DNA of 64,000 bases from Bacteroidota bacterium (GTDB lineage: Bacteria > Bacteroidota > Ignavibacteria > Kapaibacteriales > UBA2268): the NCBI GenBank assembly GCA_004322215.1, contig SCSM01000023.1:1-64000 (forward strand). The letters are read 5' to 3'. How positions within the stretch are numbered: the first letter of the stretch is position 1; every line of letters begins with the position of its first letter. A program made the translations under genes and the position numbers. Below are positions 1 to 64,000 of the stretch, piece after piece. The notes beneath the pieces were generated by a model. It made no database searches, was not told the origin of the DNA, and worked only from the letters and a program-made list of their open reading frames with translations.

Positions 1-83
1 TGAACTTAATTATACCGCTAATTATTTTTTATGTCATCAATGAAATTAAAGGTGCAATTATGGGTGCTTTAAATAACCGTTAA
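1..83 (+). CDS. C-terminal end of an upstream gene (partial)
   Basis: An open frame entering from the left edge (frame of base 3) ends at a TAA at 81-83. The last ~26 residues are a hydrophobic stretch (LIIPLIIFYVI) followed by a short basic tail ending NNR, which would fit the last membrane helix of an inner-membrane protein. Only 27 codons are visible, so the function cannot be given and the reading could be fortuitous. Confidence 0.3.
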   Translation, partial: NLIIPLIIFYVINEIKGAIMGALNNR

Positions 84-126
84 AAAATTATGGTCATATT
101 TTAATGATTAAATTGATATACTCTTT

Positions 127-636
127 ATGGAAAAAGATTCAACTGAAAGAAAAGGTATCCGTAACCAACATTATTTCTTTGTTCAAAGTTTTCTATATGA
201 TTACATACATAGACATCCGTTTGCAAGTTTAGAATTCTTTAATGGATTGTTTTTACAACATTCTATGGAGGAAAGCTTAAAAGGGATTTGGGACTTTACC
301 TATTCTGCAATTCAAGAATCTGACCCGAATGTTGAAAGAATTGAAATAGAAAAATTGCCATATACGGTATCTGTTATTGATGAATTTCGGACTATTGTTG
401 TCATAACTCTGCCTGACCCGCTATCAATGACAGAATCTTATTATGTTGGTATTTATTATCAACTTATAGATAAAAGAACTGACCCAGAAATTCGATATTT
501 TACTTTAGAGTACCATAATATAAGAAAATCTGCATTATGTGAATTATCGGAATGTAAACATACTCTTTGGGGATTTACCAAGAATCTTAGTGTAGATGAA
601 TTTATTGAAGATATTAAAAGTATTGTTATTGATTAA
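127..636 (+). CDS. hypothetical protein, 169 aa
   Basis: I do not recognise this family. The protein has no signal peptide or membrane segment, so it is probably cytoplasmic. It is moderately acidic with alternating hydrophobic stretches in its middle (TVSVIDEFRTIVVITLP, residues ~80-97) suggesting a beta sheet, followed by YYVGIYYQLI. The ATG at 127 is the first in frame; there is no strong Shine-Dalgarno, which is common in Bacteroidota. The next gene starts 11 bases after the stop in the same direction, so the two are probably co-transcribed. Confidence 0.6.
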   Translation: MEKDSTERKGIRNQHYFFVQSFLYDYIHRHPFASLEFFNGLFLQHSMEESLKGIWDFTYSAIQESDPNVERIEIEKLPYTVSVIDEFRTIVVITLPDPLSMTESYYVGIYYQLIDKRTDPEIRYFTLEYHNIRKSALCELSECKHTLWGFTKNLSVDEFIEDIKSIVID

Positions 637-647
637 GAATAAAAATT

Positions 648-1142
648 ATGTGGCGTAAAAGAAATTCGGAAGGAATATGGATTGAAAAGGTCAATCAAAT
701 GGAGCAATCTGCAGAAGTGAATTTGCATGATATTGTCATCGGGTTTTTCAGTGGGAATTTACTAAATCAAGATAATTTACGAAAAGTGATAATAGATGTT
801 ATAGAATTTGCTGATACTCACCAGGACACTTTTTGCAGTGAAAAAGAGGTAAATTCAAAAGAAGATAATTCAACAACTGTATCACTATCTTCATGCTTTG
901 TGTATATACGCATTGCAGAAACTATTGTTGAAGAACTTGGAGATTTAGAACTTTCTCGTCAGGTGTATAAGAAGTGTGAAGATCTTGCTGTTGATGTCGC
1001 GGACTTATCAGATTTAGCAGATTCTATTAATCAGCATTTGAAAGATGAAAAATGGTATGACAAATTAAAAACAAAGGCTAATTATATGGTTAAGAATTGT
1101 GCTGATGTTTTGGCTATTAATCATGATATAAATGATAATTGA
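648..1142 (+). CDS. hypothetical protein, 164 aa
   Basis: Unrecognised small acidic protein without signal peptide or membrane helices. Residues ~85-160 look all-helical (RIAETIVEELGDLELSRQVY, then DLSDLADSINQHL), resembling helical-repeat pairs as in TPR-type folds, but no TPR consensus is clear. It starts 11 bases after the preceding gene and probably forms a two-gene operon with it. The first copy of the dispersed repeat (1151 onward) begins about 10 bases after its stop codon. Confidence 0.55.
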   Translation: MWRKRNSEGIWIEKVNQMEQSAEVNLHDIVIGFFSGNLLNQDNLRKVIIDVIEFADTHQDTFCSEKEVNSKEDNSTTVSLSSCFVYIRIAETIVEELGDLELSRQVYKKCEDLAVDVADLSDLADSINQHLKDEKWYDKLKTKANYMVKNCADVLAINHDINDN

Positions 1143-1150
1143 ATTTTTTG

Positions 1151-1260
1151 CAGATTTCGGAAAAAATGAAATATATGATCCGGATATTTTTGCATGCACT
1201 GATTTTTATTCCGGTACTCTATACCTATAAAAACCGCTATCGCTATTAAATCCGGGTACT
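1151..1260 (+). repeat. dispersed repeat, copy A (partial)
   Basis: First of four copies of a dispersed intergenic repeat. It shares with copy B the string GATCCGG, an ATTTTTGCATGC motif and the core ATAAAAACCGCYATCGC (core with flank 1223-1243). It lacks the right half found in copies B, C and D. It lies directly downstream of the two-gene operon and 146 bases before the next gene. Confidence 0.7.
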
Positions 1261-1405
1261 CATTAAAATAAGAAAAGACTGTAAATAATTATTTTATTAT
1301 AGATTTATTTATTAAATTTGATTTGAATAATCAAGGATATGTATAATTTCAAATCAAAAAAAAATGAAACCGTTCTACTATCATAATCATAAATAAGGTG
1401 AAAAA

Positions 1406-4400
1406 ATGAAAAAGAGTATTTTGATTCTAAATTTACTACTTATTTTATCTTACTATAATTTATTATATGCACAATGGAATCAGTGTAATGGACCTTATGG
1501 TGGTAATGTCCGTACATTAGCAATAAATGGCAGTAATATCTATGCTGGTATTTATGATGGTGGAGGAATATTTCTTTCAACAAATAATGGTGCAAACTGG
1601 ACTGCTGTTAACTCTGGATTAACAAATTTGGAAGTGCGTTGTTTAGCAATAGATAATAACAATATATTTGCTGGGTCTTCAGGCGGAGGAATATTTCTTT
1701 CAACAAATAATGGTACAAGTTGGGCATCAGTAAACATTGGACTGACAGATTTAGATGTGCAGTGTTTAGCAATAATTGATAGTAATATTTTTGCAGGGAC
1801 TTCAAGTGGAGGAATATTTCTTTCAACAAATAATGGTGTAAACTGGACTGCTATTAACTCTGGATTAACCTATCAAAATGTGCAATGCTTAGTAATAAGT
1901 GGAAGCAATATATTTGCTGGAACTTGGGGCGGGGGAGTATTTCTTTCAACAAATAATGGTACAACCTGGACAGCTATTAACTCTGGATTAACAAGTTCAT
2001 ATGTGCTAAGTTTAGCAATAAATGGCAGTAATATTTTTGCTGGAACATATAGTGATTTTGGATCAAGTGGAGTATTTCTTTCAACAAATAATGGTACAAC
2101 CTGGGCATATGTTGGACTAACAGGTAGGAATGTGTATTTTTTAACAATAATTAACAACAGTATTTTTGCCGCAACAGAAATTGCTTCAAATCCATCTTAT
2201 ACAGATGTATATCTTTCAACAAATAATGGTACAAGCTGGACTAAAGTTTACACTGGATTAATAAATCAAAATGTGTACAGTTTAGCTATAATTGATAACA
2301 ATGTCATTGCCGGTACAAGGTATGGAGGAATATTTTTTTCAACAAATAATGGCACTAACTGGTCACAAAGTGGATTTAATATTCAGGAAGTGAAGTGTTT
2401 GGCAACAAGTGGTAGCAATATTTTAGCTGGAATTTGGAGAAGCGGCGCTGGAATAGGAGTATTCCTTTCAACAAACAATGGCAATTACTGGAATAAAGCT
2501 GATTCAGGATTAATAGGAGAAGGTGTGAAAAGTTTTGCAATAAGTGGAAGCAATATTTTTGCTGGAAATTATAATGGCGGTGGAGTATTTCTTTCAACAA
2601 ATAATGGTTTAACCTGGACTTCAGTTAACACTGGATTAACAAATAAGACTGTACAATGTTTAGCAATAAATGGTAGCAATGTCTTTGCTGGAACTTTTGG
2701 AGGAGGGATATTTCATTCAACAAATAATGGCGAAATCTGGACTGAAGTAAATAATGGATTAACAAATCATTTTATTCAATGTTTTGCAGAAAGTGGAAGC
2801 TATATCTTTGCTGGAACATATGGTGGAGGAATATTCCTATCAACAAATAATGGTGAAAACTGGACTGAAGTAAATAATGGATTAACATATTTATCAGTGG
2901 GAAGTTTAGGAATAAGTGGAGGTAATATTTTTGCAGGAACTAATGGAGGATTATATCTATCAACAAATAATGGTGAAAGTTGGGTTGAAGTCGCCTCCCG
3001 TTTAACAAGTTCCCCTATCTATTGTTTTGTTGTAAATGGTAGCAATATATTTGCTGGTACTTCTGAAGGTGTTTATCTTTCAAAAAACAATGGCTCGACC
3101 TGGGCAGCTTCAGGAATAATAGATAATAATGTGCTAAGTTTAACAATTTCTGGAAACAATATTTTTGCTGGAACTCGGGATAGCTCAGTATATATAGCAA
3201 ATATTCAAGAATTACTAAATCTACAATCATCATCTATACCCAATCTAATTTCTCCAGTAAATAATTCAACAAATATCGAAATTAATTCAAATTTAAAATG
3301 GAATCAATCATCCAATACAGTTTCATATCATTTGGAAATATCTTTAAATTTAGATATGTCTAACCCAATAGTAAGCCAACAAAATATTACTGACACAATC
3401 TACAATTATAGTTTAAGTTCCAATAAAAAATATTATTGGCGTGTTCGTTCTTATAATGATTCAATTTACAGCAATTGGTCAGAAATATGGAATTTTACAA
3501 CAAAAATCAATGATTCAAAATATCCAACATTATACTTATCTAAATCAAGTATTATTATTGGAGATTCCATGAATATTTTCGGTAAATCCTTTTATCCAAA
3601 TGGACAAGTTAATTTAAATGTAACAGGCCCGCAAGGATATTTGGATACAGCTAATATTTTAGCAGTTAATGATGAAATGATATTTACATTTCATGCTAAC
3701 AATCAAACTCCAGTTGGCTATTATCAAGTAAATGCAACTGATAAATCAACAGGGAGAACTTGCAATACAAAGTTTTTAATTAAATCTAATGAAACAACTT
3801 ATGAAAAAATTTTTAAGATTATAAAACCTCTTGATGGAACATCTTTGTATGAAAATGAAATTTTCGATTTAGACTGGGTCGACTTTATAGGTTTAAGAGC
3901 CAATGACAGTCTTGATTGGACAAAAACAAAAAGATATTATAAATATGAAATACTTTATAAGACCAATAAAGATGCAAACTACATACCTGTTGGGAATGGC
4001 AAATTATCAGGGTTTGCTGCTATTGGGAAATCAATTAGATTAACCATGCGGTTAATGGCATTAGTTGATATAGAATCATGTTCTTTCAAAGTTATTGATA
4101 GGACACTTGATGGGAAATCTATTATTAAAAGTAAAAATGGTAATGTAATATTATCTGGTGAAAAAGAGACACCACCTGTAAACTGTATAATAAATAAACC
4201 AAAAGCAACTGATTTTAAAATTGAAAAGGTTTGGGATTACAGCTATTCAAATCTACGGAATGGATCTCCAAAAGGAGTTTGTGCAGATGGTGTATCAAGA
4301 ATTTATTTGAACCTAAAATATTCTGGGAATCAAAATTTAGAATCTGTAAAGATAAATTTATATAATGGTAACCAATCAATATCTGATTCAAAAATTGCTG

Positions 4401-7141
4401 GAAAAATAATGGTTTCTAAGTTTAATTCTATTTCAGAATTAAAATATGATGTTGAAGGTAATAATGCTAATCAAACAACATTGACAGATTACCAAGCAGC
4501 AGGTAAAAAAGAAAGATTATATTGTTATGTGGCCCCGGATGATTTTGCAAGAGACCAAAATGAACTCGGTAGTAGAACTGTTAATGTAGAATTTACTGTT
4601 AAAGTTAATGGACAGGATTTATTACTCCCATTAGAAAAAATCGATATTGTCAGACCTCCTCTCATGTTAGTTCATGGTTTAGGAGGTGATCGAACAGATT
4701 GGAGTAATTTCAAACATAGGTATAAAAATGAAGATTTTACATTTGTAAAAGACTGGATTTTTTTTGGAAATGATGTTTATGGTTTTGAAAAAGATGGAGG
4801 TAAAAATATTGCTGTTGGTATTGATAAGGCGGAAAGCTTTAACACAAATTCTATTAAAGTTATTTCTCTGATTAGTAATAGAATCAATTTTTTCAGGAAG
4901 ATGGGATATTCAGCTAACAGGGTAGATTATGTTGGACATAGTATGGGGGGTATTGTTGTTAGGGTTGCTGAACAAAATAAATCACAATACTATTGTAGTT
5001 TTAATTACAACAAAGGCTATGTTAATAAGTTAATCACAATAGATAGTCCTCATAATGGATCGCCTTTAGCAAATTTAGTTGAATTGAGAAAATGGTTATT
5101 ATTAAATCCTGTAATAAAAAATATATATCCAATTATAAAACCCTTGCATTCTTTATATTATTATCTTTTGGACATCATACCTGAAATAACGCCAGCTCTT
5201 AAAGATTTAAGACTTCCTAACAAAAATAATAACGAGAAAAGTGGTTATATAATAGCTAATTCAACCAATATCAAATCAAATTTAATATATGGAATTATCA
5301 ATGACAATATAACATCTGAAATAATTCCAAAAAATATTATTAAGGTTTTGCAAATCCTTACATTTTCCATGAACAACGAAATGACAAATAAAGCTATTGA
5401 AAATATTTACCTTAGTGATGATCCATTTCGAGAATCTCATTTTATTGAAAATAGTGATTTAATAGTTGCAAACAATAGTCAAACAGGTTCTATTGATTTT
5501 ATAAATAATATGACAATAATTAATGGTATATGGCACTGTAATGTTATTGATAAAGCTGGGGATATAGTGTTCGAATTATTAAATGAACCTATAAATAGTG
5601 GATTATTTGGTCCCATTAATGCTAACTCAATAATAGAAAAAAAAGATAATCCAATGGAATTAATTCTTAATAATAAAATGAAGAGTAAAGAAATATTTCC
5701 TAAAATACAAGCGGTTCCAACAATAGAAATTACTGGACCTATAGATAGTACACAGATTTCTGTAAATGATTATTTGAATGTAAAAATAATTGTATCTGAT
5801 ACAATTGGTTTGCAATTTATTATGTTCAATTTTCAAAATGAAATTTATTCAGATACAATTGTAAAATTTGTTTATGAGTTTAATATACCTGTATCGGGAG
5901 CTTATTTGGAAAGTCAGTCACTGGCTGCACTTGCTGTTTACAAATATTCTGAACCAGATACAAATATTGTTATTTCAGATGAAGTTAGAATCAATGTTAT
6001 TACTAATGAGAAAATACTGGCATTGGATATAACACCAAAAATAATTTCGATACCCCTTAACATGAGTTATAAACCTGATTACAAAGCAATCTATGAAACT
6101 TTTATTTCTGACCTTTCATTGAGTAAGAAATTATCAGTTGAATATTCAGTTCCCAATATTGTCGAATTCGATACTTCAATGAATTCGTTCAAAGGTATTA
6201 AAGAAGGAGAAACAAGGGCTATTGTATCTTATGAAGGTTTGCAAGATACTTTATACATAACAGTTGAACCTGATATTAGCAATCCAGACACCTCAAAAAT
6301 TACTATTTCACTGAATCCTTATGATATTGATAAATGCGAAGATGAATCTGCAATCTTCTCAACAGTATTGGAAGGTAATTTAACCGATAATTCTTTATCG
6401 TACCACTGGTATTTAGATTCAAACAAATTAAGTGATGATATTAATATATCAGGATCTAACACCAACACACTTACAATATCTAAAGTTGATACTTTAAATG
6501 AAGGGGAATATTATTTGGAAATTAGTGTTGAAAATCCCTTACAGAATTATTATCTTACAACGACAGGAGCTAATTTGACTGTTAAGAGAAAACCGAGAAT
6601 TATTTCTCAAGATACAGTAATAATTGAAAAAATGACAAGAGAGAATTTTACTTTACAAGTTATTGCCCTAGGCACAACTCCGATACACTATCAGTGGTAT
6701 AAAGACGGTCTACTTTTACTTGAAGATACCTTAAATGTACTTGAAAGAAATAATATTACATTAAGTGATAACGGGATTTATAAATGCAAAGTATGGAATG
6801 AGTGTGATTCTACTATAAGTGTTGATGTTCCAGTAAATATAATTGTAAATGATATTAAAGATGATTTTACCAATTCTTATCAACTCTTTGATTGTTTGCC
6901 GAATCCTTTTGATGAATTTACTAATATAAGGTTTACAATTCCAGAAACCGGGCATGTTAGATTGACTATATCTGAGATTAGTGGACGTGAAATAATAGTT
7001 CTTGCAGATAGAATTTTTGAAGCTGGTATAAATGAGATTAAATTCAAAGTAAAAGATTATAATTTATCAAACGGTACTTATTTATATTCGATTTCTGTTA
7101 ATGGATTTAAGGATACCAAAAAGATGGTGTTAATAAAATAG
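1406..7141 (+). CDS. secreted beta-propeller / lipase-like / Ig-like protein with T9SS sorting domain
   Basis: A 1911-residue exported protein. Residues 1-22 are a signal peptide ending LLYAQ. Residues ~25-600 are about 14 repeats of ~40 residues with the motif GGxFLSTNNGxxWxxVNxGLT and NIFAGT, like BNR/sortilin/YCF48 propeller repeats. Residues ~610-700 resemble an Fn3-like module (YYWRVRSYND). Around residue 1084 an alpha/beta-hydrolase domain begins with LMLVHGLGGDRTDW; the nucleophile elbow is GHSMGG (~1176), SPHNGSPLA follows (~1212), SDLIVANNSQ (~1353) is a candidate acid segment and IWHCNV (~1377) a candidate catalytic His. Ig-like modules follow (YQWYKDG, GIYKCKV). The C-terminus (LPNPFDEFTNIRFTIPE to KMVLIK) is a type A T9SS sorting domain. 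Inferred role: cell-surface or released esterase/lipase displayed on a propeller; the substrate is unknown. ATG at 1406 follows an AAGGTG ribosome-binding site. Confidence 0.9.
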   Translation: MKKSILILNLLLILSYYNLLYAQWNQCNGPYGGNVRTLAINGSNIYAGIYDGGGIFLSTNNGANWTAVNSGLTNLEVRCLAIDNNNIFAGSSGGGIFLSTNNGTSWASVNIGLTDLDVQCLAIIDSNIFAGTSSGGIFLSTNNGVNWTAINSGLTYQNVQCLVISGSNIFAGTWGGGVFLSTNNGTTWTAINSGLTSSYVLSLAINGSNIFAGTYSDFGSSGVFLSTNNGTTWAYVGLTGRNVYFLTIINNSIFAATEIASNPSYTDVYLSTNNGTSWTKVYTGLINQNVYSLAIIDNNVIAGTRYGGIFFSTNNGTNWSQSGFNIQEVKCLATSGSNILAGIWRSGAGIGVFLSTNNGNYWNKADSGLIGEGVKSFAISGSNIFAGNYNGGGVFLSTNNGLTWTSVNTGLTNKTVQCLAINGSNVFAGTFGGGIFHSTNNGEIWTEVNNGLTNHFIQCFAESGSYIFAGTYGGGIFLSTNNGENWTEVNNGLTYLSVGSLGISGGNIFAGTNGGLYLSTNNGESWVEVASRLTSSPIYCFVVNGSNIFAGTSEGVYLSKNNGSTWAASGIIDNNVLSLTISGNNIFAGTRDSSVYIANIQELLNLQSSSIPNLISPVNNSTNIEINSNLKWNQSSNTVSYHLEISLNLDMSNPIVSQQNITDTIYNYSLSSNKKYYWRVRSYNDSIYSNWSEIWNFTTKINDSKYPTLYLSKSSIIIGDSMNIFGKSFYPNGQVNLNVTGPQGYLDTANILAVNDEMIFTFHANNQTPVGYYQVNATDKSTGRTCNTKFLIKSNETTYEKIFKIIKPLDGTSLYENEIFDLDWVDFIGLRANDSLDWTKTKRYYKYEILYKTNKDANYIPVGNGKLSGFAAIGKSIRLTMRLMALVDIESCSFKVIDRTLDGKSIIKSKNGNVILSGEKETPPVNCIINKPKATDFKIEKVWDYSYSNLRNGSPKGVCADGVSRIYLNLKYSGNQNLESVKINLYNGNQSISDSKIAGKIMVSKFNSISELKYDVEGNNANQTTLTDYQAAGKKERLYCYVAPDDFARDQNELGSRTVNVEFTVKVNGQDLLLPLEKIDIVRPPLMLVHGLGGDRTDWSNFKHRYKNEDFTFVKDWIFFGNDVYGFEKDGGKNIAVGIDKAESFNTNSIKVISLISNRINFFRKMGYSANRVDYVGHSMGGIVVRVAEQNKSQYYCSFNYNKGYVNKLITIDSPHNGSPLANLVELRKWLLLNPVIKNIYPIIKPLHSLYYYLLDIIPEITPALKDLRLPNKNNNEKSGYIIANSTNIKSNLIYGIINDNITSEIIPKNIIKVLQILTFSMNNEMTNKAIENIYLSDDPFRESHFIENSDLIVANNSQTGSIDFINNMTIINGIWHCNVIDKAGDIVFELLNEPINSGLFGPINANSIIEKKDNPMELILNNKMKSKEIFPKIQAVPTIEITGPIDSTQISVNDYLNVKIIVSDTIGLQFIMFNFQNEIYSDTIVKFVYEFNIPVSGAYLESQSLAALAVYKYSEPDTNIVISDEVRINVITNEKILALDITPKIISIPLNMSYKPDYKAIYETFISDLSLSKKLSVEYSVPNIVEFDTSMNSFKGIKEGETRAIVSYEGLQDTLYITVEPDISNPDTSKITISLNPYDIDKCEDESAIFSTVLEGNLTDNSLSYHWYLDSNKLSDDINISGSNTNTLTISKVDTLNEGEYYLEISVENPLQNYYLTTTGANLTVKRKPRIISQDTVIIEKMTRENFTLQVIALGTTPIHYQWYKDGLLLLEDTLNVLERNNITLSDNGIYKCKVWNECDSTISVDVPVNIIVNDIKDDFTNSYQLFDCLPNPFDEFTNIRFTIPETGHVRLTISEISGREIIVLADRIFEAGINEIKFKVKDYNLSNGTYLYSISVNGFKDTKKMVLIK
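1490..3200 (+). repeat. in-gene ~120-130 bp repeats encoding the propeller
   Basis: The DNA itself is repetitive: the string TTTCTTTCAACAAATAATGG recurs nearly unchanged, as at 1568, 1697, 1820, 1949, 2075 and 2588. Low divergence between units suggests recent expansion or gene conversion and makes copy number prone to change. Confidence 0.85.
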
Positions 7142-7166
7142 TTTTATAGACTTTAGTAATGAGATA

Positions 7167-7199
7167 GGCTGTTAACATATATGTTAGCAGCCTTTTTTA
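7167..7199 (+). terminator. Rho-independent terminator
   Basis: Near-perfect hairpin with arms GGCTGTTAACAT and ATGTTAGCAGCC (one G-U pair), followed by a run of six T. It lies 25 bases after the stop codon of the large T9SS protein and should end that transcript. Confidence 0.85.
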
Positions 7200-7225
7200 T
7201 TAAATAAAATTTGAAAACTTTTTTT

Positions 7226-7466
7226 CCAGATTTCAAAAATTATGAAAAATTAGATCCGGCAATTTTTGCATGCTCAGATTCCTATATAGCTACTCTATAC
7301 CTATAAAAACCGCCATCGCCACTAATCTTGGGAATTCCTTACCAAATTTGTACAGTATTATTCTACAATCTCATGTTCACTATAACTGTTCCTTTTTGTT
7401 TCTAAACAACTTATTCATAGTCTCTGAACTGACCAGTTTCAAATGACTGAGTTCGTTCATCCTGAC
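7226..7466 (+). repeat. dispersed repeat, copy B
   Basis: Full-length copy (~240 bp) with the core at 7299-7319. Its left part matches copy A and its right part matches copy C (TCATGTTCACTATAACT shared with D; TCTAAACAAC, then the TCGTTCA-CCTGAC end shared with C). It lies immediately after the terminator at 7167-7199. Confidence 0.75.
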
Positions 7467-7740
7467 TAAAGGTGTCGTTTATTTTAAACGTTTTTAAACA
7501 TTGTGAGTGTGAAAAATTCTCTGAATTTTCATTTGCTAATTCAGGGTGATAAATATTACTATTAAACTCGTCCTGATATTGCTTTTTCGCTTGTTCATCT
7601 ATGTTATGGAACTCAAGTTTTAATGGTAAACTAATACCATGTAATCTATAGCCGACTTCGAGTATTTTGTTTCTTGTATTTATACATGTTGGCAAAGCCT
7701 TGAGTTTAAAAAATAATCCGAATCTAAATTCAAAGAACAT
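7411..7740 (-). CDS. hypothetical protein, 109 aa (doubtful)
   Basis: An open frame with plausible composition (ILEVGYRLHGISLPLKLEFHNID in the middle), but no ribosome-binding site. Its last ~18 codons run antisense into dispersed repeat copy B. No family is recognised and there is no signal peptide. It may be a small orphan gene, a remnant, or chance. It is not in the neighbouring operon: the OmpA-like gene upstream of it on the same strand ends 170 bases away. Confidence 0.25.
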   Translation of the reverse strand: MFFEFRFGLFFKLKALPTCINTRNKILEVGYRLHGISLPLKLEFHNIDEQAKKQYQDEFNSNIYHPELANENSENFSHSQCLKTFKINDTFSQDERTQSFETGQFRDYE

Positions 7741-7860
7741 TGTTTTTTTTAAAGCTCAAATGATCTGAATAATCTAAAATCATAGACTAATTTTTTCCAC
7801 AAACCTTCCTACTATTCCAGTTAGCCGGATTAATCCTGACTTGCGGAACCCGGTTTCTCA

Positions 7861-7884
7861 ACATCTTAGGGCAAGATGTTTTTT
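7861..7884 (+). terminator. hairpin with T-tract
   Basis: Arms AACATCTT and AAGATGTT around a 5-base loop (AGGGC), followed by TTTTG TTT on the + strand. It lies just beyond the end of the minus-strand OmpA-like gene (stop at 7911). The T-run is on the + side, so it would best stop transcription entering from the left. The stem alone could protect the 3' end of the minus-strand mRNA. Confidence 0.45.
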
Positions 7885-7910
7885 GTTTATATATGTAAAA
7901 TACATTGCAA

Positions 7911-10052
7911 TTATTTATTCACTCTCCACTTCCTTCTGATTTCTAATTGAACGGTACGTGATAGGAACCGTTCCTCAGGTGTCTCAAATGAATGGATTTG
8001 AGGGGGCTTTCTGTTGGAGCCAACACCGCTACAAGAAGAAATAATAGCACCTGAGCGTTCAACCTCGTTAATATCTCTGATATAATTGCATACCACTTCA
8101 GAACGCTTTTCCGAAAGTATTAAGTTTGTTTCAGGATTGCCCAAATAGTCAGTAAATCCAGTAACAGTTATGCTGTCGCTTTTTTGAAGGTCTTTCGTAA
8201 ACTGATTAATTGCTTTTTTATCAACTTCCCGAAGCTCATAACCAGATACATAAAATAAGGCGAGAGACAATCTTTCTACTTCAAAATCTGAGGTATCCTT
8301 TTGAACCGAAATTTCATCCTGCCCTAAAATTGTATCATTATTTTTTAAAACAGATAGTTTTACAATAATATTATTTCCATTAATTATGTTATTTGCTTGC
8401 TCTTCGGTAATTTCTATTGATATTTTTACAGGATTTCCATTTCTCGTTTCTTCAAATATTTTTACTCCGTTTGCTTGATAAACTTCCAATTTCCATGAAT
8501 CGGGATTTTCAACAGTTGTTCCGCTTGGGTCAAAAATTAATTTCGGAGGATTGATTTTAGGAGTCTCCAAATAACGTTTCTTGGCTATTGGAGCTAATAT
8601 AGAAGGATTGCTCGATTCGATTTCAACCCTTCGGTTTTCCGAGTATCCTTCTTCGGATTGAGTTTTGGTTTGGTTTATTGGTAAACAGTTTCTGCGTCCG
8701 CTTATTAATTTAATTCGTTCTTCAGCTATACCCCAAACTTTAGTAAAATATTCTTTAATAGAATTTTCTCTTGAATTTGCAATATTACAATCATTTCCTT
8801 CGGTCAAGGGGTCAGTAAACCCATATAAATTAATAGTTGCCGATGGATTTTCCTTCATTCTTTGTCCAATAATATTCAATATATTATTATGAAAAACTAT
8901 GGGATTAATGGTTAAATCTTCGATGTTAAAATTAGTGCTTGCTGAAGACAAATTATACTTTGACTGAAGCTCCGAACTTTTATTTTCAAAGAAAATATAT
9001 GGTAGCAAGGGAAATGCCTGAGATACAAATTGCTGATTAATTTGAATTTTTGTAGTTTTTACAATTTTTCCATCTTCGTTTTGGGCATAAGTTTGAATCT
9101 TTACTTCGCCAATTATTTTTTTAAAAATTGTATCCGCTCTTTGGAAATAATTGTTAATTGTTACTATCTCAATGTTTCGAATAGTATCAGAATTAATTTG
9201 AATTTCTTGACCTTGTGAATATAATTTTGCTGGTCTTTGAAGTTTGACAATTACAGTATCAATCTTAATTTCTTTTTTTAATTCGTAAATGGGCTCAATT
9301 TTCTGCTTAAAAGGTTTGGGAGAATATTTGAGGGCTATTCCTAAATTAAATGAATTTACCTTCCAATCCAAAGTCGAAACAATATTTGTCAAACCATACC
9401 TATAAGAAATTTCAGGTGCAAAGAAAATTGTTTCATCACTATTTAATGGAAATTCATAAGATAAACCGAATAAAAGACTTAAATTCACAGATGATATTTG
9501 TTGTATTGTTCCACTTGTGTCATTTCTGGTTCTTGTTTTCGTATCTTGAAAAACGCCTCTATCTGACGGTTGTGTAATTTGCTCGGATTGGCGATAGGTA
9601 TTTGTAATAAAAAAACCGGCATTAATTCCTGCAGATAGAAATAAGTTCTTAATTATATTATAATTTATCCCCGGTTCAAAAGAAATAACTGATAGCTTTG
9701 TATCAAGAGTATGAGTAAATTCTCCATTGACAAGTGAAGTATCAATCAGTACCTTAGTTTCTTCGTTTCTTGTTAATAAACCATTCAAATTCAATAATTC
9801 TAATCTTCCATATGTCAAAAGATTATTATTTATTGGATATTCAAAAATTCCTCCGAATGATATACCAGTACCTGAACCATCTAAATATCCAGGATTACAG
9901 CTCGGGCAACCCGGTAATGCAATAAAATTCGGATAGTGTCTGTTAAAATTATAATCAACAAATAAACCGTATCGCGTAAATAAACTATCGTTAGCTATTG
10001 AAATTGTTGTTGAAATTGCAAAACAGACAATAACAAAAAACCATTTTCTCAT
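7911..10052 (-). CDS. OmpA-family outer-membrane protein with two OmpA-like domains
   Basis: A 713-residue envelope protein. Residues 1-20 are a signal peptide. Residues ~24-240 look like an outer-membrane beta-barrel (alternating aromatic strands such as ISYRYGLTNI). From ~354 (FFENKSSEL) to ~500 is a first OmpA C-terminal peptidoglycan-associating domain with INLYGFTDP and ENRRVEIE. From ~600 to the end is a second (TVTGFTDYLGN, RTVQLEIRRK). Inferred role: anchoring between outer membrane and peptidoglycan. Its ATG overlaps the stop of the preceding ASH/Ig protein by four bases (ATGA), so the two are translationally coupled and probably act together. It ends the operon that begins at the sigma-54-type promoter at 14670-14684. 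Confidence 0.88.
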   Translation of the reverse strand: MRKWFFVIVCFAISTTISIANDSLFTRYGLFVDYNFNRHYPNFIALPGCPSCNPGYLDGSGTGISFGGIFEYPINNNLLTYGRLELLNLNGLLTRNEETKVLIDTSLVNGEFTHTLDTKLSVISFEPGINYNIIKNLFLSAGINAGFFITNTYRQSEQITQPSDRGVFQDTKTRTRNDTSGTIQQISSVNLSLLFGLSYEFPLNSDETIFFAPEISYRYGLTNIVSTLDWKVNSFNLGIALKYSPKPFKQKIEPIYELKKEIKIDTVIVKLQRPAKLYSQGQEIQINSDTIRNIEIVTINNYFQRADTIFKKIIGEVKIQTYAQNEDGKIVKTTKIQINQQFVSQAFPLLPYIFFENKSSELQSKYNLSSASTNFNIEDLTINPIVFHNNILNIIGQRMKENPSATINLYGFTDPLTEGNDCNIANSRENSIKEYFTKVWGIAEERIKLISGRRNCLPINQTKTQSEEGYSENRRVEIESSNPSILAPIAKKRYLETPKINPPKLIFDPSGTTVENPDSWKLEVYQANGVKIFEETRNGNPVKISIEITEEQANNIINGNNIIVKLSVLKNNDTILGQDEISVQKDTSDFEVERLSLALFYVSGYELREVDKKAINQFTKDLQKSDSITVTGFTDYLGNPETNLILSEKRSEVVCNYIRDINEVERSGAIISSCSGVGSNRKPPQIHSFETPEERFLSRTVQLEIRRKWRVNK

Positions 10053-13000
10053 TTTATTACTCCCAGTTTGTTGCTCAATATTAAGGTCGGAGTTTGAAGA
10101 ATATATAAATACATTCCTTGGGTCAAATCATTTGTACTAAAATAAACTGTGTATTTTCCCGCTTCAGTAATTCCTTCATACAACACCTTGACTTTATTGC
10201 CTAAAATATCATATAGATATAATGTAGTATATGCTTCTTCTATGACTTCAAAATCTATTTCTCCGCTTCCGCTAACAGGATTAGGCTTGCAAATCATCAG
10301 TGATACTGTGCCGTTGTCTTCAAATAACCTTGGCCCCTTGCCTTTTTGACAGACATTATTAAGACAGAATTGTCCGTTTTCTTGAACTACTTCGTAAGGT
10401 CCACCTTGCCAGATAACAGTATCAATCCTCATAACGGTACATTCCGAATCACCAAGGGCAGCGATAAATGGCAAATCCTTTAAAATTCCTTGAGTAAAAC
10501 CATTTGGCACTGTGCCGCTAACTTCTATTATTCTTTCGTTATCAATTATACTATCTTTATCAGGTTTAAATTTAGGATAAAGCATAGTTTTATTAAATCC
10601 AAACCTTGCTTGAAAACCTGTAATTCCGCTTTGAGTAAGGTTTTCGCTATGTTTGAGATTTAGATGTAATATTACATTTTCACCAGCATTTACATTTGCA
10701 GAATCAATATAAACAACTGTAGTTGCGTAGCTGGTTGAATTACCGAATAATTTACAGGTAGAAACAATATTGCAAGGTTCTATTGTTGCAGTTAATACAC
10801 AAGTATCAATATTCCTTGTTTGAGGTGAATAACTAATTTTTATTTTGACCGAATCTCCCGGATTTAAAATAATAGGAAAAGTCGGCGTTGGAGGAACAAA
10901 GCTGAATGGTGTCTTGATTCCTGATAAATCTGTTACTGTATCAATTGTAGTTCCCGTATTTTTTAATGTAAGTTCACCGGTTGATATTTGATTTTGAAAG
11001 GTAATTCCAAAATCGACATTTGATGCGATTAATGCCGGATTTGTTGCTTTTCCGGTGAGTACTATTTTTTTGATTATACTACAAGGTTCATAGTGAATCT
11101 CAAGTATTGCAGAAGTATCAGAAGAGCTTGTCGGTTTGTAAGTTATATTATAAGTTTTTGTCCCGTTATAAGGCAAAGTATCGTTAACATGAATATCAGA
11201 CTGAAAGGCAGGTGAATTTATTATTACATTTGTTATACGACCAAGTTCGGAGTTGCAATTTTTATTAGTAACTGTCAGATTTTGATTCATAGAAGAATCC
11301 CGACATAATACAAACTCACCAAATTTAATCGTATCCGGTGGAACGAATCCCACTCCGTTTTTTCTTCCGGTCATAGTTATTGATATAGATTTATCACAAG
11401 GATTAAAATACAATTTTATAATTGAGGTTACCGTATCAATTGAAATTGGTGTGAATTGCAGGGTTAACTGAACCGAATCGCCCGGTTGAATGATTATTGG
11501 TAATGGTGAAGGTTTAACATATTTTGAATTCAAATCAGTTACGACTTCCCACAGAGTATCAGGGGCATTACCGGTATTAAATATAGTAATAGTTGTATCT
11601 TTGGCGATTTCACATTCACACATATCCGGCATATTAATCAATGGTGTAGATGTTGTTAATTCACTCCTATATCTAATTGCGTTTAAATCAATTGGTATGG
11701 TATCATCGGGGCAAGTGCCAATCTTATATGGGAACATCGCTGATAAATTGAAAAATCCTTCTGCTCCTGCTATATATCTGATTGTAACTTTTATAGAATC
11801 TCCGGCTTTTAATGTAAGAGGGAACTTCGGATTAATTACAGAAAAAGGCGGCGTAGAAACAACCGGAACTTGAAATACAGCATCTGCTGTTCCTTTGTTA
11901 TATATTGTAATAACAGTATCAATTGTTACACTGTTTTCAATGCAACTTTGCCCAAAGTCAATATTGCTAATACTGTCAGAAGAAACGAAAGGATGGAGCT
12001 TCCTTCCAGTTACATTAAAGGAAAATGTATCACCACACACGGAAACTAATTGAATTTTTCCGGTATGTATATTGGCTATCGAACTTGAAAAGCTAATTTT
12101 AACAAGTATACTGTTACCATTAGGAATAATGAATTGTGGTATAGGGCTAACCAAAGAAAAAGCATTATCAGTTGAAATAACTTGTACTATAGTAGCATCT
12201 TCACTTCCAGTATTTAAAATATTAATCGAATCAATTTTTTTAGACGAGCAAGGGTCTAAGTCTCCAAAATCAATACCTGTCTTATCCATTGTTAAACTAA
12301 GAGGAGGAATTATTTTTATTTCAACTGAATCCGTACTTGAACAACCGTAATCATTAGTAACAGTAACGGAGTAAATTCCAGCTTTTTTAACTGTTATGTT
12401 TTGAGTGTTTTCACCTGTTGACCATTTATAAGTGTAATCTATACTTCCTGTTGCAGATAAAATCGTGCTATCACCAGGACAAATCATAGTATTACCCTTC
12501 ACTGTAATTGCCGAAGAAGGAGCAGGATTTACATTGATATAAACTGAGGCAGTATCCTTACATCCTGTGATTGTATTTGTTACAGTTGCAATATACTGGC
12601 CGGATTCTTTAGCATATATAAACTGGGAATTGCTCCCATTTGACCAGTTATAACTATAGTTAGCCCCTGAAGGTGATGCTGTTAGAAGAACACTGTCTCC
12701 TTTACACAAAGTAGTATTTCCCGAAGCAAGTATTTTTACATCGGGGGAAGGATTTACTGTAATTATTATTGAGTCCTCATCAAAGCAGCCTCTTTGATCT
12801 GTTACCCTTACTTTATATTTTAATGTTAGCTTAGAACTCCCATTATTTACCGGCTTTATAATTGGTTGAGCAATATTTGGATTACTTAGAAAATCAGGAG
12901 GTGTCCAATTATATGTATAGGGAGGTAATCCTGCACTACTTGGCATTCCAATCAATACACTATCTCTGGAACAGATGGTTTGGTCGGCTCCAGCATTAGC

Positions 13001-14173
13001 AAAAGGTTTTCGTACCTCAGCTTTTAAAATGAGCCTCTTGATTCTGTTGCACGAATCTGTGATTGTAAAATTACTTATAAAAATTCCAGTATCTTTTGAA
13101 CCTCTGAAATGAAAATTGATATTTCTTGATTCATTTATTCCAAATTGAGTGGCAATTGGATCAGGATTAACTAATTCAAATGGTAAATTTACATTACTTC
13201 TAAAAAATCTTGTTGATATTGAAGAAACATTTGTGATATTAACTGAATCATTTATAGCAACATTTGGGCATAATATTCCAAAATTTAAAGTGTCCGTTGT
13301 CAAAATAAAATTTATTGAATCTTTAATAGCTGTTAAATTAATACCCCAAACACTATCAACACTATTAGTATTATTATGAAGAACAAGCTGTGCTGAATAA
13401 TTTCCCGGAGTTATTGCCTGAAATCTGACATTATATAAAACAGAATCATTTTGAGAGATAATATCAGGAATATTGGGTGAAATCAAGCTGAAATTACTTG
13501 AATTTGTCCCTTGAAAACTAGCACTGTTTATTGTCAGATCTCCTGTTCCTGAATTTTTTACCCAAATAGAAAAATCTTTTTGATTTTCACAAACAATTCT
13601 CCCAAAATCAATTTGATTTGTGGATGCTATTTGAGGACTACCTCCAGTTATAAGTATATCGTCAATGAAAACTTCGCTTTCCGTAGTAATGTCTATATTA
13701 ATAAAGCAGATTTCTTGAACAACTTTATTGACATTATATGTATGATTTCTAAAAGTTATATCAGCTATATGATCATTTGGGGGTATTTTACTAAAAGCGT
13801 AACCTCCTCCCAAATCGACCCCATCTAAATATATATATCCTTCCGAACCCCAATTTCCATACAATTCGGCATCTTTAAATTGAATATCCTGTATATAAGT
13901 TGGTGTAGCAAAGGTGATTTTTAAGGTGTCCACATAATTCCAAAAACAGTTTGCGGGACAAGTTGACCTACCAAAACCATAGGCCTTAGTACTACCAAAA
14001 ATAGTTGTGTTTTTTATTCCAGGTAAATCTGTAAATGTACCTTTTAGTCCAAAAGATATTCTTGGATCTAAAGTACCTTCAAATCCTTCAGATAATATAA
14101 TATCTGAATAACTTTTAACACTAAATATTAAATTTAATATTATTAACAAAAAAATGTAACAAAATTTTTTCAT
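10049..14173 (-). CDS. large secreted ASH / Ig-like repeat protein with T9SS sorting domain
   Basis: A 1374-residue exported protein. I place the start at the ATG at 14173, which begins a clear signal peptide (MKKFCYIFLLIILNLIFS) and follows a GAGGT ribosome-binding site; the longer frame overlaps the preceding gene. An N-terminal jelly-roll-like region is followed by ASH / choice-of-anchor-D repeats (IDFGRIVCENQ, LNFGILCPN, IDFGDLDPCSS), then PKD/Ig-like modules (CSRDSVLIG, YSYNWSNGS, YTYKWSTGE), more ASH repeats and a cohesin-like stretch (VYIDSANVNAGENVILHLNL). The tail (KPNPVSGSGEIDFEV to LGVIK) is a T9SS type A sorting domain. It is likely a cell-surface structural or adhesive protein. 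Second gene of a three-gene operon (lipoprotein, this, OmpA-like). Confidence 0.87.
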   Translation of the reverse strand: MKKFCYIFLLIILNLIFSVKSYSDIILSEGFEGTLDPRISFGLKGTFTDLPGIKNTTIFGSTKAYGFGRSTCPANCFWNYVDTLKITFATPTYIQDIQFKDAELYGNWGSEGYIYLDGVDLGGGYAFSKIPPNDHIADITFRNHTYNVNKVVQEICFINIDITTESEVFIDDILITGGSPQIASTNQIDFGRIVCENQKDFSIWVKNSGTGDLTINSASFQGTNSSNFSLISPNIPDIISQNDSVLYNVRFQAITPGNYSAQLVLHNNTNSVDSVWGINLTAIKDSINFILTTDTLNFGILCPNVAINDSVNITNVSSISTRFFRSNVNLPFELVNPDPIATQFGINESRNINFHFRGSKDTGIFISNFTITDSCNRIKRLILKAEVRKPFANAGADQTICSRDSVLIGMPSSAGLPPYTYNWTPPDFLSNPNIAQPIIKPVNNGSSKLTLKYKVRVTDQRGCFDEDSIIITVNPSPDVKILASGNTTLCKGDSVLLTASPSGANYSYNWSNGSNSQFIYAKESGQYIATVTNTITGCKDTASVYINVNPAPSSAITVKGNTMICPGDSTILSATGSIDYTYKWSTGENTQNITVKKAGIYSVTVTNDYGCSSTDSVEIKIIPPLSLTMDKTGIDFGDLDPCSSKKIDSINILNTGSEDATIVQVISTDNAFSLVSPIPQFIIPNGNSILVKISFSSSIANIHTGKIQLVSVCGDTFSFNVTGRKLHPFVSSDSISNIDFGQSCIENSVTIDTVITIYNKGTADAVFQVPVVSTPPFSVINPKFPLTLKAGDSIKVTIRYIAGAEGFFNLSAMFPYKIGTCPDDTIPIDLNAIRYRSELTTSTPLINMPDMCECEIAKDTTITIFNTGNAPDTLWEVVTDLNSKYVKPSPLPIIIQPGDSVQLTLQFTPISIDTVTSIIKLYFNPCDKSISITMTGRKNGVGFVPPDTIKFGEFVLCRDSSMNQNLTVTNKNCNSELGRITNVIINSPAFQSDIHVNDTLPYNGTKTYNITYKPTSSSDTSAILEIHYEPCSIIKKIVLTGKATNPALIASNVDFGITFQNQISTGELTLKNTGTTIDTVTDLSGIKTPFSFVPPTPTFPIILNPGDSVKIKISYSPQTRNIDTCVLTATIEPCNIVSTCKLFGNSTSYATTVVYIDSANVNAGENVILHLNLKHSENLTQSGITGFQARFGFNKTMLYPKFKPDKDSIIDNERIIEVSGTVPNGFTQGILKDLPFIAALGDSECTVMRIDTVIWQGGPYEVVQENGQFCLNNVCQKGKGPRLFEDNGTVSLMICKPNPVSGSGEIDFEVIEEAYTTLYLYDILGNKVKVLYEGITEAGKYTVYFSTNDLTQGMYLYILQTPTLILSNKLGVIK

Positions 14174-14183
14174 TTTTTTTACC

Positions 14184-14618
14184 TCATTTTTTAACAAGTA
14201 ATATTTGAAGAGTATCTCCATACCAAGAACCAAGACATAAAAAATTGCTGTCAATTTGGTCGTGAGCTAAATAAGAATCTGGTTTATTATGGTCAAATCT
14301 CGAAATAAAAAAATGGCGGTTGGAACCATCTAAAAAACGTTCTCCATTATTTTTGACATAATAATGAGAACCTTTTTTAATTCCAACATCATTAGCAAAG
14401 TCCTCAATACTGATTATTTTTAACAAATCAATCCAGTCTGCCATGCGATATTGGCTGCCATAATTGGTAATGACGACTGAATCCAGGTCAAGTGTTTCGG
14501 GATAGGATTTGTCGCTAATTTTAAAATTACTGTAATCAGACTCATTGCTATCGCATGAATTATCAGAACAAGCGGTAAACAATAGTATAATTGCAATTAA
14601 AATTATTAATTTTTTCAT
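14184..14618 (-). CDS. small lipoprotein, 144 aa
   Basis: Signal peptide MKKLIILIAIILLFTAC with a lipobox Cys at residue 17, so an outer- or inner-membrane lipoprotein. The rest is unrecognised. The ATG at 14618 is chosen because GGAGG lies five bases upstream; an in-frame TTG at 14630 is part of that TTGGAGG and is not a plausible start. The gene is the first of an operon with the ASH/Ig protein (10-base gap) and the OmpA-like protein, and lies ~50 bases downstream of a sigma-54-type promoter. Confidence 0.75.
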   Translation of the reverse strand: MKKLIILIAIILLFTACSDNSCDSNESDYSNFKISDKSYPETLDLDSVVITNYGSQYRMADWIDLLKIISIEDFANDVGIKKGSHYYVKNNGERFLDGSNRHFFISRFDHNKPDSYLAHDQIDSNFLCLGSWYGDTLQILLVKK

Positions 14619-14669
14619 TTCATCCTCCAATAAAAATTATAAGTAGAATTTTTTTACTCAAGTATTAAT

Positions 14670-14684
14670 CCAATTCCCGTGCCA
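14670..14684 (-). promoter_or_regulatory. sigma-54 (-24/-12) promoter P1
   Basis: Minus-strand TGGCACGGGAATTGG against the sigma-54 consensus TGGCACG-N4-TTGC. The invariant GG and the G of the -12 element are at correct spacing; only the last C is G. It sits ~52 bases before the lipoprotein ATG (14618). The same box occurs at two other leaders and an NtrC-type activator gene lies nearby. Confidence 0.8.
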
Positions 14685-14749
14685 CACGTCAAATTCCTCA
14701 AACTCCGCTCCTATTCTCGTTTTCTTAATTTCCTTTTTAGGATTGAACG

Positions 14750-14794
14750 GCTAAATTTTAAGCATTTTCTTGCTTTTTTGCTAAATTTTTAGCA
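14750..14794 (-). promoter_or_regulatory. paired upstream activator dyads for P1
   Basis: A perfect 16-bp palindrome TGCTAAAAATTTAGCA (14794 to 14779) and an imperfect second copy beginning exactly 30 bases further downstream (14764 to 14750, TGCTTAAAATTTAGC). They lie roughly 70-105 bp upstream of the -24 box, the usual position of enhancer sites for NtrC-type activators. Thirty base pairs is close to three helical turns, so two dimers would bind on one face. Confidence 0.75.
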
Positions 14795-14827
14795 AAATAT
14801 AATTTAGACTATGGAATAATCTATGAC

Positions 14828-15754
14828 TTAAAAATTTTCCAGAAAGGATATACTTAAATTTCTTGCATATCCGAATGCATTAATTATATATTGATAATTT
14901 AAACCTATTGATGAGAATCCACCAACATCAAAATATATGCTTGGAGTGATTCCATAATAACCATTATAAAAAGGTGTAAAACCACCATAAGTATCTAATG
15001 AAAGACTTAAGTCTTCAGTAATGTATCTTCCGATTAATAAATGAGCATCAAAATAACTATCTTTATCATTTAAACCGGCTTGCTCATTTGGAAATAATAT
15101 ATTAGGTTTCTGACCATTATCAATGCCACCCCAGATAATTCCTAAATTTCCAAACCAAGACAAGTTTTCAACAAATAAAAAATAATTAAGATACATTCCA
15201 TAATTTTCTAAAGTATAATTAATATTGATTTTTTTACTATCAATATAAAAATTATAATTTGAAATTATATGATTAATATAAAATCCCAAATCCAATTCAC
15301 TAGTTAGAAAACCAATTGATAAATCAACTTCATGTTCTATATTGTCGTAGATTTTATTTTTAGTTGTTATGCTTGAATTATCATACAAACCTAAATTATT
15401 AAGACCCGGAATTATATGACCTTGGTTAATTATACCTTCGTAAGATGATTTATTGGGTGTATAAATATAGTCAAATTTTAAACTAAAAAATTTATATAAA
15501 ATCCCAAATCCACCATCAAATTTTAAGGAATTGTTAAGACCTTGATATTTTAATATTCTATTTGAGTCATTACCTGTATTGGGTAGCCTGAAAACTTTAT
15601 TATCATAATCGTAATTGAAAGAGACATCGAAAAAAATTGAAAAATGTTTTTGAGGGTGTAGTGAGTCAACTATATTATAAGTTCTTTTTGCTAATAATTT
15701 ATTGGCAAGAAAAAAATAAAACATAATTATAAACACAAAAATAATTTTTTTCAT
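14828..15754 (-). CDS. probable outer-membrane beta-barrel protein, 308 aa
   Basis: Signal peptide of ~25 residues (MKKIIFVFIIMFYFFLANKLLAK) followed by alternating aromatic/polar strands (FSLKFDYIYTP, YGMYLNYFLFVENLSWFGNLGIIWGG, PSIYFDVGGFSSIGLNYQYI) ending in F (SISFLENF), as in outer-membrane barrels. No named family is recognised. The ATG at 15754 follows a GGAG; an in-frame TTG 12 bases upstream is rejected. It is a single-gene unit with its own sigma-54-type promoter (15798-15812) and is followed by another at 14670, so it is co-regulated with but separate from the next operon. Confidence 0.7.
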   Translation of the reverse strand: MKKIIFVFIIMFYFFLANKLLAKRTYNIVDSLHPQKHFSIFFDVSFNYDYDNKVFRLPNTGNDSNRILKYQGLNNSLKFDGGFGILYKFFSLKFDYIYTPNKSSYEGIINQGHIIPGLNNLGLYDNSSITTKNKIYDNIEHEVDLSIGFLTSELDLGFYINHIISNYNFYIDSKKININYTLENYGMYLNYFLFVENLSWFGNLGIIWGGIDNGQKPNILFPNEQAGLNDKDSYFDAHLLIGRYITEDLSLSLDTYGGFTPFYNGYYGITPSIYFDVGGFSSIGLNYQYIINAFGYARNLSISFLENF

Positions 15755-15797
15755 AACATTCTCCAATTAAATTAATTAATGAATTTTTATCCTAATT

Positions 15798-15812
15798 CCA
15801 ATTCCCGTGCCA
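15798..15812 (-). promoter_or_regulatory. sigma-54 (-24/-12) promoter P2
   Basis: Minus-strand TGGCACGGGAATTGG, identical to P1 at all 15 positions, 44 bases upstream of the outer-membrane protein ATG. The -12 element again ends GG instead of GC. Confidence 0.8.
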
Positions 15813-15877
15813 TCTCATTGAATCCTCCAAACATCGCTTTCAGTCTTTGTATTTCTTTTCAGTGTTGCAGAAAATTC

Positions 15878-15922
15878 GTTAAATTTTGAGCATTTTATTG
15901 CTTTCCTGCTAAAATTTCAGCA
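15878..15922 (-). promoter_or_regulatory. paired upstream activator dyads for P2
   Basis: TGCTGAAATTTTAGCA (15922 to 15907) and a weaker second dyad TGCTCAAAATTTAAC starting at 15892, again exactly 30 bases apart, upstream of P2 at the same distance as in P1. Confidence 0.7.
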
Positions 15923-15940
15923 TAGAGTCTCCCTTTACTT

Positions 15941-16750
15941 TTATTTTATTACAATACATTTTACAGTTTCAATATAATTTCCTGACTTAAGTGTGCAGAA
16001 GTAAGTTCCCGGCGGAAGTTGAATATTTCCGGTTATATCATTTTTACCTTGTTGATAGAATTTATTCTCTGCAAAACTATAAACCTTATTCCCAATTAAA
16101 TCTGCCAAATAAATTGAAACATCAGAATTAACGGGTAATTCAAAGCTAATATGAATATTGTCCTTTGCAGGATTTGGTGATAAAACCATGTTAAAACGCT
16201 TGGATTCAAAATTATCCTTAATACCTGTAAAAATATCAGGTGTAATGGCAATCAAAGTCCAGTCGCCCCACAAATCCAAAGTGTTCTGGAGTCTAATGTA
16301 TAAGGTATCCCCAATATTCAGGCTGTCTTTGGAGATTAGCATTTGCAGCCTTTCTATAACAGAATCGAATTTACCATCCGTTGGCCAGATATTCTTCAAA
16401 ATCGGATAACCGAGGCTAGGACGCATTATTTTTGTCTCGGCGGCTTGCAGGACTTGAGTTGTTGGATATTTAACAAGCATAGGTACGCTCCAAACTCCGG
16501 CGATTTGCTTGCCGTTAATATCTGTAAAACCGGAGCTTTTTACTCTTATATAAACATGACCGCCGAATTGTAGCGGAGGCAGGCTGTCCCATGGGATTGA
16601 AAGAGAAGCGTCGCCAAAATTTACGAAATTAAGGATATTGCCTTTACCTTAGCCGGGGTCGTTGCCAATAAAGAATTCCACCTGCTCTATTGTTTGCTTT
16701 TGTGAGTAGCAAACCGAAAAACACAACAAAAATATTAATAAGTATTTCAT
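15941..16750 (-). pseudogene. T9SS-sorted secreted protein interrupted by one in-frame TAA
   Basis: One continuous minus-strand frame of 270 codons is broken only by an ochre codon at 16649-16651 (codon 34). Before it are a signal peptide (MKYLLIFLLCFSVCYSQ) and EFFIGNDPG; after it the frame continues as GKGNILNFVNFG to a C-terminal T9SS sorting domain (LSPNPAKDNIHISFELP to VKCIVIK). The FFxxxDPGxGxG pattern is common near the N-terminus of such Bacteroidota proteins, so the stop replaces one residue within a conserved motif, probably aromatic. An internal ATG at 16480 would give 179 residues without a signal peptide. It is probably a fresh pseudogene; sequencing error or recoding cannot be excluded. 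The ATG lies one base after the stop of the beta-helix gene. Confidence 0.8.
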
Positions 16751-16751
16751 A

Positions 16752-17606
16752 CTAATATCCTACCTTCCCGGTCAAATTGAACTGCATAGAGCCGTCAGGA
16801 TTGAGTATAAAATTCTGAGGTGTAGTTACATAAGGAAGAAGCGGTGCATCAGGACCACCATAGTAACCCATATCGGAACGTGTTCCGTCAAGATCGAAAA
16901 TGGTTGGATCTCCCGAATCCTTACATTTAGATTGTAGAGAAATCCGATATTGTCCGTCAGAAGAAAATCCCGGGTCTTCTGCTAAACAATCAATTTTAGT
17001 AATATTGCCCCAATAATTCCATGTATCATATAGTTGCCCATAAGAATCACAATTTTTACAATTCATTGTATTAGACCAAGCAACGAAACCATACCTTCTA
17101 TTTGAAACAGCAATGCAATTAATCAAGGAAGTATTTGCATTACCTGAAAAACCATCAAATGAATTACCTATTGAAATTGAATTGAATATTTTACAGTTAG
17201 GTCCATTGATTGAAATACCCACAAGTGGACATTTCGAAATTATACAATCTGAAATTATACAATTACTTGCATCAATTCCATTACCCGTGGAACCGCTTAC
17301 AAGAACCCACATGAGTTTCCCAGAAGTAATGGATACCACAGTACCGTTATCATTAGTTAAAATCGTACTCAATCCCCCTCCCTGTACAACAATATTTTTA
17401 CCTATTGTAATACTTTCGTTATAAATACTAGGAAGGATACGTACAGTATCTCCTTCGATTGCTGCGTCAATACCAGCATGGATTGTCTGGTATTTCTGGT
17501 GACCGAATTGGTCTGTTCCACCGTTTTTATCAACGTATCGGATGCGTGCTTGTGTGATTTGAATTGATAAAACTATAAACAAGTAAATGATCAATGTATT
17601 TTTCAT
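16752..17606 (-). CDS. secreted right-handed beta-helix protein, 284 aa
   Basis: Signal peptide to about residue 20 (ITQA), then RYVDKNGGTDQFGHQKYQTI, the usual start of pectate-lyase-like parallel beta-helix proteins (YQTIHAGIDAAIEGDTVRI). Residues ~65-210 are short beta-helix coils (NIVVQGGG, NCIISDCIISKCPLVGISI, NCKIFNSISIGNSFDGFSG). The fold is typical of carbohydrate-binding or degrading surface proteins; no catalytic site is recognisable. No sorting domain is present on this protein; the next reading frame, directly adjoining, carries one. It lies 55 bases downstream of the lipoprotein gene and probably shares promoter P3. Confidence 0.82.
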   Translation of the reverse strand: MKNTLIIYLFIVLSIQITQARIRYVDKNGGTDQFGHQKYQTIHAGIDAAIEGDTVRILPSIYNESITIGKNIVVQGGGLSTILTNDNGTVVSITSGKLMWVLVSGSTGNGIDASNCIISDCIISKCPLVGISINGPNCKIFNSISIGNSFDGFSGNANTSLINCIAVSNRRYGFVAWSNTMNCKNCDSYGQLYDTWNYWGNITKIDCLAEDPGFSSDGQYRISLQSKCKDSGDPTIFDLDGTRSDMGYYGGPDAPLLPYVTTPQNFILNPDGSMQFNLTGKVGY

Positions 17607-17661
17607 AGTAACTCCTTAACTTAAAATTATTAATATATATATAATAATTACTTCATATTAA

Positions 17662-18177
17662 TTATAATGATATTTCTCCAAGTGGACTTATTATTTTTTT
17701 TGGTATAAAGTCTTTTGGAACTGAATACAACAATGCTCTTTCGTTCATATCTTTTGAGCTAATAGATGTAATTTTGGGCGCTGCCCAAGTATTTGGCATG
17801 ATAGACTTCATAAAAAAAGATATAGGTGATACTATATTATTAAGACTGTCTTTAACGGCTATACTTCCTAAATCAAAATCTTGGGTACTATCTGTATTAT
17901 TATAAACTTCTATATATAGAATCATAAATATATTGCCTTCAACAGGTGTTACCACTTGTGTATTTTGAGACCATCCTTGTTCATACCTATATGTATAATT
18001 TAAAGCTTGAATTGATAAATTATACTTTTCTGAATTAATTGACTTTGGCTTTTCATAAAAAGAGATTTCTCCTAATCCATAAGGACTTGTTGCACAGCCA
18101 AAAAAAAATGCATTTAAGCAAATAATACAAAAAGTTATTATTGCTTTTAAAAATAGAAATACAATATTTTTTTTCAT
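17662..18177 (-). CDS. lipoprotein with DUF4352-like Ig fold, 171 aa
   Basis: A long hydrophobic signal sequence ends in a lipobox Cys (FFFGCATS, residue ~28). The body has the pattern of extracytoplasmic DUF4352-type Ig domains: YNLSIQALNY, then MILYIEVYNNTDSTQDFDLGSIAVKD. The ATG at 18177 follows GGAGG; the in-frame TTG at 18189 is part of the ribosome-binding site. First gene after promoter P3, followed by the beta-helix gene and the broken T9SS gene. Confidence 0.72.
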   Translation of the reverse strand: MKKNIVFLFLKAIITFCIICLNAFFFGCATSPYGLGEISFYEKPKSINSEKYNLSIQALNYTYRYEQGWSQNTQVVTPVEGNIFMILYIEVYNNTDSTQDFDLGSIAVKDSLNNIVSPISFFMKSIMPNTWAAPKITSISSKDMNERALLYSVPKDFIPKKIISPLGEISL

Positions 18178-18225
18178 TCCATCCTCCAAAAATTTAGAAA
18201 AATTTATTTAATTTATTTTTTATTT

Positions 18226-18240
18226 CCAACTACCGTGCCA
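18226..18240 (-). promoter_or_regulatory. sigma-54 (-24/-12) promoter P3
   Basis: Minus-strand TGGCACGGTAGTTGG, the third copy of the box, 49 bases upstream of the lipoprotein ATG at 18177. It differs from P1 and P2 only in the unconstrained spacer. Confidence 0.8.
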
Positions 18241-18305
18241 TCTCCCAAATTCCCCCAAACTCCGCAACAGTTCTCATTATCTTTAATTACCATTCAGGAT
18301 TGAGT

Positions 18306-18351
18306 TGCTAAAATTTTATCATTTTCTTGTTCTTTTGCTAATTTTTTAGCA
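18306..18351 (-). promoter_or_regulatory. paired upstream activator dyads for P3, shared with the kinase gene
   Basis: TGCTAAAAAATTAGCA (18351 to 18336) and TGATAAAATTTTAGCA (18321 to 18306), starts 30 bases apart. The pair lies between the divergent lipoprotein gene and the kinase gene (start 18458), so one activator could act on both sides. Confidence 0.75.
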
Positions 18352-18404
18352 TATTTGATTTGTTCGGAAATCATTAGAGCCTTTAAATTCAACGCATATT
18401 GTCT

Positions 18405-18419
18405 TGGTATGCTATTTGT
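18405..18419 (+). promoter_or_regulatory. weak sigma-54-like box before the kinase gene
   Basis: Plus-strand TGGTATGCTATTTGT has the GG and TTG elements at sigma-54 spacing but misses C4, C6 and the final C. It lies ~39 bases before the GTG start and ~60-95 bases from the shared dyads. If real, the regulator would control its own operon. Confidence 0.35.
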
Positions 18420-18457
18420 ATTGTGATAATATGAATATTAATATAGATTGATGGCTC

Positions 18458-20980
18458 GTGAAAAGATATTTCTTTATTTTTTTTCTCTTATGTACTGCTG
18501 GATGGCTGGCACTTGTCTCATGCACTAAAATTGAGAAAGGCACAATTGTGCCTGAATCGCTGCCGTATTTATTCAATTCGTTTAGTTATGATTCAATTGA
18601 TTCTAAGATTTCATTAGCCATTACTTATGACAGCACAAATAAGGTTGACCAATTAGACTGGCATAGGTATTTTGCAGATTCTACTACACGGTATGAGAAG
18701 TTAAATGCCGTTACCCTTCTCGATATTAGTGATATTGGGGTTAATCAGGTTTCTTTTAAGAAGTCTGATTACAAGGGTGTTGAAAATATTTTACTACTAC
18801 CCCAAAAAATAGATGGAAATAATAACGGAACTCTCGATGAGATGTATTTGGTAGAATATCCTGACAGTGTGATATTTCAGGTTCACGACCATAAAATTTC
18901 GTCAAATGTACCATATTTCAGAACATCATTTGGCAGGGAAGACGGACATTACATTGTGTTCATTTCTTTATGGCATCAGTCTGTCTTACATCAAAATTTT
19001 GTGGTTCTAAGGAAGAGCAACCGATTGGTATGGAAGAAATCGAAAACACCCGATACTTTGCTTTTTGTTAATTTGAACACAGGTAAAATTGCTAAAACAC
19101 CAATTGGAGCATGTTTTATGCCAAGTCCTGAAACGATAAGCTATGATACAAATATTGTATTATTTTCTAATGCCGTACAAAATGGCCATATTTATGGTGG
19201 ATTTGATGATTATCATTACTATCTCATAGCTTTTAGGTCTAATGGTACGATTGCTTGGGCTGATACTATTGCCGACATTAGAAAAAGCGAATTTGGAGGC
19301 TTTTTCCCTAATATTAATGTCAGAAAAGATATATTTGTAAGTATAGCAAGAAAGAGACTCGATTTAGCACACAGAAATATTAATTTCATAATTGATAATT
19401 CAACAGGATTCATAAAGAAAGAATTTAATCAGTCTGAATATTACAAATATTCTTTTAATTTGATAATAAAATATAAGAACAATGGATTGCTACTGTTTGA
19501 TAATGAGAATATTCTCGAACTTGACAGTTCTTTTACAATTAATAGGAAAATAGAATTTCCTTATAATTTGGGGAGATACCATTCGACACTTATTTCAGAG
19601 CGTCATGTACAATTTTACATGGAATATAAGTTAAAAGCAGATTTGAATAATGACGGGAAAGAAGATTTTCTTTTAACAACAGATATGAATCAGATAATAT
19701 TGATTGATGGCGAGACTTTTGAAATATTAGCAGCTACAAAAAGTTATAAATCGGATCTTAGTTTCGGTATTGTCAGGGGGAAAAAGACAAATTCGTTGGT
19801 TATTGCTCAAGGTGGAGCCATGGAGTTTTATAAGGTATCTTCAACACCTTTTCTTACGAGACTTGAACCACATAGAGACATTTTATACGGGCTTTTGATA
19901 TTTTTTATTTTTATGCCATTCGGAACAATTGCAATTTATAAAATTGCTTATTTGAGCAAATTATTTCAATTGCAAATAACAAAGAGTGAGACACAAGGTA
20001 TTGCGATTTTTTCCAAAAGTTGGATGCCTAAGAAGAAGTTCAAAGGGTACAGACTTAAGAAATTAAATTACCGGCTTTGTGATATATTAGGATTTCAGAA
20101 AGGATTGAAGAATTATAAAACGGATATGCTCCCAGCAGATATTATTGAAATGGTAACTAATTGTTATAAATATAAGCAAAATATTGAAAGAGATTTGACT
20201 TTTACGGATACAGAAACAAAGTATTTAACTATAATCGTAAAGCCGGTTCGTCTATTCGGAAGACTGAGGCATTGTATCTTAACGATTACGGATGCCACAA
20301 ACCTTGTCAAAGCTGAAGTGTTATCACTTGCCATCTCGATAGCTCATGATGCAAAAAATGAATTGAGTGAAGTTCAGACAAGGCTTGAGAATTTAACCTA
20401 TAAAGTCAGAGAATCCATAGGAGATAACTCTCAATGGCTCGAACGTGATGAGCAAAAGATGTCTGAAAGTATATCTGAAATCGGAGAAACTTTACGACGA
20501 TTACTTTTTGCCGCAGATATGCCTAATCCGATTATGTCGGAACAGAGTCTAAAATACGTTGTAGGTAAATGGATAAGTGAAAAAGGAGGCAGGTACAAAA
20601 GAAGAAATGTAGAATTATTAAATAATATTGATGACAACATTCCTAAATTGATTATAGATGAACGCCATTTGGGTTTTCTTTTGCAATGTGTATGTGACAA
20701 TGCTGTTCAGGCTATGAGCAGAGGCAAGACTGATGGAAAGATTGTATTTGAAGCAGGAGACAAAGATAGTACTATCATTCTCTCAATAACTGACAATGGT
20801 ATTGGTATGAATGAGGATATATTGAAAAAGCTGAATCAGCAATATTTTACTACTAAATCGGATGGAACAGGTTTGGGAATGAAAATAATAAGAAAAGTTG
20901 CTGATGAACATTCTGGGAAATTAGAAATACAAAGTAAAGTGGAAGAAGGAACGATAATAAAAGTATATTTACCAAAATAA
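18458..20980 (+). CDS. membrane sensor histidine kinase
   Basis: An 840-residue sensor. The N-terminus is a lipoprotein-like signal (LALVSCTK). The ~440-residue outer region contains an FG-GAP/VCBS-like calcium-type motif (DLNNDGKEDFLL, ~395-410). A single membrane helix at ~474-497 (LLIFFIFMPFGTIAIYKIAYL) leads to a cytoplasmic PAS-like linker, a phospho-acceptor box IAHDAKNELS (His ~628), an N-box DNAVQAM (~745), and G-boxes DNGIGMNE (~779) and GTGLGM (~802). Predicted to autophosphorylate and pass phosphate to the response regulator 13 bases downstream. The GTG at 18458 starts a clear signal sequence. The signal is unknown; an outward region with propeller-like repeats and a possible lipid anchor suggests envelope sensing. 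Confidence 0.85.
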   Translation: MKRYFFIFFLLCTAGWLALVSCTKIEKGTIVPESLPYLFNSFSYDSIDSKISLAITYDSTNKVDQLDWHRYFADSTTRYEKLNAVTLLDISDIGVNQVSFKKSDYKGVENILLLPQKIDGNNNGTLDEMYLVEYPDSVIFQVHDHKISSNVPYFRTSFGREDGHYIVFISLWHQSVLHQNFVVLRKSNRLVWKKSKTPDTLLFVNLNTGKIAKTPIGACFMPSPETISYDTNIVLFSNAVQNGHIYGGFDDYHYYLIAFRSNGTIAWADTIADIRKSEFGGFFPNINVRKDIFVSIARKRLDLAHRNINFIIDNSTGFIKKEFNQSEYYKYSFNLIIKYKNNGLLLFDNENILELDSSFTINRKIEFPYNLGRYHSTLISERHVQFYMEYKLKADLNNDGKEDFLLTTDMNQIILIDGETFEILAATKSYKSDLSFGIVRGKKTNSLVIAQGGAMEFYKVSSTPFLTRLEPHRDILYGLLIFFIFMPFGTIAIYKIAYLSKLFQLQITKSETQGIAIFSKSWMPKKKFKGYRLKKLNYRLCDILGFQKGLKNYKTDMLPADIIEMVTNCYKYKQNIERDLTFTDTETKYLTIIVKPVRLFGRLRHCILTITDATNLVKAEVLSLAISIAHDAKNELSEVQTRLENLTYKVRESIGDNSQWLERDEQKMSESISEIGETLRRLLFAADMPNPIMSEQSLKYVVGKWISEKGGRYKRRNVELLNNIDDNIPKLIIDERHLGFLLQCVCDNAVQAMSRGKTDGKIVFEAGDKDSTIILSITDNGIGMNEDILKKLNQQYFTTKSDGTGLGMKIIRKVADEHSGKLEIQSKVEEGTIIKVYLPK

Positions 20981-20993
20981 TATTATATTATTT

Positions 20994-22415
20994 ATGAAAA
21001 AATCGAAAATATTAATTGTTGATGACCATGACGGATTCAGGGAATCGCTGGTTGAGAGCCAAATTCTGACTGAAAAGTATAAGGTATTAGAAGCATATAA
21101 TGGAGAAAATGCCTTAGATGTTATAAATGCAAATCCTGACTTATCCTGCATTGTGCTTGATTATGATTTTAGAGATAGTTACGGAGCAAAGCGTTTGAGT
21201 GGTTTAGATGTGATGGAACATTTAGCAAAAAGCTCCCCACATATTCCAATCATAATGATTTCTGGAATTACTGAAGAACGTGGACGTGTAGCAATTGAGT
21301 CAATTAAGAAACATGCAATAGCATTTCTTGATAAACCATTTCCAGTCAAAACTCTTGTTGAGAAACTTGATTCAATATTGTTAACTAACACAAGTGATAC
21401 TACTGAACTGGATGCACAAAAAAACCTTTCAGATGTTGGCTTTGCTACTGTTTCGTCGATTATGGCAAAAGTGTGTAAAAAAGCACTTGAAGCATCAGAA
21501 CATGATATGAACCTTATGATATTAGGTGAGACCGGAACGGGTAAGACTAGCTTAGCAAAGGCAATTCATAAATTAAGTAAAAGAGGGAATAAAAATTTCG
21601 CGAATTATGAGTGTGGGACTTTAAGTTCAGATATAGACAAGTTCTCAAGTCAAATTTTTGGTCATGTTAAAGGAGCTTACACAGGTGCTTATACTGATAA
21701 AACCGGAATTCTCGAAATTGCCATAGGTGGAACGGTATTTTTTGATGATATAACCAACATACCACTTGAGGTTCAAAAAGGTTTACTAAAAGTTATTGAG
21801 GAAAAGGAATTTACAAGAATGGGTGATGAGAAGAAAAAATATTTTTTTCAGGCAAGAGTAATAGCAGCAACAAATTGTAATTTGGAAGAAGCTATTAAAG
21901 ATAATATTCTAAGTAAAGATTTGAAATTCAGGCTTTGCGGAGATATTATTAAAATTCCACCTCTTAGAATGCGTACTGATGATATTCCGATTATTGTTCA
22001 ATCGTATTTAAAAAATCAAAATATCAAAGAATTAAAAGTCAGGGAGATTTCCGAAGAAGTTTATCCATTATTAATGCGACAGCCCTGGTTAGGTAACGTC
22101 AGACAACTGCTCACAGTTGTTCAAAGAGCATCGAACAAGGAAAAGAAGAATGAAATCAGTTTTAATTCAATCACAGAATCACTATGGACTGAATATGACA
22201 TTGATGAAGATTCTTTAACGTATGAAAAATTTTCTGACTTAGATGGCGACCTTGATACCACAATAACCAATATTAGAAAAAAATTCATAATAAAAGCTTT
22301 GAAACAGAGTAAAGGCAATGTATCATTAGCTGCAAAAGAATTGGGGTACATTAATCACCGGGGTTTGCAATACTGGATTGAAAAGCTGGGAATAAAATCA
22401 AATGATATAGATTAA
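20994..22415 (+). CDS. NtrC-family sigma-54-dependent response regulator
   Basis: 473 residues. The receiver domain (1-125) has the acidic pair VDDHDG and phospho-acceptor Asp ~56 (VLDYDF), then MISG and KPF. The AAA+ domain has Walker A GETGTGKT (~178-185), the sigma-54 contact loop GAYTGA (~226), Walker B GGTVFFDD (~246) and arginine-finger region FRLCGDIIKIPPLRMR. The C-terminus (~435-470) is a Fis-type helix-turn-helix (NVSLAAKELGYINHRGLQYW). It activates RNA polymerase carrying RpoN after phosphorylation, presumably by the adjacent kinase. The likely targets are the three TGGCACGG promoters at 14.7, 15.8 and 18.2 kb, each preceded by paired dyads. rpoN is not in the window. Confidence 0.93.
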   Translation: MKKSKILIVDDHDGFRESLVESQILTEKYKVLEAYNGENALDVINANPDLSCIVLDYDFRDSYGAKRLSGLDVMEHLAKSSPHIPIIMISGITEERGRVAIESIKKHAIAFLDKPFPVKTLVEKLDSILLTNTSDTTELDAQKNLSDVGFATVSSIMAKVCKKALEASEHDMNLMILGETGTGKTSLAKAIHKLSKRGNKNFANYECGTLSSDIDKFSSQIFGHVKGAYTGAYTDKTGILEIAIGGTVFFDDITNIPLEVQKGLLKVIEEKEFTRMGDEKKKYFFQARVIAATNCNLEEAIKDNILSKDLKFRLCGDIIKIPPLRMRTDDIPIIVQSYLKNQNIKELKVREISEEVYPLLMRQPWLGNVRQLLTVVQRASNKEKKNEISFNSITESLWTEYDIDEDSLTYEKFSDLDGDLDTTITNIRKKFIIKALKQSKGNVSLAAKELGYINHRGLQYWIEKLGIKSNDID

Positions 22416-22532
22416 TTTTACAAGTCTGTATCTCAATTTACCGGTTGAAATTTTTCATTCATAATTTACAAGTGTATTATATAGTATGTATTAATCCCAC
22501 ACATTTCGCATTGCATCTAATGCTTCGTATTG

Positions 22533-22668
22533 TTAGATTTTAACATACTTTTGAAATGCTGACCTGTTCTTGTGTCCGGTGCTTAGCATCACCATTTTAG
22601 GAATGACTTTCTTCATAATAATGTATTGCCCCAGGAAGCTAACATAGATGTGGGCAGTGGAACTTAAA
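22533..22668 (-). pseudogene. tyrosine recombinase remnant (C-terminal piece)
   Basis: Minus-strand translation gives KKVIPKMVMLSTGHKNRS then AFQKYVKI and a stop. This matches the C-terminus of the intact recombinase at 43.4-44.6 kb (KKGILPEMVMKVSGHKTRSSFQKYVRI), including the catalytic GH and Tyr. Upstream of it the reading decays within ~20 residues and no complete gene is present. It marks an older insertion or excision event of a related element. Confidence 0.8.
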
Positions 22669-22857
22669 ATGAATGTATATTAGAATTCATTTTTAAAATC
22701 AGAATTTGTTGAATAAATTGGAATATTATTAAAACAAGTTAAAGTTGCAGAATAGTTAAATCTTTTTTAAAATATGATGAATTTTGAAAAATAACACAAT
22801 TGTATGTTTTATTTTTTGTAAGTAGTTCCATTTTTTCTCAAGAAATTTGGAAGGACT
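22669..22857. other. gene-free AT-rich stretch
   Basis: Between the recombinase remnant and dispersed repeat copy C I see no supported gene. A short frame beginning with a TTG at 22800 encodes a signal-peptide-like start (VLFFVSSSIFSQE) but then runs into the repeat, so it may be the decayed beginning of a secreted-protein gene. Confidence 0.4.
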
Positions 22858-23105
22858 TATTTCCTGATTTCAAAATAAATGAATTTTCTGCTCCATCAAT
22901 TTTTTCATTCAATATTTCTATAAAATTTTCTTCCACCTATAAAAACCGCTATCGCCCACACTTTAGCGGAATTTCCCAAATTCAAAATTTACTGTAATAT
23001 TCTAAAATCTCACTTTCACTAAAACTTCACCATTTCGTCTATAAACAACGTTTCTTTAATTCTTTGAATGACACTTTCAAATTTCACTTTTCGTTCAACC
23101 TGACG
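22858..23105 (+). repeat. dispersed repeat, copy C
   Basis: Full-length copy with core at 22935-22955. The right half closely matches copy D (GCGGAATTTCCCAAATT, ACTTCACCATTTCGT) and copy B (end TCGTTCAACCTGAC). Same orientation as the others. Confidence 0.75.
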
Positions 23106-23669
23106 AACGGTAATGTTATTTTTAAACATAATAGAACAAATAGAATGTGAAATTTTCATTGACTTTTCAATTATTATTTCCGACAAATAAATTACTGATA
23201 TTATTCTTCAACGACGCCATGAATGCCCAACAACATGTATCGTAATAAACATTTCGCACATTCTGTCATACACTTTTCCTTAGAAGCGTTGCTCCATCAT
23301 TGCGACCTCTAAATATAATGTTGTAATGGTTCTGTAACGGAAATCATTTAACATGATTATTTCTGAAACCTAATCGCTTGGAGTTATAAAAGTAAGAGGA
23401 AGGCAATTTGCAGAGCAAAAGCCAATAAGAGATGATCGGATAAAATTAAATTTAGCGGTCTTATCCTTCAATTACAAATATTCAGCATTGAAATTATCAT
23501 GATATTGATTCATCAATCAAATATTAAATATCTTTATTAAAAATAAATTCTCTATACAAAATATTTCTTTGAAATCCAAATTTAATTAATTAAGTTATTT
23601 TATAAATGTATGCTATTTGTTATTGTTTATCTTGAGAAATAGAAAAACCAACAAACTGTCGAGGTTAGT
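23106..23669. other. gene-free AT-rich stretch
   Basis: No supported coding frame, RNA gene or clear hairpin terminator was seen here. It leads up to the ATG of the next gene, which has a GAGGT ribosome-binding site at 23661. Confidence 0.4.
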
Positions 23670-26450
23670 ATGGAATCATTTGTACTGCTGATTGCAGAAG
23701 GCTACACCTCTGATTTTAAGAAAGCAGATGAGCTTTTTAATCTCATACAAACTGGCTCAGAAAATACACCCCCACCATATGAAACAGAAATGACTGTTGC
23801 CAACGGTCCCAGGATAGCCGGTGATGTATTGATTTTCTATTTTGATAATTACTACGATGTAGTTCATGTAAAAAATGGCAATTCCGATTTCTATGAGGAA
23901 TTCATTGAAAAATGGATCAATAAAATTGTTCCTGTGAAATCTCCCGATTATATAATAGAATTTTATAGGCCAGGAGACAATAAACTGGAAGAATATTTTC
24001 CTGACATAAAAATTGTTTTAAAGAAAAGATTATTTCCAATTAATGCGACAGTTATTTCGACAGACAAGTCGTATGCTGACGAGGAGACTCCTATTATATC
24101 AGTTGAACCGATAACTGATTTGGATGCCATACAAAACATCGAAAAGGAAAGTCAAGATACTATTCTTGTAGAGGATTTTGAAAGTTATCCAACCGGTGTT
24201 CTTGCTGATGCCCCAGGAACACCATGGATAAGATTACGTGAAGGCAGAGTGGGCGATGTTACAACTACATGGGTTCATTCAGGACAAAAGAATTTTCTAA
24301 CAAATTCTTTTACAGAAAGAATTGAAAACGATTATGTAAAATTTAAACTTGATAGGAAACCTGCTCAACTAAATTTAGCACTATGGTACACACCGGATGG
24401 TTTTTTTGATGACAAGGATTTTGCTGAGGTAGGATTAAGTTATATTTCATCAAAAACTGAATCGAATTATATTGCAAGTTATTGGGGAAATGAACACAAT
24501 TTATGGTTCAAATCCTCCAGAATGGAAAATAAGGTAAAAATATTCGATGAGTTAGAATATGGGGCAGGTCCGGCAGACATGGGTGTTGGAGAACCAATAC
24601 ATAATTATATAAGGGTTGAGTTTGATTTTCAGAATAATGAGGTTCGTTTTTATGTAGGTTTAGATACTACGGCACCATTAAGAACTGCAATTTACTTCGA
24701 TGGGACATTAGATTTTAATGCTATGTATATAGCCGGAGGAATAAACCCGACTTATATTGATGATATTTTTGTTGAAAAATTTGGGACTTATCAAAACCCA
24801 AACCATCAGCAATTGAGTTTTAAAGATAATCAATCCAAGACAAAAGAAAAAGATGAATACAGCGAAGATGTTGCAACCGTATCCTCACCGTCTTTAGAAT
24901 TCAGTGTTGAACTGGAAAGTCAAAATTCCGCTCTTGAATTTAAGATTAATTCGCTTGATATTAAACAGAGTCACCGGTATGGGGATGAATCTTCTCGGAA
25001 AACAATTACAGTTTCTGCTGCTAACAAAATCCTTATTGCCAAGTTTATTATCAATAATAATAGTGACCAAATACAGCGATTTTCTTCACAACAATTTTCA
25101 GTGTTTGATAAAAATGGAAAAGTTGTTGACTCTAGTTTTTATGGGATTGGAGATAGTATAGCTGAAAGCGGAGCTGTAATGACTATTGAAAGTAAGAGAG
25201 AAAATGCTGATGGGATTCAGATTCTTGCTTTTAAAGGTAAACTTAGTGAAGATGTTTCATTTATTGAGTGGGAACTTGCAGCACACCAGAGCTATGAGGA
25301 TACTCTTGTTTTTGTGATTTCTACTGATAATCTGGAAAATACACAACAAGTAGTTACTCATGATGTTGAGAAATTATCTGTGTCGGAACAATTACAGTAT
25401 GAGCCTCCGGCCTCAAAAAAGAATGATTCATTAAAACATTATAAGCACTTAAAATTTGTTGAAGAAGCTGATACTCTTGAATCTGCAAGAGAAAAAATAT
25501 TATCAAAGATACCCCAGGATCATATTGTTCTTTTAGAAAAAATTATTAATGACAGTGACGAACATTCTATAAAGGTGCATGGTAAAAACAAAGATGAATG
25601 TTATGAGATGGCTAAAAAGTTATTACCAAATGATATTTCAATAATAAGAGAAATTAACTTAAAGGAATATGGAAATTTCATAAAGAATATTAAAGCTTTC
25701 AGTATTGATGAAGCAAACCAGTTGTTATTAGAAGATGAAGAATATGTTACAATCAAATCTATTAATATTATCGAAAAAGGCAAATCCAAAATGTTAGGTT
25801 TAATAAAAAGTCCGGATTTATATGAAGCTGATATAGAGCAGGATGAAGCAATAGAAATTATATTTAAGCATCCAAAAGCTAAAATTTATTTCAGAACCGG
25901 TTCTAATGTATTCCCATTTAATACTAGGTTTCAATATGATGACATACCTGAAATATTATGGATATGTAATCAAATAGGCTATTATGTAGAAGGCAAACCC
26001 ATAAAAATAACTCTTAAGACTTTTGTTTGGGCAGTGGAAAAGTTAATTAAGCAAAAAATAGAATCAAATAAGAATGATGTCATCAATAAATTCGATAAAT
26101 ATGCTGAGGATTTATATTACTCTGGGCTGGCGAGTTTCACTGCAGCATGTAAAAATATAATTACATTCACAGAATATGAACCTGTGTGTTATAATCTGAT
26201 AAATTATTATAAAAATAATCTCATTCCACAAATTAATGAAATAAAAAACGGCGTAGAATTATCAGGAATAATACGCATCTGTAAGACTTTACAAATCGAA
26301 AAGAATTTTAAATATGATGAGTCAAAGATTGATGTCCTTAAAAACGCAATATTACGTTCCTTTTTACCTTTTGAAGAATTTTTAACATTTAAAACTTTTG
26401 AACGACATGTAGATTCTCTCGGAATTGCTAAACAATATGATATGGGATAA
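23670..26450 (+). CDS. multidomain protein of unknown function, 926 aa
   Basis: No signal peptide is visible, so it is probably cytoplasmic. Visible modules: residues 1-130 unrecognised; ~165-380 a concanavalin/LamG-like region (LVEDFESYPTGVLADAPGTPW, then TYIDDIFVEKFGTYQ), unusual for a protein without an export signal; ~425-550 a DUF4352-like module with RFSSQQFSVFDKNGKVVDSS, shared almost unchanged with the next gene; ~590-700 a helical region rich in Lys/Glu (HIVLLEKIINDSDEHSIKVH); and a C-terminal ~200 residues predicted helical. ATG at 23670 follows GAGGTTA. The shared module suggests that it works with the following genes. I cannot name a function. Confidence 0.65.
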   Translation: MESFVLLIAEGYTSDFKKADELFNLIQTGSENTPPPYETEMTVANGPRIAGDVLIFYFDNYYDVVHVKNGNSDFYEEFIEKWINKIVPVKSPDYIIEFYRPGDNKLEEYFPDIKIVLKKRLFPINATVISTDKSYADEETPIISVEPITDLDAIQNIEKESQDTILVEDFESYPTGVLADAPGTPWIRLREGRVGDVTTTWVHSGQKNFLTNSFTERIENDYVKFKLDRKPAQLNLALWYTPDGFFDDKDFAEVGLSYISSKTESNYIASYWGNEHNLWFKSSRMENKVKIFDELEYGAGPADMGVGEPIHNYIRVEFDFQNNEVRFYVGLDTTAPLRTAIYFDGTLDFNAMYIAGGINPTYIDDIFVEKFGTYQNPNHQQLSFKDNQSKTKEKDEYSEDVATVSSPSLEFSVELESQNSALEFKINSLDIKQSHRYGDESSRKTITVSAANKILIAKFIINNNSDQIQRFSSQQFSVFDKNGKVVDSSFYGIGDSIAESGAVMTIESKRENADGIQILAFKGKLSEDVSFIEWELAAHQSYEDTLVFVISTDNLENTQQVVTHDVEKLSVSEQLQYEPPASKKNDSLKHYKHLKFVEEADTLESAREKILSKIPQDHIVLLEKIINDSDEHSIKVHGKNKDECYEMAKKLLPNDISIIREINLKEYGNFIKNIKAFSIDEANQLLLEDEEYVTIKSINIIEKGKSKMLGLIKSPDLYEADIEQDEAIEIIFKHPKAKIYFRTGSNVFPFNTRFQYDDIPEILWICNQIGYYVEGKPIKITLKTFVWAVEKLIKQKIESNKNDVINKFDKYAEDLYYSGLASFTAACKNIITFTEYEPVCYNLINYYKNNLIPQINEIKNGVELSGIIRICKTLQIEKNFKYDESKIDVLKNAILRSFLPFEEFLTFKTFERHVDSLGIAKQYDMG
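24932..25310 (+). repeat. duplicated 379-bp module, copy 1
   Basis: Aligns without gaps to 27111-27489 (constant offset 2179). Encodes the DUF4352-like module in the 926-residue protein. See copy 2. Confidence 0.85.
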
Positions 26451-26472
26451 GGAAAGTAAATAAAGTCATATT

Positions 26473-26526
26473 GAGAATATATGTTTTTTTAAATAATTTA
26501 ATTAACAATTGGAGGAAATAACAATG
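26473..26526 (+). repeat. duplicated gene leader, copy 1
   Basis: GAGAATATATGTTTT, an AT-rich spacer, GGAGGAA and the ATGTGGCC start. The same leader precedes the HEAT-repeat gene (27594-27647). Both proteins start MWP. Confidence 0.65.
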
Positions 26527-27546
26527 TGGCCTTTTAAAAAGAAAACAAATTCTACCGAAGCACCAGTATCCAATATATTGGAATACAAAGAATTCAGCAA
26601 CGGTAAACTATACCATTTCAAAGAAGCTTCAAAAATTAGCATTTTAAAAATTAAAGATACCTTTGATAAACATTATGAAATCAAACTCGGCGAAGCAATT
26701 GAAATGTGTAGATTTCCAAAGGAAAAAGAAAATAATTTGAACAATCTTACAGCTTTTTTATTATCATGTGAATCAGCTGGTATTTTGCCCAGATTAGATA
26801 TATATGTATTATCTTCGAGAAGAAATGAATACGATAATCAATTCATTTTGTTTATATCTGGTACATTCGATGAACGTATAAAATATGGAAAAATGTTCAA
26901 CCTGCCTGCAGCCGAATCAATATTTAAGAATATGTTTCATTCCAATGATTGGAGTTTAATAAATCCAAAATCGAGTGTGGGTAATGTAGCTGAACAAGGA
27001 TTTAGAATTTCATCATTAGATACATTCAATTCTTTGTTAGAATCAATTTGGAATGGTGATTTTATCGTTAATAAAGTGATTACTCCAGTACAAAAAATTC
27101 AAAAACTTCCTCTTGAATTTAAAATCCTTTCGCTTGATATTAAACAGAGTCATCAATATGGTGATGAATCATCTAAGAAAACGATTACAGCTTCAGCTTC
27201 TAACAGAATTCTAATTGTTAAATTTATAATCAATAACAATAGTGACAAAATACAGCGTTTTTCATCACAACAATTTTCAATTTTGGATGGAAAAGGAAAG
27301 AACGTTGATGCTAGTTTTTATGGTGTCGGGAATAACATCGCTGAAAGTGGAGCCAGAATTTCAATTGAAAGTAAGGTAAACAATGCTGAAGGAATTCAGA
27401 TTATGACTTTTAAAGGTAAACTCAGCGAAGATGTTTCTTTTATTGAGTGGGAACTTGCTGCCCACCAGAGCTACGAGGATACTTTTGTTTATTTGATTCC
27501 TGCTAAAGCTCAAGATGTTGTTATGCTCTTTTCGCATAGATCGTAG
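26524..27546 (+). CDS. hypothetical protein with DUF4352-like C-terminal module, 340 aa
   Basis: I start at the ATG at 26524 (MWPFKKK), eight bases after GGAGG; the upstream in-frame TTG lies inside the ribosome-binding site. Residues ~20-180 form an unrecognised alpha/beta domain (SKISILKIKDTFDKHYEIKLGEA; FILFISGTFDERIKYGKMF). Residues ~195-325 are the DUF4352-like module that is nearly identical to one in the preceding gene, ending ELAAHQSYEDT. No signal peptide or membrane segment. Its leader and first three residues (MWP) match those of the next gene. Confidence 0.65.
   Translation: MWPFKKKTNSTEAPVSNILEYKEFSNGKLYHFKEASKISILKIKDTFDKHYEIKLGEAIEMCRFPKEKENNLNNLTAFLLSCESAGILPRLDIYVLSSRRNEYDNQFILFISGTFDERIKYGKMFNLPAAESIFKNMFHSNDWSLINPKSSVGNVAEQGFRISSLDTFNSLLESIWNGDFIVNKVITPVQKIQKLPLEFKILSLDIKQSHQYGDESSKKTITASASNRILIVKFIINNNSDKIQRFSSQQFSILDGKGKNVDASFYGVGNNIAESGARISIESKVNNAEGIQIMTFKGKLSEDVSFIEWELAAHQSYEDTFVYLIPAKAQDVVMLFSHRS
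27111..27489 (+). repeat. duplicated 379-bp module, copy 2
   Basis: Gapless match to 24932-25310. Substitutions are scattered and mostly silent or conservative (for example SHRYGDESSRKTIT versus SHQYGDESSKKTIT), so the module is under selection for protein sequence after duplication or is being converted. Confidence 0.85.
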
Positions 27547-27593
27547 ATAGGATAGGACTAGATACTCCTTTACTTTAAACAGAGCTAGAGAAT

Positions 27594-27647
27594 GAGAATA
27601 TATGTTTTACTAATTAATTTAACAAACAATCGGAGGAACTGACGATG
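27594..27647 (+). repeat. duplicated gene leader, copy 2
   Basis: Second copy of the leader, matching 26473-26526 over the GAGAATATATGTTTT segment, the AATTTAA-ACAA spacer, GGAGGAA and ATGTGGCC. Confidence 0.65.
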
Positions 27648-28745
27648 TGGCCATTAGCACCTAAATGGGAAAGTAAAGATTCAAAAAAAAGATTGCAAGG
27701 ATTAAGTGGATTAAATCCAGACAATCCTGCACAAAAAGAAATATTAAATAATATTGCAAAAAATGATGAAGATTCTGATGTTCGTAAAGCAGCAATAGAA
27801 AAGCTGACTGACCAAAGTGTTTTAGGAGATATTGTCAAAAATGATAAAGATTGTAATATTCGTAAAAATACTGTAAAAAAGCTAAACAACCAGAACATTT
27901 TAGCAGATGTTGCAAAAAATGATAATGATTGTGATGTTCGCAAAGCTGCTATAGAAATGCTGACTGTTCAAAGCGTTTTAACCGAAATCGCAAAAAATGA
28001 CGATGATTTTTATGTTCGGGAAACTGCTGTTGAAAAGTTAATTGATCAAAAACTATTAGCTGATGTTGCAGAAAATGATGATTTCATGGGTATTCGTACA
28101 GCTGCGGTAAAAAAGTTAACTGACCAAAAACTTTTAGCTGATATTGCAAAAAAAGATGAAGATTCAGATGTTCGTAAAGCTGCTGTTGAAAAGCTAACCG
28201 ATCAAGAGCTTTTAGATGATATATCAAAAAATGATAAAAGTTTTGAAGTTCGGCAATTAGCATATAAAATTCTTAATAAAGAGAATAGTCAGGATGCACT
28301 TTATGATATTGCAAAAAATAGTTATAATTCTGATATTCGCAAAACTACTATAGCCAAGTTGACCGATCAGAACATTCTGGCAGATATTGCAAAAAATGAC
28401 AAAGATTGGAATGTTCGCAAAACTACAGTGGAGAAGTTAACCGACCAGAACATTTTAGCAGATGTTGCAAAAAATGATGGGGACATTCATGTTCGCAAAG
28501 CAGCTTTAGCAAAGCTGACCGACCAGAGTGTATTATGCGGCATTGCAAAAAATGACAGAGATTGGAATATCCGCAAAGCTGCGTTATCAAAGTTGACCGA
28601 CCAAAGTGTTTTAACAGATATAGCAAAAAATGATGAAAATCTTGAAATTCGCAAAGCTGCGTTATCAAAGTTGACTGATCCAAGTGTTGTAGCCGAGATT
28701 GAAAAAGATTTTGAAATTCGAAAAATTGTAATAACGTATGTTTGA
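27645..28745 (+). CDS. HEAT/LRV-type repeat protein, 366 aa
   Basis: After ~30 residues, almost the whole protein is about 14 tandem ~24-residue helical repeats with consensus LADIAKNDxDxxVRKAAVEKLTDQxx, typical of HEAT-like or leucine-rich-variant repeats (xxVRKAAV is the hallmark). Such solenoids act as protein-binding scaffolds. No signal peptide, so cytoplasmic. ATG at 27645 follows GGAGG. The repeats are highly similar at DNA level, pointing to recent expansion. Partner unknown; the adjacent DUF4352-like and TPR-containing genes are candidates. Confidence 0.82.
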   Translation: MWPLAPKWESKDSKKRLQGLSGLNPDNPAQKEILNNIAKNDEDSDVRKAAIEKLTDQSVLGDIVKNDKDCNIRKNTVKKLNNQNILADVAKNDNDCDVRKAAIEMLTVQSVLTEIAKNDDDFYVRETAVEKLIDQKLLADVAENDDFMGIRTAAVKKLTDQKLLADIAKKDEDSDVRKAAVEKLTDQELLDDISKNDKSFEVRQLAYKILNKENSQDALYDIAKNSYNSDIRKTTIAKLTDQNILADIAKNDKDWNVRKTTVEKLTDQNILADVAKNDGDIHVRKAALAKLTDQSVLCGIAKNDRDWNIRKAALSKLTDQSVLTDIAKNDENLEIRKAALSKLTDPSVVAEIEKDFEIRKIVITYV

Positions 28746-28762
28746 ATATTTAAAAGTATAAT

Positions 28763-29701
28763 ATGAATTTATTTGAAAATATTTCTGAGAAAAAGCTAAA
28801 GGAAACAGTCCCGACTTTACGTTTAAACAATCCTGCTCATCCAGCACAACAACAATTGAGACAGGTTACCAAAATAATTGACCAAAATGTACAGGTCGAA
28901 GTTGTGGGAGACCATACTGTAACTAAAATCTCTGCCCCTGCTGAAGATTTGATGACAGCACTTAAAAATCTGGACGAAGCCATTACTTTATGTCCAAACG
29001 ATATGGATTTACTTGTAGTAAAAGCAACTATTTTAAATGTATCAGCACAATTTAAATCCGCCGAAGAAATGCTGGATCTTGTTTTAAGTCAAGATCCTGA
29101 CCATTTTGAAGCGAAAATGTGGAAAAATTACTGGGAAACATGGAGCGACGCATTAAGGTATCCAAAGTGGGATGAACAATCTTCATCACTTCATCCTGTG
29201 ATGGCAACACATCTTAATATCGGTCATCATGTCCAAATTGTTCGTGACGGTATGCAAAAAACATTAGCTATTGTTACAGGAGTACAGGGACCACCTTTCG
29301 ACAAACGAACACAAGTAAAGGTAGACTGGGTTCTTTCAAAAACACCTTATGGACCACTTGTGGCTTACTACCCTAAAGTCATAGAACCATCTGGTGAGCC
29401 AAGTATTATGGAAGCTTTTTTGCCAATTTTTCAACCTCAATTCAATCAGGTTTCGCCTCTTGAAGGATACTTTCTTATACAGCAACTTGCTTTTACTCCT
29501 TATTTTTTTTTGACACTTACTAGTGGAAACGACGTGCTGCTCAATCGTAAAATATTTCCCGGTGAAAAAACTATTAGTAAAATTCGAGATATAACTTCGG
29601 AACTGGTTTCATCGCGGTCATATCTTCCCCAACACCAGTTCCAGAGTGCGATGCAATGGCATATGAATAACTTTGATATGTCACAATTAACATTCGAGTA
29701 A
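28763..29701 (+). CDS. TPR-containing hypothetical protein, 312 aa
   Basis: Residues ~65-125 form TPR-like helical pairs (LMTALKNLDEAITLCPNDMDLLVVKATIL; SAEEMLDLVLSQDPDHFEAKMWKNYW). The remaining ~180 residues are unrecognised and contain a beta-rich stretch (HVQIVRDGMQKTLAIVTGVQGPP). No export signal. It starts 17 bases after the HEAT-repeat gene, so these co-directional genes (23.7-29.7 kb) probably form one unit. The next gene is convergent. Confidence 0.65.
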   Translation: MNLFENISEKKLKETVPTLRLNNPAHPAQQQLRQVTKIIDQNVQVEVVGDHTVTKISAPAEDLMTALKNLDEAITLCPNDMDLLVVKATILNVSAQFKSAEEMLDLVLSQDPDHFEAKMWKNYWETWSDALRYPKWDEQSSSLHPVMATHLNIGHHVQIVRDGMQKTLAIVTGVQGPPFDKRTQVKVDWVLSKTPYGPLVAYYPKVIEPSGEPSIMEAFLPIFQPQFNQVSPLEGYFLIQQLAFTPYFFLTLTSGNDVLLNRKIFPGEKTISKIRDITSELVSSRSYLPQHQFQSAMQWHMNNFDMSQLTFE

Positions 29702-29804
29702 AGAATCATTTAATTAAATTCAGAGCTGATAAAAGACCAAAGGTAAATTGATTTTTAAAAATAAAAATTATAAATGTTGGTATAAGCTTATTGATTTTAA
29801 TTTA

Positions 29805-32800
29805 TTATTCTCCCACCATCACAAATGCACCCCAGTAGTATGGCTCCGGGTGCAGTTTCATCAATTCAAGCTGTGCTTCACGGAATGCTTGTCGCTTGGA
29901 CTTACCTTCCAGCCACTTTGTGTAGAATGAGGTCATTAGCTCCTGTGTCGCTTGGTCGCTCACTTTCCACAAGCTCATGATTATAGCTTTTGCTCCAGCA
30001 ACTATGAAGGCTCGCTGAAGGCCATAGACACCCTCTCCGTTCTTTATTTTGCCAAGTCCTGTCTCGCAGGCACTCAGAACAACAAGTTCCGTATTGTCAA
30101 GGATCAGGTTCATGGCTTCATAAGCTGTAAGAATCCCGTTGTCTGTATGAGAAGTCTCCGTGTAGTTTGTGTCGAGTTCTCTTTCTGCTCCTGCAAATAG
30201 AAGCCCTGATCTTAGTAAGGGATTCTCATAAGCTTTGGATGACTCTATGCCAAAAGTCTTTGTCGTTAATTGTCCTATCACGCTTTTCTTTTCTAATTCG
30301 ACATCAGATAGAAAATACCCATGTGTGGCAATATGTAACACTTTCGGATTTTCTATATTTTTGACTACCTCTTCAAGAGCAGAGTCCCCAACAAATACTT
30401 TTGCCTCCCAGCCTTTGTCCTTCATTACCTTTGATATGTTTTTTACCTCTATCTCTGTACCGGGCAGATCGCTAATTTTTAGTCTGGTGAGGTCTCTGAG
30501 TGTATTGTCTGAGAAGAATTGCTTTTCACTGTTTTTTAAATTAATAGCGAGTTTCTGCCGGTTTTCCTCATTTAATTTATAGTTGGGCCTTCCGAATAAA
30601 TCTGCAACATTATCTTTTCTTGTCTTGCCTTGTGTTGAAATAACAAGGTCTCTTGTGCTGGTGATGAGTTGTAAATCAATTTCATCAATAAGATATTTAT
30701 TGGTTGCCGGATTTATCAGAGTTTCAAGATTTATGAGGTTGTACACTCCATCAAGCGAAAGAAAAGCTTTTTTTATTCCCTGAAGTTTTTTTTCAATCGG
30801 CTTCCAGAATTGATTGTAAAGTTCACCCATGATTTTGTCAGATTCTTCTTTTGATAAAAGCCCTTCACGTTGAAGTTCAATTACCTTTTTATATCCTTCG
30901 ATATATTTAAAATCCAACTCATTCCCGTTCTTGAGCAGGACAAGTTCGGGATGCTCCTTAGTGCTTTTTGTTACAATAAGTGCAGCATAATAAACAGTAT
31001 CAGTCCAACCTTTATCATAATAGTTGAATCGGATAATCTCAATTGCCGCTTCGCCATCCTTTAGCTCTGACTGAACATCCTGCCATACTATTTTCTTTTT
31101 CTCGTATTCTTTTGCGAATAGTTCTGATTTTAATGACAGTACTTTCTCAAGCTCATTTGCTGCCCGTTCAAGTGAGTCTGCATTTATTCCTTTGCTATCA
31201 ATTTCTGTCTTTGTTAATGAATAAAGTTTAGCGAGATATTCTTTTTCATCAATCCATTTCATGTATTTATCAATAAGTTCATTGTTATTACTATTTAAAA
31301 TCCGTTCCCGTACTTTCTTTGTTGCATTAAGAAGTAAAGCTTTTGTGAATAACTGGTTGTTATACATTTCTGAGAGGATAAGTGGGTTTGAAGGAGTCCG
31401 TTCAATAGCAAATGAATTAAAAATCACATAATGGAAATCTAATGTTTGCCAAAATTGCTCTTTTTCTATTTCAGATAATGAAGGGAAATAATTTCTAAGC
31501 ATCTTATCATTAATTTGGAGGGCTTCAATAAATAATGATTCTGCATCATCATTTCTGCCTGTTTCTTTGTAAAAAGTTGCCAAATTGTTAATGCTCCCTG
31601 CTAAATAAGGATGGTCTGTTTTGAAAATCCGTCTAAACATCTCTAAAGCTTCTTTGTATAATGACTCTGCGTCTTTATAATTGCCCCTGTCATGATAAAA
31701 TGACCCCATATTGTTAATGCTCCCTGCTAAATCAGGATGGTCTGTTTTGAAAATCCGTCGCCTCATTTCTAAAGCTTCTTTGTATAATGGTTCGGCATCT
31801 TTAAAATTGCCTCTGCCATCATTAAAATTTGCCAAATTGTTAATGCTTGAAGCTAAATCGGGATGGTCTGTTTTGAAAATTCGCCTTCTCATCTCTAATG
31901 CTTCTTTGTATAAAAGCTCTGCATCTTTATAATTACCTATTTTGTTATAAAAATATGCAATATTGTTGATGCTTGTTGCTAAATCAGGATGATCAGATTT
32001 GAAGATATGTCGATACATAACCAGGGTTTCTTTCAATAAAGGCTCAACAAGCTTATAATCGCCACTACAATCGTAAAATATTGCCATATTATTCATGCTT
32101 TTAGCTAAATCAGGATGGTCGTCTTTGAAGATACTTCTATACATCCCAAGAGCTTCTTTGTACAAAGGTTCAGCCAGTTTATAATCACCTCTACATTTAT
32201 AAAAGTAAGCCATATTATTTATGCTATTAGCTAAATCAGGATGGTCAGTTTTGAAAATGCGTCGTCTCATCTCTAAAGATTCTTTGTATAATGGTTCTGC
32301 ATCTACATATCTGCCTCTGTCGTTATAAAAGTAAGCCATATTATTGATGCTTCTTGCTAAATCAGGATGGTCTGTTTTGAAAATGCGTCTATTCATCTCT
32401 AAAGCTTCTTTGTATAATGTTTCAGCATCTTTAAAATTGCCTCTGTCATTATAAAATGCAGCCATATTATTTATGCTATTAGCTAAATCAGGATGGTCTG
32501 TTTTGAAAATTCGCCGCCTCATTTCAAACGCTTCTATGTAAAATGTTTCGGCGTCTTTATAATTGCCCCTGTCATAATAAAAAGTTGCTATATTGTTGAT
32601 GTTTTTGGCTAAATCGGGATGGTCGCCTTTGAAAATACGTCTTCTCATATCAAGAGCTTCTTTAAACAAGGATTCTGCCTGCTCATATTCGCCTGTTCCA
32701 TCGTAAAACATTGCCATATTACTAATGCTATTTGCTAAATCGGGATGGTCGCCTTTGAATATACGTCTATAAATACCCAGGGCTTCTTTGTACAAAGGAT

Positions 32801-33575
32801 CTGCTTGCTTATAATCTCCTCTACTATTGTAAAAGTATGCCATATTATTAATACTCTGAGCTAAATCAGGATTGTCGCCTTTGAAAATACGTCTTCTCAT
32901 TTCAAGAGATTCTTTAAACAAAGGTTCTGCCAGCTTATAATCGCCTCTGCCATCGAAAAACATTGCCATATTATTAATGCTCTGAGCTAAATTAGGATTA
33001 TCGCCTTTGAAAATGCGTCTATACATCTCTAATGCTTCTTTGTATAATGGCTCTGCGTCTTTATAATTGCCTCTGATATTATAAAAATATGCTAAATTAT
33101 TGATACTTCTTGCTAAATCAGGATGGTCTGTTTTAAAAATACGTCGTGTCATCTCTAAAGCTTCTTTGTATAATGGCTCTGCGTCCTTATAATTGCCCCT
33201 GTCATTATAATATGTTGCCATGTTGTTGATTATTGCAGCTAAACCCGGATGGTCAGTATTATATTTTAAACGGCAAAGCTTTAATAGAATTTCACCATAA
33301 TATATTGCTGAGTCTAAAATACCATCACGATAAAATTGTAAAGCTTTATTGTTTAAATATTGTAGGTAATCAATTTCTGCGGAACTTTTTTGTTCAGGTA
33401 ATATCATATCCTTTCCCTTTTTGCCTTGTTGTGCTTGACATAAAAGATTTCCCCCACTTCTCTTATTATATTCTTTTGTGCTGTCTATTAAGGCTTGGAA
33501 TGTGGATTCCTGCGAGAATAGCAAATTATATATGCTAAAAAAGACAAACAGAATAACAATCAATCTGACTTTCAT
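29805..33575 (-). CDS. secreted TPR-CHAT protease-like protein, 1256 aa
   Basis: Signal peptide 1-21 (MKVRLIVILFVFFSIYNLLFSQ). Residues ~95-690 are 14 consecutive 42-residue TPRs (KTDHPDLAxSINNMAxFYxxRGxYKDAEPLYKEALEMRRRIF). A linker follows, then a CHAT domain (caspase-like, clan CD) in the last ~300 residues with candidate catalytic His in ATHGYFLS (~1081) and Cys in LSACETG (~1168), then GLQRAFIVAGA and SLWKV. Inferred role: exported cysteine peptidase recruited through its TPR solenoid. CHAT proteins with cytoplasmic location can be defence effectors, but the signal peptide argues for an envelope role here. Convergent with the TPR gene at 28.8 kb. Confidence 0.9.
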   Translation of the reverse strand: MKVRLIVILFVFFSIYNLLFSQESTFQALIDSTKEYNKRSGGNLLCQAQQGKKGKDMILPEQKSSAEIDYLQYLNNKALQFYRDGILDSAIYYGEILLKLCRLKYNTDHPGLAAIINNMATYYNDRGNYKDAEPLYKEALEMTRRIFKTDHPDLARSINNLAYFYNIRGNYKDAEPLYKEALEMYRRIFKGDNPNLAQSINNMAMFFDGRGDYKLAEPLFKESLEMRRRIFKGDNPDLAQSINNMAYFYNSRGDYKQADPLYKEALGIYRRIFKGDHPDLANSISNMAMFYDGTGEYEQAESLFKEALDMRRRIFKGDHPDLAKNINNIATFYYDRGNYKDAETFYIEAFEMRRRIFKTDHPDLANSINNMAAFYNDRGNFKDAETLYKEALEMNRRIFKTDHPDLARSINNMAYFYNDRGRYVDAEPLYKESLEMRRRIFKTDHPDLANSINNMAYFYKCRGDYKLAEPLYKEALGMYRSIFKDDHPDLAKSMNNMAIFYDCSGDYKLVEPLLKETLVMYRHIFKSDHPDLATSINNIAYFYNKIGNYKDAELLYKEALEMRRRIFKTDHPDLASSINNLANFNDGRGNFKDAEPLYKEALEMRRRIFKTDHPDLAGSINNMGSFYHDRGNYKDAESLYKEALEMFRRIFKTDHPYLAGSINNLATFYKETGRNDDAESLFIEALQINDKMLRNYFPSLSEIEKEQFWQTLDFHYVIFNSFAIERTPSNPLILSEMYNNQLFTKALLLNATKKVRERILNSNNNELIDKYMKWIDEKEYLAKLYSLTKTEIDSKGINADSLERAANELEKVLSLKSELFAKEYEKKKIVWQDVQSELKDGEAAIEIIRFNYYDKGWTDTVYYAALIVTKSTKEHPELVLLKNGNELDFKYIEGYKKVIELQREGLLSKEESDKIMGELYNQFWKPIEKKLQGIKKAFLSLDGVYNLINLETLINPATNKYLIDEIDLQLITSTRDLVISTQGKTRKDNVADLFGRPNYKLNEENRQKLAINLKNSEKQFFSDNTLRDLTRLKISDLPGTEIEVKNISKVMKDKGWEAKVFVGDSALEEVVKNIENPKVLHIATHGYFLSDVELEKKSVIGQLTTKTFGIESSKAYENPLLRSGLLFAGAERELDTNYTETSHTDNGILTAYEAMNLILDNTELVVLSACETGLGKIKNGEGVYGLQRAFIVAGAKAIIMSLWKVSDQATQELMTSFYTKWLEGKSKRQAFREAQLELMKLHPEPYYWGAFVMVGE
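31500..33260 (-). repeat. in-gene 126-bp repeats encoding 14 TPRs
   Basis: Each 42-residue TPR corresponds to a 126-bp DNA unit of strikingly low divergence; for example the + strand string AAATCAGGATGGTCTGTTTT recurs in several units. Expect copy-number variation and assembly difficulty. Confidence 0.85.
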
Positions 33576-33779
33576 GTTTTAATCCTCTTTGTATTAAGAA
33601 AAGATAAAATGCAAAATAAGAAATTTTAAGATTTGTTGGGAATATTTTAAAAAATGGTATTCATCAACTAAATTTTCTATTTGCTAAACTATCAAATCAC
33701 CATGTTATAATGATACAGAAAAATTAATTCTAATATCGCTTATTATACATTATTCTGAAGGGGTTCAAGTTTAAAAATA
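33576..33779. other. gene-free stretch upstream of the TPR-CHAT gene
   Basis: AT-rich; no gene or strong hairpin seen. The promoter of the TPR-CHAT gene must lie here on the minus strand, but no sigma-54 box like those at 14-18 kb is present. Confidence 0.4.
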
Positions 33780-33975
33780 TGCAAAAATTTGTTTAAGACT
33801 GCCGGATACTCCGATTATAAACGGCATGGTATCAATTTCTAACGCTACTCTTTACCTATAAAAACCGCTATCGCCACATACGAGCGGAATTTCCCAAATT
33901 TCTCTTTTATATAATTACAATTCTAAAAATATCATGTTCACTATAACTTCACCATTTCGTTTTTAATGAACATTA
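33780..33975 (+). repeat. dispersed repeat, copy D
   Basis: Core at 33854-33874, preceded by TACTCTT as in copies A and B and followed by GCGGAATTTCCCAAATT and ACTTCACCATTTCGT as in copy C. Same orientation as the other copies. It lies at the junction between the envelope-protein region and the mobile element. Confidence 0.75.
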
Positions 33976-34198
33976 TTTTTAACATGAAGTTTATTATGTT
34001 AAATAAACGAAACATTCAATTAAAACAAAGTCTGAATGAAAAATTTAAAGAATAAAGTTCTCTATGTTTCAAATTATTTTAGTAAATTTAACAAGTGAGA
34101 ATGAAAGCCATATACAGAAGAATTTAAATATTTTCGAGTTGTTAATGATTATTAATCTGGTCGAGATTATTTATTGCAGAACTTTTACGCAACTTTGT
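33976..34198. other. gene-free stretch at the left side of the mobile element
   Basis: AT-rich, no gene. I looked here for a copy of the attachment-like sequence CGACTCCCACCTTCTGC found at 44.8 kb and did not find it. Confidence 0.4.
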
Positions 34199-35440
34199 TT
34201 AAATAATTGATTTCTTATATTTCAATACATTTCCAAAATATTTGAGAGATTCTTCAACAAATATCTCTTCCGCTCGGAATTCATGTTCACGGTTAACCAT
34301 GAATTCGTCATGTATCGTTACCAGTGCTATGTTTTCCTTATACAGCTTCTTTGCAACTTTATTCAGAATAAAATCGGATTCTAAATTCATTAGCAATACA
34401 GAGAATTTTGAACATGCTGTCTTATTACTTTTAATTTTTTGGAGGTACTGCCATACGGTCGGGAAATGTAATTTGAATTTGACATAAAAATCTTTAAGTT
34501 TAGAATCATTCACTAAACCTATGAACCGGGAATTAATGTTATAAAGTAAATGTGAGAATAACGGCTTGATTGTGTCCCTGGTTTCATCAACGTCTATGAT
34601 TTGTATCATTTCCGAGTAAAAATCTTTATCATTATTACTTACTAATTCAAAAAATCGAGCTGAATCTTTTGTTTCTAAAAGGTCTTTGTTTTTCGATAGA
34701 ATATCAAATATAAACATCTGTACCTGTGAGTTGCAAATATCAAAATATACCTTATCCGTTTGCTCTTTATCAATGACTACAAATGGTCTCAAGTCAGAGG
34801 GGAGCTGTGTAAAAGTAGAGTAGAACCTATTACAGTGCCGAGCATAGTGTCCCCATATAAATCCCTCCCGCAAATAATTAATTGTCTCATACCTGATTTT
34901 ATATTCCTGAGAGCTTTCTATATAGGTATTACTGATATATTCCATCGATGCATCACTATTGAATGAGGTTTTCTCAGTAAGCATTTTGTATAGGAAATTA
35001 CTTTCTAATTTCTTGTTCAGTTTATTTTGCAGCAAGTCCTGACGATAATTACGTGCAATCCTTCGCTGTAAAGTGCTTGACCGATAGAAGCGGGGCATAA
35101 GAGAGTTTGTTTTACTTGCAGTGAACTTTTTGTTAATGCAATATTCATTACTTTCTTTAACAAAATAATTCGCTTCCATTGTTTTTACAATAATACCTGC
35201 ATCAATTAAAATCTTAATGACTTGTTTATCATTATGACTGCATATCTTGCGGAGGAACAAGGATGATATTGGAACAGATTCAAATTTCCATTTTAAAGAT
35301 TCGTTGCTTATCCATGTAATCAGCCATAAACACAAATCGAATATCACATCACCGAATCTTTGCTTAATATTATTCTTCTCCAAAACCTCAAAAACATTTT
35401 TCGGAGTTAAACTTGAATTTTGAAAATTATGGTTTTCCAT
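34199..35440 (-). CDS. minimal PolA-family polymerase palm protein (predicted), 413 aa
   Basis: The C-terminal ~230 residues resemble the palm of family A polymerases. RFYSTFTQLPSDLRPFVVID leads into motif A, YFDICNSQ (Asp ~232). Motif B would fall around NKTACSKFSVLLMNLE (~338-353). Motif C is TIHDEF (~377), the HDE signature. The usual exonuclease and most thumb features of Pol I are absent, and the first ~190 residues are unrecognised with a helical Arg-rich segment (RRIARNYRQDL). Such short palm proteins occur on phages and plasmids; whether this one polymerises DNA, primes or makes RNA is not established. It lies beside 57-bp tandem repeats and in the same direction as clamp-like and ParB-like genes. 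Confidence 0.6.
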   Translation of the reverse strand: MENHNFQNSSLTPKNVFEVLEKNNIKQRFGDVIFDLCLWLITWISNESLKWKFESVPISSLFLRKICSHNDKQVIKILIDAGIIVKTMEANYFVKESNEYCINKKFTASKTNSLMPRFYRSSTLQRRIARNYRQDLLQNKLNKKLESNFLYKMLTEKTSFNSDASMEYISNTYIESSQEYKIRYETINYLREGFIWGHYARHCNRFYSTFTQLPSDLRPFVVIDKEQTDKVYFDICNSQVQMFIFDILSKNKDLLETKDSARFFELVSNNDKDFYSEMIQIIDVDETRDTIKPLFSHLLYNINSRFIGLVNDSKLKDFYVKFKLHFPTVWQYLQKIKSNKTACSKFSVLLMNLESDFILNKVAKKLYKENIALVTIHDEFMVNREHEFRAEEIFVEESLKYFGNVLKYKKSII

Positions 35441-35712
35441 ATTTTTATTCTTTCTTCATATCTATTATATATTATTAATTCAGAAATAAAAATTACAACC
35501 ATCAGAGAGAAAGAGAATACATATATTACTTAGGTACCTTTAGGCGACTTTAAGGCCGCTGATCCACCTGCCAGATAACAAACAAGGACTAAAGGACCTT
35601 AGATGAATGAACGAAAAATTAACTTATCATGTTAATATTAATTATACTTATTCAAATTCTTACTACCATATAACAGAGAACCAAATATCATGATTTAAGC
35701 TGTTTCCTATTG

Positions 35713-35910
35713 TAATATCATATCATTCCCAGGATCTTTATCAATATTTATGATTCGAAGCTATATTCCGAGATAATATCATACCATGCTACGGTGCCTT
35801 CTTAAAAAATATCCTGATAGCTGTACCCGGTAATATCATACCATGCTACGGTGCTTTCTTAATAAATATCCTGATAGCTGTACCCGGTAATATCATATCA
35901 TGCTCACGAG
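35713..35910 (+). repeat. 57-bp tandem repeats (iteron- or parS-like)
   Basis: TAATATCATA begins units at 35713, 35774, 35831 and 35888 (spacings 61, 57, 57). The units at 35774-35830 and 35831-35887 differ at only two bases; both end GATAGCTGTACCCGG. A further partial match (AAATATCATGAT) lies at 35683. Within a unit, TAATATCATACCATGC is the best-conserved part. Candidate binding array for a replication initiator or for the ParB-like protein. Confidence 0.8.
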
Positions 35911-36073
35911 CTTGTCCATATTTATCCTGTCTTTCATATCTCCTTCAGTAGAACTTTACTATAATAGTTTTTTTCTGTTTTGCATACTTACCATTCAATT
36001 TTTATTCCCTTTTCATAAGAAACAAAAAGCTACTGTTAAAAATGTCATGGTCAGTCTGCATTCAAATATAATA

Positions 36074-36119
36074 ATAAGCAAAAGTTCTACCGGAAGCGGC
36101 GTTGATGACTTTTGCTTAT
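36074..36119. repeat. interrupted inverted repeat
   Basis: Arms ATAAGCAAAAGT (36074-36085) and ACTTTTGCTTAT (36108-36119) pair perfectly over 12 bp. The 22-base loop contains an inner CCG/CGG mini-stem. Too long a loop for a simple terminator; fits an origin, transfer or recombination structure. Confidence 0.6.
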
Positions 36120-36163
36120 CGATTGCCGTTAAATCCTGCCTTGCTGAACCATGATATTAAATT

Positions 36164-36192
36164 GCATAATCAATTATCTTTATTGATTATGC
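36164..36192. terminator. 11-bp hairpin downstream of the minus-strand gene block
   Basis: Arms GCATAATCAAT and ATTGATTATGC around a 7-base loop. It lies ~120 bases past the last gene of the minus-strand block (stop at 36314). The T-tract is weak, so it may be a terminator or part of the adjacent origin-like region. Confidence 0.45.
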
Positions 36193-36284
36193 AGTTCTAA
36201 ACTCAGCTACACTATCAAACACCCCTGTGGTTAAACCGGTTGTCTTGAACATGGAGTAAATTTATAACATCATTGATAGAATAC

Positions 36285-36320
36285 CAATGTCAATGTCAAT
36301 GTCAATGTCAATGTCAATGA
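36285..36320. repeat. hexanucleotide repeat (CAATGT)n
   Basis: Five perfect CAATGT units plus CAATGA. The last units overlap the stop codon and final His codon of the 115-residue gene on the minus strand. Confidence 0.85.
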
Positions 36321-36661
36321 TATATATCATCAGGTAAATAAAATGTTCCGCCCAAAATTTCCTTGCGAAGTACCTTATAATCTTCATTTATGTTCTTCAA
36401 TTGGCTTTTCATACTTTCCAATTTGTTTTTTTGGGCTTGGGATGCATCGGTACCTAATATTTCCAAACCAGTAATGACTCTCTCTAAATATTCGGGTGTA
36501 AAAATTACAAAATGAAAGTGTCTTTCCAAATTTTCTTTTTCAGTTGGAGTAAAACGACCATATATGTCAGTTATAGTAATTTCACCATTAGTTTTATTGA
36601 ATAAAACAGTAATATTTTGCGGGTTATTCATTTGTTCATTCAATTCGTCATTATTCTTCAT
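36314..36661 (-). CDS. small hypothetical protein, 115 aa
   Basis: Start at the ATG at 36661 (MKNNDELNEQ) preceded by AAAGGAGT; a longer in-frame extension has no ribosome-binding site. Unrecognised; hydrophilic, with a likely coiled helix near the end (QAQKNKLESMKSQLKNINED). Last gene of the small-gene block of the mobile element; its 3' end is invaded by a hexamer repeat. Confidence 0.6.
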   Translation of the reverse strand: MKNNDELNEQMNNPQNITVLFNKTNGEITITDIYGRFTPTEKENLERHFHFVIFTPEYLERVITGLEILGTDASQAQKNKLESMKSQLKNINEDYKVLRKEILGGTFYLPDDIYH

Positions 36662-36747
36662 ATAAACTCCTTTGTAATTGTGAAAGCCGAAGCCCATTAC
36701 AGGAACTTCCAGACCTGCATTAGTTATAAAAATTGATTTTATTTTGC

Positions 36748-36987
36748 TTAATTAATTCCCATCTTATCCATGAATTGCTCTAATACATTGAACCATAGCT
36801 TATCGCTAAAATGTTCCCTTGATTTTGCGTACCCATGATTTTTTTTATATTCCATAAATTCCTCAAAATCTTTTATGGGTATTGTCATATCATGATGAAT
36901 ACCTTCGAAAATACCTGAACAGATAACATTACCTTTGTGTTTTTTTATTGTCAATACTTTATCGATAACATTATTTTGATTATTCAT
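36748..36987 (-). CDS. small hypothetical protein, 79 aa
   Basis: Start at the second of two adjacent ATGs (36987), which has the better spacing from GGAGG; 36990 is possible. Short beta-rich N-terminal half (VLTIKKHKGNVICSGIFEGI) and helical C-terminal half. Unrecognised; typical small accessory gene of a mobile element. Confidence 0.55.
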   Translation of the reverse strand: MNNQNNVIDKVLTIKKHKGNVICSGIFEGIHHDMTIPIKDFEEFMEYKKNHGYAKSREHFSDKLWFNVLEQFMDKMGIN

Positions 36988-37144
36988 CATTTCCTCCAAA
37001 TGTTTGTGTTTAAAAAATGGTATAGATGCGCAACCCCCTTAACAAGGTTATTCACAAATATTTTTTGTAATTTTAACCTATTATTTTATGGCTTATCATA
37101 TATGTTAAAACAATGATTCGCATGATATACCGGACCAGTACGCC

Positions 37145-37423
37145 TTAGAACAAATCATTGATTCCTTCAGCTTCATGGTCATCCATAGTCTGTTTTTTAT
37201 CATGTACCTTTTTACCATAATCTTCATCTGTAAAAAACTTTATTATTGAACAATTGTAACCCACAACATAACATTCCATACCAGACAAATGACATTCGGG
37301 ACAGGTAAAGTCATAATACAAGTCATCATGTTCAATTGTTGGAGGGTATTCATAGTTGCCAGGTGACAAAACCGCTCCACAATTTGGGCAGCAGCCACAT
37401 TCGTAGTCAATTATCTCATCCAT
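37145..37423 (-). CDS. zinc-ribbon-like small protein, 92 aa
   Basis: Two CxxC pairs (Cys12-Cys15 in CCPNCG and Cys41-Cys44 in CPEC) indicate a zinc ribbon; the rest is acidic. Such small ribbons often bind nucleic acid or partner proteins in phages and plasmids. Start ATG follows GAGGT. The preceding small gene ends 12 bases upstream, so they are co-transcribed. Confidence 0.65.
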   Translation of the reverse strand: MDEIIDYECGCCPNCGAVLSPGNYEYPPTIEHDDLYYDFTCPECHLSGMECYVVGYNCSIIKFFTDEDYGKKVHDKKQTMDDHEAEGINDLF

Positions 37424-37435
37424 ATTAACCTCATA

Positions 37436-37648
37436 TTAAATTTCTTTGTTTGCAATTTCTTTTTCAATCATTTCTTTTAAAATCGATATTGTTGCTTTAT
37501 CATTTTCATCAAAACCTCGTTTCTTCGTAGATTCAGCTTCATTCAACAGGTGAAGAATTTCTTTTAAAGCACTAATATTTTTTTGTCTCTTGGCGTCACC
37601 TATTGCATGCATTACATCAAGGTAACTATATGATTTCTGTTTTTTCAT
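37436..37648 (-). CDS. small helical protein, 70 aa
   Basis: Lysine- and glutamate-rich, predicted all-helical, unrecognised. ATG follows GAGGAG at good spacing. Lies between the zinc-ribbon gene and the DUF488 gene in the same direction. Confidence 0.55.
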   Translation of the reverse strand: MKKQKSYSYLDVMHAIGDAKRQKNISALKEILHLLNEAESTKKRGFDENDKATISILKEMIEKEIANKEI

Positions 37649-37731
37649 TGTTTTCTCCTCAAATACTTGTGATTAAAATTGTTTAAATTTGCGAAAGCTA
37701 TAATGAGTAGATTTCCATTATGTTCTTACGT

Positions 37732-38175
37732 TTATTTTATTAAATGAATAATTTCAATATCATTTCTTACTCGTTTCAGATATTCCACCAACAATCGCCT
37801 GTGACACTGTTCAGGTGTAGGCTCACTGCATAAAAAACAGTTCTCGTGCAGTTTTTCAATGTCTGTCGATTGTGCGATATTCCTCATATCAAGCAGTTTT
37901 AAGTATTCCGTCTCATATTGTTCCCATGTAATTTTATTATGCCTATACATAGATAATAGCTCTTTTGTTGGAGCGAAATCTAAATTATGCTCGTAAGTGA
38001 TATTCCCAATTTCCTTTAAAAAATATTCGAGGTCAGCACCTTTGGCAAAGCCAGACAATTGTGATACATTATTAATTCTTATATCAACAAGTGTTTTTAC
38101 ACCTGAATTCCTAAGCAGGTTAAAGAATATTTCTGCTGGTTTTTGAGTGAAACCGATAGTATAAAGTTTAATCAT
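37732..38175 (-). CDS. DUF488 family protein, 147 aa
   Basis: Starts KLYTIGFTQKPAEIFFNLL and has VDIRINNVSQLSGFAKG, then the diagnostic Cys/His motif LCSEPTPEQCHRRLLVEYL. This is the DUF488 family; its biochemical role is not established, though the motif suggests a metal or nucleotide site. ATG follows AAAGGAG. It is next to a three-cysteine radical-SAM-like gene; the two families are commonly found together on phages and plasmids, suggesting a joint nucleic-acid or nucleotide-related task. Confidence 0.85.
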   Translation of the reverse strand: MIKLYTIGFTQKPAEIFFNLLRNSGVKTLVDIRINNVSQLSGFAKGADLEYFLKEIGNITYEHNLDFAPTKELLSMYRHNKITWEQYETEYLKLLDMRNIAQSTDIEKLHENCFLCSEPTPEQCHRRLLVEYLKRVRNDIEIIHLIK

Positions 38176-38250
38176 GACTGTCTCCTTTTATTTGAATAAT
38201 ATTTAATTGAAAATGCAATTTCATTTCAGCTATAAATTTTGGCTCAATGT

Positions 38251-38913
38251 TCATTTTAATAATCTCCTCAAATTCTTTTTTTCAACTACTCTCGTAAAAT
38301 TATTTAGTTCAGTTATTAAAGCCAGAATATTTTCTTTTGATGGTTCAGGTAAATTATGCCCACCGGAATCTGCTCCAATATTAACCTGAACAGGGGAGCA
38401 TGATTTTATCATGTCAACTAATATTAGCAAGTCAAAATCCATTATCGGCTCTATTGTCACATACCTATCTAACATATCAAGCTTTGACATTGCTAATGCT
38501 CTCAGTTCGGGCTTAGGTGAATTAACCATTATTTCAGGGTAGTATCTATTTGTTTCAATAGTTGTGCATATCAATGAATTCTCTGGCAATACATCAATAT
38601 ATCTGAATAAGTTTGCAGGATTTTTAGATTGAAAAAGATATTTATTCCTGAATTTAGAACAATGTTCTAATGTTAACCTTACCCATTCAGGGTTGTTATT
38701 ATCTGCAAATAAGTCATTTGAAGAACCCACAAAAATAAAGTTGTCATTACCCAAATTTGTTTTTAATTCGGCTGAATCAAAACGAATCTCTTTTTGGTGT
38801 TTCCAACGTTTCACATAACAGTATGAGCAATCGTGTTCACATTTGCCTTTAACTGTGTTCCAAGTATGAGTAACAAACCCATACATGTTTCCTCTTGATA
38901 AATTTAATCCCAT
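38251..38913 (-). CDS. DUF5131 / phage Gp37-Gp68-like radical-SAM-type protein, 220 aa
   Basis: The N-terminus has FVTHTWNTVKGKC followed by a three-cysteine cluster C25-x3-C29-x2-C32 (CEHDCSYCYVKRW), the [4Fe-4S]/SAM-type motif seen in the DUF5131 family. Later motifs (FVGSSNDLFAD; YLFQSKNPANL; ICTTIETNRYYP; VTIEPIMDFD) fit a TIM-barrel fold. Activity in this family is unknown; the phage Gp37/Gp68 name reflects occurrence only. ATG follows GGAGG. Neighbour of the DUF488 gene. Confidence 0.75.
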   Translation of the reverse strand: MGLNLSRGNMYGFVTHTWNTVKGKCEHDCSYCYVKRWKHQKEIRFDSAELKTNLGNDNFIFVGSSNDLFADNNNPEWVRLTLEHCSKFRNKYLFQSKNPANLFRYIDVLPENSLICTTIETNRYYPEIMVNSPKPELRALAMSKLDMLDRYVTIEPIMDFDLLILVDMIKSCSPVQVNIGADSGGHNLPEPSKENILALITELNNFTRVVEKKNLRRLLK

Positions 38914-38938
38914 AACGCCTCCATTATTTAGTTGATAA

Positions 38939-40825
38939 TTATTGATAAAAAATTAAACTCTTTATATCAGATTCATAAGATTTAACAACCTCTTTAAAAG
39001 CATCAATTTTTCTGCTCTCATCCGATGGCATATCCTTCCAACTTGTCTGTATGAAAGAAAGTAATTCTGTTGCACCCTGATAAAGACAAATTGCTTTTTC
39101 TAAGAAAACATTTACTTCTTTTGGTTTTACTTCCCTGCTATCCTTCTCATGGAACTTAAATACTATATGTCCGATATTTCTCTTCACTTTTTTATGCTGA
39201 TGAATAATACCTTCATTTATTAATTTTCTGAGTGTTTTTTCTTGCTCACTTAATTGTTCCTGCGATATTATTGTCTTAGGTAGAAAAAACGAGTCTTTGA
39301 ATTCCATCAATACCGGATCAAGTGGATCATATATAAAGAAATCTAAATTTTTCGATAATAATCCTGTATGTTCTTCTATACCACCTGCTAAGTCTATAGC
39401 TTCTTGGTCATCAGGTGCAGAATTGATTGCATCTGTTGGTTGAATAGAATTTTGTATATTATCTACAAAATTTTCCTCGTTTTTCGTTTTCGATCCATTG
39501 ATTGTAGGACTTTTAACTTCAACAGATTGTTCTCTTAATGCTACTGCCTGTCTTTTTATTTCCTTTCTTTTCTCTATTCTATCAAGGTTTGACTTTTCTT
39601 CTTCCTCGAATACTTTATCCCAATATTCAGGATCTTCATCATAAGCATTAGCTTTATTCCAAATATTACCATTCTCTTTAACTGTTTTAGATACTGTAGT
39701 GTCAATGTCGCCATAGATGTCATCTTCATCGTCAAGAATTGATGAATAATCCTTTTTCAAATGATTTGAATCTGAGTGAGTAGGGACTATTGAATCTGTT
39801 TCAATCACATCTTCCTGTTCTGAGTTTAATTTCCCGAACCATCTTGGTGAATTCACTTTCATCATTTGAATAGCTGTAACATGATCCAATTCCTCAGAAA
39901 CAAGTGCCTTAAACAAATCCTGCCTGAATTTCCACATTTGTTTAATATCATTCTTATCTACATCCGTTAAATAGTCATGGCTGTTAAAATATTCTAATAC
40001 TTCAGTTTGGTCTAAGTTGATATTCTTATCAACAAAACCTTGATGATGTTTCATGTGATAAATCGCTTCATGTAGTTTAAGTTCACCCGAAGTAAAGCGG
40101 AAATACAAATCAGGTCTATTTTTCCATAATGAAACAATATCATCCTTATCTTTATGGGTGTATTTATTATGGTTCTTCATAAAGGTAAAAACTTCGGGAT
40201 AATTGTTTTTCAGAGCAAGGGCTTCAGCTAAATTAAATTCACTGCTATTAAATTTCTGTACGATCTCCTTTCTTCTGTTTCTACCTTTCAATTTTGTTTT
40301 TTCTATGTCTCTATCAACAATCTCTTCCAATTCATCGTAGAATTCTGCTAATATCAATGCAATTTGAAATGGTGAATAATGTTCTTGTAATAAATATTTT
40401 GACAGAACAAAGTCAAGAATATCTTCCGGATTACCTTTATATTCTTCTATATCATCTGAGTTAATATCAATACCAATGAGTTTCAATGCTAATACTGTAG
40501 TGTTACCACAAAGAATAGAATCTTGGTATTTTGTTATTTTGTAAGTTTTAGGGAACTTTTTATAATGTTCAGCTATAGCCGAAACAAGCTTCCCTGTAGG
40601 TTGTGGCATCCTAAGTAAAAAATCAATTGGTTGCAGGTCATAATGTTCATGTGCTTTACTTTTGCGACCTCTTTTTGTTTTTCCCTTTACATTTTGTTCA
40701 TTCAAAGATGTGATATTATCATCAAAACCTTGAAGTATTTTCATTATTGTATCTTTTTTTACTGTATTCTCATTATTTGAATTTTCAGGTTCATAATGAG
40801 TATTTTCTACTGGTTTTAATTCCAT
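38939..40825 (-). CDS. ParB-like domain protein, 628 aa
   Basis: A basic stretch KGKTKRGRKSK (~48) is followed at ~62-125 by a ParB/sulfiredoxin-like domain (YDLQPIDFLLRMPQ; then ILCGNTTVLALKLIGID, equivalent to the GHxRxxAAxxLG motif). Residues ~145-290 contain helical segments resembling a ParB HTH (SPFQIALILAEFYDEL; NLAEALALKNNYPEVF). The C-terminal half is acidic, low-complexity then helical. Inferred role: partition or plasmid-type replication control, or a regulator; DNA binding to the 57-bp repeats is a testable idea. No ParA ATPase is visible. Start ATG follows GAGAG. Confidence 0.5.
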   Translation of the reverse strand: MELKPVENTHYEPENSNNENTVKKDTIMKILQGFDDNITSLNEQNVKGKTKRGRKSKAHEHYDLQPIDFLLRMPQPTGKLVSAIAEHYKKFPKTYKITKYQDSILCGNTTVLALKLIGIDINSDDIEEYKGNPEDILDFVLSKYLLQEHYSPFQIALILAEFYDELEEIVDRDIEKTKLKGRNRRKEIVQKFNSSEFNLAEALALKNNYPEVFTFMKNHNKYTHKDKDDIVSLWKNRPDLYFRFTSGELKLHEAIYHMKHHQGFVDKNINLDQTEVLEYFNSHDYLTDVDKNDIKQMWKFRQDLFKALVSEELDHVTAIQMMKVNSPRWFGKLNSEQEDVIETDSIVPTHSDSNHLKKDYSSILDDEDDIYGDIDTTVSKTVKENGNIWNKANAYDEDPEYWDKVFEEEEKSNLDRIEKRKEIKRQAVALREQSVEVKSPTINGSKTKNEENFVDNIQNSIQPTDAINSAPDDQEAIDLAGGIEEHTGLLSKNLDFFIYDPLDPVLMEFKDSFFLPKTIISQEQLSEQEKTLRKLINEGIIHQHKKVKRNIGHIVFKFHEKDSREVKPKEVNVFLEKAICLYQGATELLSFIQTSWKDMPSDESRKIDAFKEVVKSYESDIKSLIFYQ

Positions 40826-40860
40826 TTTATACTCTCAATTTTTATTTTACATGATTATTT

Positions 40861-40900
40861 TATATAAAATCTGGAGGGGAGGGTAAGCACTCCTCCAGAT
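40861..40900 (-). terminator. hairpin terminator after the clamp-like gene
   Basis: Arms ATCTGGAGG and CCTCCAGAT with a 14-base loop, followed on the minus strand by TTTTATA. It lies 10-50 bases past the stop at 40910 and could reduce read-through into the ParB-like gene. Confidence 0.65.
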
Positions 40901-40909
40901 TATTAGTTA

Positions 40910-41737
40910 TTATAGCTCATCCTCTGCATTCATCACTCGACCAAAACATGTTTTGGTATTAAATTTATCACTGATGAATAATACACTGGTTTCTGTTAAA
41001 TGACAGGTATAATTTGAGTCCTTGTCTAAGTATCTAAAATACTCTTTAGTAATTGTAGCACCCTGTATGTTCCCAATATCTAAGTCGGTTTCAATTGGTA
41101 TTTTGTCCGAGAAATCTTTACCGGTAAAACAAACAAATTTTTTATTATTGATTATCCTCGGAAAAATTTCTAAATCAAATCCATTTTGAAGTGCGGCATC
41201 CGCTTTAATTTCTTTTAACTTAGTTGATGGTAGCTCGAAACTGAAATATGACTTTGACATATCAAATACTGAATCTGCAATATCATCTTCCATGTCTTTA
41301 AATAAAGATATTTGAGCGAAACGTAAGTTAAATTCTTTATTGAAATCTGATAAAATAATATTATCACCAACTAACTCACCATTATTTTCTACATGATATT
41401 GAAGGGTTAACTGGATTTCAGTATTTTTTTGAAATCTGGTAAGCATATCAATAAGTAATTTCGTATTATAAATACCGCATTTTATTACCCTTTTCGGTAA
41501 TCGCACCTTTAATGGTGTTTTACAAAATTCACCAAGTTCGATTTTACCTACTATTACAGCAGTTCTTGCCGCTGTATAAGATTTAATAACAAAGTTCTTC
41601 TCAGGGGTTATTTCTAAAAGTGAGTTACTGTCAATCGTAATGAACTGCTTTAGATAATTGATAAGCAGTGTTACATTTGTTAAGATAAAAGTTAACACTT
41701 TAACTTTTTTTTCTGTTTTATGAGAATTATTTTGCAT
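40910..41737 (-). CDS. possible sliding-clamp-like protein, 275 aa
   Basis: Overall pattern of two similar alpha/beta halves, as in phage-type processivity clamps: LINYLKQFITIDSNSLLEITPEKN and GIYNTKLLIDMLTRF in the first half, then SFELPSTKLKEIKADAALQNGFDLEIF in the second. The assignment rests on strand/helix rhythm and genomic context (polymerase-palm, ParB-like and recombinase genes), not on a conserved motif, so it is tentative. No signal peptide. ATG follows GGAG. A perfect 14-bp palindrome lies ~155 bases upstream. Confidence 0.4.
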   Translation of the reverse strand: MQNNSHKTEKKVKVLTFILTNVTLLINYLKQFITIDSNSLLEITPEKNFVIKSYTAARTAVIVGKIELGEFCKTPLKVRLPKRVIKCGIYNTKLLIDMLTRFQKNTEIQLTLQYHVENNGELVGDNIILSDFNKEFNLRFAQISLFKDMEDDIADSVFDMSKSYFSFELPSTKLKEIKADAALQNGFDLEIFPRIINNKKFVCFTGKDFSDKIPIETDLDIGNIQGATITKEYFRYLDKDSNYTCHLTETSVLFISDKFNTKTCFGRVMNAEDEL

Positions 41738-41891
41738 TTTATATCTCCGTTATTTAATTTGACAAATACTATTTTAAGTTATATTGAAATCTACTACTTA
41801 TACCTTTCTTACGTATTGGGTAAAACCCGGCAACTACCACCATAAAAGGTCGTGTTAATGTCTAATTCTTGATATTTTATTTCTCTCTGAA

Positions 41892-41905
41892 TGGGAGCGC
41901 TCCCA
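41892..41905. promoter_or_regulatory. perfect 14-bp palindrome TGGGAGCGCTCCCA
   Basis: A G+C-rich perfect palindrome in an AT-rich intergenic stretch between the HTH gene and the clamp-like gene. Shape and CG centre are those of LacI-family operators (the sequence equals the CebR box of actinobacteria), but no LacI-family gene is in the window. Candidate operator for the downstream replication genes. Confidence 0.5.
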
Positions 41906-42000
41906 ACACTCAGTTAATTGTTTATATCAACCTCCTTTTCTTTAATTACATATGATTTTGTTCAATTAATGTATTGCAATACAATTATCATTTTCATATT

Positions 42001-42276
42001 TTAACCCTGACTTTTAAATATTTCCTTGATTTCACTTTCCCTGAAAAATACTTTGCGACCGATTTTATGAAATTTTATAGATCCATCTCTCATCCTTTTC
42101 CATAATGTTACAGGTGAGATTTTAAACCTCTTCATCAAATCATAACGCGTAATAATTATATCCTCTTTTGGAGTTTGGACAATTGAACTAACCATAACAC
42201 TAAGCTCTTCCCTAATCAGCATCCTCAACTGGCTATTAAAGGTATCTTGGTCTTGTATATGTATCAATTTTTCCAA
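42001..42276 (-). CDS. MerR-type helix-turn-helix / excisionase-like protein, 91 aa
   Basis: Residues ~43-88 form the HTH_17 excisionase-type winged helix: ITRYDLMKRFKISPVTLWKRMRDG, then IKFHKIGRKVFFRESEI. In Bacteroidota integrative elements such proteins act as excisionases or as regulators of excision and replication genes. The start is TTG at 42276, six bases after GGAG, with no better ATG before residue 18. It lies between the recombinase side and the replication side of the element. Confidence 0.82.
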   Translation of the reverse strand: MEKLIHIQDQDTFNSQLRMLIREELSVMVSSIVQTPKEDIIITRYDLMKRFKISPVTLWKRMRDGSIKFHKIGRKVFFRESEIKEIFKSQG

Positions 42277-42595
42277 TTTTACTCCGTTTTTAATTTCAAC
42301 GAAAGCAAACTAAAAAAAGCCCAAATTTCATAAAAATAAGATATAGTTGATAACTTTATTATCTATGATATATAAGGGTTTACGGTATATTCAAAATAAT
42401 TTAATAAAATGAAAAAATATTCTAAAATCTGGGAGTAATTCGTTGAATAATCGAGTGAAATTGGTAGATATATAAGATATTGAGTATTGTTGTAAATGAT
42501 TAATCTTTACCTGACTAAGAGCAAAGTGGTATAAATTTTATATTTTGTAGATATAGGTATAAGGTGAAGTATTAACCTAAAGAAATTAATTTTTA
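42277..42595. other. gene-free AT-rich stretch
   Basis: 319 bp without a supported gene between the HTH gene and the 246-residue gene. It must hold the HTH gene's promoter on the minus strand; I see no clear operator or hairpin. Confidence 0.4.
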
Positions 42596-43336
42596 TTAGA
42601 TTTTGAATGTGATATTTCCTTTATCAAGAATATCTAAAATTAATTGAACAGCAAGTTGAACATCGAAATTCTTTTTAAATGGATGTTCTAATTTATTACT
42701 TTTATCATTTTTGTATATTTGGACTTCCATTGCCTTAGTTCTTACACTGCTCCATTGACCTTTTTTTATACGTATCAAGTTTAAAGGTATTAGTTGGTCA
42801 ATCATAAACTCAATGGAAATTTCATTAAATCTAATATCTTTATTTAAATAATACATTGTAATACCTAATTGTTGAACTTGTCCAAACCAATGTATTATAT
42901 TATCCTCAATATAACAAAAATCGTAAAATTTAGTTTTCTCAGGAATATTTATTTTTGTAATAAACTGAGATTTTTCGTCTAATAATCCTGGTTTATTATA
43001 AAAATTATCAATTAAAATGTCCGAAATGAACGTATCTATGTACATATAAATAATTTGAGATTTATTATACCGATTCCTCAATTCTTCTTCGGTAAAATCA
43101 ACGATAGAATATGGATTCGCATTTTGGTTATCTCTGTTGATGTACAATTCTGCTACATAAGTAATATTTGCTATAGCTAAGTTATAAAGGTCGTACATGC
43201 TTTTTACATAATGCTCAGATTTTCTATCAAGATTTTTATAGATAAATTCTAATGGATTCTTTTTTGCTATTGCTTTCTTAAAAAGCATCGCAATATCAAC
43301 ACCAGTAATATCTGATTCAGAAAAAACTTCTTTCAT
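42596..43336 (-). CDS. hypothetical protein, 246 aa
   Basis: Unrecognised, no signal peptide or membrane helix. Mostly helical with many aromatic residues (NRYNKSQIIYMYIDTFISDIL; IIHWFGQVQQLGITMYYLN). It follows the recombinase gene by 22 bases on the same strand and is probably co-transcribed; a role in integration or element maintenance is possible but not shown. Confidence 0.6.
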   Translation of the reverse strand: MKEVFSESDITGVDIAMLFKKAIAKKNPLEFIYKNLDRKSEHYVKSMYDLYNLAIANITYVAELYINRDNQNANPYSIVDFTEEELRNRYNKSQIIYMYIDTFISDILIDNFYNKPGLLDEKSQFITKINIPEKTKFYDFCYIEDNIIHWFGQVQQLGITMYYLNKDIRFNEISIEFMIDQLIPLNLIRIKKGQWSSVRTKAMEVQIYKNDKSNKLEHPFKKNFDVQLAVQLILDILDKGNITFKI

Positions 43337-43358
43337 TATTTGTCTTTCTTAATAGTTT

Positions 43359-44615
43359 TTATTCTTCCCAAGCTTTTTGAACTTGATTAACAGCTTCTTC
43401 TTGTGTAATTCGGACATACTTTTGAAAACTTGACCTTGTTTTATGTCCAGATACTTTCATAACCATCTCAGGTAATATTCCTTTTTTTAATGTCAATGTA
43501 ATGAAGGTTCTTCTCCCGGTATGGCTGCTAATAAGTTCATACTTCGGTTTTGTTTCATCTATTCTTACTTTTCCTATGTATTTTGTTATTTGTATCGGTG
43601 TATCAATCTCAGCAATTCGGCAGATTTCCTTTATAAATTTATTATACTTTTGATTGGAACATAGCAGTAATTTTTTATCATATCTTATTAATATTTGTTC
43701 TAACCTGTTAGAGATTGGTATAATCAATGGATCTTGAGTTTTTATGGTATAGAGAGTAATAATTTTTTCTTTTAGATTAATGTTTTCTGGTTTCAAATTT
43801 GTTAAATCTGAATATCTCAACCCTGTATAAACCTGAACCAAGAAACAGTCTCGAATTTTGTCATAAGAGTTCGACAAATTATCAAGCTTTTCAATTTTTG
43901 TAAGTTCATCTGCGCTCAAAGCTATTAAAGTTGTCTCGTCAATATTTTTTCTGAGAATCTTAATAAACTTCGTATTATGATGAAGTTCTTTGTCTAATGT
44001 TGAATGCATAAAGGATTTTATAACTTTGATAATATAACTTTGACCATTATTAGTTAATCCTTTTTTGCTTAAATATTTTACAAAACCTGTGTAGAATTCC
44101 TCATTAATATTATCGAATGACAAATCATATTTTTTGGAGGAGACAAAATTATTAAGATGATTGTATGTAACATTATATGATTTTAGTGTTGACGCCGTCA
44201 CCGGCTTTCCTGTAATAGTTAAACGTTTACCTGATTTTGAGTCATTAATGTAATCTTTAAAATGCTCTAAGAAAGTTTTATTAGCTACTTTTTTTAAATT
44301 ACTTTTCCCTTCCAAGAAGGATTGTAAAGCTTCTTTTAATTTTTCTTTGTCAATTGATTTATTGTTAACTGTATTAGCAACATAATAATCATCTAAAAAT
44401 CTTTTTGTTTTTTCCAACTTGCTATTATATTCAAGTGCATACCTATAGCTTGGTTTGAATCGTTGTTTTTTATAGTCCCAAAATTTTTCCTCTGTTTGAA
44501 TTTTTATTGTGGTTCTTATTCTCTGCTTATTCCATAAAATAGAAATTAAGATAAAAGTATAGACTTTTTCTTTTGTTACCTTTTGCAAATAATAATTGAT
44601 TTTGAATCCAGTCAT
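43359..44615 (-). CDS. tyrosine recombinase (integrase), 418 aa
   Basis: Three-part layout of Bacteroidota-type integrases: N-terminal arm-binding region (~1-110), SAM-like core-binding domain (~115-215) and catalytic domain. Catalytic residues: Arg in YTGLRYSDL (~264), HTGRR (~360), GH in VSGHKTRSS (~389) and the nucleophile Tyr in FQKYVRI (~400). It should cut and rejoin DNA at an att site without a double-strand break. The gene begins 172 bases from the tRNA-like tandem repeat at 44788, the expected position next to the attachment site. The remnant at 22.5 kb is related to its C-terminus. Confidence 0.93.
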   Translation of the reverse strand: MTGFKINYYLQKVTKEKVYTFILISILWNKQRIRTTIKIQTEEKFWDYKKQRFKPSYRYALEYNSKLEKTKRFLDDYYVANTVNNKSIDKEKLKEALQSFLEGKSNLKKVANKTFLEHFKDYINDSKSGKRLTITGKPVTASTLKSYNVTYNHLNNFVSSKKYDLSFDNINEEFYTGFVKYLSKKGLTNNGQSYIIKVIKSFMHSTLDKELHHNTKFIKILRKNIDETTLIALSADELTKIEKLDNLSNSYDKIRDCFLVQVYTGLRYSDLTNLKPENINLKEKIITLYTIKTQDPLIIPISNRLEQILIRYDKKLLLCSNQKYNKFIKEICRIAEIDTPIQITKYIGKVRIDETKPKYELISSHTGRRTFITLTLKKGILPEMVMKVSGHKTRSSFQKYVRITQEEAVNQVQKAWEE

Positions 44616-44825
44616 ATAGTCAAATTGAAATTATTAAATAAAAAAGTTTTGACAAAAGTTTTGACACTTTTTGTAAATTCAAAAATAAGTAGAAAAATTT
44701 AAATAAAAAAATAAGTGAAGTAAATACAAGGAATTACAAGTTATTGGTTTTTTTTAGTTTCATTCAGATTAATTTAGTTTAACTAAATTCGACTCCCACC
44801 TTCTGCACAAAATCAAATCCAAAAT

Positions 44826-44895
44826 GCAGACGCGTCCCGATACAAAATCGGGATGGGCTTCAAAACCCGTGTGGGTTCGACTCCCACCTTCTGCA
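44826..44895 (+). tRNA. tRNA-like sequence, UCA anticodon (Sec-type), copy 1
   Basis: Acceptor strands GCAGACG and CTTCTGC pair with one mismatch. A hairpin TCCCGAT/ATCGGGA takes the D-arm place, GGG-CTTCAAAA-CCC carries TCA as anticodon, and GTGGG-TTCGACT-CCCAC is a perfect T-arm. It lacks the long variable arm of functional selenocysteine tRNA and has an eight-base anticodon loop. It is probably a pseudo-tRNA or an altered tRNA fragment that serves as the integration target. Confidence 0.35.
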
Positions 44896-44913
44896 CAAAA
44901 TCAAATCCAAAAT

Positions 44914-44982
44914 GCAGACGCGTCCCGATACAAAATCGGGATGGGCTTCAAAACCCGTGTGGGTTCGACTCCCATCTTCTGT
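44914..44982 (+). tRNA. tRNA-like sequence, UCA anticodon (Sec-type), copy 2
   Basis: Second copy of the unit 88 bp downstream, identical through the T-arm up to CCCA, then with changed acceptor bases (TCTTCTGT). The acceptor stem is weaker than in copy 1, so this copy is even less likely to be a working tRNA. Confidence 0.3.
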
Positions 44983-45324
44983 ACGACATATATTTAAGTA
45001 TTTATTAGTAATTTCAACGACTAATAAATTCTTTTTTTTATGGTTTTGACAGATATAATGAACTCCAAAATAAATCATATTATCTATTATTCCTTAAATC
45101 CGAATTCAGACATATTTTCAAACTATTTCAAAATCATTTTAAAACCATTTTCTTTTTATATCACTTCTTCTGAACTATCTTTGTCCTGCTCGTTCTTTGA
45201 TAACAAATGTCGGACTTGAATTATCAACGTCGGGATTCAAAGGTATTTCCTCCCTTTTCAAAAGGGCTTGTACTGAACATAGGCAAAGTTTTAAAATTCT
45301 AAATTTAAACATTAAAAATTTATT

Positions 45325-45360
45325 GAAAATTGAAAATTGAAAATTGAAAATTGAAAATTG
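45325..45360. repeat. heptanucleotide repeat (GAAAATT)n
   Basis: Five perfect GAAAATT units. Similar short runs of GAAAATT appear at other AT-rich intergenic places (for example 49396), so this is probably slippage-generated. Confidence 0.85.
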
Positions 45361-45404
45361 TTTAAAAATGTTACTTTTTGCCTACCCCCTATATGACGTT
45401 AATA

Positions 45405-45432
45405 TGACAAATAGTGACAAATGCAGACAAAT
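45405..45432 (+). promoter_or_regulatory. three 10-bp-phased boxes TGACAAAT
   Basis: TGACAAAT at 45405 and 45415 and AGACAAAT at 45425, one helical turn apart. About 85 bases further lies a 25-base near-palindrome built from the same TGTGACA words (45515-45539). Likely binding sites for a DNA-binding protein; which gene they control is unclear. Confidence 0.4.
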
Positions 45433-45702
45433 ATTCCATGTCCGCAATATTTTAACTCCTTTACAAATCAATTAAATTTCTGAATGGCAATGCAAAAATT
45501 AAAAAAAGTGAGACAAAATGTGACAATTTGTGACATTTTCAAAAAGTAACTGTGAAAATCTGTGAATTCTTTGTTGTACTAATACCTATGACCAATAGAT
45601 AACTAATGGTTTTACTTACTGATTTGCTATAGATTTGAAATTATTACGCAACAGAATAATTTCACTATTTACAATTAATTCTCCACCATTCGTAATTCGT
45701 AA

Positions 45703-46584
45703 TTAATTAAATTTAACCTCTCCGGGCATTCCGATTTTCAATTGGCCGTTGTTCTTCACTTTCACTTTGATGGCATAAACCATATTCACTCTCTCGTCTT
45801 TTGTCTGTATTATTTTCGGTGTGAATTCGGATTGAGAAGAAATCCAGCTAATTGTGCCTGTCATTGATTGCAGTTCTTTCTTGTCTTTGTCAATTAATAT
45901 CTTAACCTGCTGACCGATTTTGATTTTTCCAAGCTGGTCCCCGCTTACATAAGCTTTTAGGAACATATTGCTTATATCTGCAATTTTATAAAGCGGCTTT
46001 CCGGCAACAGCCATCTCGAAAGTTTCTGCATATTTATTCAGCACGGTTCCATCTATCGGATTCACAAGCACACTCTTTTTGAGCATATCTTCAATCTGTG
46101 CAATTTGTGCATCCAATGATTTCAGTTCGTTTATAATCGCTGGGTTCTGAGTTTCTATCTGATTGATTTGCTTATTAATCACGGAAATGTTACCGTTTAT
46201 ATCATCGAGTTGTTTTTGTGTAGCAGCTTTGTTATTGAACATCGCTTCAATCCTTTTTTGGTCTTTTTCCGCATTTTGCTTTTGCTCTTTTAAAACATTA
46301 ATCTGTGCAATGACTGAACTGAATTTAGTGCTTATTGCTCTTTTGCTTGCCTCAATCTGTTCCTTCTTTAGAAAAAGCTGGGTTGTATCAATAACTCCGA
46401 TTACATCACCTTGTTTAATAGTTTGACCTTCTTCAATGTTAAATACAATTAGCTTTCCTGTTGCCTCAGATGAGATAGTAATTTCAGTAGCTTCGAAATT
46501 GCCATAAGCATCAGACAAACCATCGCCTCCGGTACAGGCATAAAAAATCATATTAACAAACAAAATCATTAAAATTGTTCTCAT
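45703..46584 (-). CDS. HlyD-family efflux adaptor (membrane fusion protein), 293 aa
   Basis: A lipoprotein-type signal (FYACTGGDG) followed by the first half of a biotinyl-lipoyl domain (EATGKLIVFNIEEGQTIKQGDVIGVID), a coiled-coil hairpin at ~70-155 (QIEASKRAISTKFSSVIAQI; EKDQKRIEAMFNNKAA), the second lipoyl half (VLVNPIDGTVLNKYAETFE) and a beta-barrel (KIADISNMFLKAYVSGDQLGKIKIGQ). It would bridge an inner-membrane pump to the TolC-like channel. The gene follows tolC- and tetR-like genes, but no ABC, RND or MFS pump gene follows it. ATG after GAGGTG. Confidence 0.9.
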   Translation of the reverse strand: MRTILMILFVNMIFYACTGGDGLSDAYGNFEATEITISSEATGKLIVFNIEEGQTIKQGDVIGVIDTTQLFLKKEQIEASKRAISTKFSSVIAQINVLKEQKQNAEKDQKRIEAMFNNKAATQKQLDDINGNISVINKQINQIETQNPAIINELKSLDAQIAQIEDMLKKSVLVNPIDGTVLNKYAETFEMAVAGKPLYKIADISNMFLKAYVSGDQLGKIKIGQQVKILIDKDKKELQSMTGTISWISSQSEFTPKIIQTKDERVNMVYAIKVKVKNNGQLKIGMPGEVKFN

Positions 46585-46700
46585 ATATTCACCTCTATTT
46601 TATTTTATTATTTTCATTTATTATTGGCTGAAAAATTTGTTTGTCGCTTCATTTTATTCTTAATTTTTAATTGTGAATTTTTAAATTTTAATTTATTTTA

Positions 46701-47969
46701 TTACATCTTTCCAATAAGAGTAAGATAATTTATCTTCGCTTTGACAAGCTCGATTATGTGTATTTCCATTGATTGCTCGGCAAGTGTCTTTGCGTTGACT
46801 TCTGCTACATATTCGGTTGCCGTAATTATCCCGTTATCGAGTTGGCTCGATGTCTGTGCAACAATCTTTTTTCTTAATTCTATTATTTGCTTGTCTTTTT
46901 CAATTGTTCTTTCGAGCTTATCAATTTCATTTTCCTGGCTATGCAGTGCAATTGATAAATTCATTGAAAATAGTTCTTCCTGTGAGTTAACAATTTCCTT
47001 TTGTATTTTCACAATCTCATTATCACGGCTCGTTGTGTTCCAATTCCATATATTCCAGCTCGCTTTGACTCCGACTATGTAATATGTCTGGAAATCCGGT
47101 TCGAATAGATTAAATCCCGGTCGTCCATACATTCCTTGCCCGAATAATGATATTCTCGGATAATACTTTGTATCATTCAAACCTTGCACTGCATCGAGCG
47201 ATACTTTATTCAAATTGAACAATTCATATTCCAATCGGAATTTAGATGTATCAGGAAAAGTAAAGTAAACTGCATCGGGATATTCGAAAACATCAGTTGG
47301 GTCGTAATTATTTTTAGTTAAAATATTTAATGATTTAACCAACGATGCATTATTAGTCATTAAATCATCCTGCGTTTGCTGCAATTTCAGGATTTCTGCT
47401 TCGAGGATATCTCCATTGTTTTGTAACAGCACCCCGCTGTTGATTTTAACTTTAATCGTATTTAATTTTTCGAATAAATCACTTTTTGTTATTTCCAATT
47501 GACTGATTTTTGCTTTTAAAATTAGTATGTTAAAATAAATATCATTTATTTTTTGTTTCAGGTTATATATATCAACTTCTATATTTTTTATGGTTGCTGC
47601 GCTTTGTGCTTTTTCCACATCTTTAGCATTTGATATTATACCGCCATCCCATATTAATTGTTCGAGATTCACTCCAATTTTATATTGGTCTTTTTCCTGT
47701 CTTGGGATTACAATGCCGGGAAATGGTATATCAATTTTTGTTACATCCGATTGATAAGTTGCCTGTCCTATTAAATTCAAATCAGGATAATATTTTGTAT
47801 TCAGATTTTCTATTTTCAATCCAGATATTGTTCTTTGATATTCTAATTGTTTCATTGCTGGATAATTCTTAATAGCCGATTCATAGCAATCTTTCAATGT
47901 TACTCTGACTTCCGAATGAAGCTGTATCGTTATTATAAATGAAATTAAAATTGGTATATATTGTCTCAC
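46701..47969 (-). CDS. TolC-family outer-membrane efflux channel, 422 aa
   Basis: Signal peptide to ~20 (LHSE), then the TolC start VTLKDCYESAIKNYPAMKQLEYQ and long coiled-coil helices in two related halves (KINDIYFNILILKAKISQLE; VNSQEELFSMNLSIALHSQENEIDKLE), with YVVG-type barrel strands. The start is a GTG at 47969 after GGAG. It follows the TetR gene by 12 bases, so regulator, channel and adaptor are one operon. Confidence 0.9.
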   Translation of the reverse strand: MRQYIPILISFIITIQLHSEVRVTLKDCYESAIKNYPAMKQLEYQRTISGLKIENLNTKYYPDLNLIGQATYQSDVTKIDIPFPGIVIPRQEKDQYKIGVNLEQLIWDGGIISNAKDVEKAQSAATIKNIEVDIYNLKQKINDIYFNILILKAKISQLEITKSDLFEKLNTIKVKINSGVLLQNNGDILEAEILKLQQTQDDLMTNNASLVKSLNILTKNNYDPTDVFEYPDAVYFTFPDTSKFRLEYELFNLNKVSLDAVQGLNDTKYYPRISLFGQGMYGRPGFNLFEPDFQTYYIVGVKASWNIWNWNTTSRDNEIVKIQKEIVNSQEELFSMNLSIALHSQENEIDKLERTIEKDKQIIELRKKIVAQTSSQLDNGIITATEYVAEVNAKTLAEQSMEIHIIELVKAKINYLTLIGKM

Positions 47970-47981
47970 CTTTATTCTCCG

Positions 47982-48593
47982 TTAAATTTTTCTTAATGAC
48001 CTCATAACAAATTCCGGAAGGAATTTCTTCCTCTCCTGAATAAACGATTTAAAATCATCCTCCGACATTTCTAACACAATTTGAAGAATGGGTTTTGCTG
48101 CGAACGGAAAAATGGCAAGAGCAAGCATACTGACGAGGATTTGTTTTGGGTCCTGCTTTTCTATTCTTCCCGCATCCATTTCTTCTTTAATTTGTCTTAA
48201 AAATTTAGACGGTTTCGATTCAAAATGCTTCTTGAAAAATGACTGCAAATGTTCGGGATTATGAGCTACCTCATGCATAATGAAATTAGGAATGTGCGGA
48301 TGTTTTATAAGCAAATCAAGATACTTTGAGAAAAAAGTATTAATCTTTTTCTCAAACGGCTCATCCGAATCGAGAATTTCAAGTATCTGAGGTAAAAAGT
48401 TTTTAAACGATGAAAGGAAAATTGCCTCGAAAATTTTATCCTTACTCCTGAAATAATAATGCAATAGTGCTTTATTTATTCCTGCCTCATCTGCAATCTC
48501 CTGCATACGAGTACCGTGGTAGCCCCTGCTGAGAAATACTTTATGAGCTGCTTTTAGTATCGTATCTTCCGATTGATGTTCTGCTGGTGCCAT
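47982..48593 (-). CDS. TetR/AcrR-family transcriptional regulator, 203 aa
   Basis: N-terminal TetR helix-turn-helix: TILKAAHKVFLSRGYHGTRMQEIADEAGINKALLHYYFRSKDKIFE (residues ~12-58). The C-terminal ligand/dimer domain is typical in size. First gene of the efflux operon, so probably its own repressor, relieved by an unknown compound. The leaderless-looking ATG at 48593 is the only sensible start. Confidence 0.93.
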   Translation of the reverse strand: MAPAEHQSEDTILKAAHKVFLSRGYHGTRMQEIADEAGINKALLHYYFRSKDKIFEAIFLSSFKNFLPQILEILDSDEPFEKKINTFFSKYLDLLIKHPHIPNFIMHEVAHNPEHLQSFFKKHFESKPSKFLRQIKEEMDAGRIEKQDPKQILVSMLALAIFPFAAKPILQIVLEMSEDDFKSFIQERKKFLPEFVMRSLRKI

Positions 48594-48609
48594 ATTTGTA
48601 ATATTATAG

Positions 48610-48653
48610 TTTAACCGTATAATTTAACCAAATCATTTAACCATTTAGTTAAT
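48610..48653 (-). promoter_or_regulatory. candidate TetR operator
   Basis: TTTAACC-like half-sites at 48610, 48623 and 48636 (13-bp steps), the last forming a dyad TTAAC-N6-GTTAA. It lies 17-60 bases upstream of the TetR start codon, where an autoregulatory operator is expected. Confidence 0.5.
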
Positions 48654-48756
48654 TTCAAAAATAATAAATTTCCTTTATCCTGCAAAAAATTTATTTTCCT
48701 GATTTTTTATGATAAGATTAATATTCAATTTTTATAAAATAACTTTAATACTACAC

Positions 48757-48781
48757 GTCTATACATTAAATGTCTATACAT
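48757..48781 (+). promoter_or_regulatory. direct repeat before the MarR gene
   Basis: GTCTATACAT occurs at 48757 and 48772 (15-bp period), directly followed by TATAATTTG, which could be the -7 element. The position 17-40 bases before the start codon suits a repressor site. Confidence 0.4.
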
Positions 48782-48797
48782 ATAATTTGAATTTGAT

Positions 48798-49241
48798 ATG
48801 AAACTTGAAGATGAAATAATGCAGAAAAAGTTTAAAAGCGAACATCACAAATTGATTGTTAATATCATTTTTACCGGGAACTGGGTGAATGCTTCCAGTA
48901 TAAAATTCCTGAAGCGGTTCGGAATCTCACCTCAGCAGTATAACCTGATGAGAATACTACGAGGCAGGCATCCGGAATCTGCTTCGATTACTCTTCTGAC
49001 TGAAAGAATGCTGGATAAAATGTCAAATGCATCTCGTCTTGTTGAGAAATTGAAAAAGAAAGAGCTTGTCGAACGTATCGAATGTCCTCATGACAGGAGA
49101 AAAGTTGAAGTTTCCATCAATGAAAAGGGATTGGAGCTCTTGAAAGAAATAGATGGTAATGAAAATGAAAAAAACTTTAAGAATCTATCAGTTGCAGAAG
49201 CTAAACAGCTAAATATTTTGCTCGATAAATTCAGGGGATAA
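48798..49241 (+). CDS. MarR-family transcriptional regulator, 147 aa
   Basis: Winged-helix pattern of MarR: FGISPQQYNLMRILRG, ASITLLTERMLDKMSNASRLVEKLKKKELVERIE, then the wing CPHDRRKVEVSINEKG. Divergent from the TetR-led efflux operon and followed after 242 bases by a DoxX-like gene, a common MarR-DoxX pairing that suggests redox or stress control. No clear ribosome-binding site. Confidence 0.93.
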   Translation: MKLEDEIMQKKFKSEHHKLIVNIIFTGNWVNASSIKFLKRFGISPQQYNLMRILRGRHPESASITLLTERMLDKMSNASRLVEKLKKKELVERIECPHDRRKVEVSINEKGLELLKEIDGNENEKNFKNLSVAEAKQLNILLDKFRG

Positions 49242-49483
49242 TTAATTAGAATTTTAAATTATAAATTTTAAATTTTTAATGAATTATTAATGATAAAGTT
49301 TTTAAGAAATCTATAATGATAAAGTGAAATTATTTATATAAAAAGGTACAACCAAGTTCGGAGTATTAATATATTTAAGATTTAAAATTTATTGGAAATT
49401 GAAAATTATTATAAAGAAAATCTTGTTTAAGATATAATGTATTAATGAATAATATTAGTTTAATAATAAATTAAGGTGAAATT

Positions 49484-49858
49484 ATGGATATAATAAAACA
49501 TATAGGAAGAATCGTTTTTGCATTACCATTTTTGGTATTTGGAATCAACCATTTTATTTATGCACAGATGTTGTCGGGCATAGTCCCTCCTTATATACCG
49601 GGAGGGGTAATATGGGTATATATAACAGGTGCGGCATTAATCGCTGCATCATTGAGTATAGCAGCAAACAAGTTAGTGAAAGTATCAGGACTGCTTCTTG
49701 CTTTATTGTTGTTGATGTTTATTTTGACTTTGCATATACCCGGACTTAGTAATCCAAAAATGGCACAAATGGCAATGGCCGGCTTGCTTAAGGATACTGC
49801 AATGATGGGAGGAGCAATAATGGCTTCTGCTTTTTTCGGTAAATGGGAAAAGAAATAA
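49484..49858 (+). CDS. DoxX-like membrane protein, 124 aa
   Basis: Four hydrophobic helices (GRIVFALPFLVFGINHFIY; VIWVYITGAALIAASLSIA; VSGLLLALLLLMFILTLHI; AMAGLLKDTAMMGGAIMAS) with the FGxNHF motif of DoxX/DoxD-type inner-membrane proteins, linked in other bacteria to thiol and oxidative-stress functions. ATG follows AAGGTG. Probably controlled by the MarR gene upstream. Confidence 0.8.
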   Translation: MDIIKHIGRIVFALPFLVFGINHFIYAQMLSGIVPPYIPGGVIWVYITGAALIAASLSIAANKLVKVSGLLLALLLLMFILTLHIPGLSNPKMAQMAMAGLLKDTAMMGGAIMASAFFGKWEKK

Positions 49859-49875
49859 ATCAAAAGGGGTGTACT

Positions 49876-50472
49876 GTGAAATCGGTGTCGAGGTCAAGGG
49901 ATTGGGAAGAAGTATATTTGAATAATAATGTTGAAGAATTGCCATGGTATAGAAAAAAACTAGACCATGACGTTAAGATTGAATTAAAGAGACGAAAAAT
50001 AAAAAGCGGGACAGTGCTTGACCTCGGCACCGGTCCCGGAACTCAGGCATTGGAATTGAATATGATCGGATTCGATGTAACTGCAACGGATATTTCTGAA
50101 TCTGCAATTAATAATGCAAAAAAATTAAGCGATAATATTGATTTCATTCTCGATGATATTCTCACTACGAAACTTAGAAAGAAATTCGATTTGATTTTGG
50201 ACAGGGGATGCTTCCACACCATTGAAACCGAAGAAAGAAAAATATATCTGAAAAATATAAAAATGATTCTTAATAAGAATGGATTGTTGTTTCTAAAGTG
50301 TTTCAGCGACAGAGAACCGGACTCAGGTACAGGTCCTAATAGAATTTCTGAATTAATATTGAAAGATTTGTTTTCCGGAGAATTTGATATTGAAAAAATA
50401 ATTCATACTGAATTTAAAGGTAGAAGAAAACCGAATCCGAAAGCATTATTTGTTGTGATGAGGAAAATGTAA
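49876..50472 (+). CDS. class I SAM-dependent methyltransferase, 198 aa
   Basis: The DLGTGPGTQALELNMIGFDVTATDISESAI segment is motif I plus the acidic end of strand 2 that binds S-adenosylmethionine. DLILDRGCFHTIE is the typical post-II motif of thiopurine-methyltransferase-like enzymes. Start set at GTG 49876 because AAAGGGG lies just before it; an upstream in-frame ATG at 49843 overlaps the DoxX gene and lacks a ribosome-binding site. Probably detoxifies a small thiol, metalloid or similar substrate; the substrate is not readable from sequence. Confidence 0.85.
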   Translation: MKSVSRSRDWEEVYLNNNVEELPWYRKKLDHDVKIELKRRKIKSGTVLDLGTGPGTQALELNMIGFDVTATDISESAINNAKKLSDNIDFILDDILTTKLRKKFDLILDRGCFHTIETEERKIYLKNIKMILNKNGLLFLKCFSDREPDSGTGPNRISELILKDLFSGEFDIEKIIHTEFKGRRKPNPKALFVVMRKM

Positions 50473-50514
50473 TAATTTGCATTTTTAAATAATTCATTTT
50501 AAATATTGAGAAAT

Positions 50515-51129
50515 ATGTGCGGATTATTTGCATTATCTGCTAAAACAAAAAGTGTAGAAAAGCTATTACCAAAGGTAAAAATTCCTGATGATTTGAAACC
50601 GAGGATAACGATTGCTCCAGCCCAAGACATTGCTGTCGTGCTGAATGACGGCAATGATGAAGTAACTTTTGTTAAATGGGGTTTAATTCCATTTTGGTCA
50701 AAAGACACTACAATCGGAAAAAAAATGTTTAATGCAAGGGCAGAAACAATACTTGAAAAACCCTCATTCAAAAATCTAATGAAAAATAAAAGGTGTGCCA
50801 TTCTATCTGATGGTTTTTATGAATGGCAAAAACTGGAAGGAAATCCAAAAAAAATACGTCATTTGATTAAAATGAAATCTAAAGAACCATTTGCCTTTGC
50901 AGGATTATGGGATACATGGACTGACAAAACAACAGGGGAGTCCATTACTTCTGCAGTTATAATAACTACCGAACCGAATGAATTGATTGCTCAAATTCAT
51001 GACCGTATGCCGGTAATTCTACCTCCTGACAAAATCAATATTTGGCTCGAACAAGGTGATTCAAACATACCTGAATTGTTGAGTTTCCTAAAGCCATATC
51101 CTCCTGAAGAAATGGAAATTCTGTCTTAA
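50515..51129 (+). CDS. SOS response-associated peptidase (SRAP/YedK/HMCES family), 204 aa
   Basis: Begins MCGLFAL, so Cys2 becomes the N-terminal nucleophile after Met removal, the feature that fixes this start; a TTG nine bases upstream is rejected. Family motifs follow: KWGLIPFW, NARAET, CAILSDGFYEWQK, FAGLWDTW and IHDRMPVIL with the active-site His. These proteins form a covalent thiazolidine link to abasic sites in single-stranded DNA and so protect replication forks. Co-directional with the methyltransferase and DoxX genes. Confidence 0.95.
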   Translation: MCGLFALSAKTKSVEKLLPKVKIPDDLKPRITIAPAQDIAVVLNDGNDEVTFVKWGLIPFWSKDTTIGKKMFNARAETILEKPSFKNLMKNKRCAILSDGFYEWQKLEGNPKKIRHLIKMKSKEPFAFAGLWDTWTDKTTGESITSAVIITTEPNELIAQIHDRMPVILPPDKINIWLEQGDSNIPELLSFLKPYPPEEMEILS

Positions 51130-51372
51130 TTTTTATTACTGAAAATTAAGAAAAAAACTGCTTTTCTATTAATTTTTAATTTTAAATAATTTCTGATTTT
51201 GTAGAGTTTTAATCTTATTTGGCGTATAAGAAAAATACTTATAAACTTTTGTAAATCATCATAGAATGAATTAAATTGCTTGTTTAATCATGGTTCTTTT
51301 AATATTGATGCTCCGTTAAATAATTAATTAAAATGAAATTGATTGTTTTCAATCAGAAAATTAGGATAAAAA

Positions 51373-52968
51373 ATGGCTAAAGGAAAAATATTAATAGTCG
51401 AAGACCAGCCGGTTGTTTCTCAAAATATTAAATTAATGCTTAAGTATAATGGCTATGATGTAGGTGGAGTTGCTTCTACCTCCGAAGAAGCTATGAAACT
51501 TATAGAAATGGACAGACCGGATTTGATTATTATGGATATTTCCCTCCCGGGCAAACTTGACGGCATTGATGCTACTAATATTATTACCGAAAGATGGAAT
51601 ATTCCGATTATTTACCTTACTGCTCATTCCGACGAAACAACTTTGCAAAGGGCAAAAAATACACATAACTACGGTTTTATAATCAAGGATATTGACCTGA
51701 AATCCCAGATTCCAATTTTCATTGAATTTGCTCTATATAAGCATCGGCTTATCGAAGAACAACAGTATGCTGCAAAGGAATTATCTGAAAATGAAGAAAA
51801 ATTCAGGATGATTGTCAATTCTGCAAGAGACGGTATCATTTTCATTGACTGTTCAGGATTAATTTCTTTTTGGAACAATGCTTCACTGGAAAAATTTGGC
51901 TATAATAATGTTCCTGAAGAAAAGGTTTTCTTTTGGCAAATTGTCTCTCTTCCTAAAATAAAATACTTCCAGGAGAAATTCTCCGAAATTGGTTCAAAAG
52001 GTGAAAGTGATATTGCAGGTAAAATGATTGAATTTCTTGCTGTAAAAAAGGATGGCTCCACTTTCCCTGTCGAAATTATTTTTTATCCGATAAAAATTAA
52101 AAACATTTGGTACACTTGCTGTATAATTCGGGATATTACAATCCGTAAAGAAGCTGAAGAAGAAATGTCCAAGCTAATTGAAGAACTTAGAATCTCCCGC
52201 GAAATGGTCGAACAAAATGCCAATGAACTTCTGCTTGCAAATGAAAAACTTTACGAATCAGAAGAAAATTTGAGGATTTTAAACGCAAGCAAAGACAGGT
52301 TCTTTTCGATCTTAGCCCATGACCTTCGTGGTCCATTCCAGGGTTTGCTTGGCTTTTCGCACATACTTCATAATGATTTCAAAAAAATGAAACAGGATGA
52401 AGCTCAGGATATTATTGATGACCTTTATCATTCTGCAGAACAGATATACAAGCTTCTCGACCACCTCTTGCTCTGGTCAAGAATACAAAGAGGTGTACTC
52501 GAATATAAGCCGGAAAAATGCAACCTCAGGAACATTGTTGATTTGAACATTGACCTCCAGAAGCCGCTTGCCGGCAGAAAGAATATTAAGTTAATCTCCG
52601 AAGTAAAGGAAGAACTTGAAATAATATCTGACCCTAATATGATTAATACTGTTATCAGGAATCTTGTATCCAATGCCATTAAATTCACAAGTATCGGGGG
52701 TAAAATTATCATTTCTGTTACTGATACAAAAGATGGATATATGTTGGTCAGTGTTAAAGACAACGGAATTGGAATTCTTGAAGAAGATATGCAGAAGTTA
52801 TTTAAAATTGATTCCTATTTTACAAGTCCCGGCACATCTGATGAAAAGGGTACCGGATTAGGACTTGTATTATGCAAAGATTTGATTGAGAAATGCAGAG
52901 GTAAAATATTTGTTGAAAGTCAGGTTGACAAGGGCTCAACCTTCTCTTTCAAAATTCCTATTAACTAA
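51373..52968 (+). CDS. hybrid REC-PAS-histidine kinase, 531 aa
   Basis: Receiver domain (1-120) with VEDQ, phospho-acceptor Asp ~55 (IIMDISLPG), LTAHSD and IIKDID. A PAS domain lies at ~140-260 (FRMIVNSARDGIIFIDCSGLISFWN; VEIIFYPIKI). A coiled coil (~260-310) leads to HisKA with SILAHDLRGPFQGLLGFSHIL (His ~316), N-box NLVSNAIKF, and G-boxes DNGIGI and GTGLGL. It is soluble, so probably fed by another kinase through its receiver. ATG after AGGA. The exonuclease gene follows 13 bases later. Confidence 0.93.
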   Translation: MAKGKILIVEDQPVVSQNIKLMLKYNGYDVGGVASTSEEAMKLIEMDRPDLIIMDISLPGKLDGIDATNIITERWNIPIIYLTAHSDETTLQRAKNTHNYGFIIKDIDLKSQIPIFIEFALYKHRLIEEQQYAAKELSENEEKFRMIVNSARDGIIFIDCSGLISFWNNASLEKFGYNNVPEEKVFFWQIVSLPKIKYFQEKFSEIGSKGESDIAGKMIEFLAVKKDGSTFPVEIIFYPIKIKNIWYTCCIIRDITIRKEAEEEMSKLIEELRISREMVEQNANELLLANEKLYESEENLRILNASKDRFFSILAHDLRGPFQGLLGFSHILHNDFKKMKQDEAQDIIDDLYHSAEQIYKLLDHLLLWSRIQRGVLEYKPEKCNLRNIVDLNIDLQKPLAGRKNIKLISEVKEELEIISDPNMINTVIRNLVSNAIKFTSIGGKIIISVTDTKDGYMLVSVKDNGIGILEEDMQKLFKIDSYFTSPGTSDEKGTGLGLVLCKDLIEKCRGKIFVESQVDKGSTFSFKIPIN

Positions 52969-52981
52969 TTAATTATTATAT

Positions 52982-53785
52982 ATGAAGATTATTTCATGGA
53001 ATATAAACGGATACAGGGCAATCACAGGACAAAATCCAAGCAAAAGATACGATAAAGTATCTAAAGACAATAAGTTATTTGCTTTCATCGAGCAGGAAAA
53101 TCCGGATATTATTATGCTTCAGGAAACAAAGGCATCACCTGAACAAATTGCCCAGGAATTAATCAGTCCCGAAGGATATGAATATTATTATAATTCATCC
53201 CGTGAAAAAAAAGGATATAGCGGAGTCGCTGTGTTTACTAAAATCAAACCGAAAAATGTAAATGATTCGATAGGAGTACCAAGGTTTGATATCGAGGGAA
53301 GAATATTGGAGCTTCACTTTTCCGATTTTGTTTTGTTTGATGTTTATTTTCCCAAAGGATATGAAGATTCGGAAAGACTGAATTATAAGCTCGAATTTTA
53401 TGACGACTTCTTCAATTATGTTGAAATGCTCAGGAAAAAGAAAAAAAATATTATTATAGCAGGAGACTATAACACAGCTCATCATGAAATTGACATAGCA
53501 AGACCTAAGGAGAATATAACAGTCTCGGGATTTATGCCGGTTGAGCGAGAAAAACTGGATTGGATTGAAAAGCTTGGATATGTAGATACCTTCCGAATAT
53601 TTAATAAAGATGCCGGAAATTACACATGGTGGAGCCAAAGAGGGAGAGCCCGCGAAAACAACATTGGCTGGCGTATTGACTATTTCTTTGTAACAAAAAA
53701 TATGCTGGCTAAATTAAAGAATTCATATCATAAACCGGATATTCTTGGTTCGGACCATTGTCCTGTTTTTCTTGAATTAACATAA
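52982..53785 (+). CDS. xth: exodeoxyribonuclease III
   Basis: An AP endonuclease/3'-5' exonuclease of the ExoIII/EEP fold in base-excision repair. Motifs in order: SWNINGYRA (N-terminal), IMLQETKAS with the metal-binding Glu, GYSGVAVFTK, VYFPKG, AGDYNTAHHEID with catalytic Asp/Asn, GWRIDYFFV and GSDHCPVFLEL with the catalytic His. Length 267 is normal for the family. Preceded by the hybrid kinase; no strong ribosome-binding site. Confidence 0.95.
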   Translation: MKIISWNINGYRAITGQNPSKRYDKVSKDNKLFAFIEQENPDIIMLQETKASPEQIAQELISPEGYEYYYNSSREKKGYSGVAVFTKIKPKNVNDSIGVPRFDIEGRILELHFSDFVLFDVYFPKGYEDSERLNYKLEFYDDFFNYVEMLRKKKKNIIIAGDYNTAHHEIDIARPKENITVSGFMPVEREKLDWIEKLGYVDTFRIFNKDAGNYTWWSQRGRARENNIGWRIDYFFVTKNMLAKLKNSYHKPDILGSDHCPVFLELT

Positions 53786-53960
53786 GTACTGATTAAGATA
53801 GTTATAAAAAAAATATATTTTATTAATAGCAGGGATGGATATTGGTTCTGTTTCTTCTATGTCTTGGAAATATGCTCGTTTTTTTGTAATTATGTATGTT
53901 TTCAGGATACTTGGGGTACAAGGTATTGAAATTAACTAATTTCAAAATTATTAAAATATA

Positions 53961-55151
53961 ATGCGTTTTTTTTCTTTAGATAATATAATTACAACCGGAG
54001 TAATTTTACTTATTCTTAAATTTTTCTTTGTTATTTTCCAGATAGATTTCCTGAATCAATTAAATAACCAAATACAGGATTTTCAAATTAATGATATTGT
54101 GTTTTCACGGCTTATTGATAGAAAAGCTGTACAGATGGATACTAATATTATTATAGTAAATATAAGCGATCTGAAAAGAAATAAGATAGCTGAACAGATT
54201 AATATCATTAACCGGTTTAAACCTAAGACAATTGGAGTTGACGTTCTATTTTCTAAGGAAAAAGGTGAAGACATGGATAGACCTCTTGCCGATGCTTTAT
54301 CAAAAGTTAATAATCTCGTACTCGTAAACCGGCTTGTTAATGATAATGAACAAATAAAACTTGTAAAATCAATACCTTTGTTTTCTCAATATGCTCATTC
54401 TGGTTTTGCTAATTTCATTGACGAGGAAGATTTCAGAACTGTAAGGAAATTCAGCTCAAAAGAATTTGTTGACAAAGACCTGGTCATGGCTTTTAGCACC
54501 AAAATTGCCGAATTATATAATCCGGGAGCAGTGAACAAATTGTTTGAACGTAATAATGAGTCTGAAATTATTTATTTTGAGAGGAATTTGAATAAATACA
54601 GGGTAATCGATTGTGACGAAGTATTCAGGAAAAAGGATAACCTTGATTTTGTCAGAGGCAAAATTATTCTTTTTGGATTTTTGGGACCCGATATTAAAAC
54701 GCTTAGCACGGAGGATAATTTCTACACTCCCATGAATCCGAATTATATAGGGAAATCTTATCCTGACATGTATGGAGTTGTTATTCATGCAAATATTATT
54801 TCAATGATACTGAATGGAAAGTATATTAATGCGATGTCTGATAAATTAATTATTGTTTTAACTATTATCTTAACTTATCTGACTATGGCATTTTTTACTT
54901 ATCTCAGATTTAATCATGAAGAAGCGTATGAAAGCTTAAGTCTTGTATTTATATTTCTCGAAATGGGATTGTTTTTAACGGTAATGTTTACATTATTGTA
55001 TTATTTCAATTATTATCTGAACTTAAAAAATATGTTCTTTGTTCTTGCGGTTTCTGAAATGGTGTCAGAATCCTATTTCGGGTCAATAAAGCCGTTAACC
55101 AAAAGATTTTTCAGCAGAATCGGAAATAAATTGAAAATAAGTAAACCATGA
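53961..55151 (+). CDS. stand-alone CHASE2-domain membrane protein 1, 396 aa
   Basis: One N-terminal helix (~10-28), then an extracytoplasmic CHASE2 domain (~35-285): IIIVNISDLKRN, RFKPKTIGVDVLFSKEK, GKIILFGFLGPD, PDMYGVVIHANIISMIL. Three C-terminal membrane helices follow (~292-375). CHASE2 normally senses signals for a fused cyclase, kinase or c-di-GMP domain; here nothing follows the last helix but a short basic tail (TKRFFSRIGNKLKISKP). It heads a co-directional cluster with a second CHASE2 gene and four FecR-like genes. Confidence 0.88.
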   Translation: MRFFSLDNIITTGVILLILKFFFVIFQIDFLNQLNNQIQDFQINDIVFSRLIDRKAVQMDTNIIIVNISDLKRNKIAEQINIINRFKPKTIGVDVLFSKEKGEDMDRPLADALSKVNNLVLVNRLVNDNEQIKLVKSIPLFSQYAHSGFANFIDEEDFRTVRKFSSKEFVDKDLVMAFSTKIAELYNPGAVNKLFERNNESEIIYFERNLNKYRVIDCDEVFRKKDNLDFVRGKIILFGFLGPDIKTLSTEDNFYTPMNPNYIGKSYPDMYGVVIHANIISMILNGKYINAMSDKLIIVLTIILTYLTMAFFTYLRFNHEEAYESLSLVFIFLEMGLFLTVMFTLLYYFNYYLNLKNMFFVLAVSEMVSESYFGSIKPLTKRFFSRIGNKLKISKP

Positions 55152-55189
55152 ATTTGATTTTATTTATATTAAAGTTAATTTAATATTAC

Positions 55190-56434
55190 ATGAATAAAAT
55201 AAAAAAATATATTGACTCTGATTCATTTTTTAGTACGTTGTTCGTTTTTCTGGCACTAGTCGTTTTGCCCTTATTATTGAGTTTTAATTTTTTCGTGCCA
55301 TTGAAAAATGCTTTCTATGATTTTGCAATGACAGACATCAACTATGCAAAACTGCGTTCTCCTGAAAAAGAACTTGCGGACACTAACATTGTATTGATAG
55401 ACATTAGCGGAATTTCAAATTCAGGACTGGCTGATTTAATAAATATAATCAACAGTAATTCCCCGAGAGTAATTGGTATTGATAAAGAATTAGTCCCGGA
55501 TGAAGATTCTTCAGCAAATGTTAATTTACACAAAGCTTTGAATAATGTCAACCGGCTCGTTCTAAGTAATAAACTTATTTATAATAAAAAAACCGGGCAA
55601 TTCGATTCAATATCCCAATCCGGCGATTTATTCAGAAACAAATGTATTTTCGGATTTACTAATCAAATTTCAATTTCGGATAAAAGCCATGAAACAGTCA
55701 GGTCATTCATAACTTACACTAAAGTGAGTCTCAGAGCAATAAATTCAGTTAATCAGGATACAATTGTTCATCCTTTCCCGGTTGAGGTAGTCCTCTTGTT
55801 TGACCCCGAAAAAGTTCAAAAATTATATGAACGGAACAATGAAGAAGAGATAATAAATTTCAGGGGTTATTTTAACAAATACTTTTTCATTGCCGGTGAA
55901 CAGGTCTTGAACCGTGAATTTAATCCAAATCTTTTCGCCGGGAAAATCTTACTTCTTAGTTATTTCGACCCGTTTAATTCGAGTCCTTTGTTTGGGTATA
56001 AATATTACTCTCCACTGGATTCAAATTATACAGGCAAATCATTTCCCGATATGTATGGTATTGAGATTCATGCTAATGTTATATCTATGATTATTAATGA
56101 AAATTATTTTAATATTGTACCGTCTTGGTTAGCTATTGTATTTGCTTTTATATTGTGTTACTTTATGATTGCTGCATACAAATACATTGACGAAAAATAT
56201 CAGACTTGGTATGAATTATTATCACTTGTGATATTTGTAGTCATTTCACTTTTGCTCCTGGCAGCAAACTATTATTCATATCATCTCCTGAGATTGGATT
56301 TAAACCTTAATTTCACATTGTTTGCCATTATACTCGCTTCACCAATATATGAAGCATATACAAAATCTATTAAACCTCTAACAAGAAGGATTTTTAAATT
56401 AAAAAACAGAGGTGATTATGAAATTAATTCATAA
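55190..56434 (+). CDS. stand-alone CHASE2-domain membrane protein 2, 414 aa
   Basis: Same layout as the preceding gene: N-terminal helix, CHASE2 domain (~45-300; IVLIDISGISNSG, PRVIGIDKELV, GKILLLSYFDPF, PDMYGIEIHANVISMII) and three C-terminal helices, ending in a short tail without an output domain. Clear tandem paralogue of gene 1, 38 bases downstream. Its stop overlaps the start of the first FecR-like gene, so translation is coupled. Confidence 0.88.
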   Translation: MNKIKKYIDSDSFFSTLFVFLALVVLPLLLSFNFFVPLKNAFYDFAMTDINYAKLRSPEKELADTNIVLIDISGISNSGLADLINIINSNSPRVIGIDKELVPDEDSSANVNLHKALNNVNRLVLSNKLIYNKKTGQFDSISQSGDLFRNKCIFGFTNQISISDKSHETVRSFITYTKVSLRAINSVNQDTIVHPFPVEVVLLFDPEKVQKLYERNNEEEIINFRGYFNKYFFIAGEQVLNREFNPNLFAGKILLLSYFDPFNSSPLFGYKYYSPLDSNYTGKSFPDMYGIEIHANVISMIINENYFNIVPSWLAIVFAFILCYFMIAAYKYIDEKYQTWYELLSLVIFVVISLLLLAANYYSYHLLRLDLNLNFTLFAIILASPIYEAYTKSIKPLTRRIFKLKNRGDYEINS

Positions 56435-57386
56435 ATTTTTGTTCACAATACTTATCTTTTCTTTTTTTATATATTCGACAATTGCCCAAAGTATTGAATT
56501 CAGAATATTGGCTGCCAAGGGTGTCGTCATGGTCCAAAAAAACGGGAGAGGTAATTGGGAAAAAATATTTACAGGGGGACAAATTAATACTAACGATAAG
56601 ATTAAACTGTCTCCTGGCGCATATTTAGGATTAGTACATACCAAAGGTAAAACCTTAGAGATTAAAAAGGATGGAATTTATTCAGTTACTCAGCTTTCGA
56701 AACAGGTAACAGGAATGAAAACCACTATGTCGGGACAATTGGCAAATCTGATTATTACCGAAGTAGGAGCTTCTTCGGGATTATTGTCCAACAATGGTAA
56801 TAAGAATCAGAGTCAGTCGGGTGTAGTCGAACGCCGGCTCGATACTGAGAGCATTTCATACGATAAAAAAAATGTTCCCGATGATAAGATAATAATTAAA
56901 TCTCCTGTTAAAGAACATATTATTGACCAGGAAATTATTTTTGAGTGGAGCAGTTTTAAATCCGAAAATGAATATGAATTTTATCTTACTGACAGGTACG
57001 ACCGGCTTGAGCTTTCAAGGACAACTAAAGATACTTTTATTGTTGTCAATACACAACAGATAAAACTGGAAAAAGGTTATTATTATTTTTGGAGAGTCGT
57101 AGTCAAGCATAAACCCGAATTAAAATCTGATGAGGCATGCTTCATGGTACTGACTGACAATGAAATAAAGCAAATTAACGATTCTCTGAAAATCCTGAAG
57201 GGTGAATTAGGAAATGAGCAATCTGCCCCCTCGATGTTAATGTATGCTGTTTTCTTCGAGAAATACAATTTGATTAATGAAGCGAAATCATCTTATCTCA
57301 GTGCGTTGAAATTTGCACCGGACGTAGATGTTTACAGCCATTTGTATCAAAATTTCTTAAAAAGGCATTATCAGTCGGGATTCTGA
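56418..57386 (+). CDS. FecR-like periplasmic protein 1, 322 aa
   Basis: ATG at 56418 (after GAGGTG) inside the end of the CHASE2 gene; the in-frame GTG at 56412 is part of the ribosome-binding site. Signal peptide to ~24 (STIAQ). Residues ~26-105 are a FecR-like domain (FRILAAKGVVMVQKNG; GAYLGLVHTKGKTLEI). A central Ig/Fn3-like module (IIFEWSSFKSENEYEFYLTD; YYYFWRVVVKH) and a C-terminal TPR-like segment (LMYAVFFEKYNLINEAKSSYLSAL) follow. FecR normally signals to an ECF sigma factor; none is next to it. Probably an envelope partner of the CHASE2 proteins. Confidence 0.8.
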   Translation: MKLIHKFLFTILIFSFFIYSTIAQSIEFRILAAKGVVMVQKNGRGNWEKIFTGGQINTNDKIKLSPGAYLGLVHTKGKTLEIKKDGIYSVTQLSKQVTGMKTTMSGQLANLIITEVGASSGLLSNNGNKNQSQSGVVERRLDTESISYDKKNVPDDKIIIKSPVKEHIIDQEIIFEWSSFKSENEYEFYLTDRYDRLELSRTTKDTFIVVNTQQIKLEKGYYYFWRVVVKHKPELKSDEACFMVLTDNEIKQINDSLKILKGELGNEQSAPSMLMYAVFFEKYNLINEAKSSYLSALKFAPDVDVYSHLYQNFLKRHYQSGF

Positions 57387-57422
57387 TTTTTGTTTATGTT
57401 AAATTAATCATGGAAAACTAAT

Positions 57423-58352
57423 ATGAAAAAAATATTTCTTTTTACTTCGCTATTGTTAATTTTTTGTTTCGGAATTGCACTATCAAAAGAATTTAAGTTT
57501 TGTGTACTTGGTAAGAAGGGAACCGTTCAGGTAAAGACCTCGCATTCTAAGAAAACCGAAGAGGTCAAAACAGGTGATAAATTGTTTTTGAATGACAACC
57601 TTATTATCGGTGATGGTTCTTATATAGGTCTCGTTCACAGCAATGGAAAAACTATTGAAATTAGTAAACCCGGCAGCTACAAAATTTCTGAACTATCCTC
57701 TTCTGCCGAGGGTAGAAAGACTTCTGTCTTTCCCAAACTTGCTGAAATGATTTTTAATAATGTTAGTAAGAAAGGGTCTTTATTAACTGATAAAAGCAAT
57801 AAATCAGAAATGAAAACGGGAGGGTATATCGAAAGGGGAATCGGAGAAGTGAACTTACCAATTGTTTCTCCTCTTAAAAACCATTTTATTAATAGGAATA
57901 TCACACTTTGCTGGAATAGCTACAAAGATAATTCCGAATATGTTTTTAAATTAATGAACAGGTTTAATAAAGTACTATTGACAAAAACCTCGACCGATAC
58001 CTGTATAAGCTTCGATGCAGAATCTTTAAAACTTGAAAAAGGAATTTATTATTTCTGGGTGGTTAATCTGGCTTCAGATACGGATTATAAATCCCATGAA
58101 GCATGTTTCAGGTTGCTTTCGGACAATGAAATTGTAACCATAAACGATACTCTTAAAGAATTAAAAGAAGAAATGGGCGTTGATAATACTGCTGCATCAA
58201 ACATTGTTTATGCATTTTTCTACGAACAGAATAATCTTTATGACGAAGCAGCTAATGCTTACAAGCAGGCAATTAATATGGCCCCCGGTGTTTATGATTA
58301 TGTAGTACTATACGAAGGTTTTTTATCGAGGACAAAATCTTCGGAAAAGTGA
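57423..58352 (+). CDS. FecR-like periplasmic protein 2, 309 aa
   Basis: Signal peptide to ~20 (GIALSK), then a FecR-like domain (FKFCVLGKKGTVQVKT; GSYIGLVHSNGKTIEI), an Ig-like middle (ITLCWNSYKDNSEYVFKLM; GIYYFWVVNL) and a C-terminal TPR-like pair (IVYAFFYEQNNLYDEAANAYKQAI). Paralogue of its neighbours, 36 bases after the first FecR-like gene. No strong Shine-Dalgarno. Confidence 0.8.
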   Translation: MKKIFLFTSLLLIFCFGIALSKEFKFCVLGKKGTVQVKTSHSKKTEEVKTGDKLFLNDNLIIGDGSYIGLVHSNGKTIEISKPGSYKISELSSSAEGRKTSVFPKLAEMIFNNVSKKGSLLTDKSNKSEMKTGGYIERGIGEVNLPIVSPLKNHFINRNITLCWNSYKDNSEYVFKLMNRFNKVLLTKTSTDTCISFDAESLKLEKGIYYFWVVNLASDTDYKSHEACFRLLSDNEIVTINDTLKELKEEMGVDNTAASNIVYAFFYEQNNLYDEAANAYKQAINMAPGVYDYVVLYEGFLSRTKSSEK

Positions 58353-58384
58353 AATTATTTTCTCCGATATAAATAGGATGTATA

Positions 58385-59302
58385 ATGAAATCTTTACTAA
58401 TAATATTGTTTGTTTTATTATGGGTCATTCCGCTCCAATCGCAGAGTTATGAATTCTGTGTTCTCGGGAAATTGGGTAATTGCTATGTTCGGTTATACGG
58501 AAATAAGGAATGGTCAGAATTGAAAACCGGTGACCAGTTAAAGCATAGTGATTTGATTTCCCTGAAAGATAATTCCTACCTTGGACTCGTTCATGCTTCA
58601 GGTAAGACTATGGAGTTGAAGCAAGCAGGGGAATATAAAATTTCGAAATTAGCAGATGACCTTAACGAAAATACTGCCTCCATGCTTCCCAATCTTCTCG
58701 AAGTTATTTTTGGAAAGAAAACAAATCTGAAAGACATTTTGGAATCCAAGCAAAGCAAAAAAGTTTATTCAAAAGGTGCAATCGAGAGAGGAATCGAACT
58801 TGAACAGATTTCGGTTCTTTCCCCAAAGAAAATAATTCTCATATCTGAAGATGTAAATTTGCTTTGGGGCAAGCTCCAATCAGATGATAAATATGAAATT
58901 AAAGTAACAGACAGATTCAATAAAATTATTTTTTCTAAAATAATTCCTGACACATCGATTTCCATCAATCAGAAATTGATTAATTTGGAAAAAGACCAGT
59001 ATTATTTTTGGAGGATTAATCTTCTGGCAAATCCCGAAATCAGGTCTGATGAGGGCTATTTCCTGTTCTTATCGGACAAAAGAATTGCTGAAATAAAAAA
59101 TAATGTTGAACTTATGAAAAAAGAATTGGGAGGCAGGGAAACTTCAGTTTCAAAAATTCTGCTTGCCTATTATTATGAAAACAATCTTCTCGTCAATGAA
59201 GCAGAGAAGGAATTCAGGGAGGCGATTGAACTCTCCCCGGATGTGATTGATTATAAAGATTTATATGATGCATTTAAATTGAGGATGAATATTCAAAGGT
59301 GA
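58385..59302 (+). CDS. FecR-like periplasmic protein 3, 305 aa
   Basis: Signal peptide to ~19 (PLQSQ), FecR-like domain (YEFCVLGKLGNCYVRLYG; NSYLGLVHASGKTMEL), Ig-like middle (DVNLLWGKLQSDDKYEIKV; QYYFWRINLL) and C-terminal TPR-like segment (ILLAYYYENNLLVNEAEKEFREAIELSPDV). Third paralogue, 32 bases after the second; its stop lies six bases before the next ATG. Confidence 0.8.
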   Translation: MKSLLIILFVLLWVIPLQSQSYEFCVLGKLGNCYVRLYGNKEWSELKTGDQLKHSDLISLKDNSYLGLVHASGKTMELKQAGEYKISKLADDLNENTASMLPNLLEVIFGKKTNLKDILESKQSKKVYSKGAIERGIELEQISVLSPKKIILISEDVNLLWGKLQSDDKYEIKVTDRFNKIIFSKIIPDTSISINQKLINLEKDQYYFWRINLLANPEIRSDEGYFLFLSDKRIAEIKNNVELMKKELGGRETSVSKILLAYYYENNLLVNEAEKEFREAIELSPDVIDYKDLYDAFKLRMNIQR

Positions 59303-59307
59303 TTAAT

Positions 59308-60345
59308 ATGAAACTAAATAAATTATTTTTCCTGATATTTTTAATATCATTTTATTATATATCAAATTCACAGGAACCTGAATTCAGGGTACTTGGTAAA
59401 CGCGGAAATGTAGATTTCCAGTCAAAGGGGATGGGATGGTCTGATATCAAGACCGGAGACCAGCTTTTCAAAAATGATAAGATTAAAATCGGAAACGAAT
59501 CCTATCTTGGTCTGGTTCATTCTTCGGGAAAAACTGTGGAAATAAAAAAGGAAGGCACTTATAATATTTCAAAATTATCAAAAGAAATATCAGCTTTCCG
59601 TAGTTCTACTACAAAACGATTTGCTAAATATATTGTAGATGAAATTACTTCCGGGGACGATATGCTTTCGCAAAAGAAATATAAGCGAAGTATGGAGAAT
59701 ACCGGTGCGGTTGAAAGGGCGACAGGGGGAGATATCAGCTATACAGCTACATTTTCGTCTCTTTCCGGGACTGATCTTTCACAATATTCTGCTCTTAATG
59801 ATGCTATTGACTGTGTTATTAAAACAGATAAGAATTATATCAGAATTAAATATCCCAGAACTTCTTATGTCATGGATAATGTTGTAAATTTTGTTTGGTA
59901 CAGGAACAGTACATGTTCGGTATATGAATTTGTAATCACTGACCGAAGCGACAATGTTATTTATTCAACAAAGACATCCGATACTTCACTTCAAATAAAT
60001 TTATCCGAATTAAAACTCTTAAAGGGGACAAATTATTATTGGTTTCTCAAAAGCAATGATTTGAAGTCGGACTCTTATTGCTTCAACTGGCTCAACGATT
60101 ATGATATGAAGCGTTTAAATGATGACATTGAACCGATTCTCGACGAAATGGCTAAAGGAAAAGATGCAGCAAGCTTGATGCTTCTTGCTTCCGTTTATGA
60201 AGATGAGAATATTATGAATAGAGCTCTCGATGCTTATGAGGACGCTCTTAGTATCGAACCCGATGTAGATGGTTACAAGACTTTGTATGCCCGTTATCTA
60301 AGTCGCATCGGATTGGAGGACGAAGCATTAAGATTAGTTAAGTAA
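59308..60345 (+). CDS. FecR-like periplasmic protein 4, 345 aa
   Basis: ATG at 59308 after AAAGGTG; the in-frame GTG at 59299 is in the ribosome-binding site. Signal peptide to ~20 (YISNSQ), FecR-like domain (FRVLGKRGNVDFQSKG; ESYLGLVHSSGKTVEI), an insertion of ~40 residues relative to the paralogues (YTATFSSLSGTDLSQYS), Ig-like middle (VVNFVWYRNSTCSVYEFVI) and TPR-like C-terminus (LMLLASVYEDENIMNRALDAYEDAL). Ends the cluster and overlaps the convergent purD by eight bases. Confidence 0.8.
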   Translation: MKLNKLFFLIFLISFYYISNSQEPEFRVLGKRGNVDFQSKGMGWSDIKTGDQLFKNDKIKIGNESYLGLVHSSGKTVEIKKEGTYNISKLSKEISAFRSSTTKRFAKYIVDEITSGDDMLSQKKYKRSMENTGAVERATGGDISYTATFSSLSGTDLSQYSALNDAIDCVIKTDKNYIRIKYPRTSYVMDNVVNFVWYRNSTCSVYEFVITDRSDNVIYSTKTSDTSLQINLSELKLLKGTNYYWFLKSNDLKSDSYCFNWLNDYDMKRLNDDIEPILDEMAKGKDAASLMLLASVYEDENIMNRALDAYEDALSIEPDVDGYKTLYARYLSRIGLEDEALRLVK

Positions 60346-61612
60346 TTTTTAATGCTTTATTACCAATATCTTTTCTATAAAATTTATTTGCAAAATTGAT
60401 TTTGCCTACAGCATTGTATGCATTATCAATTGCACCTTTTAAGGAATTACTTATACCTGTTACGCCAAGTACTCTACCTCCATCGCTTAGTATTTTCCCG
60501 GTACTTGTTTTTGTACCAGAATGATAAACAATAGCACCTGATTTTTCTGCCTCGTCAATTCCCGTGATTGCATATCCCTTCTCATAACTGTCAGGATATC
60601 CTTCAGAAGCTAATATGACACAACATGCGAATTTTCCGCTCGTTTCCTTCATTGCAGATTTGTCAATTTTCCCAATTGCAGCAGAATAAAGCAATTTCGC
60701 GAGGTCACCTTCGAATAATGAAAGTACGGCTTGTGTTTCCGGGTCTCCAAATCTGGCATTAAATTCCACTACACTGGGTTCTCCATTATCAATCATCAAT
60801 CCTGCATAAAGGCAGCCGATAAACGGAAATCCTTCCGATTGCATTCCTTCAATCGCCGGCTTGAGTATTTTGTCTTCTACTTTTTTTAATATATTTTCAT
60901 TTACAATTGGTGCAGGTGAATATGCTCCCATACCGCCTGTATTCTTGCCTTTGTCTCCATCCAATGCACGTTTATGGTCTTGTGATGAGGGGAGAGTTAT
61001 AAAATCCTTACCATCGCATATTGCTAATATAGAGGATTCCTCTCCTTTAAGAAATTCTTCGATTACAACCTTTTTTCCTGCATCGGAAAATATGCCACCA
61101 AACATGCTTCTTAATGTATCAATTGCTTCATGTAATTCATTTGCAATTATTACGCCTTTACCTGCCGCAAGTCCGTCTGCCTTTATTACAACCGGATAAT
61201 TACATCCGTTTAAATATTTCTCTGCATCTTTTATATTTTCATTATCAAATATTTTGTATTTGGCTGTTGGGATATTATGTCTGAACATGAACTCCTTGGC
61301 AAAACCTTTTGAAGATTCGATGCTTGCAGCCTTTTTTGACGGTCCGAATACTTTAATCCCCGCTTCATTCAAAATATCGGTAATCCCTTCAGCCAATGGT
61401 TGTTCCGGTCCGACTACAACTAAATCAATTTTTTTTGACTTGCAAAAATCAATTACCAATGGATATTCGAGCTTAATATCGGCTTTTGGAGCGTATTGCC
61501 ATATTCCCGGATTCCCGGGATAACTATATAATTCATCAACAGAAGATGATTCTGATAATTTTCTTGCTATTGCATGCTCTCTTCCGCCACTTCCGATTAA
61601 TAATATATTCAT
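60338..61612 (-). CDS. purD: phosphoribosylamine-glycine ligase
   Basis: GAR synthetase of purine biosynthesis: joins glycine to phosphoribosylamine with ATP. The N-terminus NILLIGSGGREHAIARKL is the family signature, followed by VVGPEQPLAEGI, ATP-grasp elements (YPVVIKADGLAAGKGVIIA; VVIEEFLKGEESS), SSQDHKRALDGDKGKNTGGMGAY and VVEFNARFGDPETQ. Length 424 is normal. A single gene here, not in a purine operon. Its last codons overlap the convergent FecR-like gene by eight bases. Confidence 0.97.
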   Translation of the reverse strand: MNILLIGSGGREHAIARKLSESSSVDELYSYPGNPGIWQYAPKADIKLEYPLVIDFCKSKKIDLVVVGPEQPLAEGITDILNEAGIKVFGPSKKAASIESSKGFAKEFMFRHNIPTAKYKIFDNENIKDAEKYLNGCNYPVVIKADGLAAGKGVIIANELHEAIDTLRSMFGGIFSDAGKKVVIEEFLKGEESSILAICDGKDFITLPSSQDHKRALDGDKGKNTGGMGAYSPAPIVNENILKKVEDKILKPAIEGMQSEGFPFIGCLYAGLMIDNGEPSVVEFNARFGDPETQAVLSLFEGDLAKLLYSAAIGKIDKSAMKETSGKFACCVILASEGYPDSYEKGYAITGIDEAEKSGAIVYHSGTKTSTGKILSDGGRVLGVTGISNSLKGAIDNAYNAVGKINFANKFYRKDIGNKALKIT

Positions 61613-61908
61613 TAATGTCCGTAATTGTTAATTATTCCATAATCAAATTTAAAGACAATTGAACCTTTCTCAAAGTTTTAGTCAAAACTAATTTAGGTTA
61701 ATAAATGAATTTTCTTTATACTTTGAATTTTTTTATTTAGATTGAAAATAACAAATAATTAATTCGGTATTTTTTATGTAAATCGAATTAATAAAATACG
61801 TAAAAAAGGGCGAATTCTATTGCCTGGAGATTATATTATTATTATTTTTTTCCTTTAATACTTATTCATTCTTTTGTTGTAACAAATTTTTGCGATTGGT
61901 ACATCAAA

Positions 61909-64000
61909 ATGCTGAAGCTGGAAGAAATATTCTTTAAAGAATTCTATGTGAACCCCGAGATAATTATTATTCGAAAGGGTAACGATGGCACAATATTTGA
62001 AATCAATGATACCTTTTGTAATATTCTCGGTTATTCGAGGGAATCATTGCTCGGGAAAAAATATGAAGATTTCAACTTTTTCATTGACGATAAGAATAAA
62101 TCAATATATCTCGACAATGTCAGATTTAAAAATGAAACAAGAAATTTAAATTTAAAATTATATGATAAAGAAAAAGAATTACTGAATGTAAATTTAACCG
62201 AAAATATTATTAATGCAGACGGAGAGCCGTATTTCATTACAATTATCAATTATGAAAATATTCGAAGTAAGATAAATAAAAGAATTGGTAAAAAAGTAAC
62301 TGACAAAACGATGCGAAATGAAAGCAGGAAATCTGAATCGGATGACCTGATGATTCAGATTGAAAGATTTATTTCTGACAGAAACAGGGCTGAAAGGTTC
62401 TTGCTCGATTCTGAAAAAAGACACAGGTCTTTTTTCGATGATTTGCCGATTGGGGCATACAGAACGACCGAAGACGGTAGATTCCTGAGTGTTAATAATG
62501 CATTTGCTATTCTTCTCGGATTCGATAATCCTGAAGATTTAAAAAAGCATAATGCTATGGAATTTTATATGAGGTCTCAGGACAGGACTTCACTGATTGA
62601 AAAGCAAAAAAAGGTTTATGGTATTGTTAAGGCAGAATATAAAGTAAAGCGTATGGATGGAAATGTTATTTGGGTTAGGGATAACGGTAAAGTTATTTAT
62701 AAGGATGATGGTTCGGTTGATTATCTTGAAGGTGTATTAGAAGATATTACAAGACAAAAATTAGCTCAGGCATCACTAATTGAAAGTGAAGTAAAATATA
62801 AAAAGTTATTTGAAAACTTATATGATATATATTTTAGCATTACACTTGAAGGTGAATTCACAGAAATTTCTCCTTCAGCCGAAACCATTCTCGGATACTA
62901 TCCCGATGATATTATCGGCAGAACTATTTTTGATTACGTTGATAATCGTCAATTTTTAAATGAAGCATTATCCGATTTAAAAAAATCACTTAAAATCCTT
63001 AATCGTGCCTTGCTAATCAGGAATAAGCAGGGTGATGATGTCCATCTACTAATAAACGCATACTTTTATTTTGATAATATAAGGAATAAACGGAGCATTG
63101 CCGGGATTGCAAGAGACATATCAATACAAAAACAGTATGAAATTGATTTACTCGAAGCTCGTGAATATGCAGAACTGATAAATAGGGTTACTCCGAGTTG
63201 TACCTTTACAGTAGATAAAAATGGAATTATCACAAGCTGGAATGAAAGGACAGCTGCTTTAACCGGCTATTCGGCATCCGACGTAATCGGTAAAAAATGT
63301 TCTTTGTGTTTGTGGAACGGTTACCATAAAGAATGTGCCTTCTTTGACGACAGAATCAAAAAACCTGTTTACGGGAGGGAAATTGAAATTAAAATCAAGA
63401 GCGGAGACACCAGGATTATCGCAGTTAACATTGATTATCTCAGGAATTCCGTTGGTGAGATTATTGGCGGAATCGAAAGCTTTGATGATATCACAGACAG
63501 AATCAGAACTGAAGAAGCTTTGTTTTGGCAGGCAGGGGTGAACCATGCATTTGCCGATTTATCAAAGGCAATTATTTCCATGCTTTCTGTTAAAGATACT
63601 TCCAAACTTATTCTTGAACATGCAAGGAGATTAACAAACTCAACTTTTGGTTTCATTTCTGTGTTTAATCAGGAAACACTCAAATTTGAAATTTCCGCTA
63701 TTATGAGTTCTCAAACCAAAGATTATATTCATTGGGAATTTTATCCCGAAGATGTTGAATTCAATGATTTCTGGTACTGGACTTATATTAATAAACATTA
63801 TATTTTAACTTCTTCCGCAAAATCCGATGACAGGTTAAATTCTATTTACCAGTATTATAAAGATATCGAGCATTTTGTGTCCGTACCCCTTGTTTCAAAC
63901 AATGATGTAATCGGAATTATTGCAATAGCTTCGATGGATAATCCTTATGGTGAAGATGACCTTGAAATATTAAACAGAATGTCCTCTTTATTTATAGTAG
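61909..64000 (+). CDS. multi-PAS/GAF sensor protein, N-terminal part (runs off the window)
   Basis: An open frame from the ATG at 61909 continues without a stop to the window edge (697 codons). It begins MLKLEEIFFKEFY. PAS domains: ~15-110 (IFEINDTFCNILGYSRESLLGKKYEDF), ~175-285 (FFDDLPIGAYRTTEDGRFLSVNNAF), ~300-410 (TEISPSAETILGYYPDDIIG) and ~420-535 (ITSWNERTAALTGYSASDVIGKKC). The fourth carries a cysteine cluster (C-x2-C then C, KKCSLCLWNGYHKECAFF), seen in a subset of PAS domains. A GAF domain begins at ~545 (ISMLSVKDTSKLILEHARRL; FGFISVFN). No membrane segment is visible. The output domain, probably a histidine kinase, lies outside the window. Confidence 0.88.
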   Translation, partial: MLKLEEIFFKEFYVNPEIIIIRKGNDGTIFEINDTFCNILGYSRESLLGKKYEDFNFFIDDKNKSIYLDNVRFKNETRNLNLKLYDKEKELLNVNLTENIINADGEPYFITIINYENIRSKINKRIGKKVTDKTMRNESRKSESDDLMIQIERFISDRNRAERFLLDSEKRHRSFFDDLPIGAYRTTEDGRFLSVNNAFAILLGFDNPEDLKKHNAMEFYMRSQDRTSLIEKQKKVYGIVKAEYKVKRMDGNVIWVRDNGKVIYKDDGSVDYLEGVLEDITRQKLAQASLIESEVKYKKLFENLYDIYFSITLEGEFTEISPSAETILGYYPDDIIGRTIFDYVDNRQFLNEALSDLKKSLKILNRALLIRNKQGDDVHLLINAYFYFDNIRNKRSIAGIARDISIQKQYEIDLLEAREYAELINRVTPSCTFTVDKNGIITSWNERTAALTGYSASDVIGKKCSLCLWNGYHKECAFFDDRIKKPVYGREIEIKIKSGDTRIIAVNIDYLRNSVGEIIGGIESFDDITDRIRTEEALFWQAGVNHAFADLSKAIISMLSVKDTSKLILEHARRLTNSTFGFISVFNQETLKFEISAIMSSQTKDYIHWEFYPEDVEFNDFWYWTYINKHYILTSSAKSDDRLNSIYQYYKDIEHFVSVPLVSNNDVIGIIAIASMDNPYGEDDLEILNRMSSLFIV

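Follow-up and report, generated by a model that had tools for sequence, protein, structure and literature searches.

The window analysed here, a 64,000-nucleotide stretch of a Bacteroidota genome, holds a run of genes that we judge, at somewhat better than even confidence, to be a tRNA-inserted element of a local family: it carries a tyrosine recombinase, and its replication module appears to have been swapped for a standalone TV-Pol-type polymerase beside iteron-like repeats. As an earlier note on this DNA had described, all genes of the run lie on one strand, the minus strand. The features are collected in Table 1.

Table 1. Features of the putative element and of the DNA on either side, in window positions.
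Feature	Position	Strand	Evidence or remark
199 nt of DNA matching the distal end of the C20 sister (L022) at 87% identity	22928..23126	-	
Broken DnaC-like loader fragment, 46 aa, internal stop	23211..23348	-	tblastn
TV-Pol-type A-family polymerase core, 413 aa	34199..35440	-	Alignments, AF2 model, fold searches
Four imperfect iteron-like direct repeats, 57-61 nt spacing	about 35711..35926		Upstream of TV-Pol gene
Short AATGTC tandem repeat	36280..36321		
127-aa ORF	36314..36697	-	Family scans: nothing significant
83-aa ORF	36748..36999	-	Family scans: nothing significant
92-aa ORF containing CxxC pairs; resembles a zinc ribbon by eye	37145..37423	-	Zinc-finger matches weak
70-aa ORF	37436..37648	-	Outside all family scans
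DUF488 protein	37732..38175	-	PF04343 1.2e-20; PADLOC PDC-M45C 2.9e-59
DUF5131 (radical-SAM-like) protein	38251..38913	-	PF07505 1.6e-5 (under cut-off); phrog_2045 2.8e-9
ParB-like protein, 628 aa	38939..40825	-	A4 alignment; match to G105 E 1.1e-4
275-aa protein, small family; clamp fold proposed	40910..41737	-	Five copies in three genomes
HTH_17/excisionase-like protein	42001..42276	-	PF12728 1.7e-7; phrog_66 1.2e-6
246-aa ORF	42596..43336	-	Family scans: nothing significant
Tyrosine recombinase (integrase)	43359..44615	-	PF00589 2.9e-13, 51.2 bits, above cut-off
Three tRNA-Leu(CAA) 3' ends, 88-nt tandem spacing; candidate right-end att core	44788..44983	+	

Alignments and a structural model together predict that the 413-aa protein forms the core of an A-family polymerase with its full set of catalytic residues. 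Residues R205, D234, NSQ 237-239, K292, H377 and D378 are invariant in the A3 and A7 alignments. Both palm catalytic acidic residues, D234 and D378, are unchanged across the 16 rows of A7, where the beta-hairpin arginine R205 and the fingers lysine K292 do not vary either, the window protein reading R288-x3-K292 (RxxxK). An AlphaFold2 model built with 16 aligned proteins (pLDDT 77.8) matched Pol I structures over residues 140-413 (VIA Z 16.6) and A-family polymerases in Foldseek (E 7.3e-8), so that structure prediction and fold search agree on an A-family polymerase fold. About 140 residues precede the core; a Pfam scan of the protein found no exonuclease, and the residues before 142 were barely probed by the fold search. 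The PolA-type palm without recognisable exonuclease of the earlier note is thus borne out. The protein also carries the motifs that Iyer et al. 2008 gave for TV-Pols in the available text of PMC2579912; this assignment is one of motifs and fold. When a phage collection was searched with the protein by tblastn, unannotated huge-phage records were the sole matches.

Among 22 TV-Pols the window protein has the longest branch (3.16) and no supported place in the tree, which counts against the preferred reading. It is also alone among the A7 rows in missing the proline after NSQ. Both peculiarities could mean drift. The recombinase neighbour looked for beside a TV-Pol is present, about 8 kb off in the same gene run, and of the other 21 TV-Pol loci, 12 have a homologue of this integrase or a serine-recombinase-like gene (genes counted by single-linkage clusters at E 1e-4).

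On the coding strand, no ORF of at least 60 aa occurs in the roughly 870 bp upstream of the polymerase gene or in the roughly 620 bp downstream. Rfam returned no matches over 33500-45800. The iteron-like repeats exceed chance: four matches stand against a shuffle mean of 0.05, and four were reached in 0 of 100 shuffles. The earlier note had proposed an origin-like repeat region flanked by its named genes; the repeats are real, but since they sit between the polymerase gene and the 127-aa ORF, not all of those genes flank them. Walker A motifs, classic or deviant (KGGxGK[ST]), were found neither in the 12 genes nor in the six frames of 33576-44640, and thus the stretch has no recognisable helicase, no clamp loader and no ParA ATPase to partner a ParB.

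The missing helicase motif would also suit a passive island in which TV-Pol starts no replication but takes part in repair or defence, or has no function at all, a candidate-defence gene being close by. The match of the DUF488 protein to PDC-M45C fits this explanation, and so does the finding, in the available part of PMC7693054, that the primase-polymerase of another mobile element is dispensable for that element's replication. However, the iteron-like repeats lie directly upstream of the polymerase gene, its catalytic residues are kept, and two sister elements hold a loader module. We therefore regard a polymerase without a role in starting replication as unlikely.

The replication module can be compared with that of five sister loci, from the source genome and related ones (L022, L023, L024, L037 and L038). 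L022 and L024 are like the window element in integrase type and HTH protein: the integrase is 50% identical to that of L022 and 48% to that of L024, and the HTH/excisionase-like protein is 48% identical to its L024 homologue. L023, L024, L037 and L038 share the pair of a ParB-like protein and a 275-aa family protein, and L024 and L037 share the DUF5131 protein (identity about 64.5% and 66%, respectively). In contrast, L022 and L024 carry DnaD-like and DnaC-like loader genes, homologous between both. Loaders were recognised in these two sisters alone, the one L023 protein tested giving no such match, and this counts against the preferred reading. The sisters further differ in methyltransferase genes (L024, L037, L038) and PALP genes (L023, L024, L037, L038), and in the stretches fetched all five are without TV-Pol, by profile, and without DUF488, by tblastn. 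A backbone of genes recurs in the sister elements; a 275-aa family gene was found together with TV-Pol solely in this window.

To the left of the polymerase gene, tblastn with the L024 query (E 4e-8) and the L022 query (E 6e-10) detected a broken DnaC-like fragment; an intact DnaD/DnaC-like pair was not seen in the element. Together with the nearby DNA resembling the distal end of a sister, it shares the element's strand (22.9-23.3 kb). This fragment is possibly left over from an earlier replication module, which would favour the preferred reading, or it may stem from another element. An integrase relic adjoins it at 22494-22619, and the two may thus derive from some different, older element. 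The region of 22.93-23.35 kb could be the far end of the present element, giving it a length of about 22 kb and cargo at 23.6-33.6 kb, or it could be the relic of an older one.

At the recombinase end, the tyrosine recombinase and excisionase-like HTH of the earlier note were both recovered by family matches (Table 1); the XerC/D-type NCBIfam matches of the recombinase fall under the cut-off. The partial tRNA-Leu(CAA) 3' ends likely mark the right att site. ARAGORN places an intact tRNA-Leu(CAA), aligned with the partial copies, at G000:C38, and the window itself holds partial tRNA-Leu copies and no intact tRNA. A selenocysteine tRNA, considered for the 88-nt repeats, was dropped in view of this ARAGORN assignment. 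Of 23 related integrases, 7 have a T-loop motif upstream, where 0.46 would be expected. Only the right flank, from about 45.69 kb, is fixed by synteny with three genomes of the same genus. A second copy of the att core was found neither on the left side nor elsewhere in the window at up to five mismatches, nor was a left end, so the size of the element and its excision remain putative.

These observations bear on the explanation that the island is decaying, or was pieced together by several insertions as a mosaic, its recombinase end intact, its other end lost and the whole immobile. The lack of a second core copy and the partial tRNA copies would agree with this, as would the broken remains of an integrase and of a DnaC-like gene at 22.5-23.3 kb. 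In the same direction points a 206-aa gene (glycosylase/lyase-like by eye), which in the three same-genus genomes is no more than about 1.4 kb from the right flank and in the source genome is found on another contig, C36, in a different context. Against it, the main genes of the element are complete open frames without internal stops, and the other end may be elsewhere, as the assembly of the source genome is in 47 contigs. Overall, decay or mosaicism seems to us distinctly improbable.

Regarding mobility genes, the relaxase, capsid, terminase and transfer families that the earlier note did not see gave no match in 11 of the 12 ORFs (three scans, 10 ORFs each), in line with that claim. A phage satellite was set aside as improbable, no packaging gene having been found in the ORFs scanned.

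The 628-aa protein is ParB-like by a motif resemblance read from its relatives; the DGRxR-type motif of some of these is not retained in it. Pfam ParB did not match the window protein at E up to 1. The relatives gave no match either, with thresholds of E 0.1 for L023 and L024 and of E 0.01 for L025, L037 and L038. The ParB-like protein of the earlier note accordingly stands as a resemblance, but not as a Pfam family match. The 275-aa family gene adjoins a ParB-like gene in 5 of its 5 copies, and this fixed pair constitutes an uncharacterised module. The 275-aa family was not found in the 21 other TV-Pol loci and occurs in four sister loci without TV-Pol (L023, L024, L037 and L038). A search for its relatives in genome contigs, viral contigs and plasmids returned none, and among the 395 genomes of a phylum sample it was present in 2, each from the own family.

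For this 275-aa protein a sliding clamp had been proposed, which would make the element a true minimal replisome, with a PCNA/beta-type clamp serving TV-Pol on the excised DNA. Its length and two strand-helix-strand halves, seen by eye, are compatible with this, and phmmer of the window protein against the PDB gave archaeal PCNA alone (four distinct, best E 0.28). However, the PCNA match (148-220 with 161-234) is out of register with these halves, and two other family members matched unrelated PDB chains. Pfam Rad1 (PF02144, a 9-1-1 clamp) scored E 0.0069 in one paralogue only, from the own genome, spanning most of both, but that same paralogue also matched an unrelated Pfam family, at 0.0093. 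The five-homologue profile A2 had no PDB match at E up to 10. HHalign of A2 scored 131 templates, namely 12 clamps (T4 gp45, E. coli DnaN, a PCNA alignment of nine rows and each of these rows by itself) and, as decoys, 119 ORFs of unchecked fold; DnaN ranked 41st, the PCNA alignment 50th, gp45 59th and the single PCNAs 30th to 128th, which is decoy level and speaks neither for a clamp nor against one. AlphaFold2 run on the lone sequence without an alignment yielded an unusable model (pLDDT 31.3). The clamp is thus not confirmed. Because a Walker A motif, and with it a clamp-loader ATPase motif, is also lacking, and because the candidate keeps company with TV-Pol only here, an element with its own replisome finds no support and is in our view very unlikely. 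A related proposal would be that the family is a divergent clamp-fold protein that works on bacterial integrative elements as the fixed partner of a ParB-like protein, with no encoded loader, and feeds TV-Pol here. The element would then have a system for priming and copying that includes a processivity factor but lacks a helicase; we consider this improbable.

Returning to the preferred reading of a swapped replication module, the following sequence of events can be proposed. The integrase and the HTH protein would excise the element as a circle. TV-Pol would bind, or be recruited to, the iteron-like repeats, make a primer and extend it, and the helicase and Pol III of the host would complete replication after this start. 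The pair of DnaD-like and DnaC-like loaders would fill the equivalent role in the sister elements. The ParB-like and 275-aa proteins may form a pair independent of TV-Pol, serving stable inheritance or belonging to a neighbouring DNA-modification gene set.

Compared with known systems, a literature search with sparse coverage of subscription journals found no paper on this combination. One group to weigh is that of the PolA-SSB pairs and CcPol-MP of SCC elements (PMC10061031), which share with the window an A-family core on a recombinase-bearing element. In the available text of that paper, all 17 PolA-SSB pairs have a helicase nearby, and priming is reported as demonstrated for the staphylococcal CcPol-MP. 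Unlike these, the window element has no adjacent OB-fold candidate and no helicase motif, about 140 residues stand ahead of its polymerase core, and its recombinase is a tyrosine recombinase, whereas those of PolA-SSB elements are mostly large serine recombinases, as far as that text goes. The absence of a helicase counts against the preferred reading; a PolA-SSB primase was rejected, both the OB-fold SSB partner and the helicase being missing. The closer likeness is to the TV-Pol mobile elements. As described in the accessible part of PMC2579912, these have a minimal A-family polymerase that stands alone, measures 400-600 aa, bears an N-terminal extension but no exonuclease, and is linked to a lambda-type integrase on a putative mobile element. 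The window element shares these traits, the lack of an exonuclease as far as the Pfam scan shows. Since TV-Pol and integrase elements were thus already described in 2008, to call the type not commonly described, as the earlier note did, was too strong. Set against that same text, the window element differs in that its polymerase takes the position of the DnaD-like/DnaC-like loader module of two sister elements, iteron-like repeats adjoin it and no D5 helicase is seen. A role of TV-Pol in the replication of mobile elements was predicted there in 2008, and a TV-Pol standing where close relatives hold an initiator/helicase-loader pair would be natural evidence for it.

The window covers bases 1-64000 of contig C33, one of the 47 contigs of a 4.2-Mb genome, and every gene of the element is on the minus strand. 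Read inward from the recombinase side, the order is integrase (418 aa), 246-aa ORF, HTH protein (91 aa), 275-aa protein, 628-aa ParB-like protein, DUF5131, DUF488, four small ORFs, repeats and 413-aa polymerase. The DUF488 protein resembles, over its full length, the PADLOC candidate-defence model PDC-M45C (2.9e-59); among ten proteins given to PADLOC, M45A had no match and M45B was matched by the DUF488 protein alone.

Coordinates of the features discussed (window positions unless contig C38 is named)
Feature	Position	Strand	Remark
Integrase relic	22494-22619		C-terminal fragment, stop inside
DNA like distal end of L022	22928-23126		199 nt, 87% identity
DnaC-like fragment	23211-23348	minus	46 aa, stop inside
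Genes of the element	34199-44615	minus	
18-nt repeat cores	35711, 35772, 35829, 35886		upstream of polymerase gene
DnaA-box-like site closest to repeats	36226		one mismatch
DUF488 gene	37732-38175	minus	
tRNA-Leu(CAA) 3'-end copies	44788, 44876, 44964		spacing 88 nt, outside integrase start
Tandem 88-nt units	44788-44983		two, perfect
Intact tRNA-Leu(CAA) locus	C38, near 73216		

Regarding the 413-aa protein, Pfam, PHROGs and NCBIfam gave no significant match. With its own genome counted each time, whole-genome searches gave remote relatives of it in 2 of 198 relatives' genomes and 5 of the 395 sampled across the phylum; these have LPSxLRPF-, DIxNSQ-, RxxxK- and TIHD-type motifs in common with it. 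In the viral library, the 409-aa protein A0A516L5C2 matched it over nearly the full length (E 1.8e-20), and a three-row alignment used as query brought in another 4 viral loci and 11 loci from genomes of Bacteroidota, Ignavibacteriota and Chlorobiota. Across 16 aligned polymerases, R205, D234, N237-Q239, K292, H377 and D378 were invariant. The AlphaFold2 model from this alignment (mean pLDDT 77.8, pTM 0.64) was used for Foldseek, which placed A-family polymerases on top (best E 7.3e-8, TM-score ~0.44); the 50 matches listed (apicoplast Pol, Klenow, Taq, Bst, T7 and others) were all A-family. A VIA alignment of model residues 140-413 with the apicoplast polymerase gave Z 16.6 and rmsd 3.3 over 253 residues. 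The predicted structure thus bears out the polymerase palm proposed in the earlier note.

Iyer et al. (2008; PMC2579912) named such a minimal A-family core TV-Pol, pointed out that in mobile elements it goes together with integrases and predicted a primase-polymerase activity; Rice (2023; PMC10061031) reports that one relative, CcPol-MP, primes. Set against that description, the 413-aa protein is filed as TV-Pol-like: its catalytic residues, its A-family fold and the recombinase in its gene run all fit. In the phage collection, tblastn matched unannotated huge-phage records only, none of them a named TV-Pol. In a tree of 22 TV-Pols the window branch was the longest (3.16) and its placement had no support, so the window TV-Pol is divergent. 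Huge uncultured phages (634-735 kb; matches H2-H9) also encode remote relatives.

The tyrosine recombinase of the earlier note scores above the PF00589 cut-off and stands as such. Its group was matched in 35 of the family's 54 genomes; the four nearest other copies, one on contig C20 of the same genome, are 49-51% identical. Of the three tRNA-Leu(CAA) 3' ends, the first two are the same and the third departs from them at 2 of the 20 core positions. On C38, the intact gene shares with them the tRNA 3' part plus ~70 bases downstream (88% over 142 columns). Additionally, of 23 related integrases, 7 had a T-loop motif in the up to 400 bases upstream, where shuffling predicted 0.46; one of these seven sites is a tRNA-Arg (ARAGORN). 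The tRNA-Leu copies and the T-loop excess indicate that this integrase group is often located at tRNA 3' ends, and that the element probably terminates on the right near 44.79 kb. Searching the window for a second core copy did not reveal the left end, and synteny gave no placement. The tRNA-Leu within the tandem units has lost its 5' part and its anticodon arm is altered; elsewhere in the genome, the search for similar tRNA stretches found the intact C38 gene alone. That gene is followed by an integrase relic, read by eye, and then by genes unlike those of the window element, so the C38 locus is a possible hotspot for insertions.

Five members of the 275-aa family were found, in three genomes (3/54 in the family, 3/123 in the order, 2/395 in the phylum sample), and a ParB-like gene adjoins each of them. 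Some relatives of the 628-aa protein carry a ParB-like DGRxR motif (alignment read by eye), and in some the C-terminus weakly matches a ribbon-helix-helix family (PF01402); neither is clearly kept in the window protein. The 275-aa protein, a possible sliding clamp in the earlier note, is no more than a candidate for one. Pfam Rad1 did reach E 0.0069 in one of the five members, yet an unrelated family reached 0.0093 in the same member; likewise, the window protein drew archaeal PCNA from the PDB (E 0.28), whereas two other members drew unrelated chains and a profile of the five homologues drew nothing. In HHalign, clamps (PCNA, gp45, DnaN) ranked among decoys. The single-sequence AlphaFold2 model was unusable.

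The origin-like repeats hold up: shuffles gave a mean of 0.05 matches, and 0 of 100 reached the four observed. Between 33576 and 44640 there are six DnaA-box-like sites with one mismatch and no perfect box. No Walker A motif, classic or deviant, was found in the 12 genes or any frame of this interval, and so, judged by sequence, no helicase, helicase loader, clamp loader or ParA is recognisable there. If the element self-replicates, these would come from the host or from genes outside the interval. The description as an element with its own minimal replisome is not supported by the helicase, loader and clamp evidence.

The backbone is shared in part by five sister elements: L022 (contig C20) and L023 in the same genome, L024, L037 and L038 in two related ones. 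The order in L024 is integrase, 734-aa ORF, HTH, ParB-like, 275-family protein, methyltransferase, 298-aa ORF, PALP enzyme, D12-type methyltransferase, DUF5131, DnaD-like (2.5e-11) and DnaC-like (1.2e-9, PHROGs); L022 has an equivalent pair (9.1e-6 and 5.7e-9). By profile, none of the five contained a TV-Pol (stretches of 12.8 to 20 kb). The simplest account is that TV-Pol took the place of an initiator/loader module, and this swap is the informative part of the finding. The ParB-like/275-family pair is also found in L023, on contig C3. This element is bordered on one side by a tRNA-Leu(CAG), its resolvase-like gene shares 84% identity with one of L038, and its single candidate replication protein had no PHROG match. 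In L037, Pfam identified methyltransferase and PALP domains; by tblastn, both genes have homologues in L024 and L038, and PALP also in L023. In L024, L037 and L038 the methyltransferase set recurs together with PALP, accompanied in two of the three by DUF5131 and a gene for 267-298 aa; this may be a DNA-modification island.

A broken DnaC-like fragment, detected by tblastn with the L024 and L022 proteins, adjoins the L022-like DNA left of the polymerase gene, beyond which lies the integrase relic. These remains either belong to this element, as its far end, or are relics of an older sister-type insertion. In the first case, the element once carried the loader pair and 23.6-33.6 kb is cargo; in the second, support for the swap comes from the sisters alone.

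At 21 other TV-Pol loci, neighbour genes were clustered at E 1e-4. Neither the 275-aa family nor the ParB-like protein was found there by profile (10 to 21 kb each). Three clusters common to L028, L074 and L085 were read as type I restriction-modification genes. A homologue of the window integrase was present at 9 of the 21 and a serine-recombinase-like cluster, read by eye, at 5; 12 had one or both, 9 neither. These neighbours agree with the 2008 description (PMC2579912). Altogether, the TV-Pol element is real, a variation on a kind already described.
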